Positions 1 through 64,000 of a DNA stretch of 64,000 bases are shown here, one piece after another (position 1 is the first letter of the stretch; every line of letters starts with the position of its first letter). Source of the stretch: Planctomycetaceae bacterium (GTDB taxonomy: Bacteria; Planctomycetota; Planctomycetia; Pirellulales; Pirellulaceae); NCBI GenBank assembly GCA_027487485.1, contig JAIYDN010000112.1:186001-250000 (forward strand). Direction: 5' to 3'. The position numbers and the translations under genes were made by a program. The notes under the pieces were generated by a model. The model worked only from the letters and a program-made list of their open reading frames with translations, searched no databases and was not told where the DNA came from.

Positions 1-182
1 TGATGAACAAGCGAATCTTGAAATGAGAGCGGCGAAGCTTCTTGCGGTCCGTAGTCCCATGGCATCCATGGCATTGCCGAAAGCGCCAGCCGTCGTTCGC
101 ACTGTTCCCATAGAACTCGATGGCGCCACGGATCAACGAACTGGTGATTGGGCTGGGGTGTTTTCTGGTTTGGCTTGGTCAT
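1..182 (-). CDS. Hypothetical protein, 5' part only, runs off the left edge
   Basis: Reading the minus strand from an ATG at 182 gives about 60 codons without a stop before the window edge. The protein begins MTKPNQKTPQPNHQF and continues with a tryptophan- and arginine-rich stretch (WRHRVLWEQCERRLAL). I do not recognise the family. Support is only the open frame and reasonable composition, because the 3' part lies outside the window. It could be a chance frame. Confidence 0.4.
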   Translation of the reverse strand, partial: MTKPNQKTPQPNHQFVDPWRHRVLWEQCERRLALSAMPWMPWDYGPQEASPLSFQDSLVH

Positions 183-584
183 GTTGAAAATACAGCGTCG
201 AACAGGTAACGTCATCGCGACCTTCAAAATTAGGTCAGGAACCAGGACTTCAAGCAGGCAGCCCCTTCGAAAGCGACTTGGCAACACCCCAAAATGCTAG
301 CACAACCGCTGCAATTGCTACTTTAGGCACTTCAGGAAGGCTATAACGGCCCGAGGGACCGACTTGAATTCTGATATACAAACCATCCGATGTCTTGTTT
401 GTCCACCAGCGGAGCCGCTTCAGAAGCACGGAAGCACATGAGACGGAGTCTGCAGGCAATGGTGGATAAGCAAGCCGCTTCGAGCGCCTGGAGACTGCAT
501 GGATGCACATCCAGGCCCGCTGCTGCTTCCTGAGTTCGATCTTTGAAACGAAGGCCTTTTGTACTCTTTTCGGGAACACGTATC
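183..584. other. Intergenic stretch, no gene supported
   Basis: About 400 bp separate the leftmost partial gene from the methyltransferase-like gene. The minus-strand frame 250-579 ends in a hydrophobic segment (VAIAAVVLAFWGVA) and could be a small membrane protein, but it has no convincing start, so I do not call it. Confidence 0.4.
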
Positions 585-1127
585 ATGGCTCGGTTGAGTT
601 GGACGCAACGTCTCTACTGGCGTTATTTTTCCAAACCTGTTGGCCAACGAGCGCTGTTCCTTCATGCGATCGAAATCCCGGTCGCTTCGATCTTGGAGAT
701 CGGAATTGGATCCGGGGAACGCATCCGAACCCTACTGTCTCTTTGTAGGCCACCGGAAGGGGTTGCCCAGATTCGGTACGCTGGCGTGGATCCTTTTGAA
801 TCTGCGAATGCGGCGGCTCCTCACATGAATCTGAAGTCTGCACATCGCATGCTAGCCGAGCTGGGTGTCAAAGCCCATTTGATTCCCGGCGAACCTACTA
901 ACGCGTTGCAGCGTGTGGTGCACACGGTTATGCCAAGCGACCTCGTCATCATTGACGGCGAATGGGGAAGCGACACCGTGTCTGGTCGAGCGATCGCAGA
1001 ATGGCTTCCACGTTTGTGCCACGGCGGTTCGACCATCTTCGCTTCATCAACGCAAGGCGGGAAGTTCGTTCAAATTCCCGTACCTGCAACCGCCATCGAC
1101 CAATCCCAGGTCCGTCGGGCTGCGTAG
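585..1127 (+). CDS. Class I SAM-dependent methyltransferase-like protein
   Basis: The protein of about 180 aa carries the glycine-rich SAM-binding motif I of class I methyltransferases (SILEIGIGSGERI), an acidic position after the second strand (YAGVDPFE) and a later LVIIDGEW strand, in the expected order of a Rossmann fold. The substrate cannot be told. An ATG 42 bp upstream (543) is also in frame; I chose the one at 585 (MARLSWTQ) because the extra residues show no domain character. It stands alone, convergent with the GNAT gene. A short catalytically inactive relative is possible. Confidence 0.7.
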   Translation: MARLSWTQRLYWRYFSKPVGQRALFLHAIEIPVASILEIGIGSGERIRTLLSLCRPPEGVAQIRYAGVDPFESANAAAPHMNLKSAHRMLAELGVKAHLIPGEPTNALQRVVHTVMPSDLVIIDGEWGSDTVSGRAIAEWLPRLCHGGSTIFASSTQGGKFVQIPVPATAIDQSQVRRAA

Positions 1128-1153
1128 GTAACCCTAGATTGGGTTTGCAACAT

Positions 1154-1177
1154 AACGCGGCTAGCGCCCACGGCTCA
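1154..1177. repeat. Short dispersed repeat, copy 1
   Basis: The 24 bp starting AACGCGGCTAGCGCC recur almost unchanged at 33499-33522, 32 kb away. Both copies sit in intergenic DNA. It looks like a dispersed REP-like element of this genome; function unknown. Confidence 0.5.
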
Positions 1178-1187
1178 GGCAAGAAGA

Positions 1188-1991
1188 TCAGCTGATCTCT
1201 AGCCGGTAATGGACCTCGTCGATGCCGTCTTCGTAGTAATCAATAAGACGACCGGCCGTTTTGAACCGGGCTGCTGTCAGCAAAGAAGGTGCGTTAGCGA
1301 CATCCGATGGAAAGGCCATGAACAGCGCTCGTCCATCCCAGCTCCGAACTTGCTCAATCACCTTTTGGAAGTCTTGAGGTTTCGTACCTTGGCCTTGAGA
1401 AACCAGCTCCCACGCTAACCAATATGCTCCATCGGTCTCTGGAATCTCGTCCAAATCCGTTAGCTTGATGTCCTGCGTGTTCATAACAACTTGCACAGGC
1501 TCCTTGTCACACAAACGCAGCCCATAAATCAGCATCGACTCACCGGGAGCGTAATAATCAGGCTGCCTCACTTCCAAGGCAAAGCCTGACTGCTGGTACA
1601 ACTCTCTTGCGTCCCGGTAGATATCTCCCATCTCTGGATCGATATAATCACTGGCGTGGACAAAGGCTTTACGGCCGTCTCGTTCTTTCATGATTTCGAT
1701 CATCCAATTCAGCATACGCGATCCCTTTCCGGTTCGCCGATGTTGCGGATGAAGGTAGGTCCATGAAAGCCCGAACGAGCCATCCGTGTCTTGAATTGGC
1801 TTGGCCCCGACCACGCCAATCACACTGCCGTTCTCGCACAGGCAAAATTGGTCACCAATGCCAGTGCCGTACGTTTCTTGAGCTTCATCGGCATCGTCGT
1901 CATCGTACTCGCGTATGATGCTAATCGCGATGGGGATATCGCGAACAACCATGGGCCTAAGCTCGAGGTTTCCGTCAATTCGATGAAGCAT
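1188..1991 (-). CDS. GNAT family N-acetyltransferase, two GNAT-like halves
   Basis: The 267-aa protein starts with a complete GNAT fold. It shows the motif A region (WTYLHPQHRRTGKGSRML, containing the R-x-x-G-x-G/S pyrophosphate loop) and the late strands (LYQQSGFALEVRQPDYY). The second half ends with a similar strand pattern (AARFKTAGRLIDYYEDG) but has no motif A, suggesting a degenerate second GNAT domain. It would transfer acetyl groups from acetyl-CoA to an unknown amine. It lies 76 bp downstream of cphA on the same strand, so co-transcription is plausible, but a link to cyanophycin is only an inference. Confidence 0.8.
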   Translation of the reverse strand: MLHRIDGNLELRPMVVRDIPIAISIIREYDDDDADEAQETYGTGIGDQFCLCENGSVIGVVGAKPIQDTDGSFGLSWTYLHPQHRRTGKGSRMLNWMIEIMKERDGRKAFVHASDYIDPEMGDIYRDARELYQQSGFALEVRQPDYYAPGESMLIYGLRLCDKEPVQVVMNTQDIKLTDLDEIPETDGAYWLAWELVSQGQGTKPQDFQKVIEQVRSWDGRALFMAFPSDVANAPSLLTAARFKTAGRLIDYYEDGIDEVHYRLEIS

Positions 1992-2067
1992 ATTTTCTAG
2001 CCTGAATCAGTTTGCATTGGATGGGAAAGCGGGACACGGATTATCGCGAACGAGCTTTCCTGGCGAG

Positions 2068-4770
2068 CTAGTGAGTCCTGCTATTCGACTCCGGGGAAGC
2101 GGCTAGTTTCGGAGAAGGCTCGACTGGCTTCTGCAATGCGGAATCCAAATCGATCTCACGCCCTAGACTTTCGTGTTCAATCGAATGATGCAAGTACTGA
2201 ACCGCCTCGTCAATCACATCCGCTTGCATTAGAAGGAACTCACCTTTGCGAATCAGCTTCAACGCGCGATCGACTGCGTTTTGCCAACCTTGAACTTCGT
2301 GAATTTCCTTGACACGCTTGCCCCCTTCCATCCCCTTTTTGAAGAGAGTCATAATCTCTCCAGGCTGGCGTCCTCGAAGGTAGTTGTCTTCATAAAGAAT
2401 AACTCGATCGAAGTGATTGGCCAGGATTTCTCCTTGGCGAATCATATCCACATCGCGGCGGTCTCCCGCTGCGCTGTAGATGACAGTCCGGCTAGGGTGT
2501 GGGAATTGGTCGAGCGTTTCAGCAATGGCCAATAGGGACGATTGGTTGTGTCCATAATCCACTACGACTGTTGCGCCGTGAATCTCCATCAAGTTGAATC
2601 GTCCAGGAACTTTATCCATGTGAGCGGAGAAAGACTCCAAGCCGAGCCGAATTTGTTCGCAAGGCATTCCCAATGCCCAGCAAGCCGATGCGGCTGCTAG
2701 GACGTTTTCGACTTGGAAGCTGATGCGACCGTGATGGGTCAATGGAACTCGGTCTAGAGAAAGCAAAACGAAATCCGTGTCCCCTTCGGCAAGCACGACA
2801 GCGTTCTCTCGAACAAACGCGGCACGTCCGCCTTTGGCTCGATGTGCCACCAAAACCGGGTCGGCTGGGTCGATCGCAAAAAAGACCACCGAACCTTTGC
2901 ATTTCTCGGCCATCTCGGCGGTTAACGGGTCGTTGGCTTTCAGCACGCCATAACCGTTCTTGTGCACGGCTTCGATGATGCAGCGTTTGACCTTGGCTAA
3001 TTGTTCTACGGTTTCAATATCCGAGATCCCTAAGTGATCTCCTTCGCCGACATTTGTCACAACCCCTACGTCGCACGAATCGAACCCAAGACCTTCGCGA
3101 AGAATGCCTCCGCGAGCTGTTTCGAGCACGGCCGCTTCTACTGCAGGATTCATCAACACGGCGCGAGCGCTCTGTGGGCCGCTGCAATCGCCAGAATCAA
3201 TTCGGCGTCCATTGATATAGATACCGTCCGTACAAGTCATACCGACTTTTTTGCCACTGCATGCAACCAAGTGTGCAATCAAGCGAGTCGTCGTCGTCTT
3301 GCCATTTACTCCCGTGACGCTCACGATCGGCACGCGCCCGGAATTCGCTTCTGGGTAAAGCATATCAATGATAGCTTGACCGACAGGTCTTGGCGTGCCC
3401 GAGGAAGGCTCAAGATGCATTCGCAATCCGGGCCCTGCGTTCACTTCCACAATCACACCGCGCTGCCCTTGCAAAGGTTGCGTGATGTCTTGCGCCACGA
3501 CATCGACGCCGGCAATGTCCAAGCCAATCACTCTCGCGGCCTCAATACATTGACGAGCCACATCGGGGTGAACGAGATCGGTAACGTCAGCAGCCGTTCC
3601 GCCAGTACTAAGATTCGCATTGCGGCGAATAAGAACTTTTTTGCCAACGGGGGCAATCGTGTCAGGGGTAAGCCCTTGTTCCAGAAGGACACCCAAGGCT
3701 ACAGCGTCGACCTTGATCTTGCTGAGCGAAGTACTGTGCCCATCACTTCGGCGTGGGTCTTGGTTCACAATATCGATCAGTTCTTGAACGGTCGATTGAC
3801 CGTCGCCGAATACGTGGGCCGGTTCGCGTCTTGCGGCAGCGACCATCTTGCCACCGATCACTAAAATTCGGTAGTCGTCCCCAGGAGCATGACGTTCGCA
3901 AACGATCGAGCTGCCTTCTTCCCTGGCTGCATGGAACGCAGCTTCCACTTGCATTCGATCCTGTAGGTTCGTAGCGACCCCTCGACCGTGATTACCAAAC
4001 TGAGGCTTAACAACAACAGGCAAGCCGATGTCTTGCGCAGCTTCCCAAGCATCTTCAGCGCTTTCCACAGGCCGACCTTCCGGCGTGGGAACCCCGATGG
4101 TCCTGAGCAACATGCGAGTCAGATCTTTATCCTGCGCAATGGATTCAGCAATCGCACTGGTGCTATCTGCCTCTGCTGTGCAGATGCGACGTTGATTGTG
4201 ACCATATCCCAATTGAACCAAGCTACCCTCGTTCAACCGCCGCCAAGGAATTCCCCTGGCCTTGGCTGCGTCCACGATGGCTCGAGTGCTTGGCCCTAGG
4301 CAGACTTCATAACCGTAGTCACGCAGCTTGGCGACTTCGGCATGAATGTCGAATGGCTTGTCGTGAACGGCTGCCATGATCAATTCAAACGCTTTATCAA
4401 GACAAGCAAGTCCCAACTTCTCTTCTTTGTAAGCGATTGCAACTTTGTAAACTCCTTCCACATTGGATTCGCGAGCGCGGCCGTAGCCCACCGGAGTCCC
4501 CGCCAGCGACTGGAGCTCCAGTGTGACATGCTCAAGGATGTGCGCCATGTAGGTACCCCGGCGCAAACGGACGAAGAATCCGCCTCGCTCACCAACGCTG
4601 CAGCGGTGCTCGACCATCGTAGGCAACCATGCCATTAGCCGCTCGTTAAACCCCGGAATCATTTCCGAAGAAGTATCTTTGAGTTCTTCCAGGTCCACCC
4701 AGGCCTCGAGTACTGGGAAATTTGCCCAGATATTCGGACCTCGGAGCTTATTCACCTTCAGAATCTGCAT
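2068..4770 (-). CDS. cphA: Cyanophycin synthetase
   Basis: This 900-aa protein has the CphA architecture: an N-terminal domain (residues 1-160) with HILEHVTLELQ, an ATP-grasp domain (about 210-470) with VVVKPQFGNHGRGV and VEVNAGPGLRMH, and a Mur-ligase-like domain with the P-loop SVTGVNGKTTTTRL near residue 485 and later VVDYGHNQSSL. The family polymerises Asp and Arg into multi-L-arginyl-poly-L-aspartate, an ATP-dependent nitrogen and carbon store in the cytoplasm. The length matches CphA1 enzymes. No cyanophycinase gene is next to it; the only same-strand neighbour is a GNAT gene. The C-terminal 30 residues are Pro/Ser rich and probably disordered. Confidence 0.95.
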   Translation of the reverse strand: MQILKVNKLRGPNIWANFPVLEAWVDLEELKDTSSEMIPGFNERLMAWLPTMVEHRCSVGERGGFFVRLRRGTYMAHILEHVTLELQSLAGTPVGYGRARESNVEGVYKVAIAYKEEKLGLACLDKAFELIMAAVHDKPFDIHAEVAKLRDYGYEVCLGPSTRAIVDAAKARGIPWRRLNEGSLVQLGYGHNQRRICTAEADSTSAIAESIAQDKDLTRMLLRTIGVPTPEGRPVESAEDAWEAAQDIGLPVVVKPQFGNHGRGVATNLQDRMQVEAAFHAAREEGSSIVCERHAPGDDYRILVIGGKMVAAARREPAHVFGDGQSTVQELIDIVNQDPRRSDGHSTSLSKIKVDAVALGVLLEQGLTPDTIAPVGKKVLIRRNANLSTGGTAADVTDLVHPDVARQCIEAARVIGLDIAGVDVVAQDITQPLQGQRGVIVEVNAGPGLRMHLEPSSGTPRPVGQAIIDMLYPEANSGRVPIVSVTGVNGKTTTTRLIAHLVACSGKKVGMTCTDGIYINGRRIDSGDCSGPQSARAVLMNPAVEAAVLETARGGILREGLGFDSCDVGVVTNVGEGDHLGISDIETVEQLAKVKRCIIEAVHKNGYGVLKANDPLTAEMAEKCKGSVVFFAIDPADPVLVAHRAKGGRAAFVRENAVVLAEGDTDFVLLSLDRVPLTHHGRISFQVENVLAAASACWALGMPCEQIRLGLESFSAHMDKVPGRFNLMEIHGATVVVDYGHNQSSLLAIAETLDQFPHPSRTVIYSAAGDRRDVDMIRQGEILANHFDRVILYEDNYLRGRQPGEIMTLFKKGMEGGKRVKEIHEVQGWQNAVDRALKLIRKGEFLLMQADVIDEAVQYLHHSIEHESLGREIDLDSALQKPVEPSPKLAASPESNSRTH

Positions 4771-5408
4771 GACTTCCTCTGTAATTAACTAGTTGAACTT
4801 TTGTGGGAGAGAACATAGCTAGCACACCATTCTGATCCAACCACATCGTTCCGGATACAACTCGCACAACAAAAATCTATTTCTGTTGGGAGCCTTAACG
4901 TTATCGGGTGGGGACAGGTCGGTAATGCAACGCTAGAGAGCAATATCCCGTGCAAAAACCGGGCCAAGGGCAGATTCGTTCGTCTAATCATTTGATTCGA
5001 CTGGTAAAACCCCGAAAGGCGGACTTCGCAAGGGCCTATTGCGGAAGAGAGGTGCGACATCGGATCGAGCACACATTTGATTCATTCTGACGTCAGTCGC
5101 AGTCGAGCGATCGATCGTACTAGGAATCGATGGAGTGACGTGCGACGAATCTCGCCGCTTAGCCAAGACTTTCTCTGCAGCCGACTGCAGATGATTTTGA
5201 GGAATATTTTGAATGCCGTCAGCCACGCAAAAAGCCCCGAGAAAAGAGTATCTTGTAAGGACTTGAAAAAACGCTGGCGACCGATTCGACAAAAATTCGA
5301 GAAAGTTAGTCTGAGAATTTGCCTGAAAAACCTCGGTTGGACTTGTCCAACTGTGGTATTGGCCGATAAACTCATACTCCCAAATTCGATGGCAGCTGAT
5401 TTTTACGA
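4771..5408. other. Intergenic region between cphA and tRNA-Leu
   Basis: This 638-bp stretch should hold the cphA promoter (leftward) and the promoter for the tRNA/ribosomal unit (rightward). Frames in it look like chance. The only structure I see is the inverted repeat at 5336-5351. Confidence 0.5.
5336..5351. promoter_or_regulatory. Inverted repeat upstream of tRNA-Leu
   Basis: GTTGGAC-TT-GTCCAAC is a perfect 7-bp dyad with a 2-bp spacer, 57 bp upstream of the tRNA. It has operator-like size and position. No regulator is implied by the sequence. Confidence 0.35.
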
Positions 5409-5493
5409 GCCAAAGTGGCGGAATCGGCAGACGCGCTGGACTCAAAATCCAGTGTCCTTAACAGACGTGTGGGTTCGATTCCCACCTTTGGTA
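5409..5493 (+). tRNA. tRNA-Leu (anticodon CAA)
   Basis: A full cloverleaf folds over 85 nt. The acceptor stem is GCCAAAG with CTTTGGT and discriminator A. The anticodon stem CTGGA/TCCAG holds loop CTCAAAA with anticodon CAA at 5443-5445. A long class II variable arm (TGTCCTTAACAGACGT) and T arm GTGGG-TTCGATT-CCCAC follow. The long variable arm and CAA anticodon identify a leucine tRNA reading UUG. CCA is not encoded. It precedes rpsL by 71 bp and may share its transcript. Confidence 0.95.
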
Positions 5494-5564
5494 CTTGCCA
5501 GCTGAACATCAAATTTGCATGGTGAACCTTTAATTTCCTCAGTGGATCCGAGTTTTATTGACGT

Positions 5565-5933
5565 ATGCCAACTATCAATCAATTGGTTCGAAAGAATCGC
5601 GTTGTTCAGCGTAAAGGGACAAAGAGCCCTGTTCTTGAACAGTGCCCACAGAAGCAAGGCGTTTGCTTGCTAGTTCGAACCATGACTCCTAAGAAGCCGA
5701 ACTCCGCACTTCGTAAGATCACTCGTGTTCGCTTGAGCAACGGTAAAGAAGTCACTGTTTACATCCCAGGCGAAGGTCACAACCTGCAAGAGCACTCGAT
5801 CGTTCTCGTTCGGGGTGGTCGAGTTCGGGATCTTCCAGGGGTTCGATATCAAGTCGTTCGCGGAAGCCGCGATACACTTGGCGTTGTCGGTCGTAAGCAA
5901 TCCCGCAGCCGTTATGGTGCGAAGAAGGCCTAG
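5565..5933 (+). CDS. rpsL: 30S ribosomal protein S12 (uS12)
   Basis: The 122-aa product is a full-length S12, beginning [12 protein letters not shown] and containing the conserved decoding-centre loops [11 protein letters not shown] and [12 protein letters not shown]. Ribosomal S12 contacts the decoding site in the 30S subunit, and its loops contain the classical streptomycin-resistance positions. It is followed 53 bp later by rpsG, the usual order of the str operon, but fusA and tuf do not follow. Confidence 0.98.
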
Positions 5934-5986
5934 TTTCAGTTCACTAACACAAGTTCCTACGACAACCAGTCGAAATCAATTCCGCC

Positions 5987-6457
5987 ATGGGCAAAATCAC
6001 AGCATCCCGCACAAGTCTTCGTCCTGATCCACGCCACAATTCCCTTCTGGCTTCCAAGTTCATCAACTGCTTGATGTACGATGGCAAGAAGACCACAGCT
6101 CAAGGCGTTTTCTACAATGCCTTGGAAGAGATTGGCGAAAAGATCAAGGATCGTCCACCAATCGAAGTTTTCGAGCAAGCGATCGAGAACGTAAAGCCAT
6201 ACATCGAAGTCCGATCCAAGCGAGTCGGTGGTGCTTCTTACCAAGTGCCAATGCAAGTCAACAAGAACCGTCAACAAAGCTTGGCCTTCCGCTGGGTCTT
6301 GTCAGCTGTTCGCGACAAGAAGGGTCGCGCGACCCATCAGAAGCTTGCAGATGAATTGATGGCCGCCTACCGCAAAGAAGGCACCGCGATCACCAAGCGA
6401 GAAAACACGCACCGCATGGCCGACGCCAACAAGGCGTTCGCTCACTTTGCTTGGTAG
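5987..6457 (+). CDS. rpsG: 30S ribosomal protein S7 (uS7)
   Basis: The 156-aa protein has the S7 signature around [22 protein letters not shown] and the C-terminal KREDTHRM-like segment ([20 protein letters not shown]). S7 binds the 3' major domain of 16S rRNA and nucleates 30S head assembly. It is the second gene of an rpsL-rpsG pair that ends at a strong terminator, so the str operon is split here. Confidence 0.98.
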
Positions 6458-6490
6458 TTTTTGCCAAAGCTACATGAACGAATTCAAGAA

Positions 6491-6517
6491 ACCCTCTCCT
6501 TCGCGAGAGGGTTTTTT
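6491..6517 (+). terminator. Rho-independent terminator after rpsG
   Basis: ACCCTCTC-CTTCGC-GAGAGGGT forms an 8-bp GC-rich stem followed directly by a run of T. It lies 34 bp after the rpsG stop codon and ends the ribosomal protein transcript. Confidence 0.9.
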
Positions 6518-6671
6518 GTTGCCCTTCCCGCTCACCTGGTTCTTACTTTCATGGCTCTTCATTTTTAATTCACAGGGTTAGATCCATCCATGCGCTACCA
6601 AGAAACACAATGGATGGCCTAGAATGACCAAAGCTCTACTTCTTACCCTTCTTCATCACAAGGAAACTACC

Positions 6672-8015
6672 ATGTCGCGACCAAGCCGACTCCTACCGCT
6701 TTGTTTTGCAGCGGCATTGATGCTTCTTCCTGGACTTCAAGCGTCAGGACTTGGCCAAGATTGGCCTCAATGGAACGGCCCCAATCGAGACGGAGTTCTG
6801 CCCGGCTCGACTCCATGGAAAGCCATTCCCAAAGAAGGACTGAAGTTGCTTTGGCAAAAGCCGATTGGCATGGGCTACTCCGGTCCCGTGTCCTCCCAAG
6901 GACGGGTGGTAGTGACAGACTATCAGAAGAAATCCGGCGAGATCACGAACAACCCAGGAACCCGCGATCGTCTGCTCGGTCAAGAAAGAGTCGTTTGCAT
7001 GGACGGGGCTTCCGGGAAAGAGATTTGGGTACATGCATACGACCGCCCTTACGCTCTCTCTTATCCAGGTGGGCCTCGGGCTACCCCTGTAATTGACGGC
7101 GGCATGGTCTATGCCCTCGGAGCCGAAGGGGATCTGGTTTGCCTTGAGCTTGAAAGCGGCAGCGTTCAATGGAAACGTCAACTTGCAACCGACTACAAGA
7201 CCAAGGCTCCGATATGGGGCCATGCTGCAGTTCCCTTGGTAATCGACGACAAGCTGATTTGCTTAGCAGGTGGTGAAGGCAGCTTAGTCGTTGCACTTGA
7301 CCGCAAGACCGGCAAAGAGATTTGGCGATCGCTAAGCGGAGACGAAATTGGATATTGCCCACCCGCGGTAATTGAACACGATGGTGTAAAGCAATTGATG
7401 ATTTGGGACCCGGAAATGATCTCAAGCCTGGACCCGAGCAACGGGAAAGTGAATTGGCAGTTGCCAATGAAACCGGATTATGGAATGTCAGTCGCTCCAC
7501 CCGTTCTGTTGGGTGATCTTCTGTTCGTTTCGGGCGAAGGAGTATCGTCGATGTTTCAATTGAGCTCCAAGCCGATGGCCGCCAAACCACTTTGGACAGG
7601 AACTAAAAAAACGTCATTAGGGCTTTCCAACACAGTCGCAGTCTTTGACGATGGATACCTTTACGGAGCAGACTATCAAAGTGGGGCTTTGGTATGTGCG
7701 GACGCCAAAGACGGAACGCGAAAGTGGCAATCCGCCTTACCAACGGTTGGTGTAGATCGAACGCGCGGCGGTTCGAATGGTGCCGCTTACCTGATCAAGG
7801 CCAATGGCTTTTACTATATCTTGGGTGAAAATGGAGATGTCGTATCGGCAGTTCTCAGCCCCAAAGGGTATCAAGAAACAGGTCGCTTTCATGCGATTGA
7901 TCCCACCAACACTTCGAATGGGCGCGATATACTTTGGACCTTTCCGGCAATCGCGGATGGGCATTTCCTGGTCCGAAACGACCGTGAGATCCGCTGTTTC
8001 GAACTCCCCAAATAA
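6672..8015 (+). CDS. Exported PQQ-like beta-propeller repeat protein
   Basis: About 447 aa. The N terminus is a typical signal peptide (positive MSRPSR, then a hydrophobic stretch to about residue 25). The mature part has repeated propeller blades of the PQQ/pyrrolo-quinoline type (DWPQWNGPNRDGV, VVCMDGASGKEIW, VVALDRKTGKEIW, LICLAGGEGS). Planctomycetes carry many such proteins; a PQQ-dependent enzyme activity cannot be assumed. I chose the start at 6672 over 6624 because AAGGAAA lies just upstream and it opens the signal peptide. It ends 33 bp before ftsY. Confidence 0.85.
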   Translation: MSRPSRLLPLCFAAALMLLPGLQASGLGQDWPQWNGPNRDGVLPGSTPWKAIPKEGLKLLWQKPIGMGYSGPVSSQGRVVVTDYQKKSGEITNNPGTRDRLLGQERVVCMDGASGKEIWVHAYDRPYALSYPGGPRATPVIDGGMVYALGAEGDLVCLELESGSVQWKRQLATDYKTKAPIWGHAAVPLVIDDKLICLAGGEGSLVVALDRKTGKEIWRSLSGDEIGYCPPAVIEHDGVKQLMIWDPEMISSLDPSNGKVNWQLPMKPDYGMSVAPPVLLGDLLFVSGEGVSSMFQLSSKPMAAKPLWTGTKKTSLGLSNTVAVFDDGYLYGADYQSGALVCADAKDGTRKWQSALPTVGVDRTRGGSNGAAYLIKANGFYYILGENGDVVSAVLSPKGYQETGRFHAIDPTNTSNGRDILWTFPAIADGHFLVRNDREIRCFELPK

Positions 8016-8048
8016 AGTCTTTTAGACTCAATAGAAATCAACTGAAGC

Positions 8049-9083
8049 ATGGCATTCTGGCGAAAGAAAAAGGTAGAGAACCAAACGGCAAGCCACTCGG
8101 AGCAATCTACCGACAAGGGTCTGGAGAATAACGGCAACGAACCGAGCGGGCCATCTCCCTTTAACGATGCTGGCGAGGAAAAGATCAGCTGGTATCGTCG
8201 TGCGTTAGCGAAGACGAACGAATGGTTGCGAACGGATATTCGCGACCTTTGGAAAAGCGAAGGCCAGCTTGTCGACGATCAGTTCTTAAGCGATCTTTAT
8301 GCAACCCTGGTTCGAACGGACATGGGGGGCGTTACGGCAAGCAAAATTCGCGACTCGATTAGCAACACCTACCGCAGCCGCAGGATCGAGTTTGCGGATG
8401 TGCTAAGCGTTGTACGCGAACAAGTGAAGGAATCGCTCAAGTCGAAAAGTGCATCGCTGCGAACTTCCGAACAAGGCCCAACCGTGATTTTGGTGGTCGG
8501 TGTCAACGGCTCAGGAAAAACCACCTCGATCGCAAAACTGGCAAATCGACTTACCAAACAAGGCAATCGCGTCTTGTTGGGCGCTGGTGATACGTTCCGG
8601 GCGGCAGCTGTCGAGCAGCTCAAGATTTGGTCGGAACGAATCGGTTGCGATATTGTTTTGGGCGAGCATGGTTCCGATCCAGGCTCGGTAGTTTACAAAA
8701 CAGTTCAGAGAGCTGTCGCGGAATCGTACGACGTATGCATTTTGGATACGGCTGGCCGATTGCAGACTCAAAGCAATTTGATGCAGCAACTGGAGAAGAT
8801 GAAGCGAATCATCCAAAAGCAAATCGAAGGCGCTCCGCATGAAGTGCTTCTTGTTTTGGACGCTACCGCTGGACAAAACGCGATCAGTCAGGCAAAAGGT
8901 TTTTCGGAAGCGGCTGGATGTACCGGCATCGTTCTTGCCAAGATGGACGGGACCGCCAAGGGGGGAGTGATCGTTCCGATCGCAGAACAATTTGGCTTGC
9001 CGGTAAAGTTCATCGGGATCGGTGAAAAACTGGATGACATCTCCGATTTCGATCCAGACGGCTTCGCCGAAGCGCTGTTCTAA
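8049..9083 (+). CDS. ftsY: Signal recognition particle receptor FtsY
   Basis: The 344-aa protein has a charged N-terminal A domain (about 1-45), the four-helix N domain and an SRP-type GTPase domain: G1 GVNGSGKTTS at 151-160, insertion-box region GDTFRAAAVEQL, G3 DTAGRLQ, and G4 LAKMDGTAKGG. The G4 here has AKMD instead of the usual TKLD. FtsY receives SRP-bound ribosomes at the inner membrane and hands them to SecYEG. Length and motif order are those of a complete gene. Confidence 0.96.
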   Translation: MAFWRKKKVENQTASHSEQSTDKGLENNGNEPSGPSPFNDAGEEKISWYRRALAKTNEWLRTDIRDLWKSEGQLVDDQFLSDLYATLVRTDMGGVTASKIRDSISNTYRSRRIEFADVLSVVREQVKESLKSKSASLRTSEQGPTVILVVGVNGSGKTTSIAKLANRLTKQGNRVLLGAGDTFRAAAVEQLKIWSERIGCDIVLGEHGSDPGSVVYKTVQRAVAESYDVCILDTAGRLQTQSNLMQQLEKMKRIIQKQIEGAPHEVLLVLDATAGQNAISQAKGFSEAAGCTGIVLAKMDGTAKGGVIVPIAEQFGLPVKFIGIGEKLDDISDFDPDGFAEALF

Positions 9084-9127
9084 GATTCTGTTGTTGGTCT
9101 CAAGCGGATTCGGATCGGTCGCTATGA

Positions 9128-9373
9128 CCCGATGCGATGTCAGTTCGAGACAACGGACTAGGGTTCGAATCCTCCGATCAAGCCAAGATCATGAATCGCT
9201 TTTTCCGTGTCGAAGCCGCGCGAACCCACAGCGTCAATGGATTTGGGCTTGGGCTTTCGATTGCAAAACGAATTGTCGATTTGCATCACGGCGAACTTCG
9301 TGTGAAATCGAAACTTGGCGTCGGCTCCACTTTCACGGTTATACTTCCCGCCTATCTCGAATCGACAGACTAG
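9128..9373 (+). pseudogene. C-terminal remnant of a sensor histidine kinase
   Basis: The frame holds only the end of a HATPase_c domain: N/G1-type box VRDNGLGFE, the F-box-like MNRFFRVEAA, and G2 GFGLGLSIAKRIVD, ending GVGSTFTVILP. A TGA at 9125 stops the frame just upstream, and no dimerisation or sensor domain is found before it, because ftsY ends 44 bp earlier. The ATG at 9137 could start a 78-aa peptide, but it could not be a working kinase. I read it as a decayed fragment. Confidence 0.65.
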
Positions 9374-9458
9374 AAATACGATTCGATCTAATCAAGTTAA
9401 GTGGCCCGGTTGCCTAAAGACAAGGTTTTCCCCTGCCGTGCTTCCTCAGAACCGGATA

Positions 9459-9644
9459 TCACTGATACCACGAACTGAAAAAGAATTCTGCGATTGGACC
9501 GCCGAGCATTACGAGGTAGTCCAATGCCGGTTTGACTACTTGAAGCCGCTCCAGCAATGTTGGTGCTGCTTCGTCAGGTTCCTTTTTTAGCAGTTCGAGA
9601 ATGATTGACCAATCGCTTTCGAATGGATCAAAACAGGCATGCAT
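9459..9644 (-). CDS. Small hypothetical protein
   Basis: A 61-aa frame (MHACFDPFESDWSII...) with an amphipathic, Leu/Glu-rich middle and a hydrophobic end. It follows the 86-codon frame at 9668-9925 on the same strand after 23 bp, so the two may form a small operon. I do not recognise it and the call rests on composition and position only. Confidence 0.35.
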   Translation of the reverse strand: MHACFDPFESDWSIILELLKKEPDEAAPTLLERLQVVKPALDYLVMLGGPIAEFFFSSWYQ

Positions 9645-9667
9645 TCAATAATGCAATGCGTTACGGT

Positions 9668-9925
9668 TTATGCGTAATCGACGTTTCGTTGAAAGACCAT
9701 TAACGCCCCGCCGTCTCCAAATCCAGATTCACGAACTGGCGTCCAACCTTTCGACAGCATCGCAGGCAACAAATCGTGTACGGTTTGATAGACTTCAAGC
9801 GGGGTTTCAGGCGCCACCATGGTCCCGCCCTTCGTCATTACGGGGACAGTTGGGATCTCGCGGAAGACCTCGCAGCTCAAATCGGACTTTACGAATACGA
9901 AGCAAAAAAGTTGACGTGACTCCAT
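9668..9925 (-). CDS. Hypothetical protein, about 85 aa
   Basis: The protein begins MESRQLFCFVFVKSD and ends GGALMVFQRNVDYA. It shows alternating strands and a helix (PLEVYQTVHDLLPAML) like a small alpha/beta domain. The frame stays open upstream to an ATG at 10003, but those residues look unlike the rest and I prefer 9925. No known family is recognised. It is probably co-transcribed with the small frame downstream. Confidence 0.6.
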   Translation of the reverse strand: MESRQLFCFVFVKSDLSCEVFREIPTVPVMTKGGTMVAPETPLEVYQTVHDLLPAMLSKGWTPVRESGFGDGGALMVFQRNVDYA

Positions 9926-10102
9926 AATGCGTTCCACATGAATAAGGGGTAGGTTGCTTTGTTTTTCGAAAAATGCAAGTCTAAAAATCGAAACGCTTTG
10001 CAAGCGATGTTTGCTTGGGAGCTCGTTTTGAAAACGTCTTTATAACATTCGAATTGAGTTGTTTGTAGTCAAAGCAAGAAAGCTGCTGAAAACACCAATA
10101 GC

Positions 10103-13100
10103 TTATGGATGCCGCCAAAGTTCACTTTCGGGGATTCTCCAAATGTCAACACTTGATCCGAGCTTGTTGTCTCGAATTCCACCTGCAACAAGTTGCTTAC
10201 CATCCGGTGAAAAGCGAACTGTCAGATAGCTTATGCCCGAAGAAAACCGGTGCATTTCGCGTCCAGTTTGAATGTGCCACAGCCTAACTGTTCCGTCTGC
10301 GCTTGCAGACGCCAAGGTACGTCCATCTGGGCTGAACGAGACTCCGAGCACCGAACCTGTATGACCAACGAACTGCCTGGAGCTGAATGTATCTGAGTTC
10401 AAACCCAACAGATAAACGGAACCACCCTCGCTGGCAAAAGCAAGTGTCGATCCATCCTTTGATAAGTCCATGCTTTCAATCGAGCGGCTGATTGCCTCCG
10501 AATCCTCTTCGGGGTTATCAAACTCGCGCACCACTTTTCCCGTCGCTCGATCCCAACAGGTAAGTTTTCCGAGGTGGCTTGTTGTCCAAACCAGAGTACC
10601 GCTTTTTGCGTAACGGATTGTTGGGCATGCATTATCATGCTTCTCTAAAGTGAGTTCGATTTTGCCGGAACTCAAATGGATGACACAAGGTCTTTTCCGA
10701 ATTGAAGAGTTATGGGCGGCAAAGAGTCCGAACCCGACAGCCAAGTCCTGATTGTCCGGCGAAAAATCCATCGCCAAGACGGACTCTCGTTCGTCATTTC
10801 CGTTCCAGGACCCAACCAATTCCCCAGTATCGACTGCGAAAATGGAAATTCGACATTCGCGCAGGCCAAATGCAACTTGCTTACTGTCGTTGGAGAACGC
10901 GACCGAAACGGGGGCGGCTTCAACCTCACGGGACCAACGGACTTCGCCGTTGGCTGCGTTTCTCATCTGCACTGTGTTCCCGGCACCAAGCGTTACGGCA
11001 AGAAACTTACCGTTTGGTGAAAAAGCAACGTCATTGCACCTTCCTTCAATTTGAGGCGCGAACCCATCATCTTCTTTTAGTGAAAGGTCCCATATTCTTA
11101 CCGACTCACCGTCCGAACTAATCAGCCGCTCAGAATCGGAAGAAAAAGTCAGAAAACGTACTGCATTCAAATGGCCTTTCAACGATCGAACAAAGTTTGC
11201 GGTGGTGACACCTTTGGATTGTTCCAAGCTCCAGATCTTGATCAAGCCATTGGTGGTGCCCGTCGCAAGGTATCGGCAGTCTGTACTGAGACAAGTCGAT
11301 GAGACGACCGACGCATGCTCGAGTTGCTGAATCTCTGCGTTCTCGGACTTTAGATCATGTAACGCGACCAGTCCTCGTGACAGTAAGCTTGTTACGAGGA
11401 AGTCTCCTAAATCATTTGTCGCCCATTCCCCCAACGTTGCCTTGCCGAAGTCAGAATAGACCTGAAGCGATTCGCTTTTTTCCGGATCCAAATCATATTG
11501 GGAAATAGCTAATCCTGTCCTTCGAATAGTGGGATCTTTGGGATGTACCATACCCATCATCCAGTTCTTGCTTGACAAACAGCGAGGTACTTCTGCCCAA
11601 GTCCAATCATCTTTTAAAGCGAATTCCTCTTGAAGTCCACCCGCTAGATCAAATCGAACAATGCTTCTGATTTTGCGGCGTGCGGGGAGATCCTTTGCCG
11701 CAAGCAAAAATCTTCCGTCGTCAGAGAACCTGGGTGGAAAAAAGTTAAGAGGATGCGTCAATGTGTGAAGCAACTCGCCATTGTCACAGTCGTAAATCGA
11801 AATAGTGGAACTGGTCACCACGGCGAGCTGTCGTCCTTGTGGCCCCAAGGCAATATGGTCGAATTTTGCATTTGCGATAATCGAAAGGGACTTGATCATC
11901 GCACCTGAAACAGAATCCCGAATCTGTATTTCCAATTTGTCGGTGATCAATACCAAATCACCGTTCTCGCGAATCGACATTGCAACTGAATCTTGATCCA
12001 GCGAAACCGAATTTGAGTGCAAGAGACCTTGATGGTAATACCACTCGAAACCGCGCTGATCGTTCTCATCCGATCGTGGAATGTGATCTTGCAGCAAATT
12101 CGCAAAGCTAGCAGCAGACATTTCTTCTCGTTCCCAAACTAAAGATGCCATTTGCATATCGGACGCGTACAGTAACTGACGCCTTGTTTCAGACGCTGAC
12201 AGAACGTCTTTGTTCTTGAGTTCAAGCTCACGATTTTGTTCGAGAAAAATGACAGCAGCAACCGACACCGAAACGAACAACACCGCAAGTAATCCCGCAA
12301 TTGCCCGGTATAGTCCTCGTCTGCGGACCGCCTCCCCCGACCTCGCGACTTCCTCCGCCATCGCCAATTCTGTTTCTCTCAAGCGACGCTGGACACCTTC
12401 GAAATAATCATTCAATCGCCGTGCGACGATTCCCGCGTCCAACGGACGATGCGCGGGATTTGGTGCTAGGCATTCCTTCGTCAACGTTATTAACTCGGAA
12501 TCAGCTCCACATTTCTCTAGCCTGCTCAGCATGTCTTTTTGATCGGCGTTCCACGCCAATCGAATTGGCGTGTTTCCCTTGCCGATGTAGGGCGGATCCC
12601 CTGTCAGGATCTCGCACAAAATAGCTCCCAAACCAAACACATCCGTTCGGAAGTCGATCGCCCCAACTATCCCTTTGGCTTGTTCTGGAGCGATGTAAGA
12701 CGGCGTTCCCAAAATCGCTCCCATGCGTGTTCTTGATGAGCCGTTCTCGGTATCCCCCGAAGGGCTGTCTGGAAACAAGGATTGAGTCTCCTGCGCATCG
12801 CTTGGGGCAGATGTGTCCAGCGTAAAAGGTGGTGCACTTGTTGCTAGGCTTTTGGCAATGCCCCAGTCCATCACTTGTACTTCCCCAAATTTGCCAACCA
12901 TAATGTTCGACGGCTTGAGGTCGCGATGGACTATCTTCCGACTGTGGGCGTATGCTACCGTTTGGCAAACCAGCTCGAATGTTTTTAAAAATCCGCTTAG
13001 TTCCGTTTCGAGATTCCCTCTCTCCTTAAGCAGCGTCTCTAAAGTTTTCCCATCAATCAACTTCATGCTGAAAAAGGGTCGTTTGTCCGAAAGAAATCCA

Positions 13101-13432
13101 ACGTCGTAGATGGGTACGATTCCCGGGTGTTGAAGTTGCGCATGGATCTGTGCTTCATCGACAAACCGCCCAACCATTTCCGTATTGGCCTCATTTTCGG
13201 ATAGTAGCACTTTAATTGCTAAGTCCCGTCGAAGTTGGTTGTCAAAACCTCTATAGATGGCCCCCATTCCCCCTCGTGCAATTTCTTCTCGCAAGTTGTA
13301 TCGCCCAGAGGCATCAATCGGTTGCGATGTTGTGGCGGTGCCGCATGCATTCCTAAGGTATCGATCGCGTTCAAAAACATCTGCTATCGATAAGGCCTGT
13401 CGAACAATTTCTTCGACCTTCTGGGTATTCAT
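10103..13432 (-). CDS. Membrane Ser/Thr protein kinase with WD40 repeats
   Basis: The 1109-aa protein starts with a short coiled region, then a Hanks-type kinase: glycine loop ARGGMGAIY (52-60), catalytic Lys74 (AIK), HRDLKPSN (169-176) and DWG at 189-191 where most kinases have DFG, then an APE-like segment (SYIAPEQ). A single membrane span lies near residues 376-401. The C-terminal about 650 residues are WD40-type blades (FSPDGRTLASASADGTVRLW). The kinase would be cytoplasmic and the propeller across the membrane. This architecture is common in planctomycetes. A histidine-tRNA-like or polyketide role is not suggested; its substrate is unknown. Confidence 0.92.
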   Translation of the reverse strand: MNTQKVEEIVRQALSIADVFERDRYLRNACGTATTSQPIDASGRYNLREEIARGGMGAIYRGFDNQLRRDLAIKVLLSENEANTEMVGRFVDEAQIHAQLQHPGIVPIYDVGFLSDKRPFFSMKLIDGKTLETLLKERGNLETELSGFLKTFELVCQTVAYAHSRKIVHRDLKPSNIMVGKFGEVQVMDWGIAKSLATSAPPFTLDTSAPSDAQETQSLFPDSPSGDTENGSSRTRMGAILGTPSYIAPEQAKGIVGAIDFRTDVFGLGAILCEILTGDPPYIGKGNTPIRLAWNADQKDMLSRLEKCGADSELITLTKECLAPNPAHRPLDAGIVARRLNDYFEGVQRRLRETELAMAEEVARSGEAVRRRGLYRAIAGLLAVLFVSVSVAAVIFLEQNRELELKNKDVLSASETRRQLLYASDMQMASLVWEREEMSAASFANLLQDHIPRSDENDQRGFEWYYHQGLLHSNSVSLDQDSVAMSIRENGDLVLITDKLEIQIRDSVSGAMIKSLSIIANAKFDHIALGPQGRQLAVVTSSTISIYDCDNGELLHTLTHPLNFFPPRFSDDGRFLLAAKDLPARRKIRSIVRFDLAGGLQEEFALKDDWTWAEVPRCLSSKNWMMGMVHPKDPTIRRTGLAISQYDLDPEKSESLQVYSDFGKATLGEWATNDLGDFLVTSLLSRGLVALHDLKSENAEIQQLEHASVVSSTCLSTDCRYLATGTTNGLIKIWSLEQSKGVTTANFVRSLKGHLNAVRFLTFSSDSERLISSDGESVRIWDLSLKEDDGFAPQIEGRCNDVAFSPNGKFLAVTLGAGNTVQMRNAANGEVRWSREVEAAPVSVAFSNDSKQVAFGLRECRISIFAVDTGELVGSWNGNDERESVLAMDFSPDNQDLAVGFGLFAAHNSSIRKRPCVIHLSSGKIELTLEKHDNACPTIRYAKSGTLVWTTSHLGKLTCWDRATGKVVREFDNPEEDSEAISRSIESMDLSKDGSTLAFASEGGSVYLLGLNSDTFSSRQFVGHTGSVLGVSFSPDGRTLASASADGTVRLWHIQTGREMHRFSSGISYLTVRFSPDGKQLVAGGIRDNKLGSSVDIWRIPESELWRHP

Positions 13433-13978
13433 TGGAGTTCTCGGAGCAGTGGGAGAATCGGTCAGACCACCAGGCGAGACCGTACTTGTTTACCTAGTCA
13501 CCAACTAATTTAGCAAGATTCTTGTTTCGGATGGTCATGCGACTCAAGTTGAAACTTGGGCGTGGCTCGACGAAGCATGACCGGAACACCGAATCGTCGA
13601 AGGAACCCCGGTATTGTTGTCAGCTCGTTCAACAGGCAGCACATCGGAAGACACTCCGCTTTAGTTGGAGATTCGTAATTGGGCAAAACCAAATCAGTTG
13701 TGCTAGGAAGCCTATTTCAATCAAGTGCGTCCAAGATCGTACTAAACCTCTACAAAACGGGTGACATATTGAGTCGATTTGGATCTAAACACACGTACAC
13801 TTAGACAATCCAAGCAAAATGTCTGATGTGTAACGACTTTCAAAATCCGCTAGGTTTGAATCATTTCGGACTTGGGACTCTTTAAGCAGAAGCGGCGCTT
13901 CGAATTCAGGCTTTACATTGCATACCTATCTTATGCTTGCCCCGCTACATGAGCGAACAGACGTCCGAAATCTTGGAT
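13433..13978. other. Intergenic stretch
   Basis: About 545 bp upstream of the WD40 kinase. No gene is supported on either strand and no clear hairpin was seen. The kinase promoter should lie at its left end. Confidence 0.4.
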
Positions 13979-14191
13979 CTACAACCGCCAATAATCGGCA
14001 TCCAATTTCAATCGCTCGTTAATCAATGCATCATCCGACGGCGTGTAACCCGATATGTCATGTCGCGACCAAAAGATCAAATGAAAGTGGTTTTTCATAA
14101 TTGCACACGCAAGTAAATCAACACCTGTATATTCTTTGGGCGAATTCACTTGCTTTTCGCTATAGCTGGCAACGCCACCCACCAATTTCAC
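13979..14191 (-). pseudogene. REP-associated tyrosine transposase (Y1_Tnp) fragment
   Basis: The 70-aa frame contains LLACAIMKNHFHLIFW, which matches the HUH motif region of IS200/RAYT-type transposases (NHFH). Only this piece remains: it is far shorter than the usual 150-300 aa, and no catalytic Tyr helix is visible. The remainder of the frame is unrelated. RAYT enzymes mobilise REP palindromes, which are abundant later in this window, so it may be a relic of that system. Confidence 0.7.
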
Positions 14192-14264
14192 TTAGGAGTA
14201 CGCCTGCGGAGATTGTTAAACGAATAGCTCTGATTTAAGAGCTTAGCGCCGCAACAACCAAGCC

Positions 14265-17240
14265 TTATTCTGAATCGCCAATCAGCATGTAGCCGGACCA
14301 GAGCAATGGATGGCTTCCCGGTACAACTTGACCTGGATCGTCCGATGCGTCAGTGGAAAAAACCCCTTCGAAAGCAGGGTTCAACTGTTCCTCCCATAAC
14401 GTCAGTACACTTCGTTGAAATGCTTCTGACGACGACATCTCTTGATTGTTTTCGCGATAGGCTCTTAGCATGGCTACCGTGCTGTCACCACCCACGGGAA
14501 ATCGGGACAACAAAATCTCGTTGGCCCCCTGAGCGATCAAGGGCATCACCAACTTGAACAAATCGTCACCTGAATTCTGTCCCTGCGAAGTCATCGCATC
14601 CACACCCGGCAATAGCAATCTCGACGGGCAAGCCCATGGCAACTGGCGCCATGTCTGCACCAACGATTTCTCCGCCGGCACATCGGTTGGAATCGGCGAA
14701 ACAGCGGCTACCGCGAAACCCGAGTAAGTACACACCTCCTCTGCAATCGTACGCAGATATCGGCTCGAAGGATGGCTTCCCATCTTCGATGCAACATCGA
14801 TCAAGACACGGTTCGATTCCGTGCTGATTTCACTCTTGAGCTGTTTTGAACGGGCGACGTTCTTCGACAGAAAATCTCCCGAAACAACGTCCAAGGCTCT
14901 TTCCGTCGCCTTCTTACGCGGCACGCTGCATAACTTTGGAACTAACCCCAAAGTGGGTGAGAACACAATGCGGCGCGATACAACTGCCGGAAGAGCGTCC
15001 ACCCTATCCGATGCGGGAAGCGACTCAAAGGGAAAGTTCCATAGATCTCCGTCCGGGACCACAATCCAGCGTTTAGCGAGTTGAAGCTTTGCCCAAATGG
15101 GGTCTGGAAACAATGCTTTTCGCAACTCCGTGCGTTTTCCAACTGGCCAACCAACCAAGACGGCCTTCCCATTCGAGCCCTTGGACTTCAACTGAAAAAG
15201 ATTGCTTGCGTATTCCGCCATCTTTTGGCGTAACTGGTCAGGCTTTGCGACGGTCCAGGCTGTCCATGCTTTGTCTTGATACAAAAAACCACGGAGCTCG
15301 TCGCCATGAAACACAAACATAACGACGGCGTCATCCACCCGAATCTTCTTCGCAAATTCTTCGGGATCATGCCTCGGCGGAAAGAGTTCGGGAACATCTA
15401 ACGGCCCGATGGCTGCCGCCCATTGAAGTGCTTCTTGTGCATCGGAAAGTTTGGTGACCGCATCCCATTTGCGAACATCGTCTTCGCTCCAGTTTTTCAC
15501 CTCCCATTTGGGATTTTGTCGCAAGGAGCCCACGAGCTCTTCTAATAAATCCGCATTGCGTTGCAAGGCCGGCACTTGATTGCGAATTGCGGCCACCGCA
15601 TTCTCGTGCACACCAATCCAGTTTGGGTCGCGTGCATGGAAGGCCAATTGCAGATCCAGCATGCGTGACTCCAAGGCCCCCGCTTGTCGATACCGCCTGG
15701 CTAGGGCATGGTCAAACACCGACACCAATTCGGAATCACTTGACGTTCGTAAAGAAATATCGATTAGCAGCCGCTCCGCGATCGACTTATCAGCGATCAA
15801 CCAACACAGTTGCTCAAGCGGTTGAACTCGCCAATGCCCCGCAACCGGTGACCGAAGCATTTGCTGTAAAACAGACTTCGCAACGTCTTCTTGAAAAACA
15901 TTCTCAGAAATGAGCGATTCCGCAAGTCTGAGTTGAAACAAAGGCGCAGATCCAAAACCATTGGAAGGACCTCGCAGGTAAGTGAGGCTTTCAAGAAGCG
16001 AATTCACCCCATCGCCTGTTTTGCCCTCCAAAAATTCAATCTTGGCTCGCGCGTATCGAAGCACGGCTTCCGCTCGTGGTAACGAGATTTGTTTTGGCAA
16101 CAGCATGGTGGTTGCGGCCGTCGAGTGCTTTCGGAATCCTTCGATATCACCCATCAAGGCGGCAAGTCGCGCCCACTCCACTTGAGCACGAATGGTAACG
16201 AGCCGGCTGCGATTGTTGGCCCAGTTCGCAATCAACGGCAGTGTCTTGGCAACCATGGCGTCATGCCCATCCACAAACCCCGCCTCCGACAGATGCTCGA
16301 TCGACTCAGCCAGCATGCCCATCTGTCCTGCTCGAGCGGATGCCAGCGACGCATCACGAGCGCGATCCTCCGCGTCGACAATCTGATTGGATTCGATCGA
16401 TAAGTCGGCCAAGGCTAACAATGCGACCGGCGTCAGCGGGTGATCCAAGCCACTGCTTAAACTGAGATTCTGCTTCAACAATCGAACCGCCTCAGGCTGC
16501 TTTTGGACACCAAGCTCCGCAAGCCCTCGGCAAATGTTCATGCCGCATGCGATCGGTTCCGACAACCCATCAACTTTCTGGCGGAATGACTCGGCTAATT
16601 TTTTCGTGATTGGATTATGACTGATCAACGGGCCCAGTAATAGATAACGGCGACGCAACGCGATGGCCTGACACCGGAGAATCTCTAAGGCATCGATGGA
16701 AACAACCTTTCCTTCGCCACCATTCAACCCCTGCAATTCCAGCAACGCCTCGCTGGAAGCAAGCGCAATAGGCCAACCGTCAGGATACGTTCCCATTTGT
16801 GTCCCTCGAGTGTTCGGAAGCCATGTGATATCGCGCGTCCGAGTATCTGGCCGAATTGCTGCGGTAGGACTTCGCAACAACGAAAGCCATCGCATTGATC
16901 TAGCGGACAACTCCAGAGCCGCATCGTACTTGTCCAGCGCAAGACCAATCTCACACTGCTCCCAATAGCACTCCCCCAACATGACTAAGACCGGAATGCT
17001 ATCAATGCCCCTTTCGTTGTTCAGCGAACGCGACTGGGCCAGGGCTGATTCCAAGGCGGTGATGGCTTGAGCGAACTGGCCATCTTCCATAAAGTCAATC
17101 GCAGCATAGTATTCGGGCCGTAGCAGGTTGGGTGCCACTTGCCCTTTGGACTTGGCCGCAGGGTTTTGAGCGAAAGCGTTGCTACCAATGCAAGCAAATG
17201 CAAACAGCAAGAGCAGTACGAATCGTGTCGTGGTATTCAC
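14265..17240 (-). CDS. Exported TPR protein with a degenerate CHAT domain
   Basis: The 991-aa protein has a signal peptide (RFVLLLLFAFACIGSNAFA), a long TPR-like helical region (to about residue 600) and a C-terminal CHAT caspase-like fold: VVPDGDLWNFPFESLP, the central YLRTIAEEV region, FPVGGDSTVAML and the terminal HPLLWSGYMLIGD. The places where active CHAT proteases have His and Cys are occupied by other residues (LLLPGVDAM where a GxxC-type motif is expected), so it may be catalytically dead. The start is GTG. It stands alone between the transposase relic and the small lipoprotein. Confidence 0.85.
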   Translation of the reverse strand: MNTTTRFVLLLLFAFACIGSNAFAQNPAAKSKGQVAPNLLRPEYYAAIDFMEDGQFAQAITALESALAQSRSLNNERGIDSIPVLVMLGECYWEQCEIGLALDKYDAALELSARSMRWLSLLRSPTAAIRPDTRTRDITWLPNTRGTQMGTYPDGWPIALASSEALLELQGLNGGEGKVVSIDALEILRCQAIALRRRYLLLGPLISHNPITKKLAESFRQKVDGLSEPIACGMNICRGLAELGVQKQPEAVRLLKQNLSLSSGLDHPLTPVALLALADLSIESNQIVDAEDRARDASLASARAGQMGMLAESIEHLSEAGFVDGHDAMVAKTLPLIANWANNRSRLVTIRAQVEWARLAALMGDIEGFRKHSTAATTMLLPKQISLPRAEAVLRYARAKIEFLEGKTGDGVNSLLESLTYLRGPSNGFGSAPLFQLRLAESLISENVFQEDVAKSVLQQMLRSPVAGHWRVQPLEQLCWLIADKSIAERLLIDISLRTSSDSELVSVFDHALARRYRQAGALESRMLDLQLAFHARDPNWIGVHENAVAAIRNQVPALQRNADLLEELVGSLRQNPKWEVKNWSEDDVRKWDAVTKLSDAQEALQWAAAIGPLDVPELFPPRHDPEEFAKKIRVDDAVVMFVFHGDELRGFLYQDKAWTAWTVAKPDQLRQKMAEYASNLFQLKSKGSNGKAVLVGWPVGKRTELRKALFPDPIWAKLQLAKRWIVVPDGDLWNFPFESLPASDRVDALPAVVSRRIVFSPTLGLVPKLCSVPRKKATERALDVVSGDFLSKNVARSKQLKSEISTESNRVLIDVASKMGSHPSSRYLRTIAEEVCTYSGFAVAAVSPIPTDVPAEKSLVQTWRQLPWACPSRLLLPGVDAMTSQGQNSGDDLFKLVMPLIAQGANEILLSRFPVGGDSTVAMLRAYRENNQEMSSSEAFQRSVLTLWEEQLNPAFEGVFSTDASDDPGQVVPGSHPLLWSGYMLIGDSE

Positions 17241-17494
17241 AGAAGCTTATCAACCAGAAAAAGGAAAAATCCAATCATCAACGCTTGCTCGACTTTTGGC
17301 CTGAATTCGTATTATGGGCACAGAATCGACCTAAAGCCAACCGTTGAAACCACTGAAACCGACAAAGTTTGACTCAAGAGCACGACCGGGACCGCCGATA
17401 CAACCCGTAGAGTCGCAGGCAAGAATTGTTTGGACCCCGAGTCGTGTTGGCCCGAGTTGGCCAGCGTCAGCCCAAGGAATACGGAAATTCAGAT

Positions 17495-17725
17495 ATGACG
17501 AATTGCAAAAAACCCACTCTTGGTACATTGTTGGCCGTCGCCGTAGGCTCCTTCGGGATATTGGCTAGCACTGGTTGCCAAGTGCAAACTGCCGGTCAAA
17601 CTTTGCCAAGCCCTTGGTATTTGCACGACGACGTTCAATACTTTCCAGCAGGTCCTGAGAACAAATTGGCAAATGAAACGGCTGCATTGAAGGCCGCTCG
17701 TGAAGAGGCCAAGGCGAAGCGGTAG
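17495..17725 (+). CDS. Small lipoprotein conserved in planctomycetes
   Basis: The 76-aa product has a signal peptide ending in the lipobox LASTGC, so Cys28 is the likely lipidation site. The mature part (QVQTAGQTLPSPWYL, YFPAGPENKLANE) resembles a short conserved lipoprotein I associate with planctomycetes. It ends with a charged helix. I chose the start at 17495 instead of 17426 because it begins the signal peptide. Function unknown. Confidence 0.75.
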   Translation: MTNCKKPTLGTLLAVAVGSFGILASTGCQVQTAGQTLPSPWYLHDDVQYFPAGPENKLANETAALKAAREEAKAKR

Positions 17726-17805
17726 GCCGTCCTTTCTCGGATATCGCAATGCCGGTATGATGTAGAACTTCAATTCTTTTCATCTTGCACCGGAAGTCGG
17801 CAAAC

Positions 17806-18798
17806 GTGCCTCATTCTCAAATCGGCCCAATCGCGGTTCACTTCCCCGAGAGAATCGAGACCAACGCGGAACTGCAAACCGCGAACCCCGACTGGGATGT
17901 TTCGCTCATCGCGGAAAAAACTGGAATCATGCAGCGGCACATCGCTGCGCCCCATGAAACCGCGTCCGACCTTGCCGTAAAAGCGTGCACTAAACTCTTC
18001 GAAGAACATCAGATCGATCCCAAGAGCATCGATTACCTGATGCTGTGCACACAGACCCCCGACTATCCGCTGCCAACGACGGCTTGCTTGGTTCAAGACC
18101 GGATCGGTTTGAGCACCCGCTGCGGAGCGCTCGATTTCAATCTAGGGTGTTCGGGATACGTCTATGGCCTTTCGATGGCAAAAGGTCTTATGGCAAGCGG
18201 TCAATGCAAACGCATCTTGCTGGTCACGTCAGAAACCTATTCCAAGTACATCAGCCCCGACGATCGATCGCTCCGAACGATCTTCAGCGACGCCGCCGCC
18301 GCAACCTTGATTGAATCTTCCGAACAAGAATGCCTGTCGGGCTTCGAATTTGGAACCGATGGCAGTGGGGCAGATACGCTGATCGTCAACGATGGCGGCG
18401 CGCGATGCTCGGCGGAAGCGATCCAACCTCGACATCGAAAACGGTGGTCGAGTCGGCTCTATATGGACGGGCCAAGCTTAATGAGCTTCACGGTCGGAGC
18501 CATCCCACAATTGGTTCGCGACATGATGTCGAAAGCAAACCTTCAGATCTCGGACTTGCGTTATCTATTGATGCATCAAGCTACTCGAAAAATGCTGGAA
18601 CAACTTCAAGCCGCCCTTCAGGTGGATGATGTGAAGTTACCTATTCGATTAGCGGATCGTGGCAACACGGTGTCTTGTACCTTGCCAATCTTGATCAACG
18701 ATCTGCGCAAAGAAAACGGCATCGAAAAAGGGAGCCAAAATGTGCTCGTCGGATTCGGCGTTGGCTGGTCCTGGGCTGGCTGCCTGTGGAAGGCATAG
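17806..18798 (+). CDS. 3-oxoacyl-ACP synthase III (KAS III) family protein
   Basis: The thiolase-fold enzyme of about 330 aa has the KAS III active site: Cys in DFNLGCSGYVYGL, His in LLMHQATRK and Asn in DRGNTVSCT. The family condenses an acyl-CoA with malonyl-ACP, as in FabH, or makes related Claisen products. Its divergence from FabH suggests a specialised substrate. I place the start at the GTG at 17806; a TTG at 17785 is in frame, but KAS III proteins usually begin close to the first strand (IGPIAVHFPE). No other lipid genes are nearby. Confidence 0.85.
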   Translation: MPHSQIGPIAVHFPERIETNAELQTANPDWDVSLIAEKTGIMQRHIAAPHETASDLAVKACTKLFEEHQIDPKSIDYLMLCTQTPDYPLPTTACLVQDRIGLSTRCGALDFNLGCSGYVYGLSMAKGLMASGQCKRILLVTSETYSKYISPDDRSLRTIFSDAAAATLIESSEQECLSGFEFGTDGSGADTLIVNDGGARCSAEAIQPRHRKRWSSRLYMDGPSLMSFTVGAIPQLVRDMMSKANLQISDLRYLLMHQATRKMLEQLQAALQVDDVKLPIRLADRGNTVSCTLPILINDLRKENGIEKGSQNVLVGFGVGWSWAGCLWKA

Positions 18799-18811
18799 CA
18801 AAGATTTTCCC

Positions 18812-18973
18812 ATGCCGGAACGGCCGATCAAGTCCTTCCTCTGCATTGCTTTGTTTTGGCTTTTCTCCGTGCTCGTGCTCAGCATCGCGGTGCTCGTGCT
18901 CGTAATCGACGCCACCATGATACTCATACTGAAGTTACGCCGGGCCAAACAAGTGAACAACGAAGGTACCTGA
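18812..18973 (+). CDS. Small one-helix membrane protein
   Basis: A 53-aa frame beginning MPERPIKSFL contains one long hydrophobic segment (about residues 10-37) and a basic C terminus (KLRRAKQVNNEG). It begins 13 bp after the KAS III stop, so it may be co-transcribed. There is no clear ribosome binding site and no family match. Confidence 0.4.
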   Translation: MPERPIKSFLCIALFWLFSVLVLSIAVLVLVIDATMILILKLRRAKQVNNEGT

Positions 18974-18974
18974 C

Positions 18975-19502
18975 TCATTTCGACTTGAACTTGTTAAACT
19001 CCAATGCCTTCGCAACGAACTTGGTGAATTCTACTCGTTCTGCGCTGCTAGGATTGCCAATCTCTGGTAACTCTCGATTCGAATTTTTCGACGACTCTTT
19101 GATTGCAAATTCAATAAAATCTTCCGCAGTACTGTTGCTTGCCTTTTTGAACCCTAGCAGCCAAAGCGACTCGCTCGCCAACGTTATTGCCGCATCTGAG
19201 TCCTTGATAACTCGAGAGCGCGGCAAGCCATCGTTCATCGTCGCATTAATCGCATCTTGAAACCTCCATGCATCCGAGACACACTTAATCAATTCGCGTC
19301 GTTGAAAAACATCTTTTTGCTCGGGCGCACTGTGGTTCCAGGCCTGGATGCAATGAATCGTTGCATCGATTCTCTCAAAATGGCCACGTCCATTGACGGG
19401 ACTAGGTTTTCGTCTCGTCGACTGTGCCAAAGCCACGGACAATCCGATCACAAATAGAAAGAGAACGATCGAGAGAACTTGGAAGGTGAGCCTATTTTTC
19501 AT
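18975..19502 (-). CDS. Exported hypothetical protein
   Basis: The 175-aa protein has a signal peptide (LSIVLFLFVIGLSVALAQ) and a mostly helical mature part. It converges with the small membrane gene, sharing a 1-bp gap. I do not recognise it. No cassette-type palindrome borders it, so I place it outside the array that begins near 20.5 kb. Confidence 0.6.
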   Translation of the reverse strand: MKNRLTFQVLSIVLFLFVIGLSVALAQSTRRKPSPVNGRGHFERIDATIHCIQAWNHSAPEQKDVFQRRELIKCVSDAWRFQDAINATMNDGLPRSRVIKDSDAAITLASESLWLLGFKKASNSTAEDFIEFAIKESSKNSNRELPEIGNPSSAERVEFTKFVAKALEFNKFKSK

Positions 19503-19864
19503 GATGTTTCGTTACTTTGGATCGTCCGAGTGCAATAACAAACAACTTTTGATAATGCCTAAACTCAGCAAGTGTAAGTCGTTGACTCAACGCAAGCCGA
19601 AAACGCTGGATCGAGCACTTACTGCAATGCGAAAATCCTAATCGATGACCTGAGCGAGATCGAGCCCCCAGCTCACATGGAAGGTCAACAACAAAACCAG
19701 AATGAAGATCTGCGATTAAGAACAGGTCTTTCTCCGTCACTCGCCATGACGCAATGAAAAATGCTACCTTTCAGTGTGCACAAGCAACGCGTGGTTCGGA
19801 CGCCGCGATCTGTGTCATTTGCTCCTACCATAATCGATCTCGATGAACACAGACAAGACACGGC

Positions 19865-20033
19865 CGTGGCAATCAGTTCGTGTTCCAGGCCCGAATGGGC
19901 CGACACATCCTTTGCCGGTGGCCCGCGGCCACCGGTCCCGAACCCCTTGATCCTTAAAAGCCCCGAATGAGGCGACACAGATCGCTCCTCTTCGCCGGCA
20001 TTATCGCGCTGTGTCGGCCCTGCAGGCCTTAAG
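19865..20033. repeat. Duplicated block A, copy 1
   Basis: This 169-bp block matches 22528-22697 in direct orientation with few differences. It contains GCCCGAATGGGC- and GCCGGTGGCCCGCGGCCACC-type dyads, so it is itself a string of palindromes. Confidence 0.75.
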
Positions 20034-20398
20034 AAATTGAGTCGCGGTCGCGAACCGGCGGTCGCGGACCGCCGGCAAAGGGTGTATCGGCCCGCCGGGC
20101 CTTCAAACTCAGGGGAGAACAGAACGCCCACAAAGATCGATTTGCGAACTGAAGGTTTCCATCAAGTGACGGCAGACCCGCAACTTAGATCCATCGATTT
20201 GTTCTGATTTATTCTTAGTTTCTTAGCTCTGAATTGATCTTCTATTGGCTAGTCAGGATGTCAATACGCGGAGCTTTGCCCCGTAGCACAGTATGGTTTC
20301 GGCGGTCACGCTGCAACACGATGGCATACGAGGACGGAGGTGTGATTGCGAAGACACCGCACATGTGTTTATTACCGTGAAACGGTTACACAACAAAG

Positions 20399-20431
20399 CC
20401 CAGGGTCGCCGCGAAGGCGGCGCACCCTGGG
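20399..20431. repeat. REP-like hairpin
   Basis: CCCAGGGTCGCCGC-GAA-GGCGGCGCACCCTGGG is a near-perfect stem-loop of about 14 bp, without a T tract. This fits a REP-type palindrome more than a terminator. Confidence 0.6.
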
Positions 20432-20514
20432 TCCAACGCCAAAAGGTGCGAGGGCCCCCAACGGGGTCCGACAACATGGATAGTAATATCCCGCGGCCGA
20501 TCGAGGCCTTCGTC

Positions 20515-20532
20515 TGAATCGCTTGGTTCGTG
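20515..20532 (-). repeat. Truncated attC-like site
   Basis: GCTTGGTTCGTG, 26 bp after the stop of the membrane-protein cassette, matches the R''-side arm of the other sites. The R' half is missing, apparently replaced by the neighbouring repeats. It marks the left end of the recognisable array. Confidence 0.45.
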
Positions 20533-20557
20533 CATATTCTAAAGACTCACCTTTCCA

Positions 20558-21007
20558 TCAGTAAGGGCCAAGCTGGGGATCGGCGATTTTGCGTCGAAAG
20601 GCGAGGATCGCGATGAGAAGCAGAATCGCAGCAGCAACTACGAATATCGAAATGTCCCCAATCGAAGCTGGCGGTTCGAAGAAGAGACTAACCAATAAGA
20701 TGGCGAACGCAGCAGAGCTCCAGATTATCGTGCAATTCCTCGTGTTTTTTGTTAGCTGTCGAGCTGCAAGAAAAAACGCAGAGATCCCAAAGCTCGCGAC
20801 CAGCAGACACGCCCCCGCGTTCAAGTAATCAGCCTCGTTTCTGTAATCGAATCCGGTTTGAACATATTGCCATGCCATAAGTAGCGAGAAGCCTACACAC
20901 AATAAGGCCAATGGATACAGTAGAAATCGAGCAGGATTTCGCAGCGACAACCTCTTCGATTGGGAAGAGTCAAGCTGGAAGATGGTAGGTGCGGCATATG
21001 GGTTCAT
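20558..21007 (-). CDS. Four-helix membrane protein (cassette gene)
   Basis: The 149-aa protein has a short cytoplasmic start (MNPYAAPTIFQ) and four hydrophobic segments (about residues 27-48, 60-82, 90-108, 115-138). No family is recognised. It starts 15 bp after the R' end of the attC-like site at 21023-21114 and ends just before another partial site, the expected layout of an integron cassette. Confidence 0.7.
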   Translation of the reverse strand: MNPYAAPTIFQLDSSQSKRLSLRNPARFLLYPLALLCVGFSLLMAWQYVQTGFDYRNEADYLNAGACLLVASFGISAFFLAARQLTKNTRNCTIIWSSAAFAILLVSLFFEPPASIGDISIFVVAAAILLLIAILAFRRKIADPQLGPY

Positions 21008-21022
21008 AGTATCTTGACCTTA

Positions 21023-21114
21023 GCACGAAAGCTTCAATTCAGCCAGCCCGAGCAGTAGACTCTACGCAAGTCAATACGCCTAATCGAGGGCTTGGTTGCA
21101 ATCGTTTGTTCGTC
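21023..21114 (-). repeat. attC-like site, 92 bp
   Basis: Arms CAGCCAGCCC and GGGCTTGGTTG face each other around a spacer, and the right box is GTTCGTC. The left box is degenerate (ACGAAAG). The site lies between two cassette genes. Confidence 0.65.
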
Positions 21115-21155
21115 CTTGCTTTAGCATTCTAGTTGTATTGATGATGTAAACACGA

Positions 21156-21506
21156 CTACCGGAAACGACTCTCGTACTCTTCGATAGCATTCGGTTTCAA
21201 TGACCGAAGGTTGATCCAGAAATAGTAAAAGAACTCGATTGCAGGGAAAAAGAACGCGAAAATTCGGATTGCAAGCCAAAGACCATCGAGTTCCCAATTT
21301 CTCGTTATGGCACTTGCAATAGTGGCAACAGTTGTTGCCGCAATAAGTATGCGGATGTGAAATTGAACTGGAGGATGCTTGAGATGCGAGAGACCATTTC
21401 GATCATCCAATTGCTTCTTGTGTTTTGGGTAGTGACACTCAAGACATGAAGCATCATACCCACTTCGCAGGCGACCGCAATTTGGACAAGGATGTCTTGG
21501 TGCCAT
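21156..21506 (-). CDS. Zinc-ribbon membrane protein (cassette gene)
   Basis: About 116 aa. It opens with a four-cysteine zinc ribbon (CPNCGRL ... CLECHYP), then two hydrophobic segments (IRILIAATTVATIASAI and IFAFFFPAIEFFYYFWI). Such ribbon-plus-membrane proteins are common but have no assigned activity. I chose the ATG at 21506 over an adjacent GTG. The start is 18 bp after the attC-like site at 21524. Confidence 0.75.
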   Translation of the reverse strand: MAPRHPCPNCGRLRSGYDASCLECHYPKHKKQLDDRNGLSHLKHPPVQFHIRILIAATTVATIASAITRNWELDGLWLAIRIFAFFFPAIEFFYYFWINLRSLKPNAIEEYESRFR

Positions 21507-21523
21507 CACGATTCACTTAAAAG

Positions 21524-21614
21524 GACGAACGAATGAAATCATTGGGTTGCTGCCAGAAACCTGAACATCCGAAAACGCACGACCCGCAACTCCTGTGCAT
21601 TTCTTTGATATGTG
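21524..21614 (-). repeat. attC-like site, about 91 bp
   Basis: Left box GACGAAC; arms GAAATCATTGGGTTGC and GCAACTCCTGTGCATTTC pair with the extra base in TGCA. The right box is degenerate (TTTGATA). Confidence 0.65.
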
Positions 21615-21642
21615 TCTTTGCCGATCGCCATCTCGCACCGCT

Positions 21643-22290
21643 CTAAACAGTCAATGTACCGCGCGCCCATCCGCGAACAACGAGGTATCCGCAAAGCACC
21701 ACGATTGTAAGCCACGATGTTTGAGACAAGTGAGAGTTGCGTTTGGCGATAACTATGATACCGCACATCAAAATCACAGTTGGGCCGATGTCTCCCCATG
21801 GAATCAAGGGGTACACATATGCTGCACTGGAAAATGGCCACCACGGTTGAATCGCCCAGTCCGAAAGGCCGGTACCGCCGGAGACAACCATATCGCACGG
21901 CAAGTGCAAAAGCTGTGCACACATTGCAATTGACGCAAAAACCAAACCACCAAGGCCTCCAATAAGCCATTCCGTACTTCGAGGTGCGGCAGCAACTGCG
22001 TTTTTTGTCATCGCGATAGGAAACCTATTTGCAATGAAACCTATCCAATCCCAACGGATTTGAAAAAATCCTAAGAGCAATGATGCGAGAAAAATCGACA
22101 TTATGCCATGTCCCCAAACTCGGTGCCCGCTTTCGAATCGTTGCATGTCAAACAACATTGGAATTCCATCCCAATCAGGGACATTCGAAGCGACTCCAGC
22201 CATTGCGACTCCACGCCAACCAACGAAACGGTGCATCCCTGTGGCGAACGCGAAGTGTATTCCAACCAACGTGTGTTCAGGTGTTGTCAT
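21643..22290 (-). CDS. YdjM/DUF457-like membrane-bound hydrolase (cassette gene)
   Basis: The 215-aa protein begins with the pattern of the YbcI/YdjM (DUF457) family: TTPEHTLVGIHFAFATG, then NVPDWDGIP and a HRVWGHGIM segment, which supply the His and Asp residues proposed as metal ligands, followed by several membrane spans. Members are described as metal-dependent hydrolases, and one E. coli relative is LexA-regulated; real substrates are unknown. It starts about 38 bp after a degenerate attC-like site and ends 29 bp before another. Confidence 0.75.
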   Translation of the reverse strand: MTTPEHTLVGIHFAFATGMHRFVGWRGVAMAGVASNVPDWDGIPMLFDMQRFESGHRVWGHGIMSIFLASLLLGFFQIRWDWIGFIANRFPIAMTKNAVAAAPRSTEWLIGGLGGLVFASIAMCAQLLHLPCDMVVSGGTGLSDWAIQPWWPFSSAAYVYPLIPWGDIGPTVILMCGIIVIAKRNSHLSQTSWLTIVVLCGYLVVRGWARGTLTV

Positions 22291-22327
22291 TATTCTTCAT
22301 CGCGCCTTGCCCCGCATACAGTCTGAC

Positions 22328-22410
22328 ACGTAACGCTAACGATCACCTAGCGGCGGCAAGTAAAGTTTCCATCAAGAGTCGAACGCCCCGCGACTTGGGG
22401 CGAGTAGAGC
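22328..22410 (-). repeat. Damaged attC-like site
   Basis: The left arm GATCACCTAGCGGCGG and the following spacer are almost identical to the site at 26879-26968, but the right arm reads CCGCGACTTGGGGCGAG and no outer box follows. The left box is ACGTAAC. Confidence 0.55.
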
Positions 22411-22527
22411 GAGCTCTTTCTTCCAAGCTTAGCATAAAGCTTCGGCTTGGTCGATTGAGCCTCGCCCCCTCCCCGAACCGGGCGCACGCACTGATCGCAT
22501 CCGGCCGCCCACGATGGACCAGTCATG

Positions 22528-22697
22528 GTCGCAGCAATCGGTTCGTCTTCCAGGCCCGAATGGGCCGATACATCCTTTGCCGGTGGCCCGCGGCCACTGG
22601 TCCCGCCCCCTTGATCCTCAAAAGCCCCGAATGGGGCGACACAGATCGCTCATCTTCGCCGGCATTGTCGCGCTGTGTCGGCCCGTCAGGCCATAAG
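22528..22697. repeat. Duplicated block A, copy 2
   Basis: Direct copy of 19865-20033. The two copies bracket three cassettes (about 2.5 kb). Confidence 0.75.
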
Positions 22698-23047
22698 ACT
22701 CGAGGAAGTTCCGATTGCCTAGCAACAACCAAGGCGTCCAAACAACAAAACCAGAAACGAGATCTGCGGCCATCTGACAAATCTGCGGTTAAGAACGGGG
22801 CTTTCTCCAGCCGTCCAGTATTTCAACCGCAGATGACGCCGATTCTCGCCGATTACCGAGCATTTACTTTTGTAGTCATCTTGTAGAAAAAAAATCTACG
22901 AAATGTGAGTAGAGCGAACAGGCCTCAGACTCCGAGTCTTCTTTCATCCAATGCCATGACGCAATGAAGAATGTTACCTTCCAGTATGCACACACCTTGG
23001 GCAGATTCCAATAGTTACAATCTTTCGGAGCTCAATACCATTCAGGG

Positions 23048-23223
23048 TTCGACAGTCACTCGATACCTTTCGTCCTCGCCACCTTTCTGCCCAAAAAGTG
23101 CGACACCGTGCTTCAACATGGCTGTTACCAAACACGCTGCAACACTCGATACCAAGCCTCTGGCTAAGAGCTACTCAGGTGGGAGTCGCCCCCTTGTTTT
23201 CAAACCATTTCCAGTACGCACGT
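23048..23223. repeat. Direct repeat left of the toxin-antitoxin pair
   Basis: 176 bp, about 95 percent identical by eye to 23846-24023, same orientation. The two copies bracket the parE-like/antitoxin genes. Confidence 0.85.
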
Positions 23224-23244
23224 GCTATGCTTCGTTCGTTCACG

Positions 23245-23541
23245 TTAGCGACGTTGGAGCAACGCATCGATGTCCGCGGGACGTGACCGACCGTCGAGGA
23301 CCGCGACCACCTCTACGCCCGTTGTGACCATTCGGTAATAGATAAGAAAAGGATGACAGCTTGCAATCTTGCGATGGTAGCCAAAATGTCTTTCGTGAAT
23401 ACCAGCCGTCTCACTCAGCGAATCAATGTCTTCAAAGATCCGTTGGTAAAAATAATCGCCGGCGCCGTAGCCTTGCCGGTCGTAGAAAGCCACGCCTTCC
23501 GCAATGTCCAAATATGCCTCATTGCGAACTTCGACGTTCAT
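23245..23541 (-). CDS. ParE/RelE-family toxin
   Basis: The 98-aa protein has the ParE/RelE layout: an N-terminal strand (MNVEVRNEAYLDI), two helices with YFYQRIFEDID, a central HERHFGYHRKI segment, and the last strands YRMVTTGVEVVAVLDGRS. ParE-type toxins act on DNA gyrase, RelE types cleave mRNA at the ribosome; the sequence alone does not separate them. Its start overlaps the antitoxin end by 23 bp. Toxin-antitoxin pairs are typical stabilising cargo of large cassette arrays. Confidence 0.88.
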   Translation of the reverse strand: MNVEVRNEAYLDIAEGVAFYDRQGYGAGDYFYQRIFEDIDSLSETAGIHERHFGYHRKIASCHPFLIYYRMVTTGVEVVAVLDGRSRPADIDALLQRR

Positions 23542-23749
23542 CGATTATTCGCTTTACTGCAATCTTTGCCTCAGCAACAGACATATTGGGTTCGCCACTT
23601 GGATTTGTGGTGCGGTAGGCAAGCACATCCCCGTGCCAAGCAGGAGATTTGAATGTTCGTGAATCAGCAGCCAAACGCTGCCAAAGCAGATCAAAGGCAG
23701 CCTGCTGCTGCTCGGGATTCAACGTGTCAATAAAAGTTTCAATTTCCAT
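23519..23749 (-). CDS. Antitoxin of the ParE/RelE pair
   Basis: About 76 aa from the ATG at 23749 (MEIETFIDTLNPEQQQ), with a helical N-terminal half and a C-terminal end (MSVAEAKIAVKRIIDERR). It resembles small addiction-module antitoxins that precede ParE toxins, including the typical AWHGDVLA segment before the C-terminal helix. The frame extends upstream to 23833, but those residues are unlike the family. It overlaps the toxin start, consistent with coupled translation. Confidence 0.8.
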   Translation of the reverse strand: MEIETFIDTLNPEQQQAAFDLLWQRLAADSRTFKSPAWHGDVLAYRTTNPSGEPNMSVAEAKIAVKRIIDERRSSQ

Positions 23750-23845
23750 CGCTCGTCTCCATTGCCGCATTATAACGCGGACTAGCGCGGCTGTCGACAC
23801 ATCGAGTTTAGTGGGGCTCGTGACCGACGCCATATGTCACCCAGT

Positions 23846-24023
23846 TTCGACAGTCAGTCGATACCTTTCGTCCTCGTCACCTTTCTGCCCAAAAAGTGCG
23901 ACGCCGTGCTTCAACGTGGCTGTTACCAAACACGCTGCAACACTCGACACCAAGCCTCTGGCTAAGAGCTACTCTGGTGGGAGTCGACCCCACTTGTTTT
24001 CAAACCATTTCCAGTACGCACGT
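23846..24023. repeat. Direct repeat right of the toxin-antitoxin pair
   Basis: Second copy of 23048-23223. It supplies the last 20 or so codons of the membrane-protein gene at 23962-24561, so that gene's end is repeat-derived. Confidence 0.85.
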
Positions 24024-24561
24024 TCATCAGATTGTTCGTCGATTCTTGATTTGGTATGCCAGATCGAGAATCGATCCACGGATAAAGTTGATCGAGTCGC
24101 TGCTCCCGTTCTTGAGTAAGTCTGTCATTCTCTTCGTCCGCTTGCAGCTTAAGTTTCGGCAAAAACACAATACCTAGCGCCGAGAGTAAAAGCATCACAG
24201 AAATGCACAAAAGATACTCTTGGTTACGAAAACCGAATTCTTCAATTGGTTGTTTGCTGTTCAGGTAGGCAAAGATTCCGAATCCGGAATACACGCCACC
24301 AAGTAGGATGGAAAAGCTACGAACTGACAAGAGCGGAAAGCGTCCGTGCAATCCAAATTGTATTGATCCGAACCATACAAAGTACCAAAGCAAAGTCAGA
24401 ACACCGCAAGCTATCGCGGATACGGCGTCAGCAGCCAGCATAGTCGGTTGAGTAACTGCACCCAACGCAGCAGGGATGAATCTCAGCAGACGCAATGCCC
24501 AATATGCACCCAAAATGAAGTGGGTTGCGTGTAGGATTTGGAAGAGTTCAAAGAAGCTCAT
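23962..24561 (-). CDS. Membrane protein with repeat-derived C terminus (cassette gene)
   Basis: About 199 aa. Hydrophobic segments follow MSFFELFQILHATHF, with a charged coiled stretch (DEENDRLTQEREQRLDQLYP) toward the end. I start it at 24561, 9 bp after the attC-like site, because the longer frame to 24621 runs through that site. The last residues (VRTGNGLKTSGVDSH) are encoded by the direct repeat, so the original end was probably replaced. Family not recognised. Confidence 0.65.
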   Translation of the reverse strand: MSFFELFQILHATHFILGAYWALRLLRFIPAALGAVTQPTMLAADAVSAIACGVLTLLWYFVWFGSIQFGLHGRFPLLSVRSFSILLGGVYSGFGIFAYLNSKQPIEEFGFRNQEYLLCISVMLLLSALGIVFLPKLKLQADEENDRLTQEREQRLDQLYPWIDSRSGIPNQESTNNLMNVRTGNGLKTSGVDSHQSSS

Positions 24562-24569
24562 AGTACGTC

Positions 24570-24662
24570 GACGAACGCTTGGGATCAGATGGCGTGAGTA
24601 AGTTGCAAATGCAATGACCAAAAACGGTCGACTGAACGCTCATCTGCATTCCTTTGCTCGTC
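24570..24662 (-). repeat. attC-like site, 93 bp
   Basis: Left box GACGAAC and right box GCTCGTC. Inner arms GGGATCAGATGGCG and CGCTCATCTGCATTCC pair with an extra base in TGCA. Confidence 0.75.
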
Positions 24663-25137
24663 GATCTAAGGCTTGCATCTAGCGTGGTTCGAACTCGAAT
24701 TGGCCATTTCTGTGGTCAGCAAAAAGAATAGTAACAACGCATGATCATACGAGCTGATACGTCACTTCGCAACAGTTGGCCGAAATCTGGCTTTGATCCT
24801 GAAAGGATCGCCGATAGTAGCCGGGGGTTTGACCGCTAGGGCACACCCCCGGTCTCGTTCGCATGCAATGTTTTCGATCTCGGAGGAGATCGCAGATTGC
24901 GTCTGCTGTCCACTGTGATCCCTTCAGGATCAACAAGATAGCCTGCGACAATATCCGGGGGGGACGCTTCGCTCAACCCCCGGCTACCTTCCTTAACCCC
25001 TACCGGGGTAATGAGACGATGATGTGTGACAACAAGGTTGTCGATCTCTTGAGTAATGCTTGGAACGATTGATCGATCGATGACCCATCGATTGGATTGT
25101 TAGCAATCGTTCCATCGAAACACATAACGCTCGACTC
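24663..25137. other. Cassette-sized stretch with REP-like palindromes, no gene
   Basis: Between two attC-like sites there is no supported gene. The DNA carries an inverted pair: GATCCTGAAAGGATC near 24795 and GATCCCTTCAGGATC near 24918, each beside CCGGGGG/CCCCCGG motifs. A REP pair seems to have replaced or filled a cassette. Confidence 0.6.
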
Positions 25138-25228
25138 GACGAATGCCCCACATCACGGGGGGGCGGGAGTTGGTATTGATTCCAAAATCCGCTGCCCGTC
25201 GCCACTCCCGTGCATGCGATGGTTCAGC
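25138..25228 (-). repeat. attC-like site, 91 bp
   Basis: Boxes GACGAAT and GTTCAGC; arms CATCACGGG and CGTGCATGCGATG, plus GGGAGTTGG with CCACTCCC. It lies 22 bp beyond the 25250 stop codon. Confidence 0.7.
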
Positions 25229-25249
25229 CTACGCCTGAAGACCAGTCTA

Positions 25250-26092
25250 CTATTTTGTGAACAGATCTGGGGACAGCTTCACGTTTCCTAGCTCGTTGTT
25301 GCCGGCGTGGATCTGGACTGTAAATCGTCCCATTGGCCAGTGCTGTAGATAGCCGGCTTTCTCGTGCCAAGCCTGAAACTCCCATTTGCCAAGTGGCAGG
25401 TCAGTGAATGAGAACGAACCATCCGTGGAGGAAACGGCGGAGTACGGATTGTCGTGTATAAGGATGAAACCGTTCGCCCAGATTTGGTGATCAGATCGAA
25501 ACGGCAACGGAATTTTTTCACGACTGGAAAAGGTCAATTCTCTCTTCGATTCCGGTGCCAACAATAGGTTTACAGATTGATTTTGAATCGCCTCAAGATG
25601 AAATCCGAAACCGATGGCGTCGGAGTTTTCGATTTGAAGCGGTTGATTCGTAGCGACTACCAAGACACGAGGCGCGAATTGCCCGTCCTTGATTTGTAGC
25701 ATGGCCGGTTGCGCCTTCGCCATGTTCACCGCGGTGTCGGTGATATTCGTACTCGTAGCGAACACGACGACGTTTGCGATACCTCCGCCCTTGTTCACGA
25801 GCAAAGAATTATCGCCCGTCTTGGGACGGATGCCTTTCTGCAAGTATTCGCGATAGGCAAGTTCGACGCCGGATACTCTGCCAACACTGCCGCGAGAGAC
25901 TGGGGTGTTGGGATCGATAGCGTCAAATCGAGACTGACCCGCAGCCTTCGGTGGGTCGCCGTCGTAAAGAAAGCGGCCTTTCAGTGAACCAAGTTGAGGG
26001 GCCCGCGAATCATCGGTGGTACCGGTTTGAGCTTGGAGGCAAACAACGTTTATCACGCCCCATAGAATCGTAGCTACATGCAAGGTCTTCAT
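25250..26092 (-). CDS. Exported plastocyanin-like / carboxypeptidase-regulatory-like protein
   Basis: About 280 aa with a signal peptide (MKTLHVATILWGVINVVCLQAQ). The middle (LLVNKGGGIANVVVFATST) and the C-terminal part (SSTDGSFSFTDLPLGKWEFQAWHEKAGYL) match the cupredoxin-like and carboxypeptidase-regulatory-like beta-sandwiches of exported planctomycete proteins related to methylamine-utilisation accessory proteins. Typical blue-copper ligands are not obvious. It is larger than the other cassette genes but still sits between two attC-like sites. Confidence 0.78.
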   Translation of the reverse strand: MKTLHVATILWGVINVVCLQAQTGTTDDSRAPQLGSLKGRFLYDGDPPKAAGQSRFDAIDPNTPVSRGSVGRVSGVELAYREYLQKGIRPKTGDNSLLVNKGGGIANVVVFATSTNITDTAVNMAKAQPAMLQIKDGQFAPRVLVVATNQPLQIENSDAIGFGFHLEAIQNQSVNLLLAPESKRELTFSSREKIPLPFRSDHQIWANGFILIHDNPYSAVSSTDGSFSFTDLPLGKWEFQAWHEKAGYLQHWPMGRFTVQIHAGNNELGNVKLSPDLFTK

Positions 26093-26140
26093 ACGTTGAA
26101 CTCGCCTGACTTGGTTGAGCAAAATGGTTCCACTTCCGTG

Positions 26141-26232
26141 GCCGAACGCTAACGATCAGCCAGCCCAAGCAAGAGACTCCACGAAAGTCAAAAACGGATG
26201 ATCGAGGGCTTGGCTGCATCGTTTTGTTCGTC
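26141..26232 (-). repeat. attC-like site, 92 bp
   Basis: Boxes GCCGAAC and GTTCGTC; arms ACGATCAGCCAGCCC and GGGCTTGGCTGCATCGT pair over most of their length, with an extra base in TGCA. Confidence 0.8.
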
Positions 26233-26281
26233 GATAATTGTAGCGGACCGAATACCCAGCCACAATCATGTAGGTGCAAAC

Positions 26282-26518
26282 ATGCCGACGACATCAGACG
26301 ATGCAAAGTCAATTTACGAAGCGGAATTGAAAGAAACATTAGAACGAGATTTTTTGGGGCAGCATGTTGCGATAGTGAGCCAATCGCGACGACATTTTGT
26401 ACGTCCTACATTTTTAGAGGCCGCCTTAGCGGCTCGTGAGGCTGAACCTGACCATATACCGTTTGTGATTCGAATCGGACACGATGCAGCCTTTCACATC
26501 GGGGCAGTGTCATTTTGA
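26282..26518 (+). CDS. Small DUF5678-like protein paired with the protease
   Basis: The 78-aa protein contains FLGQHVAIVSQ and a helix (FLEAALAAREAEPDHIP) that resemble the short DUF5678-type proteins found beside clan AA proteases. It ends in a frame overlap with the next gene's TTG start. The pair is on the plus strand, opposite to the other cassette genes, between two attC-like sites. It may act as an antitoxin-like or adaptor partner, but that is inference. Confidence 0.6.
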   Translation: MPTTSDDAKSIYEAELKETLERDFLGQHVAIVSQSRRHFVRPTFLEAALAAREAEPDHIPFVIRIGHDAAFHIGAVSF

Positions 26519-26877
26519 AAGCATGGATTGACGAAGAGAATCGGGCGATGGTGGAACTCCAAGTTGCCAACCATGCTAGGGGGCAGCGAAAGACAATTCA
26601 AGCTTGGATTGACACGGCTTTCGACGGTCATCTCGTTATGTCCAAATCTGAAATCGAAAGATTGGGTCTTGGGGTTTTAGCTGACACCGATGCAGTGCTC
26701 GCAGACGGGTCGAAAGCTCGATTACGGTGTTACTACTGTATTGTAGAATGGATGAGCCAGATCGTTCCCGTGCAAGTAGTTGAAAATGTTGGCGGGCTCC
26801 CACTGATCGGGACTTCTTTGCCGTCAAATGTTGATCTGCGAATCAACTACACGGACAGAGTCTGCACGCTGTCTTAA
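26515..26877 (+). CDS. Clan AA retropepsin-like aspartic protease
   Basis: The 120-aa protein has the retropepsin fold: the catalytic-type D-T-A (WIDTAFDGHLVM), a helix after it (SEIERLGLG), a flap-like segment and the late strand LPLIGTSLPSNVDLRI. Such single-domain proteases work as dimers. It starts at TTG, overlapping the previous stop by 4 bp, so the two genes are translationally coupled. Its end lies 1-2 bp from the next attC-like site. Confidence 0.78.
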   Translation: MKAWIDEENRAMVELQVANHARGQRKTIQAWIDTAFDGHLVMSKSEIERLGLGVLADTDAVLADGSKARLRCYYCIVEWMSQIVPVQVVENVGGLPLIGTSLPSNVDLRINYTDRVCTLS

Positions 26878-26878
26878 A

Positions 26879-26968
26879 GAGGAACAATACCGATCACCTA
26901 GTGGCGGCAAGTAAAGTTTCCATCAAGAGTCGAACGACCCGCCGCTTGGGTGCATCGGGTTGTTCGTC
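26879..26968 (-). repeat. attC-like site, 90 bp
   Basis: The best palindrome in the array: GAACAA and TTGTTC outer arms, then CCGATCACCTAGTGGCGG with CCGCCGCTTGGGTGCATCGG. The extra base lies in TGCA of the second arm. Confidence 0.85.
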
Positions 26969-27441
26969 TGTTGTATAGTGTTTCGAGCCTGGGCATTTCG
27001 CAATACGAGTTGGACCCAGTTTCGAACAGCAAAATCTTTGTCGGTCTCTAGGGCACGAATGGCATCAAGTTCAGTCTCAGTTAACTCAGGCCACGTACCC
27101 AACGATTGTACTGATTGTCGGCGAACGTCGCGGGAAGGATCTTTGAGCGCGCTAATAATTGCGGACTTCGCTTTGATTTGATCACGAGCATGCTTTTCCA
27201 AATTCATTATTGCAAGCGATCGATGCGATGGGGGGCGAGAAGCATCCGTGGCAATCGATATAAGGTCGGCAACAAAGCTAGCTACGCTTCTCGTATCAAT
27301 GAAACCAGCGCGAAGTGCCAAATCGGCCAAGGCAACAACGACGACTTCGTTTTCCGTGCTTGCAATCCGAGCAAGTATAGCGGGCAGTTCTTTCGCGGCT
27401 CTGCTTCGAAGGCCGTCTTCTTCCGTCATGTCAGACTCCAT
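26923..27441 (-). CDS. HEAT-repeat-like helical protein (cassette gene)
   Basis: About 172 aa of paired helices of HEAT type (AIISALKDPSRDVRRQSVQSL, ALADLALRAGFIDT). Its last residues (TNNPMHPSGGSFDS) are encoded inside the attC-like site, as is typical when a cassette frame runs into its recombination site. The start may be 27441 (MESDMTEED) or 27429; upstream frame lies in the next attC. Function unknown, perhaps protein binding. Confidence 0.72.
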   Translation of the reverse strand: MESDMTEEDGLRSRAAKELPAILARIASTENEVVVVALADLALRAGFIDTRSVASFVADLISIATDASRPPSHRSLAIMNLEKHARDQIKAKSAIISALKDPSRDVRRQSVQSLGTWPELTETELDAIRALETDKDFAVRNWVQLVLRNAQARNTIQQTNNPMHPSGGSFDS

Positions 27442-27442
27442 A

Positions 27443-27534
27443 GACGAACGGCGGCGACCACCCATGTCGTCGCAAAAAACTACAATTCCAATTTGCGGCC
27501 GACTGGCGACTTGGGTGCATCGCTTGGTTCGTCC
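27443..27534 (-). repeat. attC-like site, 92 bp
   Basis: Boxes GACGAAC and GTTCGTC are perfect complements; arms CGACCACCCATGTCGTCGC and GGCGACTTGGGTGCATCG. Confidence 0.8.
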
Positions 27535-27575
27535 TCGTCCCGAGGTGAAAGGAGTACATCAATAGTTCATTGCGA

Positions 27576-28043
27576 CTATTTCTCAATCCCCGCAGCACGG
27601 GCAAATGCATGGAAATCAAGTGCGGTATTCTGGTCGTGAACGATTCGCCAAGACCCTTCTTGTAGCTGAAAAACATAAACGAGCCAAGTCTCAAAGGCAG
27701 CAGTTTCCTTGTTGGGTTTGTACGAGTAGCGGACTAGGGCCATTGCCATGTCTTCACCAACCACTTTGTGGACTACTTTGCCATTCCATGTCCAATTTGG
27801 ATCGTTGAACCACTGTTCGTGAATGCCGATAGTCTCTGCTGGTGTTTTGAAGGCGTGGCCGTTCTGAACAACCGTGTAAAGAGTATCTCCAAGAGTTAAA
27901 TGCGACTTAAATGCGTCGATATCCCGGTTGGCTATGGCAGCAAAGTGGTCTTTAATCGCTGCGTCAAAATCTGGCTTCATGTTAGTCGGTGCTTTCGAGA
28001 GTAATACCGGGGAGTTCATCGCGGATACGATCCCGACAACCAT
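27576..28043 (-). CDS. SnoaL/NTF2-like protein (cassette gene)
   Basis: About 155 aa. The region DFDAAIKDHFAAIANRD, then GIHEQWFNDPNW and the strand-rich end WLVYVFQLQEGSWRIVHDQNT, fits the NTF2-like/SnoaL cone fold. Members bind small hydrophobic ligands or act as enzymes; the substrate is unknown. The start is uncertain: 28043 is the first in-frame ATG after the attC-like site and begins a hydrophobic stretch, and 27980 (MKPDFDAA) is the first ATG before the fold. Confidence 0.72.
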   Translation of the reverse strand: MVVGIVSAMNSPVLLSKAPTNMKPDFDAAIKDHFAAIANRDIDAFKSHLTLGDTLYTVVQNGHAFKTPAETIGIHEQWFNDPNWTWNGKVVHKVVGEDMAMALVRYSYKPNKETAAFETWLVYVFQLQEGSWRIVHDQNTALDFHAFARAAGIEK

Positions 28044-28102
28044 GACGATTCCAGTGACAAGACAGACAGATTTCGGGACATGGTGTTGGATTATTGTTGT
28101 TG

Positions 28103-28196
28103 GACGAACGCCTGGGATCACCCAGGTCGAGTAGTAAACAAATGCACCGACCAAAACCGGGCGACCGAGCCCTTGGTGTGCATGCCATTGTTATTT
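28103..28196 (-). repeat. attC-like site, 94 bp
   Basis: Boxes GACGAAC and GTTATTT; arms GGGATCACCCAGG and CCCTTGGTGTGCATGCC. Its right edge is 3 bp from the next stop codon. Confidence 0.7.
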
Positions 28197-28199
28197 GGT

Positions 28200-28640
28200 C
28201 TATTGTATAGATGAGTGTGCTGACCATGTCCCGCTGGTCGGTGGAAAATCCCATTGTTCGCCATTGAGCCATCTCGTCTCTGCTCGTATCTGCCAGCTAC
28301 CTTGGATGCGATTGCGATTCTCGAAAAACTCCCCAGTGTAGTAAAGTATGTAAGAAGGTTGACCTGGAACAACAGTGAGCATCCCTGACTCGTTAGTAAC
28401 CCATAAACTTGCATACCTCTTTCGAAAGGTGATTCGAGATTTAGTCAATCTCCCTTGAATTGACGCTGGTTCTGTTATCCCCGGTTCAGAGTCAAGAACT
28501 TTCCCTGTGAAGCGGCCAAACCAACCGATTGCCAGTTGCATTTCAAATTCAGTATCTGCATACACATCAGTGAGACCATTGAATGATTGGTCGTATGAGT
28601 AAACACCGCGCCAACGCGTCGCAATCGATCGGTCTGACAT
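28200..28640 (-). CDS. Hypothetical protein (cassette gene)
   Basis: The 146-aa protein looks beta-rich (IGWFGRFTGKVLDSE, YILYYTGEFFENRNRIQGSW), perhaps a small lipocalin-like or beta-barrel fold. I do not recognise a family. It has no signal peptide. It fills the space between two attC-like sites almost completely: 24 bp before, 3 bp after. Confidence 0.68.
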   Translation of the reverse strand: MSDRSIATRWRGVYSYDQSFNGLTDVYADTEFEMQLAIGWFGRFTGKVLDSEPGITEPASIQGRLTKSRITFRKRYASLWVTNESGMLTVVPGQPSYILYYTGEFFENRNRIQGSWQIRAETRWLNGEQWDFPPTSGTWSAHSSIQ

Positions 28641-28664
28641 GTTACCTTTCTACCAAATAATGGC

Positions 28665-28746
28665 GGCCAACACCGAGTGGCCGCAAACAAAGTCTCTAAA
28701 GTCAATCGCGGCCGACCGGCCACTTCGGTGCATGGCTTGGTTCGTC
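28665..28746 (-). repeat. attC-like site, 82 bp
   Basis: Boxes GGCCAAC and GTTCGTC; arms CACCGAGTGGCCGC and GGCCACTTCGGTGCATGG. The right arm is identical to that of the site at 29916. Confidence 0.8.
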
Positions 28747-28747
28747 C

Positions 28748-29170
28748 TTATGCTGCTCGGCGGGAGGCGAAGTAATCAACAAGCATCTGGCCAAAGTCTT
28801 CCTCGCGATCTTGAACCGCACAAGTCAATTCATCAATCAGTCGGTTTATCGTAGCATTGTCAGATTGTATCAAACTCCCACGTGACTGGCGATCAGATGG
28901 GACGCATCCGTACGCAAGCATCGCATTAACCAATTTTCGAGCCCGAGTGGCGAGCAACGAACAACCAATGTCCTCGAATGCAATGGCGAGTAGTTCAATA
29001 TCATCACCGGCTAAATTGTACAGGTATCCTGATACACTTCCGAGGCAAATCTCAAAGTCGGCATTCGATATCACGTAAATTGTTCGTTCGGTCGAATCGA
29101 GTCCATTTGCGCCAAGGCGAAACCCGCGATCCATTATCCCCTCAATCGCATTGTTCAAATTGGAACTCAT
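28748..29170 (-). CDS. DMP19/DUF4375-like protein (cassette gene)
   Basis: About 140 aa from MSSNLNNAIEGI. The segment VSGYLYNLAGDDIELLAIAFEDIGC with following helices resembles the DMP19-like (DUF4375) domain, where a gly-phe-tyr turn precedes an EAL-IGA helix. Some members sit near polymorphic-toxin or immunity genes; the role is not established. The stop lies within 2 bp of the attC-like site at 28665-28746. Confidence 0.6.
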   Translation of the reverse strand: MSSNLNNAIEGIMDRGFRLGANGLDSTERTIYVISNADFEICLGSVSGYLYNLAGDDIELLAIAFEDIGCSLLATRARKLVNAMLAYGCVPSDRQSRGSLIQSDNATINRLIDELTCAVQDREEDFGQMLVDYFASRRAA

Positions 29171-29188
29171 AGGGACACTTCTATGAAG

Positions 29189-29280
29189 GACGAACGTCAC
29201 TCATCACCTAGCCCCCGGAAGTGATGTCGCTAAAGTTAGTAAGGCACCGGCGGGGGCTTAGGTGCATGGTATTGTTCTTT
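29189..29280 (-). repeat. attC-like site, 92 bp
   Basis: Boxes GACGAAC and GTTCTTT; arms CATCACCTAGCCCCCG and CGGGGGCTTAGGTGCATG, with extra bases only in the second arm. Confidence 0.85.
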
Positions 29281-29295
29281 ATTTTTTGGGGCATC

Positions 29296-29898
29296 TTAGT
29301 GCGGAAATCCAATCCACTCATCATACCATTCACGAATCGTCCCGTCTTCGCAGGAACTTGCCGCCCACATCGACTCTAACAATTCGACATGATGGTTGGA
29401 ACGGCGATATAAGTCGTAAATTGCGGTTGATCCTTTTCCTTCGACGAGGACCCAAAACTGATCTGGATTTACTTCCGGGTAACTTTGCGAAAGTTGAGGA
29501 TGAAAGTTCGATGGGATAGTTCTGTGAACAGTCCACCATAGATACCAATACCACCCGTCTACTTCTGTATCTAATTGTTCAAACCATCGGATTTTTTCTT
29601 CAACTGTCAAAAACACCAGACAGCTAGAGTACTTGCCTAGCATTTCGTTTGCGGCGAGTAGGCCGACCGGAGACGCATGCAGTACACCTACGAAACTGGG
29701 ACTGAAAGGTGAATATGGTCGAAAGGTTCCCATCCGATATCGTAGAAGCGAGTATTCTATTCTCTCGGATTGAGAGAGTGTTTCGAAATCGGGTAGTGGG
29801 TTTTCTTCACGGCATTGAGTTTCGTATTTCCGCAGGCGAGGAAGCCATCTTCTTCGGGCGTCGTCAATTTGGTTCCTCGTGTAGAAAACGGATCGCAT
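29296..29898 (-). CDS. Hypothetical protein, about 200 aa (cassette gene)
   Basis: The protein begins MRSVFYTRNQIDDARRRWL and is rich in aromatic residues (WYWYLWWTVHRTIP). No family is recognised. The frame continues upstream to 30135, but that part is the translation of the attC-like site (KTMHRSGQSAALHF), so I start at 29898, 17 bp after the site. It ends 15 bp before the next site. Confidence 0.68.
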   Translation of the reverse strand: MRSVFYTRNQIDDARRRWLPRLRKYETQCREENPLPDFETLSQSERIEYSLLRYRMGTFRPYSPFSPSFVGVLHASPVGLLAANEMLGKYSSCLVFLTVEEKIRWFEQLDTEVDGWYWYLWWTVHRTIPSNFHPQLSQSYPEVNPDQFWVLVEGKGSTAIYDLYRRSNHHVELLESMWAASSCEDGTIREWYDEWIGFPH

Positions 29899-29915
29899 CT
29901 TCGTCTGTTCTTCCA

Positions 29916-30007
29916 GCAGAACGGCAACCATCAACGAGTGGCCGCCAAGAAAACTTACAAAATGGAGCGCCGCCGACTGGCCACTTCGGTGCATGGTTTT
30001 GTTCGCA
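29916..30007 (-). repeat. attC-like site, 92 bp
   Basis: Boxes GCAGAAC and GTTCGCA; arms CCATCAACGAGTGGCC and GGCCACTTCGGTGCATGG. Confidence 0.85.
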
Positions 30008-30011
30008 TTCG

Positions 30012-30614
30012 TTAGTCCGTGGCGGAGGCGACAACTACGATTAGTAGCATATCTGACTTTCGAGAGATTGTCCAAAAGAATGCCCCCCACCATTCGTGCC
30101 CATCGTCGAAGCAATTGGAACAGGCTGTGTCCCAAGAGTAAATCTCAAGGTCTGAATTTGCATCGGGCCCAGAGAGAGCGTCAACCAATTTGTCGAACAG
30201 TAGCATGTTCGATTGCATTGACCCTAGTATTCCATACGGCGGATGAAAAAATGCAGTCAACAATCCATCGACGTTCGAAACATTCCACGAATTTGCGGCA
30301 AGCTCTTTCGGTCCAGGAGCGCGAGTGCCAATGAATTCCTCAAAGCTGATCCTCTTGCCAGTTAGTCGGGATTCGTCCCATTCGAAAGGTTTAACGTTTG
30401 CGTGTGGTGGAAAATCGGTCCAGTCGAAGTTCTTCCCAACCTCACGATTCGCTTCCTCGCATTTCTGAAGAAAGGCCTTGGCAACCGCATAGTGCGACTC
30501 TTTAACAGTGCGATTCTTGTCATTAACGAAGAAATCGAACTCCAGAACACAATAAATCGCTTCCATTTCGCGCAACAGGTTCTTAAACGGATCTGGTGGT
30601 TCGACCTTCAGCAT
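30012..30614 (-). CDS. Hypothetical protein, 200 aa (cassette gene)
   Basis: The protein begins MLKVEPPDPFKNLLREMEAIYC and ends with strands and a WGAFFWTISRKSDM segment. The helix-strand mix and isolated setting are like small immunity-type proteins, but I recognise no family. It starts 16 bp after the site at 30631 and ends 4 bp before the next. Confidence 0.68.
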   Translation of the reverse strand: MLKVEPPDPFKNLLREMEAIYCVLEFDFFVNDKNRTVKESHYAVAKAFLQKCEEANREVGKNFDWTDFPPHANVKPFEWDESRLTGKRISFEEFIGTRAPGPKELAANSWNVSNVDGLLTAFFHPPYGILGSMQSNMLLFDKLVDALSGPDANSDLEIYSWDTACSNCFDDGHEWWGAFFWTISRKSDMLLIVVVASATD

Positions 30615-30630
30615 GACATGTTTCGACAGA

Positions 30631-30720
30631 TGCGAACGACCAAAATCACGCGGTTGCGACCAAGTGACTTACCATCAGGAAACGCGAGATTCGCAACTCG
30701 CGTGCATTTTTTTGTCATCC
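30631..30720 (-). repeat. attC-like site, 90 bp
   Basis: Left box TGCGAAC; arms AAATCACGCGGTTGCG and CGCAACTCGCGTGCATTT; right box GTCATCC is weak. Confidence 0.78.
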
Positions 30721-30768
30721 GCTTGCTGCAATAGGCTTTCAAAACTTTAGGGGATTGCGGATTGCGGA

Positions 30769-31260
30769 TCAGATGCCTCCGTGAGCCTTTCGGTCGTGGG
30801 CGACTCCGCGAAGAAAAGATGCGAAAGCGTAGTAGTTAAAGAATACGCCGTACGAGTACGCTCGAATATTTGCCATCGCCGAATCGGGTATCATCATTGA
30901 CGGGGTGACGCAACGAATGCAGCGGTATTGTGAATCAAAGACCCAAGCATCGCCATCAGAGTCGCCCGTCCAATATGCAAACTGCACAAAACCAGAGTGT
31001 GCAGGGAGTTGGTCGAGATTCTCCTGGTTCTTTATAAATGTTCTAGCGCCGAAAACATGGATTATCTTTCCGTCATACGAGTCTGCTCGCAGAATGCCCG
31101 TCAAAACATCCCAGAACCAATCGTCCAGTGATTTCGGTTGAGAACTGTGAGTGATGTATTCCCGGATTTGCAAAAGGTCATCCTGTGAGGCCGCCGTTTG
31201 GGGAATGACTGCACCAAGCTCCTGGAAAAGGTCAATCAACCGGTCACTTGCAGTTTTCAT
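30769..31260 (-). CDS. SMI1/KNR4-like hypothetical protein (cassette gene)
   Basis: About 163 aa from MKTASDRLIDLFQELG. The centre (FVQFAYWTGDSDGDAWVFDSQ) resembles the acidic loop of SMI1/KNR4 (SUKH) proteins, many of which are immunity proteins against secreted toxins; this match is weak. Its ATG overlaps the stop of an upstream 56-aa membrane gene (ATGA), so the two are translationally coupled in one cassette. Confidence 0.62.
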   Translation of the reverse strand: MKTASDRLIDLFQELGAVIPQTAASQDDLLQIREYITHSSQPKSLDDWFWDVLTGILRADSYDGKIIHVFGARTFIKNQENLDQLPAHSGFVQFAYWTGDSDGDAWVFDSQYRCIRCVTPSMMIPDSAMANIRAYSYGVFFNYYAFASFLRGVAHDRKAHGGI

Positions 31261-31427
31261 TGTCGCGACTCCCAAATCGAAAAGGAGACGAAACCTGCCG
31301 AAAACAAGATCGCACCAGTGATGGCAAGCGCACCATCCTGCGATCGACCAAGCGCGAAAATTCCCACAACGCCCAGCAGGCATAAAGCGGCTCCAACGAT
31401 TTGAGCAAGGATGCTGCTTGTTTTCAT
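31257..31427 (-). CDS. Small two-helix membrane protein (cassette gene)
   Basis: A 56-aa frame, MKTSSILAQIVGAALCLLG to FSIWESRQ, has two hydrophobic segments (about 5-26 and 33-51) split by a short basic turn (GRSQDG). Its stop overlaps the start of the SMI1-like gene by 4 bp (ATGA), and its start lies 40 bp after the attC-like site. This overlap is what persuades me it is real. The pair recalls toxin/immunity or membrane-sensor pairs, but that is only inference. Confidence 0.65.
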   Translation of the reverse strand: MKTSSILAQIVGAALCLLGVVGIFALGRSQDGALAITGAILFSAGFVSFSIWESRQ

Positions 31428-31466
31428 CAGATCGTCTTCGGGAAAGGAAAAGACTGTAATTCAGGA

Positions 31467-31560
31467 GGATAACGCCAGTGGTCACCGATGTCGCCGGAGA
31501 CCACGTTTCAAAAAGTTAGGGAGGCTCCGGCGGCGACTTCAGTGCACCACATTGTTCCCT
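31467..31560 (-). repeat. attC-like site, 94 bp
   Basis: Boxes GGATAAC and GTTCCCT; arms GTGGTCACCGATGTCGCCGG and CCGGCGGCGACTTCAGTGC. Confidence 0.82.
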
Positions 31561-32015
31561 CTTGTCTGATTCCAGCAGGTGGCTGTTCGAGCATCCGTCA
31601 GGTTTCGAGTACGAGGTTCTGGAGCCGATTCCATTTGCTTTATGGTACCCGATTGTATCTTGACGTGCTAGCAAGCCCTCACCCCGCCTTCGGCACCCCT
31701 CTCCCGCGCGCGGGAGAGGGGCTGGTGGTGAGGGCGTGACGCACTGCGCTTGCGATAAGGGAATTGACTTGGGTGTCGATACACCAAGAGATGGCTACCG
31801 CGTCTAGCGGTGACCATCTCGGAACATGAGGAACTCGGTCGCCATCGTTCTGAGTCACAAGCGAGAACGGGATTAGCTGCCTCTCACAAAGTCACGAAGG
31901 CACCAAGTCATCGAGTCAATTCGCCCAAGCAACTGAACAGCCAACCAAAGCCGTGATATCAACGCTCTTCATTGGCACTCGAAGTTTCAACCGAGATCGA
32001 AACTCCACTAGATAG
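31561..32015. other. Cassette-sized stretch with a hairpin, no gene
   Basis: Between two attC-like sites, 455 bp hold no convincing frame on either strand. A strong nested palindrome lies at 31674-31736. It may be a gene-less cassette, or one whose gene has been replaced by a repeat. Confidence 0.55.
31674..31736. repeat. Nested palindrome, REP-like
   Basis: The inner core at 31696-31721 is a perfect 26-bp palindrome (CCCCTCTCCCGCG and its complement). The outer arms are GCCCTCACCCC and GGTGGTGAGGGC. No T tract follows. Confidence 0.75.
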
Positions 32016-32107
32016 AGGGAACGACCGGCATCACCGAGCACGAGCAGTTGACTCAACGCAAGTCAAAACGGCCGATCGAGTGCTTCGTGTGCAGGCCATG
32101 GTTCGGC
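32016..32107 (-). repeat. attC-like site, 92 bp
   Basis: Boxes AGGGAAC and GTTCGGC; arms GGCATCACCGAGCACG and GAGTGCTTCGTGTGCAGGC. Confidence 0.8.
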
Positions 32108-32112
32108 CTTCA

Positions 32113-32571
32113 TTAGTCGGAGCTAGATCCGATGAATAGCACAGACTCGCCGCCGGTCCGGATCAGGAACGCGAAATCCCAGAATACAGGATAGAACGGA
32201 TGACCTTCCTTTAGCCAAAACGACTGAATTTCATCGAACGAGTCATCCAACACATGCTGTATTTTACAAATTACACTGTCAAAGTCGACTCTGCTTTCTG
32301 GTGAGTCGAGATAATCTAAGCTTGGATGCGATCCGTGGTCGCCTCGGTATCCAAGTGCGTCTTTAAATTCGTCAATGACATCTCTCTTGGTTACGGCGTG
32401 CGCATTACCAATTTCCGCATTGTCGCCCAGGAGCGTTCGCACAACTGTTTCCAACGGTTCACCGTTAGCTTCCTTGGACACAAAGAATCGGAAGTCGGCG
32501 TTATAGTTCAGGCTCGAGCGATAGAGCTTTCGCGAGATCGCATCTAGTGAGACATTGATCTCTAAGTACAT
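32113..32571 (-). CDS. Hypothetical protein, 152 aa (first cassette gene)
   Basis: The protein begins MYLEINVSLDAISRKLYRSS and ends with WDFAFLIRTGGESVLFIGSSS. It looks like an alpha/beta domain of the small immunity-protein kind, without a clear family. It starts 13 bp after a lone GTTCGGC-type half-site (minus strand 32591-32585), and its stop is 5 bp from the next attC-like site, so it would be the first cassette of the array as read leftward. Confidence 0.66.
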   Translation of the reverse strand: MYLEINVSLDAISRKLYRSSLNYNADFRFFVSKEANGEPLETVVRTLLGDNAEIGNAHAVTKRDVIDEFKDALGYRGDHGSHPSLDYLDSPESRVDFDSVICKIQHVLDDSFDEIQSFWLKEGHPFYPVFWDFAFLIRTGGESVLFIGSSSD

Positions 32572-32584
32572 GCGATCCTTTCAG

Positions 32585-32591
32585 GCCGAAC
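32585..32591 (-). repeat. R'-like half-site at the right end of the array
   Basis: GCCGAAC (minus strand GTTCGGC) precedes the first cassette gene by 13 bp. No palindrome accompanies it. It may be all that is left of an attI or attC site, since no integrase gene is found beyond it. Confidence 0.45.
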
Positions 32592-32952
32592 AATGAATTC
32601 TCCCCATAGTCATTTATAGGGAAATGGATTCTAGCACGGGGCAGCCGGGGAAAATAGGTTTTCCCCTTGGCTGAGCCACGTCAAATACCGCGACAAACCA
32701 CCGCAATCACTTCTCTTGGAAGCATTAGTGATTCTTGTAGCGTCTGTTCAGAATCTATCCCTTTTGTGCTGAACCGCCAAACCTTTTGATTGGCGGAGCC
32801 GTTCTTGTTTCGCCATCTATCAGAGGTAGCGCTATGAGCGTCGAACCGTTTCTAGACCGGTTAGCCAGATGTAGGCTTCGCCCCAATGACGGCTCCTGGA
32901 TGCCTGGCTGGTTTGCTGGGTACGCAATCTAGCGCACCAAACCTGTTGCGGT

Positions 32953-33040
32953 CGTCGGGCTCGTCCCGGTCGGGGCCTGCGTTTGCGTATCTGGGTAGCT
33001 TGCAGTTGTGTGCTCCGCCGAGATAAACTCGACGGAAGCG
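32953..33040. repeat. Direct repeat of 88 bp, copy 1
   Basis: Matches 33284-33371, same orientation, with about 8 mismatches. Both copies are followed or preceded by CCAAACCTGTTGCG. Confidence 0.75.
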
Positions 33041-33283
33041 TAGGCGGGGCTGGGCGATGAAATCAATATCGAGTATCGAATAGGGAATTTCGAAGGAAAA
33101 CGCATGCCACTTTGATATTCGATATTTGACACTAGGTGTTCAGTGTTCAGTGAATGATCAAGCGTTGCCAACTTGCACTCGCTATCGAGCCCCATCGCTT
33201 TCCGTTGGGTTCACCCCAATCGGAAGCTACAACTGGAAGCTACTTGCGACTCTCATTGCAATCTCATTTTCTTTTTGGGCCTC

Positions 33284-33371
33284 CGTCGGGCTTGTCCCGG
33301 TCGGAGCCAGCGTTTGCGTATCTGGGTAGCTTGCAGTTGTGCGCTCCGCCGAGGTAAACTCGACGGAAGCG
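33284..33371. repeat. Direct repeat of 88 bp, copy 2
   Basis: Second copy of 32953-33040, 331 bp downstream. Confidence 0.75.
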
Positions 33372-33498
33372 GGAGCTGGCCCAGTTCCGGTAGCACGCCA
33401 AACCTGTTGCGAAATTCGGGCTCAAGGCCCTGTTTCGCTTTTTGTACGAACAAGGGGCGGGGTTCGGTGTTTAGGACGATTTATAAATGGGTACCGTA

Positions 33499-33522
33499 AC
33501 GCGGCTAGCGCCTGCGGCTCAA
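33499..33522. repeat. Short dispersed repeat, copy 2
   Basis: Second copy of the AACGCGGCTAGCGCC repeat at 1154-1177; the two differ at two positions. Confidence 0.5.
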
Positions 33523-33681
33523 TGAAGCCGGGGCCTTTATCGAGCACTGCTGTGATTGCTCAATCGAAATGCCAGTCAAATACGAAGCAGGCAGGAAAAA
33601 GTACCGCTCGCCATGTAGATTCTGCCGCACCGGACCTTCTTCAACCGGTAGAACGTTCCGCACTTTCTCTGGTTTCGCGAA

Positions 33682-33697
33682 TGGCCCGTCAAATGCA
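33682..33697 (+). promoter_or_regulatory. Candidate sigma-54 promoter for the surface protein gene
   Basis: TGGCCCG-TCAA-ATGCA has GG and GC separated by exactly 10 bp, as in the -24/-12 consensus TGGCACG-N4-TTGCA, with one mismatch in each element. The ATG of the 2373-aa gene is 74 bp downstream. Two sigma-54 regulators lie in this window. Confidence 0.45.
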
Positions 33698-33770
33698 TTA
33701 GAAGCTGCTCCTTCCTCGTACGCTCCCGAGCATACGATCCTCTCCGTTTTTATTTGCGATCCTCTCCATC

Positions 33771-36700
33771 ATGTCAAAAAAGCGTCTGCGGCCCGTTCGA
33801 AAATCTCCTATCGAATCTCTTGAATTGCGAGCACTCATGGCTGCCGATGCCGGGGTCCTCTGGAACAATTCCGATGTCCAAGCTCTTATTTCTGAAACAC
33901 AAAACGTCGAACTTCGATTCGATAATGTTGGATCGAACCCTGGCTTTGGCCCATTCGTTGATCTCGTACTTCCAACCTATGGAAAGGACGATGCCGGTGG
34001 ACTGAGTTTTGTTGCTGGAAGCGCAAAACTCCTGGATAATCCCTTGAAAGAAACCGTTACAAAGTTCGACTCCAACGGCCGAGCGCTTCACCCTCTCGCG
34101 AAAGACACTGCCGGAAACCCGCTCGTCTTAATCGGAAATCCAGGATACCAATTGGTCGTTCTGGAACTGCCGTTCGGCAGCTATGTTGCCGACCAACCTC
34201 AAGTTCAAATCGATATGCAGTTGGCGATCGATTCGAATGCAACCATCGGTCAATCGCTTCCTGTTCTTGCTGCTGGCGGATTTCGCTACGGAAACGATCC
34301 GCTGAACAACCCAACCAAAGATCCTTCGATTCGAGGTATCACCACGACGTTGAACGTCATCCCCAACGTTCTGAAAACTCAACTGGAATACATCGGCCCC
34401 GAAAACGAGACCACCACCGGTAAGAACTTCCTTCGAGGATACCGCGTTCTTGTCGATATCGCTCAAGGAGCCGAAGTTTCGAACTTGCAGATCATGAACC
34501 AGCTTGACAGCAATCAAGCATTTGTCGGCATCAGCAAAGAGACATGGTCAGAGGGGGACTTTACCGTCGTCAAATCCCCAGAAATCGGTATCGCAACGGA
34601 AGAAAACCACCTGATCATTGGCTTGCCTGATTCGAAAGGCGTTCCTGGTTTGGACGGAAGCTACATCGTCAACTTCTTCATACCGGAAACGGATGCATCG
34701 AACTCCCCAGTGATCGACACCGTCCTGGCACAGAACAGCGTCTCTCGATTCTTTTCTCAAGTGAAGGCCGATTGGAAGATTCCTTCGTCCATCGACAATT
34801 CCAAATCAGAATTTCTATCCGTCAGTTCCGACGCTGTGCCTCATGTGCTTCAGAATAAAGTGATTGCGACCCAGGTATCTGCTCGAACAGTCAAAGATGT
34901 GAATGCAAAATCGCTCGGGCCTGGAGACTTGCTGGAATACGCCATCGATTTTCAAGTGTCGGACTTCGCTAGCTTGAACAACGTATCGATTCTGGTACAG
35001 ATACCCAATGGACTTGCGATCGTTGAGCCAAGTCCCGTTCCATTCACCCTGACCGGCGTGGAAGGGTTTAAATCGTCGAAACCAACGATTAGCCAATTCG
35101 GACTGAAGGCCTTGCCTACGTTAGAATCAGGCGCAACCCCATACGTATTTGATCTCACACAAGAATTGAAAGCGTTGGGACTCGATGGAACGCTGCATGG
35201 CGCTTCCACCGCTCGCGGACAAGGAACCGGCGTTACTGGTCGTTTGACTTTCCAAGCCACTGTCTTAGATCAATTTGAGAGTCCGATCGCATCGGGCGAT
35301 TTGTCTGTTGATGAGCGCGACCAATTTTTGCTGAACGCTTTCGCGACGGGATCTACCGTGGAGCCCGAATCCCTTGCGACGACAAAGAGCATCGCTGCCG
35401 ATGACAGTCGGTCTCTTTCGACCATTCTGCCCGGCGACTTTCAAACCAGCGTCTACGCAATCAACGGTCTCACTGTCACATCGTCCCTTCAAGCATCCGC
35501 AGGAGATTTGGTCACCTACCGTGTACGACGCGTCATTCGCAGTAGCGATGTGGAAGATCTTGTTCTTAGCAGCTTTCTACCACTTCCCGTTCACAAGCTG
35601 CAATCCTTGAACTGGGGAGAAAGCAAAGCGAAACCCTCCAGTGGACTCCTACAACTTGGCCCAGACGATTCGTTCCATCGTCTTTACGGGGCTCTACCCA
35701 GCATCAATTTAGACGCCAAGAACAATCGGTTGGCCCTAAGTTACAAAGATTTCGACTCGGATGAGAACGAATCTACCGTCGTGGACTTGCTTTTGACCGT
35801 TGCGATCGAGGATAGCCCGTTCGCCGATGGCATGTGGCTGACGAAGGTGGCAAATGCAACGATTGGATCTTCTAACCATGGATCGTTCTCACAAAATGCT
35901 CTGACCAGCATCCAGTACACTCGGCCCGTCCTGTCGATTGTCAAAGGAGTCGCAGGATCCGATAATCCTAACGCCGTCATCTCGCCAGCAGCTAGCCTTG
36001 ACTCCAACATCACTGGTGTCGATGCGGGTGACCAAGTTCGTTTTCGAATTGTTGTCAGCAACACGGGGTTAGGCTCGCGCGGAGCCTATGACACCGTCAT
36101 CAAGGACACACTACCAATCGGGTACTCGATTCCAAAGTCGGGGCTTGAACTGACCGTTACCGATGGATTCAATCGACCAATCAAGTACTTGGCTGAGGGA
36201 AAAGGAGAGTCTGAGTCCCTTTTCGGTCTAGGTCTTCGCTTGCCAGAACCTATCTTGAACGCGCGGACAGACACCGAATCCAACCAAGTGATCGTCAGCT
36301 ACGTTTTGCAACTGAATGAAACGGCCAGGGCGAACACAACCCTTACCAGCGAAGCAAGTATCGTCCGTTATGCGGCGATGCCAAACGGACAGAACTATGT
36401 CACGGAGAAAGTTGCCGACAGTGCCACGACGCGAACTTCCAACGCCTTTGCACTGCATACCCTGATCTCCACCGACCAAGCTCAAACCTCCGGCACGCGG
36501 GTCGTGATCGGAGAAACGGCAACCTTCCGGGCTCGAGTCACTCTGCCCGAGGGCAAAATCTCCGCAGCCAACCTCCAAGTGAATTTGCCTCGCGGGGTAG
36601 CCATCCAACAAATACTGGATATCTCCGCCAGCGATCAATTGATCTTCGCGGGAACAAGCCTGAAGGAAATCATAGCCAACGCAGTCATTGTGGATACATC

Positions 36701-39700
36701 CAGCGACCTGCGAGACGGCGGTCGCCAGTTACGGATCCGGTTGGGCGACATAGAGAACCTCGATCGTGACAATGCCAATAAAGAGTATCTGGACATTCTC
36801 TACAGTGCGACCGTTACCAATGACTTTGATAACAATGCCGGTACGGCTTTGCGGAACACCGCCGTGTTCACTCACTCAACGGGAAACACATCGGCTAGCA
36901 CATCCTTGGCCGTCGTCGAACCGTCGCTTGACGTGATCAAGAGCTGGAGATCCACGCGTGTCGATGCTCTCGACAAGGTAACTGTCTCGATGGACGTTCG
37001 TGCTTCAACCAACAGTGGGGCAACTGCATACGATGTGCTCGTTTCGGAGACGCTCCCTGCTGGCGTGACTTATGTTCCAGGATCGCTTCGTTTGGTTTCT
37101 GGTAACGTAAAACCGATGTCGATCGATGATCGTGATGGATCGCTCCAGTTGGCCTGGAATGCGATCGCAATCGGTCAGACTAGCCGATTTGAATACGATG
37201 TGATCGTCCATGGCGACGTCCATGCTGGTGCGACGCTCACGAACCACGCAACCGTACAATGGTCCAGTCTGAGTGGGGATCCTGGCCAGATTGCCAAGAG
37301 CAACGCGCTAAGCTTCGAACGCAACGGTGATGCCAAAAGTCCAGGAACTTTTGCCAACGATTACATCAAGACGATTGCGTCGACGATTCAAATCGCCCCG
37401 GTTAAGTTGACGTTGAACCTTGTTGAAACAAGCCATCCGGCAACAACCGGGGCCGATGTCACCATCGGCGAACAAGCAATTTTCGAGATCGTGGCCGTCA
37501 TTCCTGAAGGGGTCCACCAGCTCCGGCTGATTGGCATAACGTCGAATCTCGATCCGCTTGTCTTGCTGGAATCCTTAGAATTGATTTCTATCGGAAAGAA
37601 TCTTTCGGGCGACAAGATCCGAACAGGTCTACAAGCAAAACACAACGGAAATTCTGAAGTGTTCATGGACCTAGGGTGGGTGAAAAACCAAGCCGACAAC
37701 GTTGCTTCCGATGGAGATAAGCTTGTGTTCCGAATGGTAACACGCATACCCAACGATCCAGCGAATCAAACGGGCGATCGCTTGCGAACCGATATTCGAA
37801 TGGACTTTCAATACGGGGAAGCTTCCGCGATCCAAGCTCTCAACTTAGTCGAGCCTGACCTGCGATTAACGCAAAAGATCAGTCTTACCGGAGTCGATGC
37901 TAAAGACATCGTGGAAGCCACGATCCAAGTAGAACATTCGGCCAACAGCAGCAGCTCAGCGATGGAACTTGAACTAGACGGATGGATCGAAGGTACCGGA
38001 CTCACTCTGATTCCTGGATCCATCGAAGTGGTCAATGGAAGCCTGCTACCTGCAATTGACGATCAAGGACGCTCCTTGCGCATCGGCACCCACGAATTAG
38101 TGCGAGGTGCAATTCTGTCCATCCGATACAAACTTCAGGTCTCAGAAAGCGTGATGCCGGGCGACCTGTTCCAGCTGCCAACGACACTCAAGTGGACCAG
38201 CATCAAGGACGACGGGGCAAGATCCTACACGACTAAGTCAAATGCCTTCGTCCAAGTCAATTCCAACTCGCTGGTCGGCTCCGTCACCGTGGATACCAAC
38301 CAAGACGGAATCCAACAGGCAGGGGATTTTGGTGTCGGAGATGTTGAGGTCCAACTGACGGGGATCGATCATCTCGGCAACAAGATCGAGCGTTCTGTAC
38401 TCACTGACGGAAATGGCAAGTTCGTGCTGGATGGGCTCAGGCCAGGAGTGTACGCACTGAAGGAGACTCAACCCGAGTTCCTGTTTGATGGTCTTGATTT
38501 CGTAGGGGCAGCCAAAGGACTTGTATCCAACGACGCGGTGACCGAGATCCAATTAGCCAAAGGAAGCAATGGTGTCTTTGGTGGTTATCGCTTCACGGAA
38601 TCACCGCTCACCTGGATTTCAGGAACCGTCTTCGTGGATGAAGACCAGAATCGAATGCTGGGTCAAGCCGAACAAGGGATCGAAGGAATTTTGGTCACGC
38701 TGGTCGGTACCAATGAACTAGGCAATCTCATCGAGCGCAAAACGTGGACCAACGATCGAGGTTACTATGTCTTTGGTTATCTTGATCCAGGCACGTACTC
38801 TGTAATCGAAGGTGACACACCCGATTACTTCGACGCTTCGGAGCAACTTGGAAATCGCGGCGGAGTCGTATCCAATGATCGCTTCGATAGGGTGCGCGTT
38901 ACGGCGGCGAAGCCAGGAAGTCACTACAACTTCGGCGAATACAAGCCTGGTACTATCCGAGGGCAAATCTACATTGATTACGACCGCGATGGAGTTCTCG
39001 ATAACAAAGATGGCCTCGTATCCAATGTGGACATTCAAATCACGGGCATTGATGATTTAGGAAACAAAATCGAAAGGTACACCGTCACAGATAAACTTGG
39101 ATCCTATTCTTTCGAATCATTGCGTCCAGGAGTCTACGACATCCAGTCGCAATCGATCGAAGGTTTGGAAAGCAGCGTTTCCAACGTGGGCATTTTTAAT
39201 GGCGGTTCAAGCTCCAACGCAGCTAGCGGCGTGGGTGTACCCGATGGTTTCCGCTCGATTCGATTGTCGGCAGGTGCAGTTGGCAACTCTTTCAATATCG
39301 GTCACGTCGACCCAAGCTATGAATCCACCCTGGCTGGCTCTGCCTTTCAACGCACCATCGTTATCAACGGAACCAACGCTGCCGATTCCATCGTGGTTGC
39401 CATGACCGGTCAAGGTGGGCAGGTACAAGTGAATGATCGCAAATACGATTTTGACGCCAGCGAAACCTTATCGATTCGAATCATGGGAAGCTTCGGCGTG
39501 GACTCGCTCGACTTCACAGGGAGCGAGAACAAAGAATCGATCGATCTGCGCCGTGGTTCGGCCAGGATCACAGGAACCTGGTTTGAGTCACTGATTTACG
39601 GCATGGAAAACATGCAGTTCACGGGGGGCGGAAACGAGGACTTGGCCAGATTCTACGATACGCCTGAGAACGATCTCTTTCAGGCACTGCCGTTCACCGG

Positions 39701-40892
39701 CTGGATGTCCGGCGAAGGTTATAAAAACTCCGTGAGCGACGTTCATCGCATCTACGCTTACGCAACGAAGGGAACCGATGAAGCAACATTGACCGGGTCG
39801 GCTGGTCAAAAGGATGACTTCAACGCTTCTCCCGAGGTATCGAAACTCGACGGGGATTCCTATTATCTTTACACTTCTGGCTTTGATTCCACATTCGGAA
39901 ATGCAACGGATGCATTAGACCGAGCCCACTTGTTTGGTTCGATAGGGGACGACAGGCTTACCACGGATGAAAAAGCCACCGTCTTAGAATCCAATTCGTT
40001 CCGCGTCACGGCAAATGGCTTCTCTTACGTGTTGGCGTCGGCGTCCGAAGGTGGGAAGGATTCGGCCGTGATGACGGGCTCCAGCGGCGACGATCGCCTT
40101 TCCTCTCGTCCATTAGAGGCGTCGTTCCAAATGCCAAATGCTATGGTCAAGGCCATTGGCTTTGAAAACATGGTCGTACAGGCATCGGCGGGATACGATG
40201 TTGCCACGTTTTATGATTCTCATTACCAAGACACATTCACAGCCAACCCAGCCGAAGCAATCCTTCGCAATGCAACAGGAGTTGTTCAGGCAATTGGGTT
40301 CGAACAAGTGACTGCTCTGATGGAAGCGGGTGGCGATGATGTTGCTGTCCTTCGAGGTTCCACTTCGGTAGAAACCTTCAAGGCTTCACCTACTTCTTGG
40401 AGCCTAACTGGAATTGGATACATCCTTTCTGGTAGCGGTTTCACCAAGGTCACCAGCTACGGTGACGCCAACGACTTAGCCTACCTTTATGACTCTGCGT
40501 TCAACGACGTCTTGGAATTAACCGCCGGTTCGGCAGTTCTTTCAGGCCAACGATTTCAGAACGAGGCCTTTGGTTTCGGGAAAGTGAATGCAGAGGCCCA
40601 GGGCGGGTTCGATCGCGTTCTGTTCTTTGATTCGATCGTTCGCTCTACGGTTCGGTACAACGAGCAAAAGACAACGGTGTTTGGCCAAGGTTTCAGCCAC
40701 AACGCAACAGGGTTCGATACTGTCGATGCCTACTATGCCGACTTGAATGGATTGGACAATGTGGAGCTTTCAGGTCGAGTCGCCTACGCGATGTTGGTTT
40801 CGGACCTTGCACGGGCCAGGTTCAAGCTAAGTCTTCGAACGTCTGCAGCAGCACCGATGATCGATCTGAAAACCCGAGTTGATAGGCTTTAG
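33771..40892 (+). CDS. Giant surface protein: DUF11 and SdrD-B-like repeats plus a novel C-terminal repeat
   Basis: The 2373-aa protein starts with a basic stretch and ESLELRALMAAD, which resembles the LEPR-XLL start motif of large exported planctomycete proteins. The first 1500 residues are beta-sandwich units of the DUF11 kind (GDQVRFRIVVSNTGLGS). Three SdrD-B-like/CnaB-type repeats follow (about 1502, 1614, 1726), each with DxxxDG Ca-binding-like turns and a PGxYxLxE end. From about 1862 to the end there are about six 63-70-aa units (GFxxVxAxAxxGxDxAxLxGS). No sorting signal is seen at the C terminus. It probably forms a fibre or adhesin outside the cell. Confidence 0.88.
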   Translation: MSKKRLRPVRKSPIESLELRALMAADAGVLWNNSDVQALISETQNVELRFDNVGSNPGFGPFVDLVLPTYGKDDAGGLSFVAGSAKLLDNPLKETVTKFDSNGRALHPLAKDTAGNPLVLIGNPGYQLVVLELPFGSYVADQPQVQIDMQLAIDSNATIGQSLPVLAAGGFRYGNDPLNNPTKDPSIRGITTTLNVIPNVLKTQLEYIGPENETTTGKNFLRGYRVLVDIAQGAEVSNLQIMNQLDSNQAFVGISKETWSEGDFTVVKSPEIGIATEENHLIIGLPDSKGVPGLDGSYIVNFFIPETDASNSPVIDTVLAQNSVSRFFSQVKADWKIPSSIDNSKSEFLSVSSDAVPHVLQNKVIATQVSARTVKDVNAKSLGPGDLLEYAIDFQVSDFASLNNVSILVQIPNGLAIVEPSPVPFTLTGVEGFKSSKPTISQFGLKALPTLESGATPYVFDLTQELKALGLDGTLHGASTARGQGTGVTGRLTFQATVLDQFESPIASGDLSVDERDQFLLNAFATGSTVEPESLATTKSIAADDSRSLSTILPGDFQTSVYAINGLTVTSSLQASAGDLVTYRVRRVIRSSDVEDLVLSSFLPLPVHKLQSLNWGESKAKPSSGLLQLGPDDSFHRLYGALPSINLDAKNNRLALSYKDFDSDENESTVVDLLLTVAIEDSPFADGMWLTKVANATIGSSNHGSFSQNALTSIQYTRPVLSIVKGVAGSDNPNAVISPAASLDSNITGVDAGDQVRFRIVVSNTGLGSRGAYDTVIKDTLPIGYSIPKSGLELTVTDGFNRPIKYLAEGKGESESLFGLGLRLPEPILNARTDTESNQVIVSYVLQLNETARANTTLTSEASIVRYAAMPNGQNYVTEKVADSATTRTSNAFALHTLISTDQAQTSGTRVVIGETATFRARVTLPEGKISAANLQVNLPRGVAIQQILDISASDQLIFAGTSLKEIIANAVIVDTSSDLRDGGRQLRIRLGDIENLDRDNANKEYLDILYSATVTNDFDNNAGTALRNTAVFTHSTGNTSASTSLAVVEPSLDVIKSWRSTRVDALDKVTVSMDVRASTNSGATAYDVLVSETLPAGVTYVPGSLRLVSGNVKPMSIDDRDGSLQLAWNAIAIGQTSRFEYDVIVHGDVHAGATLTNHATVQWSSLSGDPGQIAKSNALSFERNGDAKSPGTFANDYIKTIASTIQIAPVKLTLNLVETSHPATTGADVTIGEQAIFEIVAVIPEGVHQLRLIGITSNLDPLVLLESLELISIGKNLSGDKIRTGLQAKHNGNSEVFMDLGWVKNQADNVASDGDKLVFRMVTRIPNDPANQTGDRLRTDIRMDFQYGEASAIQALNLVEPDLRLTQKISLTGVDAKDIVEATIQVEHSANSSSSAMELELDGWIEGTGLTLIPGSIEVVNGSLLPAIDDQGRSLRIGTHELVRGAILSIRYKLQVSESVMPGDLFQLPTTLKWTSIKDDGARSYTTKSNAFVQVNSNSLVGSVTVDTNQDGIQQAGDFGVGDVEVQLTGIDHLGNKIERSVLTDGNGKFVLDGLRPGVYALKETQPEFLFDGLDFVGAAKGLVSNDAVTEIQLAKGSNGVFGGYRFTESPLTWISGTVFVDEDQNRMLGQAEQGIEGILVTLVGTNELGNLIERKTWTNDRGYYVFGYLDPGTYSVIEGDTPDYFDASEQLGNRGGVVSNDRFDRVRVTAAKPGSHYNFGEYKPGTIRGQIYIDYDRDGVLDNKDGLVSNVDIQITGIDDLGNKIERYTVTDKLGSYSFESLRPGVYDIQSQSIEGLESSVSNVGIFNGGSSSNAASGVGVPDGFRSIRLSAGAVGNSFNIGHVDPSYESTLAGSAFQRTIVINGTNAADSIVVAMTGQGGQVQVNDRKYDFDASETLSIRIMGSFGVDSLDFTGSENKESIDLRRGSARITGTWFESLIYGMENMQFTGGGNEDLARFYDTPENDLFQALPFTGWMSGEGYKNSVSDVHRIYAYATKGTDEATLTGSAGQKDDFNASPEVSKLDGDSYYLYTSGFDSTFGNATDALDRAHLFGSIGDDRLTTDEKATVLESNSFRVTANGFSYVLASASEGGKDSAVMTGSSGDDRLSSRPLEASFQMPNAMVKAIGFENMVVQASAGYDVATFYDSHYQDTFTANPAEAILRNATGVVQAIGFEQVTALMEAGGDDVAVLRGSTSVETFKASPTSWSLTGIGYILSGSGFTKVTSYGDANDLAYLYDSAFNDVLELTAGSAVLSGQRFQNEAFGFGKVNAEAQGGFDRVLFFDSIVRSTVRYNEQKTTVFGQGFSHNATGFDTVDAYYADLNGLDNVELSGRVAYAMLVSDLARARFKLSLRTSAAAPMIDLKTRVDRL

Positions 40893-40921
40893 ACCAAAGT
40901 GCTTCCGAGCATCGTCTGCCT

Positions 40922-40961
40922 TGGGCACTATTCTTGTGAACGAAAATGAGAATAGTGCCCA
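40922..40961. terminator. Hairpin between convergent genes
   Basis: TGGGCACTATTCT pairs perfectly with AGAATAGTGCCCA (13 bp) around a 14-nt loop. It lies between the surface protein stop and the end of the convergent glycosyltransferase gene, whose stop codon is inside it. There is no strong T tract, so termination is likely but not certain. Confidence 0.6.
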
Positions 40962-43900
40962 CGCGATGGGTCCCATAGATAGGCATTCCATAAATACGTT
41001 CGGTACTTGAGTTCGCAGTTCTTCCGGAGAAACAACTCAAACCTTGCACCAGGATATTCCCATCGAAGGTTTTTTCCACGCGCGCGAAATTTCTCGCGAT
41101 TGATGAGAATCCAAATCCGACCTCCGTTGGAGATCTCCGACTTGAGACTATCAAGATTGGAAACCATTTTGGCCCCACCATTCCGATCGATCAACTGTCC
41201 GTCTTGCATCACCGCAAAATCGTACAGCAATGGAATCGAAACGTCGAAGTCCACTTTGCCGTTCTCGATCAATCCAGCATGCGTATGAGGTTCCGAAATC
41301 GCAACTTGGTCTCCAGGTCGTAGTTGGGAATGCACAAAACGCACGCAACCGGTCGAGTCCCCAAGAAGACTCAATTCATAACTACCAACAAGCCGCCATG
41401 GTGAGAAAGAAGCGACACACCCCACAGCAATGATTGCCGTTGATACTGAAAGTTGAGCGCGATAGAGGAACGGTTGCCGCTGGCCTGCGAACACCCAACT
41501 CGACAACATCAATAACCCTTGCCGAATACTCTCGACGCTCAGCAAAATCCAGGCAGGAATCAGCCAATACTGATAACGAAGGCTGACATTGGTAACCAGC
41601 AAGTTCGTCATGAGCACTCCTGTAAGAAGGAAACCTAAAAGGGCGATGGTGTTTCGATTTCCTGCTTTCCACAAGAATGGGGCACCCAAAAGCAAAAAGG
41701 CGCTCAACACCACGTGCAATCGAGAGTAGCCAATGAAAACACTCAAGAGATTATAGGGCTGCCAAAAATGCGGCTTGACGGTCGCCTCCACCGAGGGTGA
41801 CACTCCCTCCGTTCTGGTTAAGCACAAGGTCTGAAACGCAAGAAAATCAACTGCAATAATCGCCACTGCCATGCAGGCAACAGCAAAAAGTCTTGCATTG
41901 GCTCGCCAGCCAAGATCCTTGGCAAAAACCAGATAACACAACAGCATGGGAATTGCCATGGTCGCGGTGATTTCTTGGCTGAGAACGGCTGCGGCAAACA
42001 GAATGATGGTACCGACACGATACGCTTGCCGTTGCTGGGTCACGAATCCTAAACAGAACACGTACATCGTCCACAACGCAAAGAACTGCTGGATTTGATA
42101 GAAGCGAATCACATGCCCCGTGAAGACCTCAAGCGGGTGGATCGACATCAATAGCATGGCCATAGCCCCGACCCATCTGCTTCCCATCAACCGAGCGCCG
42201 AAAAGATAGGTAAGCCACACGGTTGCGACACTCCAACCCACCGATTGCAGTCGAAGGCTCCAAAGATTGCCGCCGAACGGATAAGCAATAGCAGCAGTAA
42301 TGTAATGAAACAGAGGACTCCGAGTGTAATAAACTCCGTCTGCTTCGAACTCCGGAGTTCCCGTCTCCAAGATCGATAACACCGCTTGAGTGGACGCGTA
42401 TTCATCATCGTCCAGCGGCTGAAGATCCAGCTTGTAAGCCCGCAGAAAAATGCAGAGCAACGTTATCCAGATAAGGAGATGTGGCCAAAATCGACTTGTG
42501 GGTAGCTCAACCAACGACTTCGACATTTGGCGAACACCATCCCAAAGGCTGTGTGACAAGGTGCGTTCTGCCAATGAACAAACAGCTACCAACGCCATGG
42601 CCGAAATCGTCAGACCCAAAGAAATCGACCAGCCAGTCCCTTGATCGACCCAAATGGATTCACTACGTTCTCGCCAACTGACGAACACTAATAAAGATGT
42701 TGCGAAGCCAATGATTCCAATGAACAGCATGCCAGCAAGAAAATCATGTGACTTGGCAAGTTGATCGAGGTAACTTCTCCCGTGTCTCAAGGGCATAGCT
42801 AAACCGGCCAGAATGATCGCCAAGCTGGTCAATGCCATAACACCCATCGATTCGGCAACAACACGATTATGACTGTTCTTGGATGCAATCAATCCTCGGT
42901 ACTTCAAAGACGGAAGCTTGGACCCAGATTCTGCGACAGGTCCTTCGCAATAGGCATCGACAAATTCCTCTGAGTCATCCAAACAACGCACTTGCCAATC
43001 GCGACTGGCGAGCGATCCTAACTCTGAATTTTTTGTTGTTGTGTACCCGCCGTCTACAGCGATCTGCGGGGCCCAATTTGCATCTTGTTTCCCGACGCAA
43101 CGGATTTCGATGGTGTTGCTGCCGCGATGCAAAAGGGGAGCGATGCTGTAGGCGAAATAGCCACCCACGGCGCGGTCGCGTTTCAGCGAGTTCGGAATAG
43201 GAGGTTCTGGAAAGTAATCTGGGCGACTGGGAGTCCGGCGCGATTCGGCAAGAGTGCGTGCGGGATCGTAAACTCCGGCTGGTTCGCTTCGATTGGTGGT
43301 CCGTTTGTATTGAAAGGGCATGTTATGCATCGGATTAGCTGGAATAAACTCCTCCAACTTTTGATCCGCTTTACGGGGCGATTCAAACGCATCGCCAACA
43401 AAAAAACTTCCCACTTCGTCCGGATCTAGAAGTTCGGGGTTTGCGACAGGATCGATCGCAGCCGATTTCCCCAAAATCCACTCCCCCGCGTCCTGGTCCG
43501 AGGGATTCGCCGCGGGTGCACTGACTCGTTGGTCATTGATGTAGATCTCCAAAGGTCGATTGGTAATCAATCGCATCCATGCTTCGTCGATTTCGTGTTC
43601 CACTTGCCATTTCTTGATAAAAATGACGGCAGAGGTTGGATTCGCCGAAGGATGTCTCAACCACGACCCGCCGAAAGGTTGGGAGAAGATGGCTTCCGGA
43701 ACAATACGCTGCACCTGAGTTTTTTGTCCATCGCATAGAATTGCTTGCTTCCATTCTTTGTCCCAGTAGAACGTTTCCGTCCAATCGAGAGACTGAGGGC
43801 CAAGCGGGCAGGGTTCTCCTAGCCAGTCCTCGCCACTACGGATCGCGATCGTTTCGCCGCTCCAAAGTTCGATCTCTCCATGAAAGTTCACCATGGCCGG

Positions 43901-44416
43901 TATCGATCTCGATTCCGTTTCGATGCATACCACGTTTTCGCCGATCTGGAAGGAAGGCGTTAGATCAAAGTACAGCGGCAGCTGAGAATTGTCATGCCCT
44001 GACCATTGATACTCGCGAGGGAAATTCAGCGCCATCGTGGGTTCATGCGGATGGAGCATTTGTCCGCGTTCGCTGCTTCCACTTTGGAAAGCCCGAGTAG
44101 GACGCCATAAATACATCCGCCCCATGGGATTGCGATTAACCGATACCTCGCACCCTCCCTGGGATGCGATTGCAATCCAAGCATGCTTGACTTGGCTGGT
44201 GAGACAAAATCGCTTTCGGAAGTAGCCTGCACGCGAAGGATCGCCAGACGCACGGATCCATTGCCCTTCCAAAGTCAGGTTCCGCAAAGGTTGGTCCTTG
44301 GTCAGCCGCCATTCAGCCAGGAAGTAACCACCAAGCAGCACAAAGCCTACCCAAACAAGGAGCAATCGAGTCCAAGAACTTGCGCACCATCGTGTGATTC
44401 GAACGGAATGGGTCAC
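40928..44416 (-). CDS. GT-C membrane glycosyltransferase with N-terminal beta-sandwich region
   Basis: About 1162 aa. A first membrane span is followed by a large extracytoplasmic region (to about 530) with beta-sandwich, sugar-binding-like features (FRKRFCLTSQVKHAWIAIAS) like the N domains of rhamnosidases. Then about a dozen membrane spans form a PMT_2/ArnT-like GT-C domain, with the acidic loop LQPLDDDEYAS that normally holds the catalytic Asp. The enzyme would use a lipid-linked sugar donor in the periplasm. I start at the GTG at 44416, which overlaps the previous stop (GTGA); a TTG at 44446 is also open. Last gene of the five-gene operon. Confidence 0.8.
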   Translation of the reverse strand: MTHSVRITRWCASSWTRLLLVWVGFVLLGGYFLAEWRLTKDQPLRNLTLEGQWIRASGDPSRAGYFRKRFCLTSQVKHAWIAIASQGGCEVSVNRNPMGRMYLWRPTRAFQSGSSERGQMLHPHEPTMALNFPREYQWSGHDNSQLPLYFDLTPSFQIGENVVCIETESRSIPAMVNFHGEIELWSGETIAIRSGEDWLGEPCPLGPQSLDWTETFYWDKEWKQAILCDGQKTQVQRIVPEAIFSQPFGGSWLRHPSANPTSAVIFIKKWQVEHEIDEAWMRLITNRPLEIYINDQRVSAPAANPSDQDAGEWILGKSAAIDPVANPELLDPDEVGSFFVGDAFESPRKADQKLEEFIPANPMHNMPFQYKRTTNRSEPAGVYDPARTLAESRRTPSRPDYFPEPPIPNSLKRDRAVGGYFAYSIAPLLHRGSNTIEIRCVGKQDANWAPQIAVDGGYTTTKNSELGSLASRDWQVRCLDDSEEFVDAYCEGPVAESGSKLPSLKYRGLIASKNSHNRVVAESMGVMALTSLAIILAGLAMPLRHGRSYLDQLAKSHDFLAGMLFIGIIGFATSLLVFVSWRERSESIWVDQGTGWSISLGLTISAMALVAVCSLAERTLSHSLWDGVRQMSKSLVELPTSRFWPHLLIWITLLCIFLRAYKLDLQPLDDDEYASTQAVLSILETGTPEFEADGVYYTRSPLFHYITAAIAYPFGGNLWSLRLQSVGWSVATVWLTYLFGARLMGSRWVGAMAMLLMSIHPLEVFTGHVIRFYQIQQFFALWTMYVFCLGFVTQQRQAYRVGTIILFAAAVLSQEITATMAIPMLLCYLVFAKDLGWRANARLFAVACMAVAIIAVDFLAFQTLCLTRTEGVSPSVEATVKPHFWQPYNLLSVFIGYSRLHVVLSAFLLLGAPFLWKAGNRNTIALLGFLLTGVLMTNLLVTNVSLRYQYWLIPAWILLSVESIRQGLLMLSSWVFAGQRQPFLYRAQLSVSTAIIAVGCVASFSPWRLVGSYELSLLGDSTGCVRFVHSQLRPGDQVAISEPHTHAGLIENGKVDFDVSIPLLYDFAVMQDGQLIDRNGGAKMVSNLDSLKSEISNGGRIWILINREKFRARGKNLRWEYPGARFELFLRKNCELKYRTYLWNAYLWDPSRGHYSHFRSQE

Positions 44417-45756
44417 GGATTCTTCGCCTTCCGATGATGAATCCAAGTGCGAACGGGATCGCTCCCTTGCGAGGCAGCGATTGCCGCGTAGCGTTCCGTG
44501 GTTGCTCGGAATATTCGTTTGCTATGGAAGCTCAAACAGTTGGTGGCGATGTCCATCCATTGCGACATAGCCTCCACTTCCGACACTTGATTTTGACGCA
44601 AATAACAAATCTGCAATAGGTAAATAGCTTTGAAGTTGCATGGCTGCCGCTCCAGGACAAGCTTGAATCGATTGGTCGCAAGCTCAGTTCTTCCCGAATT
44701 GAAATCCTGAATGGCATATCGCAGAACCGCCCTTAATGACTCGCGAACGATTGCAGGATCGCTGACTTCAGCCAGTTGTTGAAAGGATTCGAAAGCAACA
44801 TCGTATTGTCCGCGTCGCTCGGTCCCTACGGCATCGAAGAGAGCGGTGTAGTGAGTTGTTCTTCCGAGTCTGGATTCAAGCAAACCTCGTTGTGCGATGT
44901 AATAGGTATCTTGGCCAAGAATTGGCAATCGCAGACACGCCAGATCGAGTTTTTCGAGAGCTTCTTCGTATTGGCGATCGCTGGTCAGGATTGCCGCCTG
45001 TTGGACGTTGCTTGCAGCGCTCATGGTCCTCCCCCAGGCAATGGCGATCACCAGCAACGCCAAGCAAGAAACGACGACCAATGAGACACCGATTCGGCGA
45101 AGAATCACCTCACCTTGGACTTGGATGGAGACCATTAGAAACATAGACCAGCCTAACACTGCCAATGTCCAACCGCGTCGTGAGAACTGACAAAATGCTT
45201 CGCCATATCCAAGCCACAAGATCAGGTCGGACGCTTGGTCGAGCCTGGGAAACCAAGTTGGCTGCGTTGGTACAGTCGCGACCTTGATTTGCCGGGGGAT
45301 ATCATTACTGTAAATCTTGTTGCCCCAAAAGGCATGACCACTTTCGGCACTTAAGTTGATGTCACCTCCTAGCCAAATGAGGTTGTCGTGTTGCATTTGC
45401 AGCCAGGCAGCATCGGCCGAAAGGCGAGGGCTGTAAAGGGTGATCGCATAAGGGAAGGACAGGGCTGTTACCAACATCGTCGATGCAACCACGCTGCTAG
45501 CGATCCCCCATTGCAACCTCCGAATTGCGGTAACGATCATCATCATAACGCCAGCGACCATGATGATCTTGAAAGCCTGAGTGCATTCGGGCTCCGTCGC
45601 TACAATATCCTCGGCCGAGATAGCGTGTCGACGATCGGCCAGAGGAACCGACATCCAGGCAGTTCGAGAACTCAACATGACACACGCAAAACCCAAGACA
45701 GCAAGGCCTACGAATAGCAATCGATTCATGGACGGTATCGAAGGGACATATCTCAC
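44413..45756 (-). CDS. Membrane protein with TPR-like C-terminal domain
   Basis: The 447-aa protein has about five hydrophobic segments in its first 260 residues, a long loop (GDINLSAESGHAFWGNKIY) that is probably periplasmic, and a C-terminal helical-repeat region (LTSDRQYEEALEKLDLACL, GQYDVAFESFQQLAEVS) of TPR type. It starts at a GTG overlapping the HlyD-like gene's stop (GTGA), and overlaps the GT-C gene similarly. It may organise a polysaccharide export or transfer complex; this is inferred from operon context. Confidence 0.75.
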   Translation of the reverse strand: MRYVPSIPSMNRLLFVGLAVLGFACVMLSSRTAWMSVPLADRRHAISAEDIVATEPECTQAFKIIMVAGVMMMIVTAIRRLQWGIASSVVASTMLVTALSFPYAITLYSPRLSADAAWLQMQHDNLIWLGGDINLSAESGHAFWGNKIYSNDIPRQIKVATVPTQPTWFPRLDQASDLILWLGYGEAFCQFSRRGWTLAVLGWSMFLMVSIQVQGEVILRRIGVSLVVVSCLALLVIAIAWGRTMSAASNVQQAAILTSDRQYEEALEKLDLACLRLPILGQDTYYIAQRGLLESRLGRTTHYTALFDAVGTERRGQYDVAFESFQQLAEVSDPAIVRESLRAVLRYAIQDFNSGRTELATNRFKLVLERQPCNFKAIYLLQICYLRQNQVSEVEAMSQWMDIATNCLSFHSKRIFRATTERYAAIAASQGSDPVRTWIHHRKAKNP

Positions 45757-47276
45757 GGCAGGTCCGCCAATTGCGTTGATTGCGATGATTGAGATGTTTG
45801 CGACGAAACCGAACGCGAAGACGAAGGGGTCGGCTCCAATCGAACCTGTTCGATGCGGTTCATTTCAGGAACTGGTTCGCATTGGATCAAGTCCCCTTGC
45901 TCAAGCACTTGATGCCCTTCCACGATGACACGTTCGCCGAGCTTTAGGCCGTCGACAACTTCCAACCAGCCATCGTGAGTCGCTGCGGTGGTAACCTGCC
46001 GAAGCTCAAAGTTTCGCCCCGATTCATCAACCACATAAGCTATTCCACGATTTCCGGAGATTCCCGTCACCGAGCCTTCAGGAACGCTCAAGGATTTCCG
46101 ATTCAACACGGCCCGTCCGAATCCAGTTAACCCGGGCACAATCTTCTTGCTTGGATTGCTGAAGGTTGCTCGTACTGAAAAGGTCGCAGGCCATTCGGGC
46201 GATCCCGTACCAAGAGGACGAATCGGGCGATTTGTTTCAGGTCCGCCATGCGAAAAATGGACTAGAGGGCGGACCTTGGTAACGGTTGCTTCAAAAACTT
46301 CATTCTGGAAGGCAGCCAATCGAACTTCGACTTTGCCCCCCAAACCAATTTGCCCCATGGCGGTTTGATCCAGATACAATTCAAACCATAAACCAGAAGC
46401 AAGCAGCATTGCGGGGCGACCAGGATCTTGATTGTACTCGCCCTCATGAACCAGGACCCGTTCTACGATTCCGTCGGCAGGCGCAATCGATTGATAGTCC
46501 CGCAACTCGAGTTCCCGATATTCCACCTGAAGCGCCGCTTCTTGAATCGAGCATTCCGCCATTCGAAGGCTTTCTTTTAAGCCCTCTTCGGCGATCGTCG
46601 TGTTGAGCTGCAGTTCATGGAAGGATGCGGTTGCACGCACTGTTTCTAGTTCTTTTTCAAGGACATCTTGCTCGCTGACAAACTTCTCGCGATTGAGGGC
46701 CGTGTAGGTTGCCATCAACTGCTTCAGGATGTCGGCCTCCCGTTCCATCGCGTTGAGACGAATGCGTTCGCGATCCGGTCGCTCTTTGTCCAACACATTC
46801 ACGGTGCCGATGGAAACGCGTCGCAGTTCCGCTTGAGCCGTCGTGAGTGCTGCTTTGGCGGCTGCGATCTTATTGCGGATACGACTTTCGTCTAACAAGA
46901 TAAGCACATCGCCGGCTTTGACAAAGTCCCCTTCTTCCACGCAGACCTTTTCGATCCGAGCCATCCCTACCATAGGAACCTGTACCGGTTCGCTTTGCAC
47001 CAGCCCTTCACCTAGAAAGCGAACTTCGATATCACGCAACTCCACCGATGCGGTCTGCACTGGAAATGCTTGACCGGTCTTTCGAAGGACAGACGCATAC
47101 CCAAGCTTCGAAGTGTACATTCTTGCTTTAGGGTTCTTGTACGAAGGCCAAATCAAGAAAAAGATGGTGACGCAGCAAAGGAGCAAAGTTACGCCTGCTG
47201 CAAGCATCGTCCTTATCTCTGGTTGAAAGACTTTGGTCCAACGCTGGAGATGATGAAGTCTCTTGTGAATGGTCAT
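45753..47276 (-). CDS. HlyD/RND-type periplasmic adaptor protein
   Basis: The 507-aa protein has one N-terminal membrane span (about 24-43), a lipoyl-like domain split by a long coiled-coil hairpin (KAALTTAQAELRR to VEYRELELRDYQSIAPADGIVERV), then a beta-barrel and membrane-proximal domain (GYGRAVL-type GLTGFGRAVLNRKS). This is the layout of membrane-fusion adaptors for RND or ABC pumps. No pump or outer-membrane channel gene is adjacent. The C terminus is a Ser/Gln-rich tail. Overlaps its neighbours by 4 nt at both ends. Confidence 0.88.
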   Translation of the reverse strand: MTIHKRLHHLQRWTKVFQPEIRTMLAAGVTLLLCCVTIFFLIWPSYKNPKARMYTSKLGYASVLRKTGQAFPVQTASVELRDIEVRFLGEGLVQSEPVQVPMVGMARIEKVCVEEGDFVKAGDVLILLDESRIRNKIAAAKAALTTAQAELRRVSIGTVNVLDKERPDRERIRLNAMEREADILKQLMATYTALNREKFVSEQDVLEKELETVRATASFHELQLNTTIAEEGLKESLRMAECSIQEAALQVEYRELELRDYQSIAPADGIVERVLVHEGEYNQDPGRPAMLLASGLWFELYLDQTAMGQIGLGGKVEVRLAAFQNEVFEATVTKVRPLVHFSHGGPETNRPIRPLGTGSPEWPATFSVRATFSNPSKKIVPGLTGFGRAVLNRKSLSVPEGSVTGISGNRGIAYVVDESGRNFELRQVTTAATHDGWLEVVDGLKLGERVIVEGHQVLEQGDLIQCEPVPEMNRIEQVRLEPTPSSSRSVSSQTSQSSQSTQLADLP

Positions 47277-47623
47277 TCCCGATACTCCTGGATGATCGAG
47301 CGAAGCTCCTCCAGAGCCTCGTCGATATCGCGTTTCAAGTGACCATAAAAAGCTCGAATTTCATTTCGTTGCTGCATGACGGCCATCTTCTCAAGGGTAT
47401 CTGCAGCATCGCCAAGGGTATAGCAATGCAAGTACCGAAGACGTGTCTTGAGAATATGGGCTGCTTCACGAACTTCGCTGAAGTTGTCTGCCTGAAAAGC
47501 ATCGTCAAATCGACGTTCTAAGGCTGGGTACAATTCGCGAAAGATCTGTTCCGTCTCACAAAAGAACTCGAAGTTCTCCTGAAGTGCTTTTTGGATAGAC
47601 GCTTGATGGACCCAACGGCTCAT
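47273..47623 (-). CDS. HPt-like phosphotransfer protein
   Basis: The 116-aa helical protein has the HPt signature EAAHILKTRLRYLH, with His56 as the likely phospho-acceptor, followed by LGDAADTLEKMAV as in HPt domains. The glycine usually after the Lys (HxLKG) is replaced by Thr. It is encoded between, and overlaps by 4 nt, a sigma-54 response regulator and an HlyD-type adaptor. It could pass phosphate to the regulator. Confidence 0.7.
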   Translation of the reverse strand: MSRWVHQASIQKALQENFEFFCETEQIFRELYPALERRFDDAFQADNFSEVREAAHILKTRLRYLHCYTLGDAADTLEKMAVMQQRNEIRAFYGHLKRDIDEALEELRSIIQEYRE

Positions 47624-49107
47624 GATGACAATTCCTCTGCATGGTTAGGAATCTGAACACCGAGACGCCGAATCTTGTTGTAGATGCTTTTTTCACTAAT
47701 CCCCAGCATTCTCGCGGACTTTGCTTTGTTTCCTCGACACGCGACCAAGGTTTGTTCAATCGCAATCCGCTCTATTTCATCGAGCGTCTTCCCCGCCATA
47801 CCTTGATTCGTTTCGGGGATAGTGGGCGGAGCTATATGCGGTGCTGGTACACGATGCGGAAGATTGTCGACGATCGATACGCGAGTATTCCGGTTCGACG
47901 CAGGGGCGTTCTGAGCTCCCGCAAGCTGCGGATCAAAGGCCAAGTCTGCCGTGGTGACTCGTGCATTACGACAGAAGGCGACGGCGCGTTCTAGTACATT
48001 TTCTAGCTCGCGAATATTGCCGGGCCAGGAATGATTCGAAAGCTCCAGAATTGCGTCATCCGATATCTTCGGTGGCTGAATGTTTTGCCGATATGCGATG
48101 CGATTTAGGATGTTGGCAACCAACATCGGTATTTCATCCGCGCGCTCACGAAGCGGCGGCATCATCAACCGAAGCACATTCAGTCGATAGAATAGATCCT
48201 GGCGAAAACAATTCGCTTGACACATCGCAGGCAGGTCTCGGTGAGTCGCCACTATCAAGCGAACATCGACTTTCCGAATTTCGTTACAACCGATTCGCTG
48301 AATCGTTCGATCTTGCAGAAAGGTAAGGAGCTTGGGCTGCAATTCGAGAGGCAAGTCTCCGATCTCATCTAAGAATAAGGTCCCCCCATCAGCGACCTCC
48401 ACCCGCCCTGGCCGATCCTTCACTGCACCCGTAAACGCACCTTTGATGTGCCCAAACAATTCGGATTCAATCAAATCCCGAGGAAGCGATGCGCAATTGA
48501 CCGCAACAAAGGGTTCTGCAGAACGAGGTCCCTTTTGATGGATCATGCGCGCTACGGTGGATTTCCCTGTGCCGCTCTCCCCTCCAAGAAGCACCGTCGA
48601 ATCCAACATCGCGATGCGAGCAATGGTTTCCGATTGCTGATCCTCGCGATGAGACATCGCAGGACTGAATGAAGCCGGCACAGAAATGGTCAAAGATTCT
48701 CGCAGATCGGCATTCTCGCAATGCAACTTCCATGCTTCGACCGCCTTCTGAACGTACACCAATAGCTCATCGGGCTGATAAGGCTTTCGAAGATACTCAA
48801 ACGCCCCCTCTTTCATTGCGTTGACCGCATCCTGCACATCCTCGGATCCTGTCACCACAATGACCTGCGTGTTCTTAAAGTTTTTGCGGATGCGGCGCAG
48901 GCATTCAATACCGCTTAAGCCAGGCATTCGCAAATCCAGCAGAACCACCGCTGTCTCGTTCGACAAGATCTCCAAAACAGTTGCCCCGTTGTCGACTCCG
49001 ATGGTCGAGTAACCAGCACCCTGAAGTTGTGCCAACAACACCCGCAATGCCATGGGGTCATCATCGACAGCAATCAGCTGCACCCCTTTTGTTATTGAAA
49101 CTGACAA
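47620..49107 (-). CDS. NtrC-family sigma-54 response regulator
   Basis: The 495-aa protein has a receiver domain (acidic D15-D17, phospho-acceptor Asp58 in [10 protein letters not shown], and Lys near 108), an AAA+ domain with Walker A GESGTGKS, the sigma-54-contact loop GAFTGA, and a C-terminal Fis-type helix-turn-helix ([19 protein letters not shown]). It would activate sigma-54 promoters when phosphorylated. Translation starts at TTG with GGGAGG 8 bp upstream. First gene of the operon ending at the GT-C gene; all junctions are 4-nt overlaps. Confidence 0.93.
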
Positions 49108-49247
49108 ATCGATGGCCTCCCTAGCCGAATCGCCTAATGGCTTCTTAAGACAGAATCCTACTCACCACACATTGCATCCATTCGCTTGCAGTCTGCAGTC
49201 GCAAAACTTGACTCACTCGCGAAACCGGATGCACTTCCTCAGTCCAA

Positions 49248-49263
49248 TGCACGCGATGTACCA
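49248..49263 (-). promoter_or_regulatory. Candidate sigma-54 promoter for the regulator operon
   Basis: On the minus strand TGGTACA-TCGC-GTGCA has GG-10-GC spacing and matches TGG-AC and TGCA of the consensus. Transcription would start about 130 bp before the TTG of the NtrC-type gene. Confidence 0.4.
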
Positions 49264-49270
49264 AACGACA

Positions 49271-49320
49271 GAATTAGATTCAGTGGTCAAAAACAGCAGT
49301 AAAAAATACAGTCTAATTCG
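49271..49320. promoter_or_regulatory. Inverted repeat between divergent sigma-54-like promoters
   Basis: GAATTAGATT at 49271 and its inverted counterpart AGTCTAATTC near 49310 form a spaced inverted repeat. It lies between the leftward promoter (49248) and the rightward promoter (49450), a fitting place for the enhancer site of the adjacent NtrC-type protein. Binding is an inference. Confidence 0.45.
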
Positions 49321-49449
49321 CGAAACCGCCGACATCAAGTATTTAATACAGCCGTCGCCAGCCCCAAAAAGCGGTATTTTTTACATGACTTTCGCGGAAG
49401 GAGTGTAAGAAAGACTTGGGTTTTATCTTCTTAATAATCCATCGGATTT

Positions 49450-49465
49450 TGGCACGCAGCGAGCA
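49450..49465 (+). promoter_or_regulatory. Candidate sigma-54 promoter for the GT2 gene
   Basis: TGGCACG-CAGC-GAGCA has a perfect -24 element and the -12 GC at 10-bp spacing; only the T-T of the -12 box differs. The expected start site (about 49476) lies downstream of the first possible start codon (49466) and upstream of the ATG at 49529, so it fixes the gene start. Confidence 0.6.
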
Positions 49466-49528
49466 TTGAAGAGGTCTTGGACCAGGAACGGTCCGGCCTT
49501 CCTCTCTCTCTCCACTCCTAGGTGTTTC

Positions 49529-50680
49529 ATGTTGTTCGAATCTGATTCTCTGTCCAAATCCAACGTTTTCTCCACCGATTCTCGTCCGAGCGCATCCCCC
49601 CCAAAGATCTCTTTCGTTATCCCGTTGAAGGATGAAGAAGCCACGATTTCTCAGCTGGTTGACGGCATCTCCGAAAACGTGCAAGGCATCCAGCACGAGA
49701 TCATTCTTGTTGATGATGGTAGCAAGGACTGGTCCTGGAGCATCATCCAGGACTTGGCAATCACTAAGCCTGGTGTGGTTCGCGGGATCCGATTTCGATC
49801 CAATCGGGGCAAAGCAGCGGCTCTGGCCGTCGGTTTTGAAGCGGCACAAGGGGAGATCATCTTTACTATGGACGCAGATCTTCAGGATGATCCGACGGAG
49901 ATTCCACGTTTTTTGGCGAAGCTAGAAGAGGGCTATGATCTGGTTAGCGGATGGAAGCAAGTGCGTCACGATCCGTGGCACAAAGTGCTTCCCAGCCGCA
50001 TCTTCAATCGTATGCTTAGCCGAGTCAGCAAAGTAAAGTTGCACGACCACAACTGCGGCTTCAAGTGCTATCGCAAATCGGTTGCGAAATCCATACGGCT
50101 TTTCGGGGAACTGCACCGAATGGTACCAGCGCTTTCAGGCATGCAAGGATTTCAAGTCGCAGAAATTCCAGTCAAGCACCATGCACGCCGATTCGGAAAA
50201 TCGAAGTACGGTATCGAACGCTTTATTCGAGGCTTTAGCGATATGCTGACCATCGGATTCTTGCGCACCTACCAAGAGCGACCATCGCATTTTACCAATG
50301 CCTGCGCACTCGCTTTCGCATTGATTGGTTTGGCCTTAGCAACATCAGCCATGTTCATGGGGATCGCAAACACCGAAGGCTTACTATTGCTCTCGGCAGC
50401 ACTAATCCTAGTGGGCATGGGAGGTTCTATCGTGATCCTTGGACTTCTTTCGGAACTGATGATTCGAACCAACCACATACCACATGCCAAGGCATCGGTG
50501 GTGGAGACAGTGTCCTATCCTATTCAAGATGCTTCTAACGCGTTCCCGCCAGCCAATCGCTTTCGAAATCACTCCTTCGCTGAACAAGGGCATGGTATGG
50601 ATTCTTTGGAATTGAAAAGCAACCTGTCGAAGCATGCCGACAAGCATCAGCACCGCGAGACTGTCGAAGCTGGTTTGTAA
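49529..50680 (+). CDS. GT2 family membrane glycosyltransferase (DPM/ArnC-like)
   Basis: About 383 aa. The GT-A fold shows PKISFVIPLKDEEATI, the VDDGSKD loop, and the DXD-type MDADLQDDP. Two membrane spans follow near 260-330 (FALIGLALATSAMFMG, LLLLSAALILVGMGG). This is the architecture of polyprenyl-phosphate sugar transferases that supply lipid-linked sugars to GT-C enzymes, such as the one at 40.9-44.4 kb. The last 70 residues are hydrophilic. The start follows from the sigma-54 promoter. It precedes a GT4-flippase fusion by 78 bp. Confidence 0.88.
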   Translation: MLFESDSLSKSNVFSTDSRPSASPPKISFVIPLKDEEATISQLVDGISENVQGIQHEIILVDDGSKDWSWSIIQDLAITKPGVVRGIRFRSNRGKAAALAVGFEAAQGEIIFTMDADLQDDPTEIPRFLAKLEEGYDLVSGWKQVRHDPWHKVLPSRIFNRMLSRVSKVKLHDHNCGFKCYRKSVAKSIRLFGELHRMVPALSGMQGFQVAEIPVKHHARRFGKSKYGIERFIRGFSDMLTIGFLRTYQERPSHFTNACALAFALIGLALATSAMFMGIANTEGLLLLSAALILVGMGGSIVILGLLSELMIRTNHIPHAKASVVETVSYPIQDASNAFPPANRFRNHSFAEQGHGMDSLELKSNLSKHADKHQHRETVEAGL

Positions 50681-50758
50681 GTAAAAAGTGCCTTGTCCCA
50701 AGATACCGCACTGAACACTTCTTAACCATCTCTCAAGCTTTGCAACTCCTCCACAACC

Positions 50759-53077
50759 ATGTCGAAAAACAACAACCTGAAAATCTTAGTTATCTCGAGC
50801 ACTTACCCGCGGCATGCCAACGATTATGCCGTACCCTGGATGCGAGAAGCGCATGCTAGGCTTGCCAAGGAAGGTCATGAACTAACGGTACTGGCTCCTT
50901 CCTACAAGGGCTTGAAAAGCCACTGGATCGATGGAATCGAAGTCAAACGATTTCGATATGCACCTCGCTCTCTGGAAACACTGACCCATGAGGAGGGGGC
51001 AGCCTACCGCGTTCGACGTCGTTGGGTACAACTGCTTGCGATACCTTATCTGATTGTTGGTTGCTTGGTTGCGGCCTGGGTTGCATTCCGCGGCAAGTAC
51101 GACATCATCCACGTGCACTGGCCATTTCCGCATGGACTGATGGGCCAAGCAGCGAGATTCACTAGTGGCGCTCGCATGGTTTTAATGTCGCATGGGGCGG
51201 AATTCGCTTTGGCACAACGTAAGAAATGGATCCGTCCAATTCTCCGCCAGTCGCTGCGAGCAGCAGATCTTAGAATCGCGAACAGCACGAGCACGGCGAA
51301 GATGGTCATGGAATCGTCGAATATGCCTTGCGAAGTTGTTCCGTATGGTACGACGGTCCAGGCCGTCAACGCTCCATCCCAAAGCAACGTGATTCCCCGA
51401 GTCCTATTCACAGGCCGTCTCATCGAACGCAAAGGTGTTGAGTATCTATTGAGAGCTATTCCCCTGGTTCTCCGCAACCACCAAGCCCAGTTCATTATCA
51501 CGGGCAATGGAGACCAGCGGCCTAAGCTGGAGGCGATCCGGGACGAACTGCAAATCCAAGAGTCGGTCCAGTTCTTAGGCTTCGTATCGAACGAACAATT
51601 AAGTCAGGAGTACGCCAAATGCGATATGTGGGTAAACCCAAGCATTATCGATAGCTGGGGTGATACCGAAGGCTTGGGCGTTGGTTCCATCGAAGCCTAC
51701 TGCTACGGCAAACCTGTCATCGCATCGGCAGTCGGAGGAATACCTGACACCGTCATTCATGGAAAAACAGGCTTCCTAGTCAGTGAAAAGAACCTCGAAG
51801 AACTGGCTTCTTCGATCAGCGAGCTACTATCGAAACCAGCCCTTGCCCAAGCCATGGGCGCTGCTGGGTTCGCCTTTGCAAAGCGAACGTTTGAATGGTC
51901 TGCGATCACATCCAAATTGGTTTCGCTTTACCATTCCGTTCTGCCCAGCCGAGCGGCTCTTGTCACATCACCTTCCTCGCTTCAATTGCAAAGCCCGGCT
52001 ACGCTGTTGACAAGCAATGGCTCGTTGCAAACGACTCCGGTTCCAAACATGAAATGGAAGGCTTCCGTCAACGAAGTTCGCGCTGCCGATTCAAGCGAAT
52101 TGAGAAGAAAGCCTGGGGCTCTCTTTCGCGGCGTTCTGTTGACTGGCGTTGGAACTTGCATTGCCGCCTGCATGTTCTTTGCTGGCCAAAGCTTGGTCCA
52201 AAACATCGACGTTCTGAAAGAAGGACCCTCCTGGTTGATCGCAAACGCCGTGGCCTTAGCGATCCTCTATCGAGTCGCGAATACCTTCGGCTGGACTCTC
52301 ATCCTACAATCCTTGGGAGCAAGCGTCGACAAATGGAAGGCAACTCAAGTCTGGCTACTTTCGGAATCGAGCCGTTGGCTACCAGGATCCATATGGAACT
52401 ACGTTTCTCGAGTTACGATGTCGGCTGGGCAACTGAATGTGCCGGCACCGATTGCATTGGCCTCCATGTTCATCGAACTGATTTTGGTTCTACTTGCAGC
52501 CGTCTGTATCGCAGCGATGGGGCTTCCTTACTTCTACCACGCGATCGTACCGTACTGGGAAAGTTTCGACACCACGACTATCGTCTCCATTGCCATGCTA
52601 ACCATGCTCGGGTGCATCGCCATGGCATTTGTTGGTCGTCGCCAGCTTGTTAGAAAACTACTAGGAATGCGTTCTCAAATGCAGCACTTGAAGGATCGCC
52701 CGATCGATTACCAATTGGTAGGCGTTTCGTTCGCATTCTTTGTGGCTATGAACCTGTTCAATGGCCTGATTACCTACCTGGTTGCTTCCGCGACCTATCC
52801 TAGTTTTGAAGTTCCCTTTGTCGCCGTCGTGGGTGCGACATCAGCGGCTTGGATCTGCGGCTTCGTGGCGATTGTTGCGCCGGGGGGATTGATGGTTCGG
52901 GAGGCAGCATTCGCAGCAATGCTTCTTCCATGGATTGGCTACCCAGAAGCAATCACGATCGCGGTCGTAGCAAGGCTGACTCAAATGCTTGCCGAAGGAG
53001 TCACCATGGTTTGGGTCATCGCCGAGCGTGCTTTGGGTGAATCGCGATCTATGCTTCCATCGAAACGAACGCCATGA
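50759..53077 (+). CDS. GT4 glycosyltransferase fused to a LPG-synthase-TM-like flippase domain
   Basis: The 772-aa protein has a GT-B, GT4-type glycosyltransferase in the first 400 residues (N-terminal LVISSTYPRHANDYAVPW, then GRLIERKGVEYLLRAI, and the E-x7-E region with SIEAYCYGKPVIAS). Residues about 460-760 form several membrane helices of the lysylphosphatidylglycerol synthase TM / UPF0104 type (FLRWLPGSIWNY-like SSRWLPGSIWNYVSR and WICGFVAIVAPGGLMVREA). The fusion suggests one protein makes and moves a lipid-linked glycan. It is probably co-transcribed with the GT2 gene. Ends 18 bp from a convergent operon. Confidence 0.88.
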   Translation: MSKNNNLKILVISSTYPRHANDYAVPWMREAHARLAKEGHELTVLAPSYKGLKSHWIDGIEVKRFRYAPRSLETLTHEEGAAYRVRRRWVQLLAIPYLIVGCLVAAWVAFRGKYDIIHVHWPFPHGLMGQAARFTSGARMVLMSHGAEFALAQRKKWIRPILRQSLRAADLRIANSTSTAKMVMESSNMPCEVVPYGTTVQAVNAPSQSNVIPRVLFTGRLIERKGVEYLLRAIPLVLRNHQAQFIITGNGDQRPKLEAIRDELQIQESVQFLGFVSNEQLSQEYAKCDMWVNPSIIDSWGDTEGLGVGSIEAYCYGKPVIASAVGGIPDTVIHGKTGFLVSEKNLEELASSISELLSKPALAQAMGAAGFAFAKRTFEWSAITSKLVSLYHSVLPSRAALVTSPSSLQLQSPATLLTSNGSLQTTPVPNMKWKASVNEVRAADSSELRRKPGALFRGVLLTGVGTCIAACMFFAGQSLVQNIDVLKEGPSWLIANAVALAILYRVANTFGWTLILQSLGASVDKWKATQVWLLSESSRWLPGSIWNYVSRVTMSAGQLNVPAPIALASMFIELILVLLAAVCIAAMGLPYFYHAIVPYWESFDTTTIVSIAMLTMLGCIAMAFVGRRQLVRKLLGMRSQMQHLKDRPIDYQLVGVSFAFFVAMNLFNGLITYLVASATYPSFEVPFVAVVGATSAAWICGFVAIVAPGGLMVREAAFAAMLLPWIGYPEAITIAVVARLTQMLAEGVTMVWVIAERALGESRSMLPSKRTP

Positions 53078-53095
53078 TCCCTTCCCCAAAGTAGT

Positions 53096-54187
53096 TTATC
53101 GTGTCGACGCAATACGCACGAAGTCCTCGACCGTTTCGGGTTCTTCCTGGACGGAGCTTTGCAAATCTTCGTGTCGGCAAATGCTACGAATGACGGACGA
53201 CGGAAAGCTCCAAAGAGATAGCAAGTATGCACCTACTTCTGCGTGGGTGCAACGAAAGGCTTCGCGTTCAAGATCGACCAGTGACGATGCTTGATGCCGC
53301 GAGTGTTCGATGATCTGCAAATAACGACTCCCGGCTGATACGGACAGTACCAGTTTTCCAAAGTCTTGAAAAAGACTTGCGATGTAACATTCATCCGAAA
53401 ACATTTTGGGTTTCCCATGTTTTTGGACAAGTTGCAGAACCTTCTGCGCCCGCAAGATCCCAGTCTCCAAAACCTCGGTACACAGATTTTTATCGAGAGT
53501 TGGACTCAGAGCATGTGCCAATTTCAATCCGCACACGATCGTTCGCAATTGTGAGGCACCGAGCAGCAAAATGGCTTGATCGATGTCGCATACCGGAGAT
53601 CGCATACCAAAATGAGAGGAGTTAATGATTTTGAGAATGTAGGCGTAGAGCCCAAGATCATTTCGAACGGATTCGCCAATCTTTTTGGGAGATACGTCGG
53701 GTTCTCGCAAGAGCGACAGGATATCGAAAATCGATGAGGTGGATACGGGAATGGTTCTCCCCGAAGTAACAAAACGTCGAATCTCAGGATCACCCAAACG
53801 CGATTGAATTTCCAGCGACAACTGGAGAGCTTGATAGATTTGATCAGCGTCGCATGGCTTGGCAAGAATGCTGTGCGCAACGCTGTGGGCTTGAATCAAA
53901 GCATCTTGATCCGTTTGCCCGGAAAAGATGATCCGAATGGATTCAGGGAAGTAACGCTGAATCTCTTTCAACAGAACCGCTCCGTCCATCCCCGGCATAC
54001 GCATGTCCGTAACAACCGCCGATGGAACGACACCTTTGCAGATCTCCAACGCCGCCGCACCCGAGTCCGCAAAGTGCAAGTCCCAGTTTCGAGCGACCAA
54101 CGTTAGCCGGCGCCTGGTGCTTGACAGCAACATCGGATCATCGTCCACAAAAATGATACTAGGTCGAACGTTAGAACTGGAACTCAT
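53096..54187 (-). CDS. Response regulator with HDOD output domain
   Basis: The 363-aa protein has a receiver (FVDDDPML, phospho-acceptor Asp61 in VVTDMRMPG, Lys near 109) and an HDOD domain (about 130-330), with the inactive-HD features of that family (SSHFGMRSPVCDIDQAI, CYIASLFQDFGKLVL). HDOD proteins act in signalling without known hydrolase activity. Its ATG overlaps the stop of the histidine kinase (ATGA), so kinase and regulator are coupled. Third gene of the H-NOX operon. Confidence 0.9.
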   Translation of the reverse strand: MSSSSNVRPSIIFVDDDPMLLSSTRRRLTLVARNWDLHFADSGAAALEICKGVVPSAVVTDMRMPGMDGAVLLKEIQRYFPESIRIIFSGQTDQDALIQAHSVAHSILAKPCDADQIYQALQLSLEIQSRLGDPEIRRFVTSGRTIPVSTSSIFDILSLLREPDVSPKKIGESVRNDLGLYAYILKIINSSHFGMRSPVCDIDQAILLLGASQLRTIVCGLKLAHALSPTLDKNLCTEVLETGILRAQKVLQLVQKHGKPKMFSDECYIASLFQDFGKLVLSVSAGSRYLQIIEHSRHQASSLVDLEREAFRCTHAEVGAYLLSLWSFPSSVIRSICRHEDLQSSVQEEPETVEDFVRIASTR

Positions 54188-55539
54188 TCGGAACCTCCAG
54201 ACGGCACTACATCACCGGGAGGGACATCCCCGAGCGGTTGGATCGGCAAAGAGACTATGAAGGTCGCCCCCTCTCCCAATTGTGAAACGACGTCAATGTT
54301 TCCATTGTGTCGCTCGACAACGATGGAATGAGCAATAGCAAGTCCTTGGCCCGTTCCCTTTCCCACGGCCTTGGTCGTAAAAAACAGAGTGAAAATGCGT
54401 TCTAAGTTTTCGCGTTTGATTCCTACTCCTGAATCGGTGATGCTCAACTTGGCCATGTTACCTTCTTGCCATGTCCTGAACACAATTTTTCCAAGCCGGT
54501 CGGGATTGGCTGCTCGCGCTTCTGCGATTGCGTCGCATGCGTTGATCAAGAGATTAAGTATCACTTGATTGATTTCGGAAACATGACATGTGATGTTCGG
54601 TAAAGAACGATCTAGATCAGTAACGATTTCACCTAGAGTTCGCCAATGGTTGGCAGCCAACGTCACCGCGCTAGTGATGGCCTTGTTCAAATCCAAGCTG
54701 GACATCTCCGATGCCCCAGGGTGTGCAAAGTCTCGAATCGCTTGCACGATGGAAGTGACCCTTTTACTTCCATAAAGTGTCTCGTACAAAGCAATGGGTA
54801 TTTCCTTTCGGAAAAAATCCCATTGCGTTTCGGAACAAATCTGTCGGAAGCTTTCTTCGAAACCAGGTGTTGGGTAACTTCCGGCAGAGGAAAACTCTCG
54901 TTCGACTCGGACAAGAACCTCTTCAGTCGCTTTGAAGGCGTCACGTAGAAACTTAACATTTTCGTGAACGTATTGGATCGGAGTGTTGATTTCGTGCGAG
55001 AGTCCCGCCGCAAGTTGTCCGATGGCTTCTAGTCGTTGACTCACTGCCATTTTGCGTTCGACGTTGCGAATCTGGCTCGTATTACGAATCACCCAAACAT
55101 AAAAATCTTTTCCCGCTTGAGACGATTTGCTTGCAGACAATTCCATATCAAAAATCTGCCCATGTGCATTGATTCCTTGAGTCGCGAATTTGGGCTGAGC
55201 TTCGGAACAGCGGTCGACCCAAAACTCATCGTCTAATTCGAAATCAAGCTTATTCTGAGGCAATAGAACGCGAATGTCTTGACCTTTGAGAACGTTTTCA
55301 CTGTAGCCAAAGATGCGTTCGATGGCTGGGTTCAGAGATTCGATGGTCCCCGTCTGATTGAAAGTGACGATCCCATCGGTCACACTGCGGAAAATGGCGA
55401 ACACCTCATCGGAACTCTTCTTTAACTGTGAATAGGCATCATACAGCTCGAGACTCATCGTCTCCAGCAGTTCCTCTGCTTGCTTACGGGCTTCACGTTC
55501 CCGTTCAAACATTCGTTGGTAGACATTTACCTCCGGCAC
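54184..55539 (-). CDS. PAS-containing sensor histidine kinase
   Basis: The 451-aa cytoplasmic kinase begins with a coiled coil (1-43), then a PAS domain (about 45-160), and a dimerisation/phosphorylation box with His182 (AAGLSHEINTPIQYV). The ATPase domain carries N-box NLLINACDAI, G1 DSGVGI and G2 GKGTGQGLAIAHS. The lack of a membrane span suits a soluble partner such as the upstream H-NOX protein. It starts at GTG 18 bp after the H-NOX stop. Confidence 0.9.
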   Translation of the reverse strand: MPEVNVYQRMFEREREARKQAEELLETMSLELYDAYSQLKKSSDEVFAIFRSVTDGIVTFNQTGTIESLNPAIERIFGYSENVLKGQDIRVLLPQNKLDFELDDEFWVDRCSEAQPKFATQGINAHGQIFDMELSASKSSQAGKDFYVWVIRNTSQIRNVERKMAVSQRLEAIGQLAAGLSHEINTPIQYVHENVKFLRDAFKATEEVLVRVEREFSSAGSYPTPGFEESFRQICSETQWDFFRKEIPIALYETLYGSKRVTSIVQAIRDFAHPGASEMSSLDLNKAITSAVTLAANHWRTLGEIVTDLDRSLPNITCHVSEINQVILNLLINACDAIAEARAANPDRLGKIVFRTWQEGNMAKLSITDSGVGIKRENLERIFTLFFTTKAVGKGTGQGLAIAHSIVVERHNGNIDVVSQLGEGATFIVSLPIQPLGDVPPGDVVPSGGSE

Positions 55540-55557
55540 GATTAGGTCTCCTTGGAA

Positions 55558-56103
55558 TCAGCGGCTTCTACTCAAAAGAAACTCTGCCAAGGTGCCATCA
55601 CCTGGGGGGAGATCCGTTCGAACCACTTCCATAGGCTCGCCAAAATGGACCACGCATTCGAGAATTAACCCTTCGGCGAGATCGGCCAATGGGCGTGTCG
55701 AACTGTAATGAACCTTGGACATCACGTCCGAAAGACGTTCGAAACGGATCGTTGGGAGTTCAGCGTCCGGATAAAGCTTTCGAACGTCGACATGAATCTG
55801 ATCTTCGATCGACTCCAATAACTGCTCACAACGAGAAAAATGCTCAAACATCGATCGACGAGTGCGGGCAAAAAAACGAAAAAGATGCCGTCCGTACTCG
55901 ACAACAAGCTCAGAGACGGGGGTGTCGGTCTGCCGGCTCAATTCGACGACCAATGCAAGCAACTCTTGCACATCGTAAGTTGCAACCGAGGTGTAAGCCC
56001 CTCTCGATTTCAACTGGCATCGGTCCATGATTTGATCCACCATCGACAAGCCGTACTTCGTCTCAACGAACTCGACAAACTCAGTGAATACAATCCCCTT
56101 CAT
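55558..56103 (-). CDS. H-NOX heme-binding nitric oxide sensor
   Basis: About 181 aa from the ATG at 56103 (MKGIVFTEFVEFVETKYG). The start was chosen because H-NOX proteins open MKG-x-(3)-E-F-(x)-VE. It has the proximal heme ligand His104 (DQIHVDVRKLYP) and the heme-propionate motif Y-x-S-x-R at 133-137 (YSSTR). H-NOX proteins bind NO, and sometimes O2, and alter an adjacent kinase. The absence of a Tyr at the distal position favours an NO sensor. First of the three-gene unit with PAS kinase and HDOD regulator. Confidence 0.92.
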   Translation of the reverse strand: MKGIVFTEFVEFVETKYGLSMVDQIMDRCQLKSRGAYTSVATYDVQELLALVVELSRQTDTPVSELVVEYGRHLFRFFARTRRSMFEHFSRCEQLLESIEDQIHVDVRKLYPDAELPTIRFERLSDVMSKVHYSSTRPLADLAEGLILECVVHFGEPMEVVRTDLPPGDGTLAEFLLSRSR

Positions 56104-56232
56104 GGTCCCAATTCTCTCGTCTATCAATGACTCAATGTTTTTCTGGAAAGGTGATAGAGTAACCGGGATACCCCATGGAAGCAATCTCGCTCAGTTGGGT
56201 TAATATTGTCTCCCTAATAATGACTGGCTTAA

Positions 56233-56832
56233 TTACAGTCTTTCGCTGGAACGAGAATTCCATAGCGCGATGACTTGTTGCGTTGCGTTGTCGTGCTGGT
56301 ACCCGAGAATGCTGAGAGAGGCGGTATTCAGCAGCAAGCGTTCTGCGAACTCGACGTAGAGACCAATCCATCTCGCTCCGAGAACTCGCCCAAAGTGGCC
56401 ATGCGTGAAGACGGCTATGTTGCCTTGAAGCTTTTCCAGTTTCGATTTTAGCCTGTCGGCTCGGTCGGTGATTTCTCCAGGTGATTCTCCCCCGGGGCAA
56501 CCGTCGCGAAATAGGTTCCAGCCCGGGTGCGATCGTTCAATCTCAAAGCGTGTTTTGCCTTCGAATTCACCATTGTCCCATTCCATCAAGTCCGGTTCTA
56601 GCACGGCCTCTTCCCACATACCCGCTGCGACACATGTCTCTTTCGCGCGACGTAGGGGACTGACTAGGATATGTTGGAATGGGATGCGATCTACTTGTTT
56701 GGCAAGCTGCTTTGCCTCTGACATTCCATTCTCAGTAAGCGCGATGTCGGCGCGCCCCGAGTGTTGGCCCGACAGCGACCAGAGTGTTTCGCCATGTCGC
56801 ATTAAAAAGACCTGCGGTAGTGAAGTGCGCAT
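56233..56832 (-). CDS. Histidine phosphatase family protein
   Basis: The 199-aa protein has the phosphoglycerate-mutase-like catalytic RHGE (residues 12-15), the conserved VSPLRRAKETC with its Arg, EWDNGEFEG, and FTHGHFGRVLGARW with the second catalytic His. It is a small phosphatase of unknown substrate (SixA, GpmB or CobC types). It lies 48 bp upstream of the longest H-NOX frame (129 bp from its chosen start) and may be transcribed with it. Confidence 0.85.
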   Translation of the reverse strand: MRTSLPQVFLMRHGETLWSLSGQHSGRADIALTENGMSEAKQLAKQVDRIPFQHILVSPLRRAKETCVAAGMWEEAVLEPDLMEWDNGEFEGKTRFEIERSHPGWNLFRDGCPGGESPGEITDRADRLKSKLEKLQGNIAVFTHGHFGRVLGARWIGLYVEFAERLLLNTASLSILGYQHDNATQQVIALWNSRSSERL

Positions 56833-56941
56833 GTGGGGTGTGTCTTGGCGGAGAGTCGGGTTCCAGTGAGTCGGGTTCTAATGATGGGGCGATCGGGCGG
56901 AACAACGATCGCTGCCCCGGCGCCGTACCCGATGCCAAGCT

Positions 56942-57529
56942 TTACTTTTTGGAACCGCCCAAGTTCACGCTGGTTCCATTCTTATCGATGTTGATATCCA
57001 ATTTGCCTTCGCGCTGGCTATCTCGATTGCTAAAAATGTCGACCTTGTATCGGCGGTGCAGTTCGCTGGCGAATTCCGCGTTGGAAAAGTTCGGCCAGTT
57101 GTTTTCGTCGAATCCCTGCGCTCCGGTCATCTGTTCTTTGGTCACGTCCATAACCAAAATGACACGGCTTGAGTTGTCTGGGTCATTCGTGATACGAATG
57201 GCTTGCATCGGGACAGCGAACATTTTATCCCCTAGGCCGAGAAAACCACCGTAAGTTACCGCAACGTACTGAACTCGGGTTGATGATGGATCGATTACGA
57301 AGTCATTGATCTGCCCAACGCTCTCCTTATTGGAGTTTTGGATCTTCATTCCAATGAGCTTGCTGACGCGGACACCAGGGCCGGTCGATGTATTGTCTAG
57401 TTTATGTAGATTGTCCGTCGCGGTGCTTGTTGGCTTGGAAGGCAACGGGCTTTGAGCGGCCAGTGGACTGAAGCTGGCGGCTGCGATTGCTAAGGCGATC
57501 CATGTTTTTGAAATTCTCATGCAATTCAT
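56942..57529 (-). CDS. Exported PRC-barrel domain protein
   Basis: The 195-aa protein has a signal peptide (MRISKTWIALAIAAASFSPLAAQ) and a PRC-barrel domain (RVSKLIGMKIQNSNKESVGQ, INDFVIDPSSTRVQYVAVTYGG). PRC barrels bind RNA, photosynthetic reaction centre or stress proteins; exported forms are common and of unknown role. The second ATG (57520) begins the signal peptide just as well. Confidence 0.78.
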   Translation of the reverse strand: MNCMRISKTWIALAIAAASFSPLAAQSPLPSKPTSTATDNLHKLDNTSTGPGVRVSKLIGMKIQNSNKESVGQINDFVIDPSSTRVQYVAVTYGGFLGLGDKMFAVPMQAIRITNDPDNSSRVILVMDVTKEQMTGAQGFDENNWPNFSNAEFASELHRRYKVDIFSNRDSQREGKLDINIDKNGTSVNLGGSKK

Positions 57530-57814
57530 TCTCTCTGTTTGGGAGGCGACTATGTCGGAACAAGAGAACTGGATCAGAGTGATAAACAGTTTCGTTCGAC
57601 AAAGGTATTAGGGAATGCAATTCCTGCGCCACATTCGAAAGGGTGATGCTTAAGTACGCATATCTCGATGGTTGAGCGGCTTTCGTTCACGATCGATGGA
57701 GCGGACTTGATGGAGCTCTTAAGATTGGATGCTCAGCTAGCGGCGAGCTTGCCAAGCATCCATGGTGCTGAAGGTCACCGCTTTCCCCGACGAAGCCAAA
57801 CGCTGTCAGACGCT

Positions 57815-58675
57815 TTACTCGAATCTGGGAATTTCGCCAAATGAGAATACGATCACTTCTTCCCCTGTCACGGTACTGATGTCGTGATGCATGCTTCGAA
57901 CCTTAATGCCTACAGCTTCATAAACAAGTGATTCCAGCATGGGTCTTGCCAGTTCGAGCAATTGCTTACGAGTTTGTTTGATGAGATCGCGACCTTTTTC
58001 GGGGGCGGCTGTTTTGCCAAGTTGCCGCTCGGCCAAAGTCAGTACGCTTCGGATACGAATGACCAAAAGGTCTTTGATAAAATGGATCTGCACTTGGTCG
58101 GATCGCCACCCCAAGTACTCTTCTTGAAATCGGATAATCCCATCACAGATTGCTGCTTCGCTTTCGGTTTGCGTGAGAGATTTTGATTTTCTGTCACTTC
58201 GGATTCGTCGAGCCTCGTCGATGGGCAGTCGATTCTCGAGGGCCGGGGCCGATTGCTGTTTGGATGCTTTTCGCGTTCGGCTGCTCGTTGCGGCAGCGGG
58301 ATCTACGCTAGCCAGTACAGATTTAATGTCCTCTAAAGCAACTGGTTTGGTGAGAACCAAATCGCAGCCTGCTTTCATGGCTTGGACCTTGTGCCGTTCA
58401 TCTTTGAGGCCTGTGATGGCAACGATCTTCGTGTGTTTGAACTGAGGGATGCGGCGCAGTTGGGTCGTTAGGTCACAACCATCGATATCCGGCATCACCA
58501 GATCAATCAGCATCAGATCTGGCTGAAACGCGGTTGCGACGTCAAGTGCTTGAATTCCGCCATACGTCACGTGGGCTTGGTTTCCTAAGGCTTCTACGAG
58601 CAATCCAAGAGCGTCTGCACCATCGCGATTGTCATCGACAATCAGTATTCGAAGCGGTTTCTCGATAGTTGACAT
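57815..58675 (-). CDS. Response regulator with DUF2294/MpsC-like output domain
   Basis: About 286 aa. The receiver has the acidic pair (IVDDN), phospho-acceptor Asp58 (LMLIDLVMPDIDG) and Lys near 108 (LTKP). A short linker (RKASKQQSAPALENR) leads to a domain like DUF2294/MpsC (FQEEYLGWRSDQV, VLTLAERQLGK, VTGEEVIVFSFGEI). MpsC is named for a Na+-dependent membrane potential system, but the biochemical role is unknown. I prefer the ATG at 58675 to the TTG at 58732. Next to the hybrid kinase, so it may receive its signal. Confidence 0.85.
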   Translation of the reverse strand: MSTIEKPLRILIVDDNRDGADALGLLVEALGNQAHVTYGGIQALDVATAFQPDLMLIDLVMPDIDGCDLTTQLRRIPQFKHTKIVAITGLKDERHKVQAMKAGCDLVLTKPVALEDIKSVLASVDPAAATSSRTRKASKQQSAPALENRLPIDEARRIRSDRKSKSLTQTESEAAICDGIIRFQEEYLGWRSDQVQIHFIKDLLVIRIRSVLTLAERQLGKTAAPEKGRDLIKQTRKQLLELARPMLESLVYEAVGIKVRSMHHDISTVTGEEVIVFSFGEIPRFE

Positions 58676-58770
58676 GGAGTTCAATTCGGATGAAGTAGTT
58701 TGGGCTGGGGCAGAATTTGCTTTTGTCCGCAAAGGTGAACGCGAGATCTGTTGTGAGGAAAATCCAATTC

Positions 58771-61700
58771 TCAGGACTCTTCTTTGGTCGGTTGATTTCT
58801 ACGAGCGGCTGTTGCCGCTAGAATCTCTTTCACCTTGTCGAGCCTTGCAGGTTTGACTAGGTGATAGTTGAATCCTGCTTGGGCGGACAATTCGCGATCG
58901 GTATCTTGTCCGTATCCCGTCAGCGCAATCAGGACAACGTCTGCCCCGTCAGGTTGTTGACGGATACGTTTCGCAACTTCGTAACCGTTAAGTCCAGGCA
59001 ATCCGATATCCAGCAGGACCGCGTCCGGTCGATGGTCGTTAGCAGCCTGTACCGCCGATGGGCCATCGCTTGCCGTGAAGACATCGTGCCCCGATGCACG
59101 AAGCAGAATAGAGAAGCTGAGAACCGTATCGACATTGTCATCTACTACCAATACTTTGAGAGGGCGAGCAGCAGTTGTAACTTCGATTTTGGTGGTGGAA
59201 GCGATACTCTCTCCTTCGGCAGCAAGTCGAGGTAAACGAATAATAAATTCACTTCCCTGGCCTAATGTGCTGTTTACTTCGACTCGGCCGCCGTGCAATT
59301 CTGTCAATCGTTGTACGAGAGCAAGCCCGATTCCCAGTCCTCCTTGGGACCGATCGAGCGACCGTTCGGCTTGAGTGAATAGATCGAAGATCTTGGGCAA
59401 GAGAGCGGGTGCTATTCCGACACCGGTATCGCGAACTCGAAGTACGCATTCATTATCTTCTGCGACCACACTCAGCCAGATATGCCCCCCTTCTTCCGTG
59501 TATTTCGCGGCGTTGGTGAGTAAGTTAACGACAACCTGTTCTAGTCTTGCCGCATCGGCGTTAAGCCAAAGTGTTTCTTCTGGCATCGACACGCTCAGTT
59601 CATGCATACGTTGGTCAATCAAAGGACGAGCGGTTTCAACGGCTCCGTCGATAATCCCTCGAAACGCGACTCGTTCTTGTCGTAACTGCACTCGACCGGT
59701 CGTGATTCTTGACACTTCCAAAAGATCATCGACCAAGTGCTGAAGTTGACCGATTTGCCGTTCGATGATACCGCGAGCTTGCTTGTGCATAAGGCTTTCC
59801 GGTCCATTGGGAAGGCCTAAGAGTTGAACTGCGTTTGCGATAGGTGCTAAGGGGCTTCGAAGCTCGTGACTGAGCATCGCCAAGAACTCATCCTTTCGTC
59901 GGTGCAAGTCCGACAGTTCTGCGGCTTGAGCGAGCATTTGTCGTTCCAACTTCCGTCGCTCAGAGATGTCCCGAATATTGCACTGAATGACGGGATGCAT
60001 TCCTTCTTCGTATTTGTTCGCGACCATTTCTACCGGATGCTTTTGACCGTGACGATCCTCCAGTGGCAAACCTTCATATCGAATCGATCCAACCTCGTCC
60101 AAGCGACGCATCGCAAAAACGCTTGCTTGTTTATCCTTTAGAAATCCGATCTCCCAAAGTTCTTTGCCCAAGAAGTGTTCAGCAGGGTAGTCGAGCAACG
60201 TTGTAAGAAATGGATTGACATGCGTGATTTTTTGAGTGGTTGCATTCAGGATAAGAATCCCATCATGAGCCGCTTCGAATAGTCGTCGAAAGCGTGTTTC
60301 GGAATCCTCCAGTCGAAATTGAGCGAGTCGGCTATCGGTGATATTGATATGGCTTAGGATAACACCGGCATTCTCGGATTTCATTCTCTGCGCATGCATC
60401 GAAAACCACTCGTCTCGTCCAGGAGCCGCACATGGATATTCGGTTTTGAAGTCAGATCGTTCCCCATGAAGAACCTCCTCGAGACCTTCGAGCATCAGGT
60501 GGACATCCGGTCCGCCGATTGCAATGGACTGGCGGCACAGGTCCAGGTAGTTAACGCCTACCGCGGTTGTGCTTAAAGATGCTGCATTCTCCAATACATA
60601 GCGGTCGGAAGGTTGATTTACGGCTAGTACCGTACCCAGATCGTCCAGCACCACGACATGGTCTGGAAGCGAATCGAGCACACCTCGGACGAATTCTCCG
60701 CTGGCTCTTACGATTTCCGCTGCGTTCTTTTCGGCGGTCACATCAAAAAGTGCGAGAACAGCGCGCATCGGCTTGCGTTCATCGCCTTCGCCCTCAAAAT
60801 AAACTTGTTTCCGGACTCGTAGCCAATGCACTTCGCCATTTTGCCAAAGGACGCGATGGTCCATTGCGAACCAGCCTCGTCCAGTCGGTGAAAGCGATTC
60901 GGCGATACGAAGATTCAGCTCTTCACGATCATCCGGATGAAAGGATGCATGCACGACCTCCCGTGGCACGACCAAAAGATCTTGGGGCAAGCCAAACAGT
61001 CTGGCCGCGTCCACGGTCAAGTGATTTAAACCAGTATTGTAATCCACTTCAGCGAGAGCTAATCCAGCCACCTCCGCGCCTAACGCCAGTCTAGCTTCGC
61101 TTTCCAGGATCGCTGTTTCGGTCAAGACGCGGCTTGAAATGTCGCGAATGGAACTGGAGATCAGTACTTCGCTCGTGTAGAGTGTTTCTCGATCACCTTC
61201 AGAAAGATCATTCAGATTGAAGCTAATCTCGGGTTCAACACGCGGGGATTTTTGTAGATTCCCTTGCGTTCTTCCGATCAATATTGGACTCAATGAGATT
61301 TCAACAGAAATCGCATTCCCATCCTTTCGCAGCGCTGTTCTCAATTGCCCTTTCCCCATCGTCCATACTTCTGGGGCAGAAGTAAGGTCCGACTGCAAAT
61401 TGCGTCCTTGGGAGGGCTCGCGAACTGGCAACAGCATTTGGATGCCTTTTCCAACCAGTTCGCTTCGCGAGTAACCAAACATTTGTTGCGATTCTGCGTT
61501 CACCAGGACGATCCTTCCTGCCTGGTCGAAGATGACGATTGCATCGGGTGCAGATTCCAAAAGCAATTGGAATTTCTCTTCGCTTTCTCGTAATGCGATG
61601 GCATTTTGCTTGCGATCAAGAAGCATGGAGAATCGCTCGATGCTGTTGTCGATCGCGCGAATTAAGCTTTCCGGTGTGGTCCAGCCTTTACCCAAATAGT

Positions 61701-62025
61701 CTTGAGCTCCCGCGCGTAGCAGCTCCTGCACAGCTTTGTGTTCGGGGTCTGTGAGTACAACGATGGGGCACGGAGGCAATTCAAGACCATCGCGAAGCAA
61801 GGCCAACATCGCGGGCGCGTCGAAATCGGGTAGATGGTATTCCAGCAGGATACAGTCGAAGGGATTTTTAGCATTGTCTTGAACCTGTGACAGAGCGACT
61901 GATCCTAGGTCCGCTTCGAAAAACTCATAGGAATGATTAGAATCCGATAGGATCATTTGGCCAAGTTCCGCTCGCCATGGAGCGTCCGATGCCACGACTA
62001 GGATTCTTCGTAAGCGGTTTGTCAT
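58771..62025 (-). CDS. Multi-PAS hybrid histidine kinase
   Basis: The 1084-aa kinase opens with a receiver-like domain in which the phospho-acceptor Asp is Glu62 (CILLEYHLPD), and the N-terminal acidic residues are missing, so it is probably not phosphorylated. Three or four PAS/PAC domains follow (e.g. KFQLLLESAPDAIVIF, RFRRLFEAAHDGILIL), then His720 (LSHELRSPLAP), the ATPase domain and a C-terminal receiver with Asp1006 (VLLDIGLPG). No membrane span is evident, so it is probably a soluble sensor. HPt and response-regulator genes flank it. Confidence 0.92.
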   Translation of the reverse strand: MTNRLRRILVVASDAPWRAELGQMILSDSNHSYEFFEADLGSVALSQVQDNAKNPFDCILLEYHLPDFDAPAMLALLRDGLELPPCPIVVLTDPEHKAVQELLRAGAQDYLGKGWTTPESLIRAIDNSIERFSMLLDRKQNAIALRESEEKFQLLLESAPDAIVIFDQAGRIVLVNAESQQMFGYSRSELVGKGIQMLLPVREPSQGRNLQSDLTSAPEVWTMGKGQLRTALRKDGNAISVEISLSPILIGRTQGNLQKSPRVEPEISFNLNDLSEGDRETLYTSEVLISSSIRDISSRVLTETAILESEARLALGAEVAGLALAEVDYNTGLNHLTVDAARLFGLPQDLLVVPREVVHASFHPDDREELNLRIAESLSPTGRGWFAMDHRVLWQNGEVHWLRVRKQVYFEGEGDERKPMRAVLALFDVTAEKNAAEIVRASGEFVRGVLDSLPDHVVVLDDLGTVLAVNQPSDRYVLENAASLSTTAVGVNYLDLCRQSIAIGGPDVHLMLEGLEEVLHGERSDFKTEYPCAAPGRDEWFSMHAQRMKSENAGVILSHINITDSRLAQFRLEDSETRFRRLFEAAHDGILILNATTQKITHVNPFLTTLLDYPAEHFLGKELWEIGFLKDKQASVFAMRRLDEVGSIRYEGLPLEDRHGQKHPVEMVANKYEEGMHPVIQCNIRDISERRKLERQMLAQAAELSDLHRRKDEFLAMLSHELRSPLAPIANAVQLLGLPNGPESLMHKQARGIIERQIGQLQHLVDDLLEVSRITTGRVQLRQERVAFRGIIDGAVETARPLIDQRMHELSVSMPEETLWLNADAARLEQVVVNLLTNAAKYTEEGGHIWLSVVAEDNECVLRVRDTGVGIAPALLPKIFDLFTQAERSLDRSQGGLGIGLALVQRLTELHGGRVEVNSTLGQGSEFIIRLPRLAAEGESIASTTKIEVTTAARPLKVLVVDDNVDTVLSFSILLRASGHDVFTASDGPSAVQAANDHRPDAVLLDIGLPGLNGYEVAKRIRQQPDGADVVLIALTGYGQDTDRELSAQAGFNYHLVKPARLDKVKEILAATAARRNQPTKEES

Positions 62026-62361
62026 GTTAGGTCGATTTTGCCGGTGAAAGGCTTCGTTTCCACTCAGCGCCGTAGTTGATTGGAACGAGGTGCAGGCAAA
62101 AAAAAACCGACGAATGGAAAGCCTCCCCTAGGAGGTTCTCTTCGTCGGCTTACTTTATTACCAGTCTCTCAGCACGTGCTGAGCTACTTTTATCTGAGTC
62201 ATCCGAAATTCAAGGGCGGAATGGGAAAATGATCGCCCGCTCTTCAAGTACTAGGATAGCAATGTGAGGGGTTCATCGGTTGACAATTGTCTCCATTACA
62301 AGAATTTAAATGCCCAGCCCTGCTCGTAGCGGCTTGCTTTGTCATCCGATGGCTGTGTCAG
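62026..62361. other. Intergenic region with terminator
   Basis: Between the hybrid kinase start and the HPt gene end. It holds a strong leftward terminator at 62098-62149 and, presumably, the kinase promoter. No gene is supported. Confidence 0.6.
62098..62149 (-). terminator. Terminator after the HPt gene
   Basis: On the minus strand CCGACGAA pairs with TTCGTCGG, with an inner CCTCC/GGAGG stem, followed by a run of nine T. It would end the HPt transcript before the hybrid kinase begins. Confidence 0.8.
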
Positions 62362-62724
62362 CTACTTGTCCATTTCCTTTTTAAGTTCAGCGATCGTGAG
62401 CTCGCCAACACTTGCAATTCTGAATACCAGTTCTTGTCGTTCCGACACGGTCAGGAAGTCGCGATTGCTTTCCAGTTTTCGAGCAAGCGTGGTCAGTGGT
62501 TCGGCGTGAAAGTTCGAGGCCATGCCTTTGATGATGTGAGCGAAGTGCCGGACCTGATTGTGATCATCGCGTGCACAGGCTTCCTGCAACGCCAGCAGAA
62601 TTGCTGGGATGTCTTCATGAAAGATGCACGCGATGGCCTGAAGCAAATCCATGTCGCCATTCAGATTTGTGAGCGTGGTAGATAGGTTGAAGCGAATAAT
62701 TGGGGTGGAAACTTCGAGGTTCAT
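62362..62724 (-). CDS. HPt phosphotransfer protein
   Basis: The 120-aa helical protein has the HPt core FAHIIKGMASNFHAEPL with His63 as the phospho-acceptor and the usual Lys66-Gly67. Helices before and after complete a four-helix bundle. It could relay phosphate from the hybrid kinase at 58.8-62.0 kb to the neighbouring sigma-54 regulator. It has its own sigma-54-like promoter and a terminator, so its expression may be controlled by such a regulator. Confidence 0.88.
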   Translation of the reverse strand: MNLEVSTPIIRFNLSTTLTNLNGDMDLLQAIACIFHEDIPAILLALQEACARDDHNQVRHFAHIIKGMASNFHAEPLTTLARKLESNRDFLTVSERQELVFRIASVGELTIAELKKEMDK

Positions 62725-62787
62725 AGGGTCATTATCCGCGAATTAGATTTTGTGGAGCTTATCACCGGTAGATCTGCTACGATAGAT

Positions 62788-62803
62788 TGCATATAGCATG
62801 CCA
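62788..62803 (-). promoter_or_regulatory. Candidate sigma-54 promoter for the HPt gene
   Basis: On the minus strand TGGCATG-CTAT-ATGCA has GG-10-GC spacing and one mismatch in each element relative to TGGCACG-N4-TTGCA. The expected start is about 53 bp before the HPt ATG. Confidence 0.5.
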
Positions 62804-62860
62804 ACTACGCTTCACTTTCGATTCTAGTTGTAACCGCAACGGTTCTGATTGGGTGTTCAC

Positions 62861-64000
62861 TTGAGTAAAGTAATCGTCATCGATGATGACCGAACCGTCA
62901 GACTTATGGTCCAACAAGGGCTGGAGAAGCTTGGAATTCAAGTGATCTCCGCTTCGCTCGCCCTGGACGGTCTGCGTTTGGTAGAAACCGAGCAGCCGGA
63001 TGCAGCATTGGTAGATGTATGCCTGCCGGAAATGAACGGGTTTGAGCTGTTTCGAAAGATCCGAGCGTTGGATTCAAAGATCCCAATGATCTTCGTCACT
63101 TCGGATATTAGCAGCGAAACGACGATCGAGGCCATGCGATTAGGAGCTTTTGACTATCTAGCCAAACCCATCAATCTCGACCAATTGCGCAAGATGACCG
63201 TCAGCGCCATCGCCGCAAGACGATTGATGGAACAGCCCGTTGTGATGCCTTTGTCCGGTGACGGAGCGAAGGGTGATCAGTTCATCGGCAGAAGCGCCCC
63301 GATGCTTGAAGTCTTTAAGTCGATTGGGCGTGTGTCCGGTTCCAATGTGACTGTTCTGATTCGTGGCGAGAGCGGCTGCGGAAAAGAACTGGTGGCGCGA
63401 GCCATTCTTCAGCATAGCGATCGACATGGCAAACCCTACACGGCCGTTAATTGCGCCGCGATTCCAGATCAACTACTGGAAAGTGAACTCTTCGGCCACG
63501 AAAAAGGTGCATTTACTGGAGCGGATCAACGCCGCAAAGGGAAGTTCGAGCAGTGCCATGGTGGTACCATCTTCCTGGATGAAGTGGGTGACATGTCGTT
63601 GCTCATTCAAGGAAAAGTATTGCGATTGATCCAAGATCAACGATTCCAGCGTCTGGGATCTAACGATGAAATTGCAACGGATGTTCGAGTGATCGCGGCT
63701 ACGAATCGCAACCTCGAAGAGATGGTTAAGAAGGGAAAGTTTCGGGAAGATTTATTGTATCGGTTGAACGGGTATACGATTGAGCTGCCACCGCTGCGAG
63801 ATCGTCGTGAAGATATTCCTCAATTGCTCGAGTACTTCCTAAAGCGGGAGAGGCGAGAGATGGGAAAGATGTCTTTAGAAGGACTTGCCCCCGCTGCCTT
63901 GGATGCTCTTATTCGTTATGATTGGCCCGGCAACGTACGCCAATTGCAGTCGGTCATACGTCATGCCTTGCTTCACACCACAGGCACGGTTCTCTCCCTA
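62861..64000 (+). CDS. NtrC-family sigma-54 response regulator, 3' end beyond the window
   Basis: The frame is open for 380 codons from the TTG at 62861 to the window end; a TTG at 62849 is also possible, and a stop lies at 62846. The receiver (VIVIDDDRT, phospho-acceptor Asp in ALVDVCLPEMNG, Lys in YLAKPIN) is followed by a AAA+ domain with Walker A GESGCGKEL and the GAFTGA loop (EKGAFTGAD). The C-terminal DNA-binding domain lies beyond the edge. It is divergent from the HPt gene and may act on the sigma-54-like promoter between them. Confidence 0.9.
   Translation, partial: MSKVIVIDDDRTVRLMVQQGLEKLGIQVISASLALDGLRLVETEQPDAALVDVCLPEMNGFELFRKIRALDSKIPMIFVTSDISSETTIEAMRLGAFDYLAKPINLDQLRKMTVSAIAARRLMEQPVVMPLSGDGAKGDQFIGRSAPMLEVFKSIGRVSGSNVTVLIRGESGCGKELVARAILQHSDRHGKPYTAVNCAAIPDQLLESELFGHEKGAFTGADQRRKGKFEQCHGGTIFLDEVGDMSLLIQGKVLRLIQDQRFQRLGSNDEIATDVRVIAATNRNLEEMVKKGKFREDLLYRLNGYTIELPPLRDRREDIPQLLEYFLKRERREMGKMSLEGLAPAALDALIRYDWPGNVRQLQSVIRHALLHTTGTVLSL

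Follow-up and report, generated by a model that had tools for sequence, protein, structure and literature searches.

Are the palindromes that alternate with small genes at positions 20515 to 32591 of the window (the whole 64,000-nucleotide stretch analysed here) the attC sites of an integron cassette array and, if so, why does no intact integrase gene (intI) stand beside them? The initial annotation had counted about 15 such palindromes of 82-94 bp. To recover them systematically, we built a covariance model (R1) on 13 sites found by hand in the window, which match by construction, and searched the window for matches up to E 1; a relaxed GAAC/GTTC scan with RNA folding had given 151 pairs, mostly noise, and was replaced by the hand-read sites and the model. 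The alternation was borne out: 14 full attC sites scored 43-92 bits between 21.0 and 32.1 kb, accompanied by weak or truncated ones, and every match of the array lay on the same strand. Matched lengths were 90-95 bp, slightly above those first given, and only one of the 14 full sites, at 25137-25228, had not been foreseen. In the following list, + refers to the given bottom strand of the sites, the cassette genes being on the - strand, and scores are those of R1.

32015-32107, +, attC 1, 68.8 bits
31466-31560, +, attC 2, 68.6 bits
30630-30720, +, attC 3, 69.1 bits
29915-30007, +, attC 4, 77.6 bits
29188-29280, +, attC 5, 78.4 bits
28654-28746, +, attC 6, 81.4 bits
28102-28196, +, attC 7, 70.6 bits
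27442-27533, +, attC 8, 80.9 bits
26878-26968, +, attC 9, 78.7 bits
26140-26232, +, attC 10, 92 bits
25137-25228, +, attC 11, 43 bits, not among the model-building sites
24569-24662, +, attC 12, 79.2 bits
22346-22399, +, truncated attC (half site), 17.2 bits (E 0.011), covering only model positions 20-75
21523-21613, +, attC 13, 74 bits
21023-21114, +, attC 14, 73.6 bits
20442-20531, +, truncated attC, 11.3 bits, E 0.91, alone not significant; R'' side mirrors its own cassette start 7/8
20118-20207, +, weak attC, 35 bits
19549-19640, strand as the rest of the array, doubtful attC, 25 bits

The initial annotation had allowed that the palindromes might be equally common outside the array. Because the remaining 51.4 kb of the window gave only matches of 11.1 and 19.3 bits (E up to 1), the attC-like sites are not repeats spread through the window. 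The right bound first proposed, 32591, falls immediately past the attI crossover described below, and the left bound has to be moved: the array is read as extending left of 20515 by way of the weak site at 20118-20207, the region of which is 79% identical over 199 bp to a site-bearing stretch of another array, on contig C73 of the same genome.

The aligned window sites fold as attC hairpins with compensatory changes, and the unpaired bases expected by the initial annotation are there: 13/13 aligned sites share the unpaired T that follows C and the unpaired C within TGCA, and TGCA is present in the 3' arm of 145 of 205 sites genome-wide. Paired cells amounted to 85.5%, compared with 66.7 +/- 1.8 in shuffled and 34-41% in slid alignments, while one of the five covariation measures, pairs changed on both sides, was unexceptional (reached by 74/500 shuffles). 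Predicted folding energy gave no preference for the bottom strand, which was favoured at 101 of 204 sites, the top strand at 95, with 8 ties. G precedes TT in 195/205 genome sites, and GTT is followed by C in 132 of 204 sites and by A in 71, the outer box being mostly GTTC. The outer boxes GAAC...GTTC originally described are indeed seen, but as a rule they proved too strict, TAAC, TAAT, GAAA and GAAT also occurring in the window; the best mate of these boxes is the start of their own cassette.

This relation was quantified in a closure test, in which the R'' box of each site was compared with the first bases (TT...) of its own cassette and with the facing box in the same site. For 15 window cassettes the closure sum was 102 compared with 67.0 +/- 5.0 after shuffling (0/20,000 shuffles reached it); without site 25137-25228, its two cassettes being joined, it was 94 compared with 61.8 +/- 4.9 (14 cassettes); and for 166 cassettes outside the window in the same genome it was 1013 compared with 657 +/- 15 (0/5,000 shuffles). 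Of 14 window cassettes, those at 29.9-29.2 and 26.9-26.1 kb fit the in-site box better than their own start, by one base, and one tied; the cassette at 24.6-22.3 kb was left out of the comparison. The closure signature shows that the cassettes were inserted as circles, with the crossover at G|TT of the R' box. One cassette can also be followed into other arrays.

24575-25143, -, multicopy cassette, crossover to crossover, with copies in other arrays

Copies 89-91% identical to it lie in arrays on contigs C59 and C73 and at 133 kb on C75, with a partial copy on C79 and six matches, some partial, in species G024; in all four copies aligned, similarity stops at the crossover points.

We considered whether the sites could instead be ordinary intergenic palindromes (REP elements, terminators or MITEs) between small genes, given that the genome does contain other repeats, for example at 22511-22698 and an inverted repeat at 31672-31738. 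This explanation is barely credible in view of the closure signature, which held also on the cassettes outside the window, the single orientation and near absence outside the array, the clustering rather than single scattering of the 208 attC matches in the genome stretches searched, the exact-boundary cassette copies, and the presence of integron-type integrases. We conclude that an integron cassette array, as first proposed, is supported by fold, covariation, closure, exact-boundary copies, and integron integrases of full length, which occur elsewhere in this genome and, in relatives, next to similar sites; the array belongs to a known kind of element.

The cassettes carry the following genes.

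32113-32571, -, no Pfam match
30769-31263, -, no Pfam match; start codon picked within a longer ORF
30012-30614, -, no Pfam match
29296-29898, -, no Pfam match; start picked within a longer ORF
28748-29170, -, DMP19-like (PF14300)
28200-28640, -, no Pfam match
27576-28067, -, SnoaL-like (PF13474)
26923-27465, -, HEAT repeats (PF13646); stop within attC 9
26198-26877, +, two genes of a single cassette, antisense to the array; similarity of the second to clan AA aspartic proteases falls below cut-off (44.5 bits against 57.35)
25250-26122, -, weak cupredoxin and carboxypeptidase-regulatory matches, below cut-off
23245-24561, -, stretch with three leftward ORFs, none with a Pfam match
21643-22290, -, YdjM inner membrane protein (PF04307)
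21156-21509, -, no Pfam match
20558-21007, -, below-cut-off matches only

Sites had been said to begin 1-35 bp past a stop codon; the nearest listed leftward stop is 1-48 bp away in 10/15 sites and 350-690 bp away in the other five, where ORF 26923-27465 ends inside the site, one cassette has its genes on the opposite strand and three have no listed gene. The cassette at 26233-26878, described as reversed, does carry two + strand genes, but the attC sites on either side of it keep the common orientation. Two ORFs at 23245-23833, picked by eye as a toxin-antitoxin pair, found no family support in Pfam or NCBIfam, and an Rfam search of ten array loci of the same genome gave no group II intron above cut-off.

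At its right end the array adjoins two features that bear on the missing integrase.

32589-32706, +, attI-like platform of ~118 bp, also conserved at other array origins, with its AA|C crossover at 32590/32591
32834-32932, +, intI stub of 32 codons plus stop, divergent from the array; ATG 243 bp from attI

The array starts at the attI-like junction 32590/32591, where the first cassette start, TTCGGCCT, is mirrored 8/8 by the R'' box of the first attC. Over 118-119 bp, the window attI (J0) shares 86% identity with C6:28401-28510 of this genome and with a locus in the closest relative (G002:C375); it is 73-74% identical over 121-122 bp to two loci of genome G015 and 82% over 49 bp to a third; it is unlike the attI of contigs C85 and C110. 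Searching the window with full-length IntI at E 10 gave nothing convincing, and the stub was found only with full intI reading frames, including the N-terminal extension, as queries: by tblastn, 32825-32926 matches the N-terminal part of a 490-aa intI reading frame in genome G006 (a short match, 47% over 34 aa; E 2e-6, or 6.5e-5 in a larger target). The attI-to-ATG spacing is comparable in G015 (237 and 246 bp). Apart from this stub, no intact intI lies beside attI.

With at least two attC sites and no recognisable intact intI nearby, the locus falls within the operational definition of a CALIN (an IntegronFinder category), as the initial annotation had it; it differs in that an attI-like site and an intI stub remain. 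Because both are present, a decayed complete integron is the better description, and the best reading on sequence grounds is an integron that lost its integrase. Specifically, we think it very probable that this is the chromosomal integron of a Pirellula-like planctomycete in which ~15 cassettes were captured serially at attI and the divergent intI was later lost save its first 32 codons. An IntI would have moved the cassettes, folded as single-stranded hairpins, out of circles and into attI. Once intI was deleted, capture at this attI would have been frozen, while full-length IntI from C85 and C110 may still act in trans to excise or shuffle the cassettes that are left.

Alternatively, an IntI from elsewhere could have put the first cassette at a non-attI site (attG), where the array then grew. 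Such off-target insertion is among three proposed CALIN routes (PMC8618304), and it would suit a locus without an intact intI in a genome with full-length intI genes elsewhere, in which the array origins at C75:141 kb, on C59 and at C73:70 kb showed no attI-type junction. The junction here, however, is the conserved ~118-bp element common to the C6, G002 and G015 origins, and the intI N-terminus lies at the expected place; if accepted, stub and conserved attI refute an attG origin at this locus. Because of these two features, we set it aside as unlikely. Still less likely is that the locus is the distal part of a longer integron with its intI elsewhere and that the junction is a misassembly: although the genome is a 114-contig draft in which cassette repeats end contigs, other genes flank the locus on either side within a 311-kb contig, and the repeat that the stub enters was also recognised by eye downstream of the C85 intI.

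Elsewhere in the same genome there are three integron-type intI genes of full length, one of which is more divergent. Those on C85 and C110 score 399.6 and 389.9 bits against a TIGR02249 cut-off of 265, and by eye their products appear to have the catalytic residues and IntI-specific insertion; the best PDB match of C110 IntI is IntI4 (2a3v, E 1.2e-70), in an alignment that runs through both. The genome has further broken platforms, with at least seven platforms of several intI types overall, and is unusually rich in integron cassette arrays.

Among relatives, attC matches occurred in 25/25 genus genomes searched and strong intI in 13/25; one closed genome (G005) has 46 attC matches and no recognisable intI. 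On six distinct contigs of relatives (seven loci, L142 and L222 being one contig), attC sites of this model were located upstream of a divergent intI, with the first cassette closing 8/8 on a junction upstream of that gene. The initial annotation had pointed to fixed gene order in relatives as an argument against an array. None was found, within narrow reach: G002 is 91.6% identical at 14254-18798, followed by other sequence without attC for its contig's last 1.7 kb, a right-flank comparison with eight relatives via an HlyD-like protein gave no match, and the same array turned up in no other genome. More tentatively, the arrays of the present genome might form one distributed integron, a possible reading that we hold with reserve, in which ~200 cassettes over many arrays, with several attI platforms of at least three intI types, most of these platforms having a dead integrase, would be one pool served in trans by the surviving IntI, a state that would be genus-wide and extend to the closed genome G005.

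The initial annotation had taken planctomycete attC sites to be undescribed; this does not stand, as attC sites of Planctomycetes were given a covariance model of their own in 2021 (PMC8352920). The arrays resemble sedentary chromosomal integrons of the Vibrio superintegron type in having attC hairpins with a G|TT crossover, an attI and, within the same genome, a divergent intI; many of the cassette genes belong to no known family, and attC matches number ~200 per genome. Vibrio superintegron arrays are of comparable size, with ~200 attC, and the textbook outer box is GTTRRRY. The Vibrio type differs in forming one long array, whereas here there are many loci with several attI platforms, and in its outer box. 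Integron arrays range from 1 to >200 cassettes, and those of Xanthomonas persist where intI has been lost through frameshifts, stops or large deletions (PMC12444791). The present locus is similar in that intI is inactivated while the array remains; in Xanthomonas, however, intI, where kept, is at one ancestral place beside ilvD, whereas here the platforms and intI types are spread within one draft genome. At the sequence level, the locus shows how an integrase-less array can arise, with attI kept and intI cut to a stub, which is one proposed CALIN route. If cassettes still move in trans, intI loss would not end the evolution of the array, and a phylum other than Proteobacteria would hold dispersed cassette stocks as large as a superintegron. 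The same genome offers a second case: the arrays at C73:228-241 kb and 275-281 kb both come after an attI-type junction and an intI that has stops as well as an internal deletion, the latter at the same place in both.

We read 13 window sites by hand, aligned them, folded the alignment and counted pairs; the modelled strand, the plus strand of the window, is the bottom strand relative to the leftward cassette genes. RNAalifold placed 15 inner pairs in the 13-site alignment, 11 of them with compensatory change, and the outer box and two inner pairs were added manually, giving the 23 pairs used in the pair count. Over these 23 pairs and 13 sites, 85.5% of cells pair versus 66.7 ± 1.8% after shuffling and 34–41% after a slide of 1–3 columns, and 59 cells carry a both-sided change versus 21.4 ± 3.9 in shuffles. 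Further pair types number 32 versus 26.9 shuffled (reached by 15 of 500 shuffles); the number of pairs with both-sided change, 13 versus 10.9 shuffled, is unexceptional, with 74 of 500 shuffles reaching 13. Two unpaired columns of the 3′ arm, the T after C and the C of TGCA, are invariant in 13/13 sites of the window alignment. The covariance model recovers its 13 source sites by construction; it also finds window sites at 25137-25228 (43 bits), 20118-20207 (35 bits) and 19549-19640 (25 bits), and its top score in the remaining 51.4 kb of the window is 19.3 bits. Paired cells, invariant unpaired bases and the closure signal described below bear out the initial annotation, which had proposed an integron cassette array with attC-like folds.

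Cassettes would enter as circles via a crossover at G/TT. The outer box (R″) of an attC, the cassette attachment site, would then be the complement of the bases that open its own cassette, since the two would have formed a single site in the circle. For the 15 testable window cassettes, the match of R″ to its own cassette start over 8 bases sums to 102, versus 67.0 ± 5.0 with starts randomly reassigned (0 of 20,000 shuffles); leaving out site 25137 gives 94 versus 61.8 ± 4.9, and the cassette at 24.6-22.3 kb, which lacks R″, lies outside this test. Where both values exist (14 window cassettes), the own match sums to 95 and the match to the facing box within the site to 64, the own match being better in 11, worse by one base each in two and tied in one; the fixed-offset version for 14 window pairs gives means of 6.21 versus 4.71. 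Genome-wide, with fixed offsets and excluding pairs separated by over 1,500 bp, sites shorter than 80 bp and contig-end sites, 180 cassettes have a mean own match of 6.11 versus 4.07 in-site (own better in 140, worse in 21, tied in 19), and closure in the 166 cassettes outside the window is 1013 versus 657 ± 15 (0 of 5,000 shuffles). Across the genome, the base preceding TT is G in 195/205 sites, and among 204 sites the third cassette base is C 132 times and A 71 times.

The cassette at 24575-25143 has copies with 89–91% identity in arrays on contigs C59 and C73 and at 133 kb of the window's own contig, C75, as well as a partial copy on C79; G024, a different species of the same genus, gives six full or partial matches, and none was found in 25 of 27 genus genomes at E 1e-10. 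Similarity among the aligned copies (window, C75:133 kb, C59 and C73) spans from AA/C at the left end to GAA/ at the right end, and the flanks are unrelated save for a few attC-motif bases. The base after the right-hand GAA/ is T in the window copy and C in the other aligned copies. Judged from these alignments, cassettes appear to move with exact ends.

The first window cassette starts at junction 32590/32591. The DNA to the right of this junction matches the C6 array origin and a contig of a relative (G002:C375) at 86% identity over 118–119 bp, two loci of the relative G015 at 73–74% over 121–122 bp and a third G015 locus at 82% over 49 bp, and this platform sequence is present in 3/27 genus genomes at E 0.01. 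An N-terminus of the integrase gene intI follows it in two of the G015 loci. In the window, it is followed by 32 codons and a stop, within a stretch matching the N-terminal part of the intI reading frame of G006 (47% over 34 aa; E 2e-6, or 6.5e-5 against a larger target). The ATG of this stub lies 243 bp from the crossover, compared with 237 and 246 bp in G015. At the C6 origin, searching gave no convincing intI match. The initial annotation, which saw no intI in the window and a likeness to a CALIN, was right that the array lacks a full integrase, but an N-terminal intI stub follows the attI-like junction. We conclude that the window element is a real integron array of known kind that has lost its integrase. 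Excerpts of PMC8618304 name routes to CALINs, intI loss among them, and excerpts of PMC12444791 describe intI inactivated by deletions in Xanthomonas. The window stub continues into a repeat also present, by eye, downstream of intI on C85, and to the right of the array a 2373-aa gene (33771-40892) looks by eye like a large repeat-rich surface protein.

At seven loci on six distinct contigs of relatives (L142 and L222 share one contig), an AAC junction lies upstream of a divergent intI and gives 8/8 closure with the first cassette, and attI, the array origin, is therefore located independently in those relatives. The scan covered all positions, and the AAC junctions were picked from a list that also held weaker or unsuited matches. 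Two further loci in the genus, L219 (G019:C148) and L228 (G007:C446), have a different intI type in the same direction as the adjacent cassettes, a "reverse" integron layout.

Elsewhere in the source genome, C85, C110 and C95 carry TIGR02249 (IntI family) matches above cut-off and free of stops. The C110 protein has IntI4 (2a3v) as its best match among solved structures, and its five best named relatives come from MAGs labelled Pirellula sp., Planctomycetaceae or Planctomycetota, so that a planctomycete source, as supposed in the initial annotation, is likely. C85, C110 and C17, the last with an intI that is cut by eye, share 76 bp of first cassette beside two different attI types; one cassette therefore seems to have entered several platforms. 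C73 holds two arrays; an attI-type junction and an intI with stops precede each of them, and the internal deletion in intI is at the same place in both:

L083 12721-13341, oriented: deleted intI copy on C73, same internal deletion
L085 10676-11366, oriented: deleted intI copy on C73, same internal deletion

Therefore either a platform already carrying the deletion was copied, or the deletion predates the split. In 361.5 kb (24 fetched loci) the attC model has 212 matches at E ≤ 0.01, 189 of at least 40 bits by hand count; 208 sites, weak ones counted, remain once four duplicate hits on the opposite strand and a solitary match lying outside arrays are dropped and the half site at 22346 (E 0.011) is included, with one orientation within each array. 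For three arrays (C75:141 kb, C59 and C73:70 kb) searching did not find an origin, and at least eight arrays run into contig ends. The unusual feature is the dispersal over many partly dead platforms within one genome, as represented by a draft assembly (7.49 Mb, 114 contigs). A single attC (60.6 bits) lies just 3′ of the full-length C110 intI (L034 13124-13216); the cassette side of this site points away from intI, and its surroundings look non-coding and repeat-rich. On C95 (L033 1-4000), sequence that by eye resembles a phage or plasmid primase-helicase comes after the third integrase of integron type (338.8 bits), and the opposite contig end holds an attC array.

When up to 107 candidates per genome were scored, attC matches occurred in all 25 genus genomes searched, out of 27 (own included), and in 6/15 genomes outside the genus but in the same order; intI at E ≤ 1e-60 was found in 13/25 and 1/15, counts that take in several incomplete MAGs and one partial match. 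G005 (one contig, 100% complete) has at least 46 attC matches at E ≤ 0.01, some weak, among 150 of 2763 candidates scored; a TIGR02249 search at 1e-60 found nothing there, and matches to the G018 IntI do not exceed 57.6 bits. The initial annotation took planctomycete attC sites to be undescribed in such a form; this is mistaken, as excerpts of PMC8352920 (also PMC9176274) present a Planctomycetes attC model, one of 11 taxon models with 51–505 sites each. Planctomycete integrons or intI genes have been on record since at least 2008–2009 (excerpts of PMC2426708, PMC2674596 and PMC3108266), and more than one IntI is given for 22% of IntI-bearing genomes (excerpt of PMC9024848). Among the papers listed, with a minority of subscription journals covered, none addressed a multi-platform planctomycete integron genome in its title or the start of its abstract.

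As to cassette contents, the cassette at 26233-26878 carries a pair of genes in antisense orientation to the array; the second one resembles clan AA aspartic proteases (below cut-off). This cassette had been called reversed; its genes are antisense, yet the flanking attC sites are not reversed. Group II intron D1D4-6 matches at 22920-23188 (minus strand; 73.4 bits, above gathering score) and 23815-23986 (minus strand; 30.9 bits, below it) flank two small ORFs, and the C59 array and the region near C75:129 kb contain similar pieces of 130–180 bp. A strong inverted repeat with the core CCCCTCTCCCGCG sits at 31672-31738, in a cassette that has no obvious gene.
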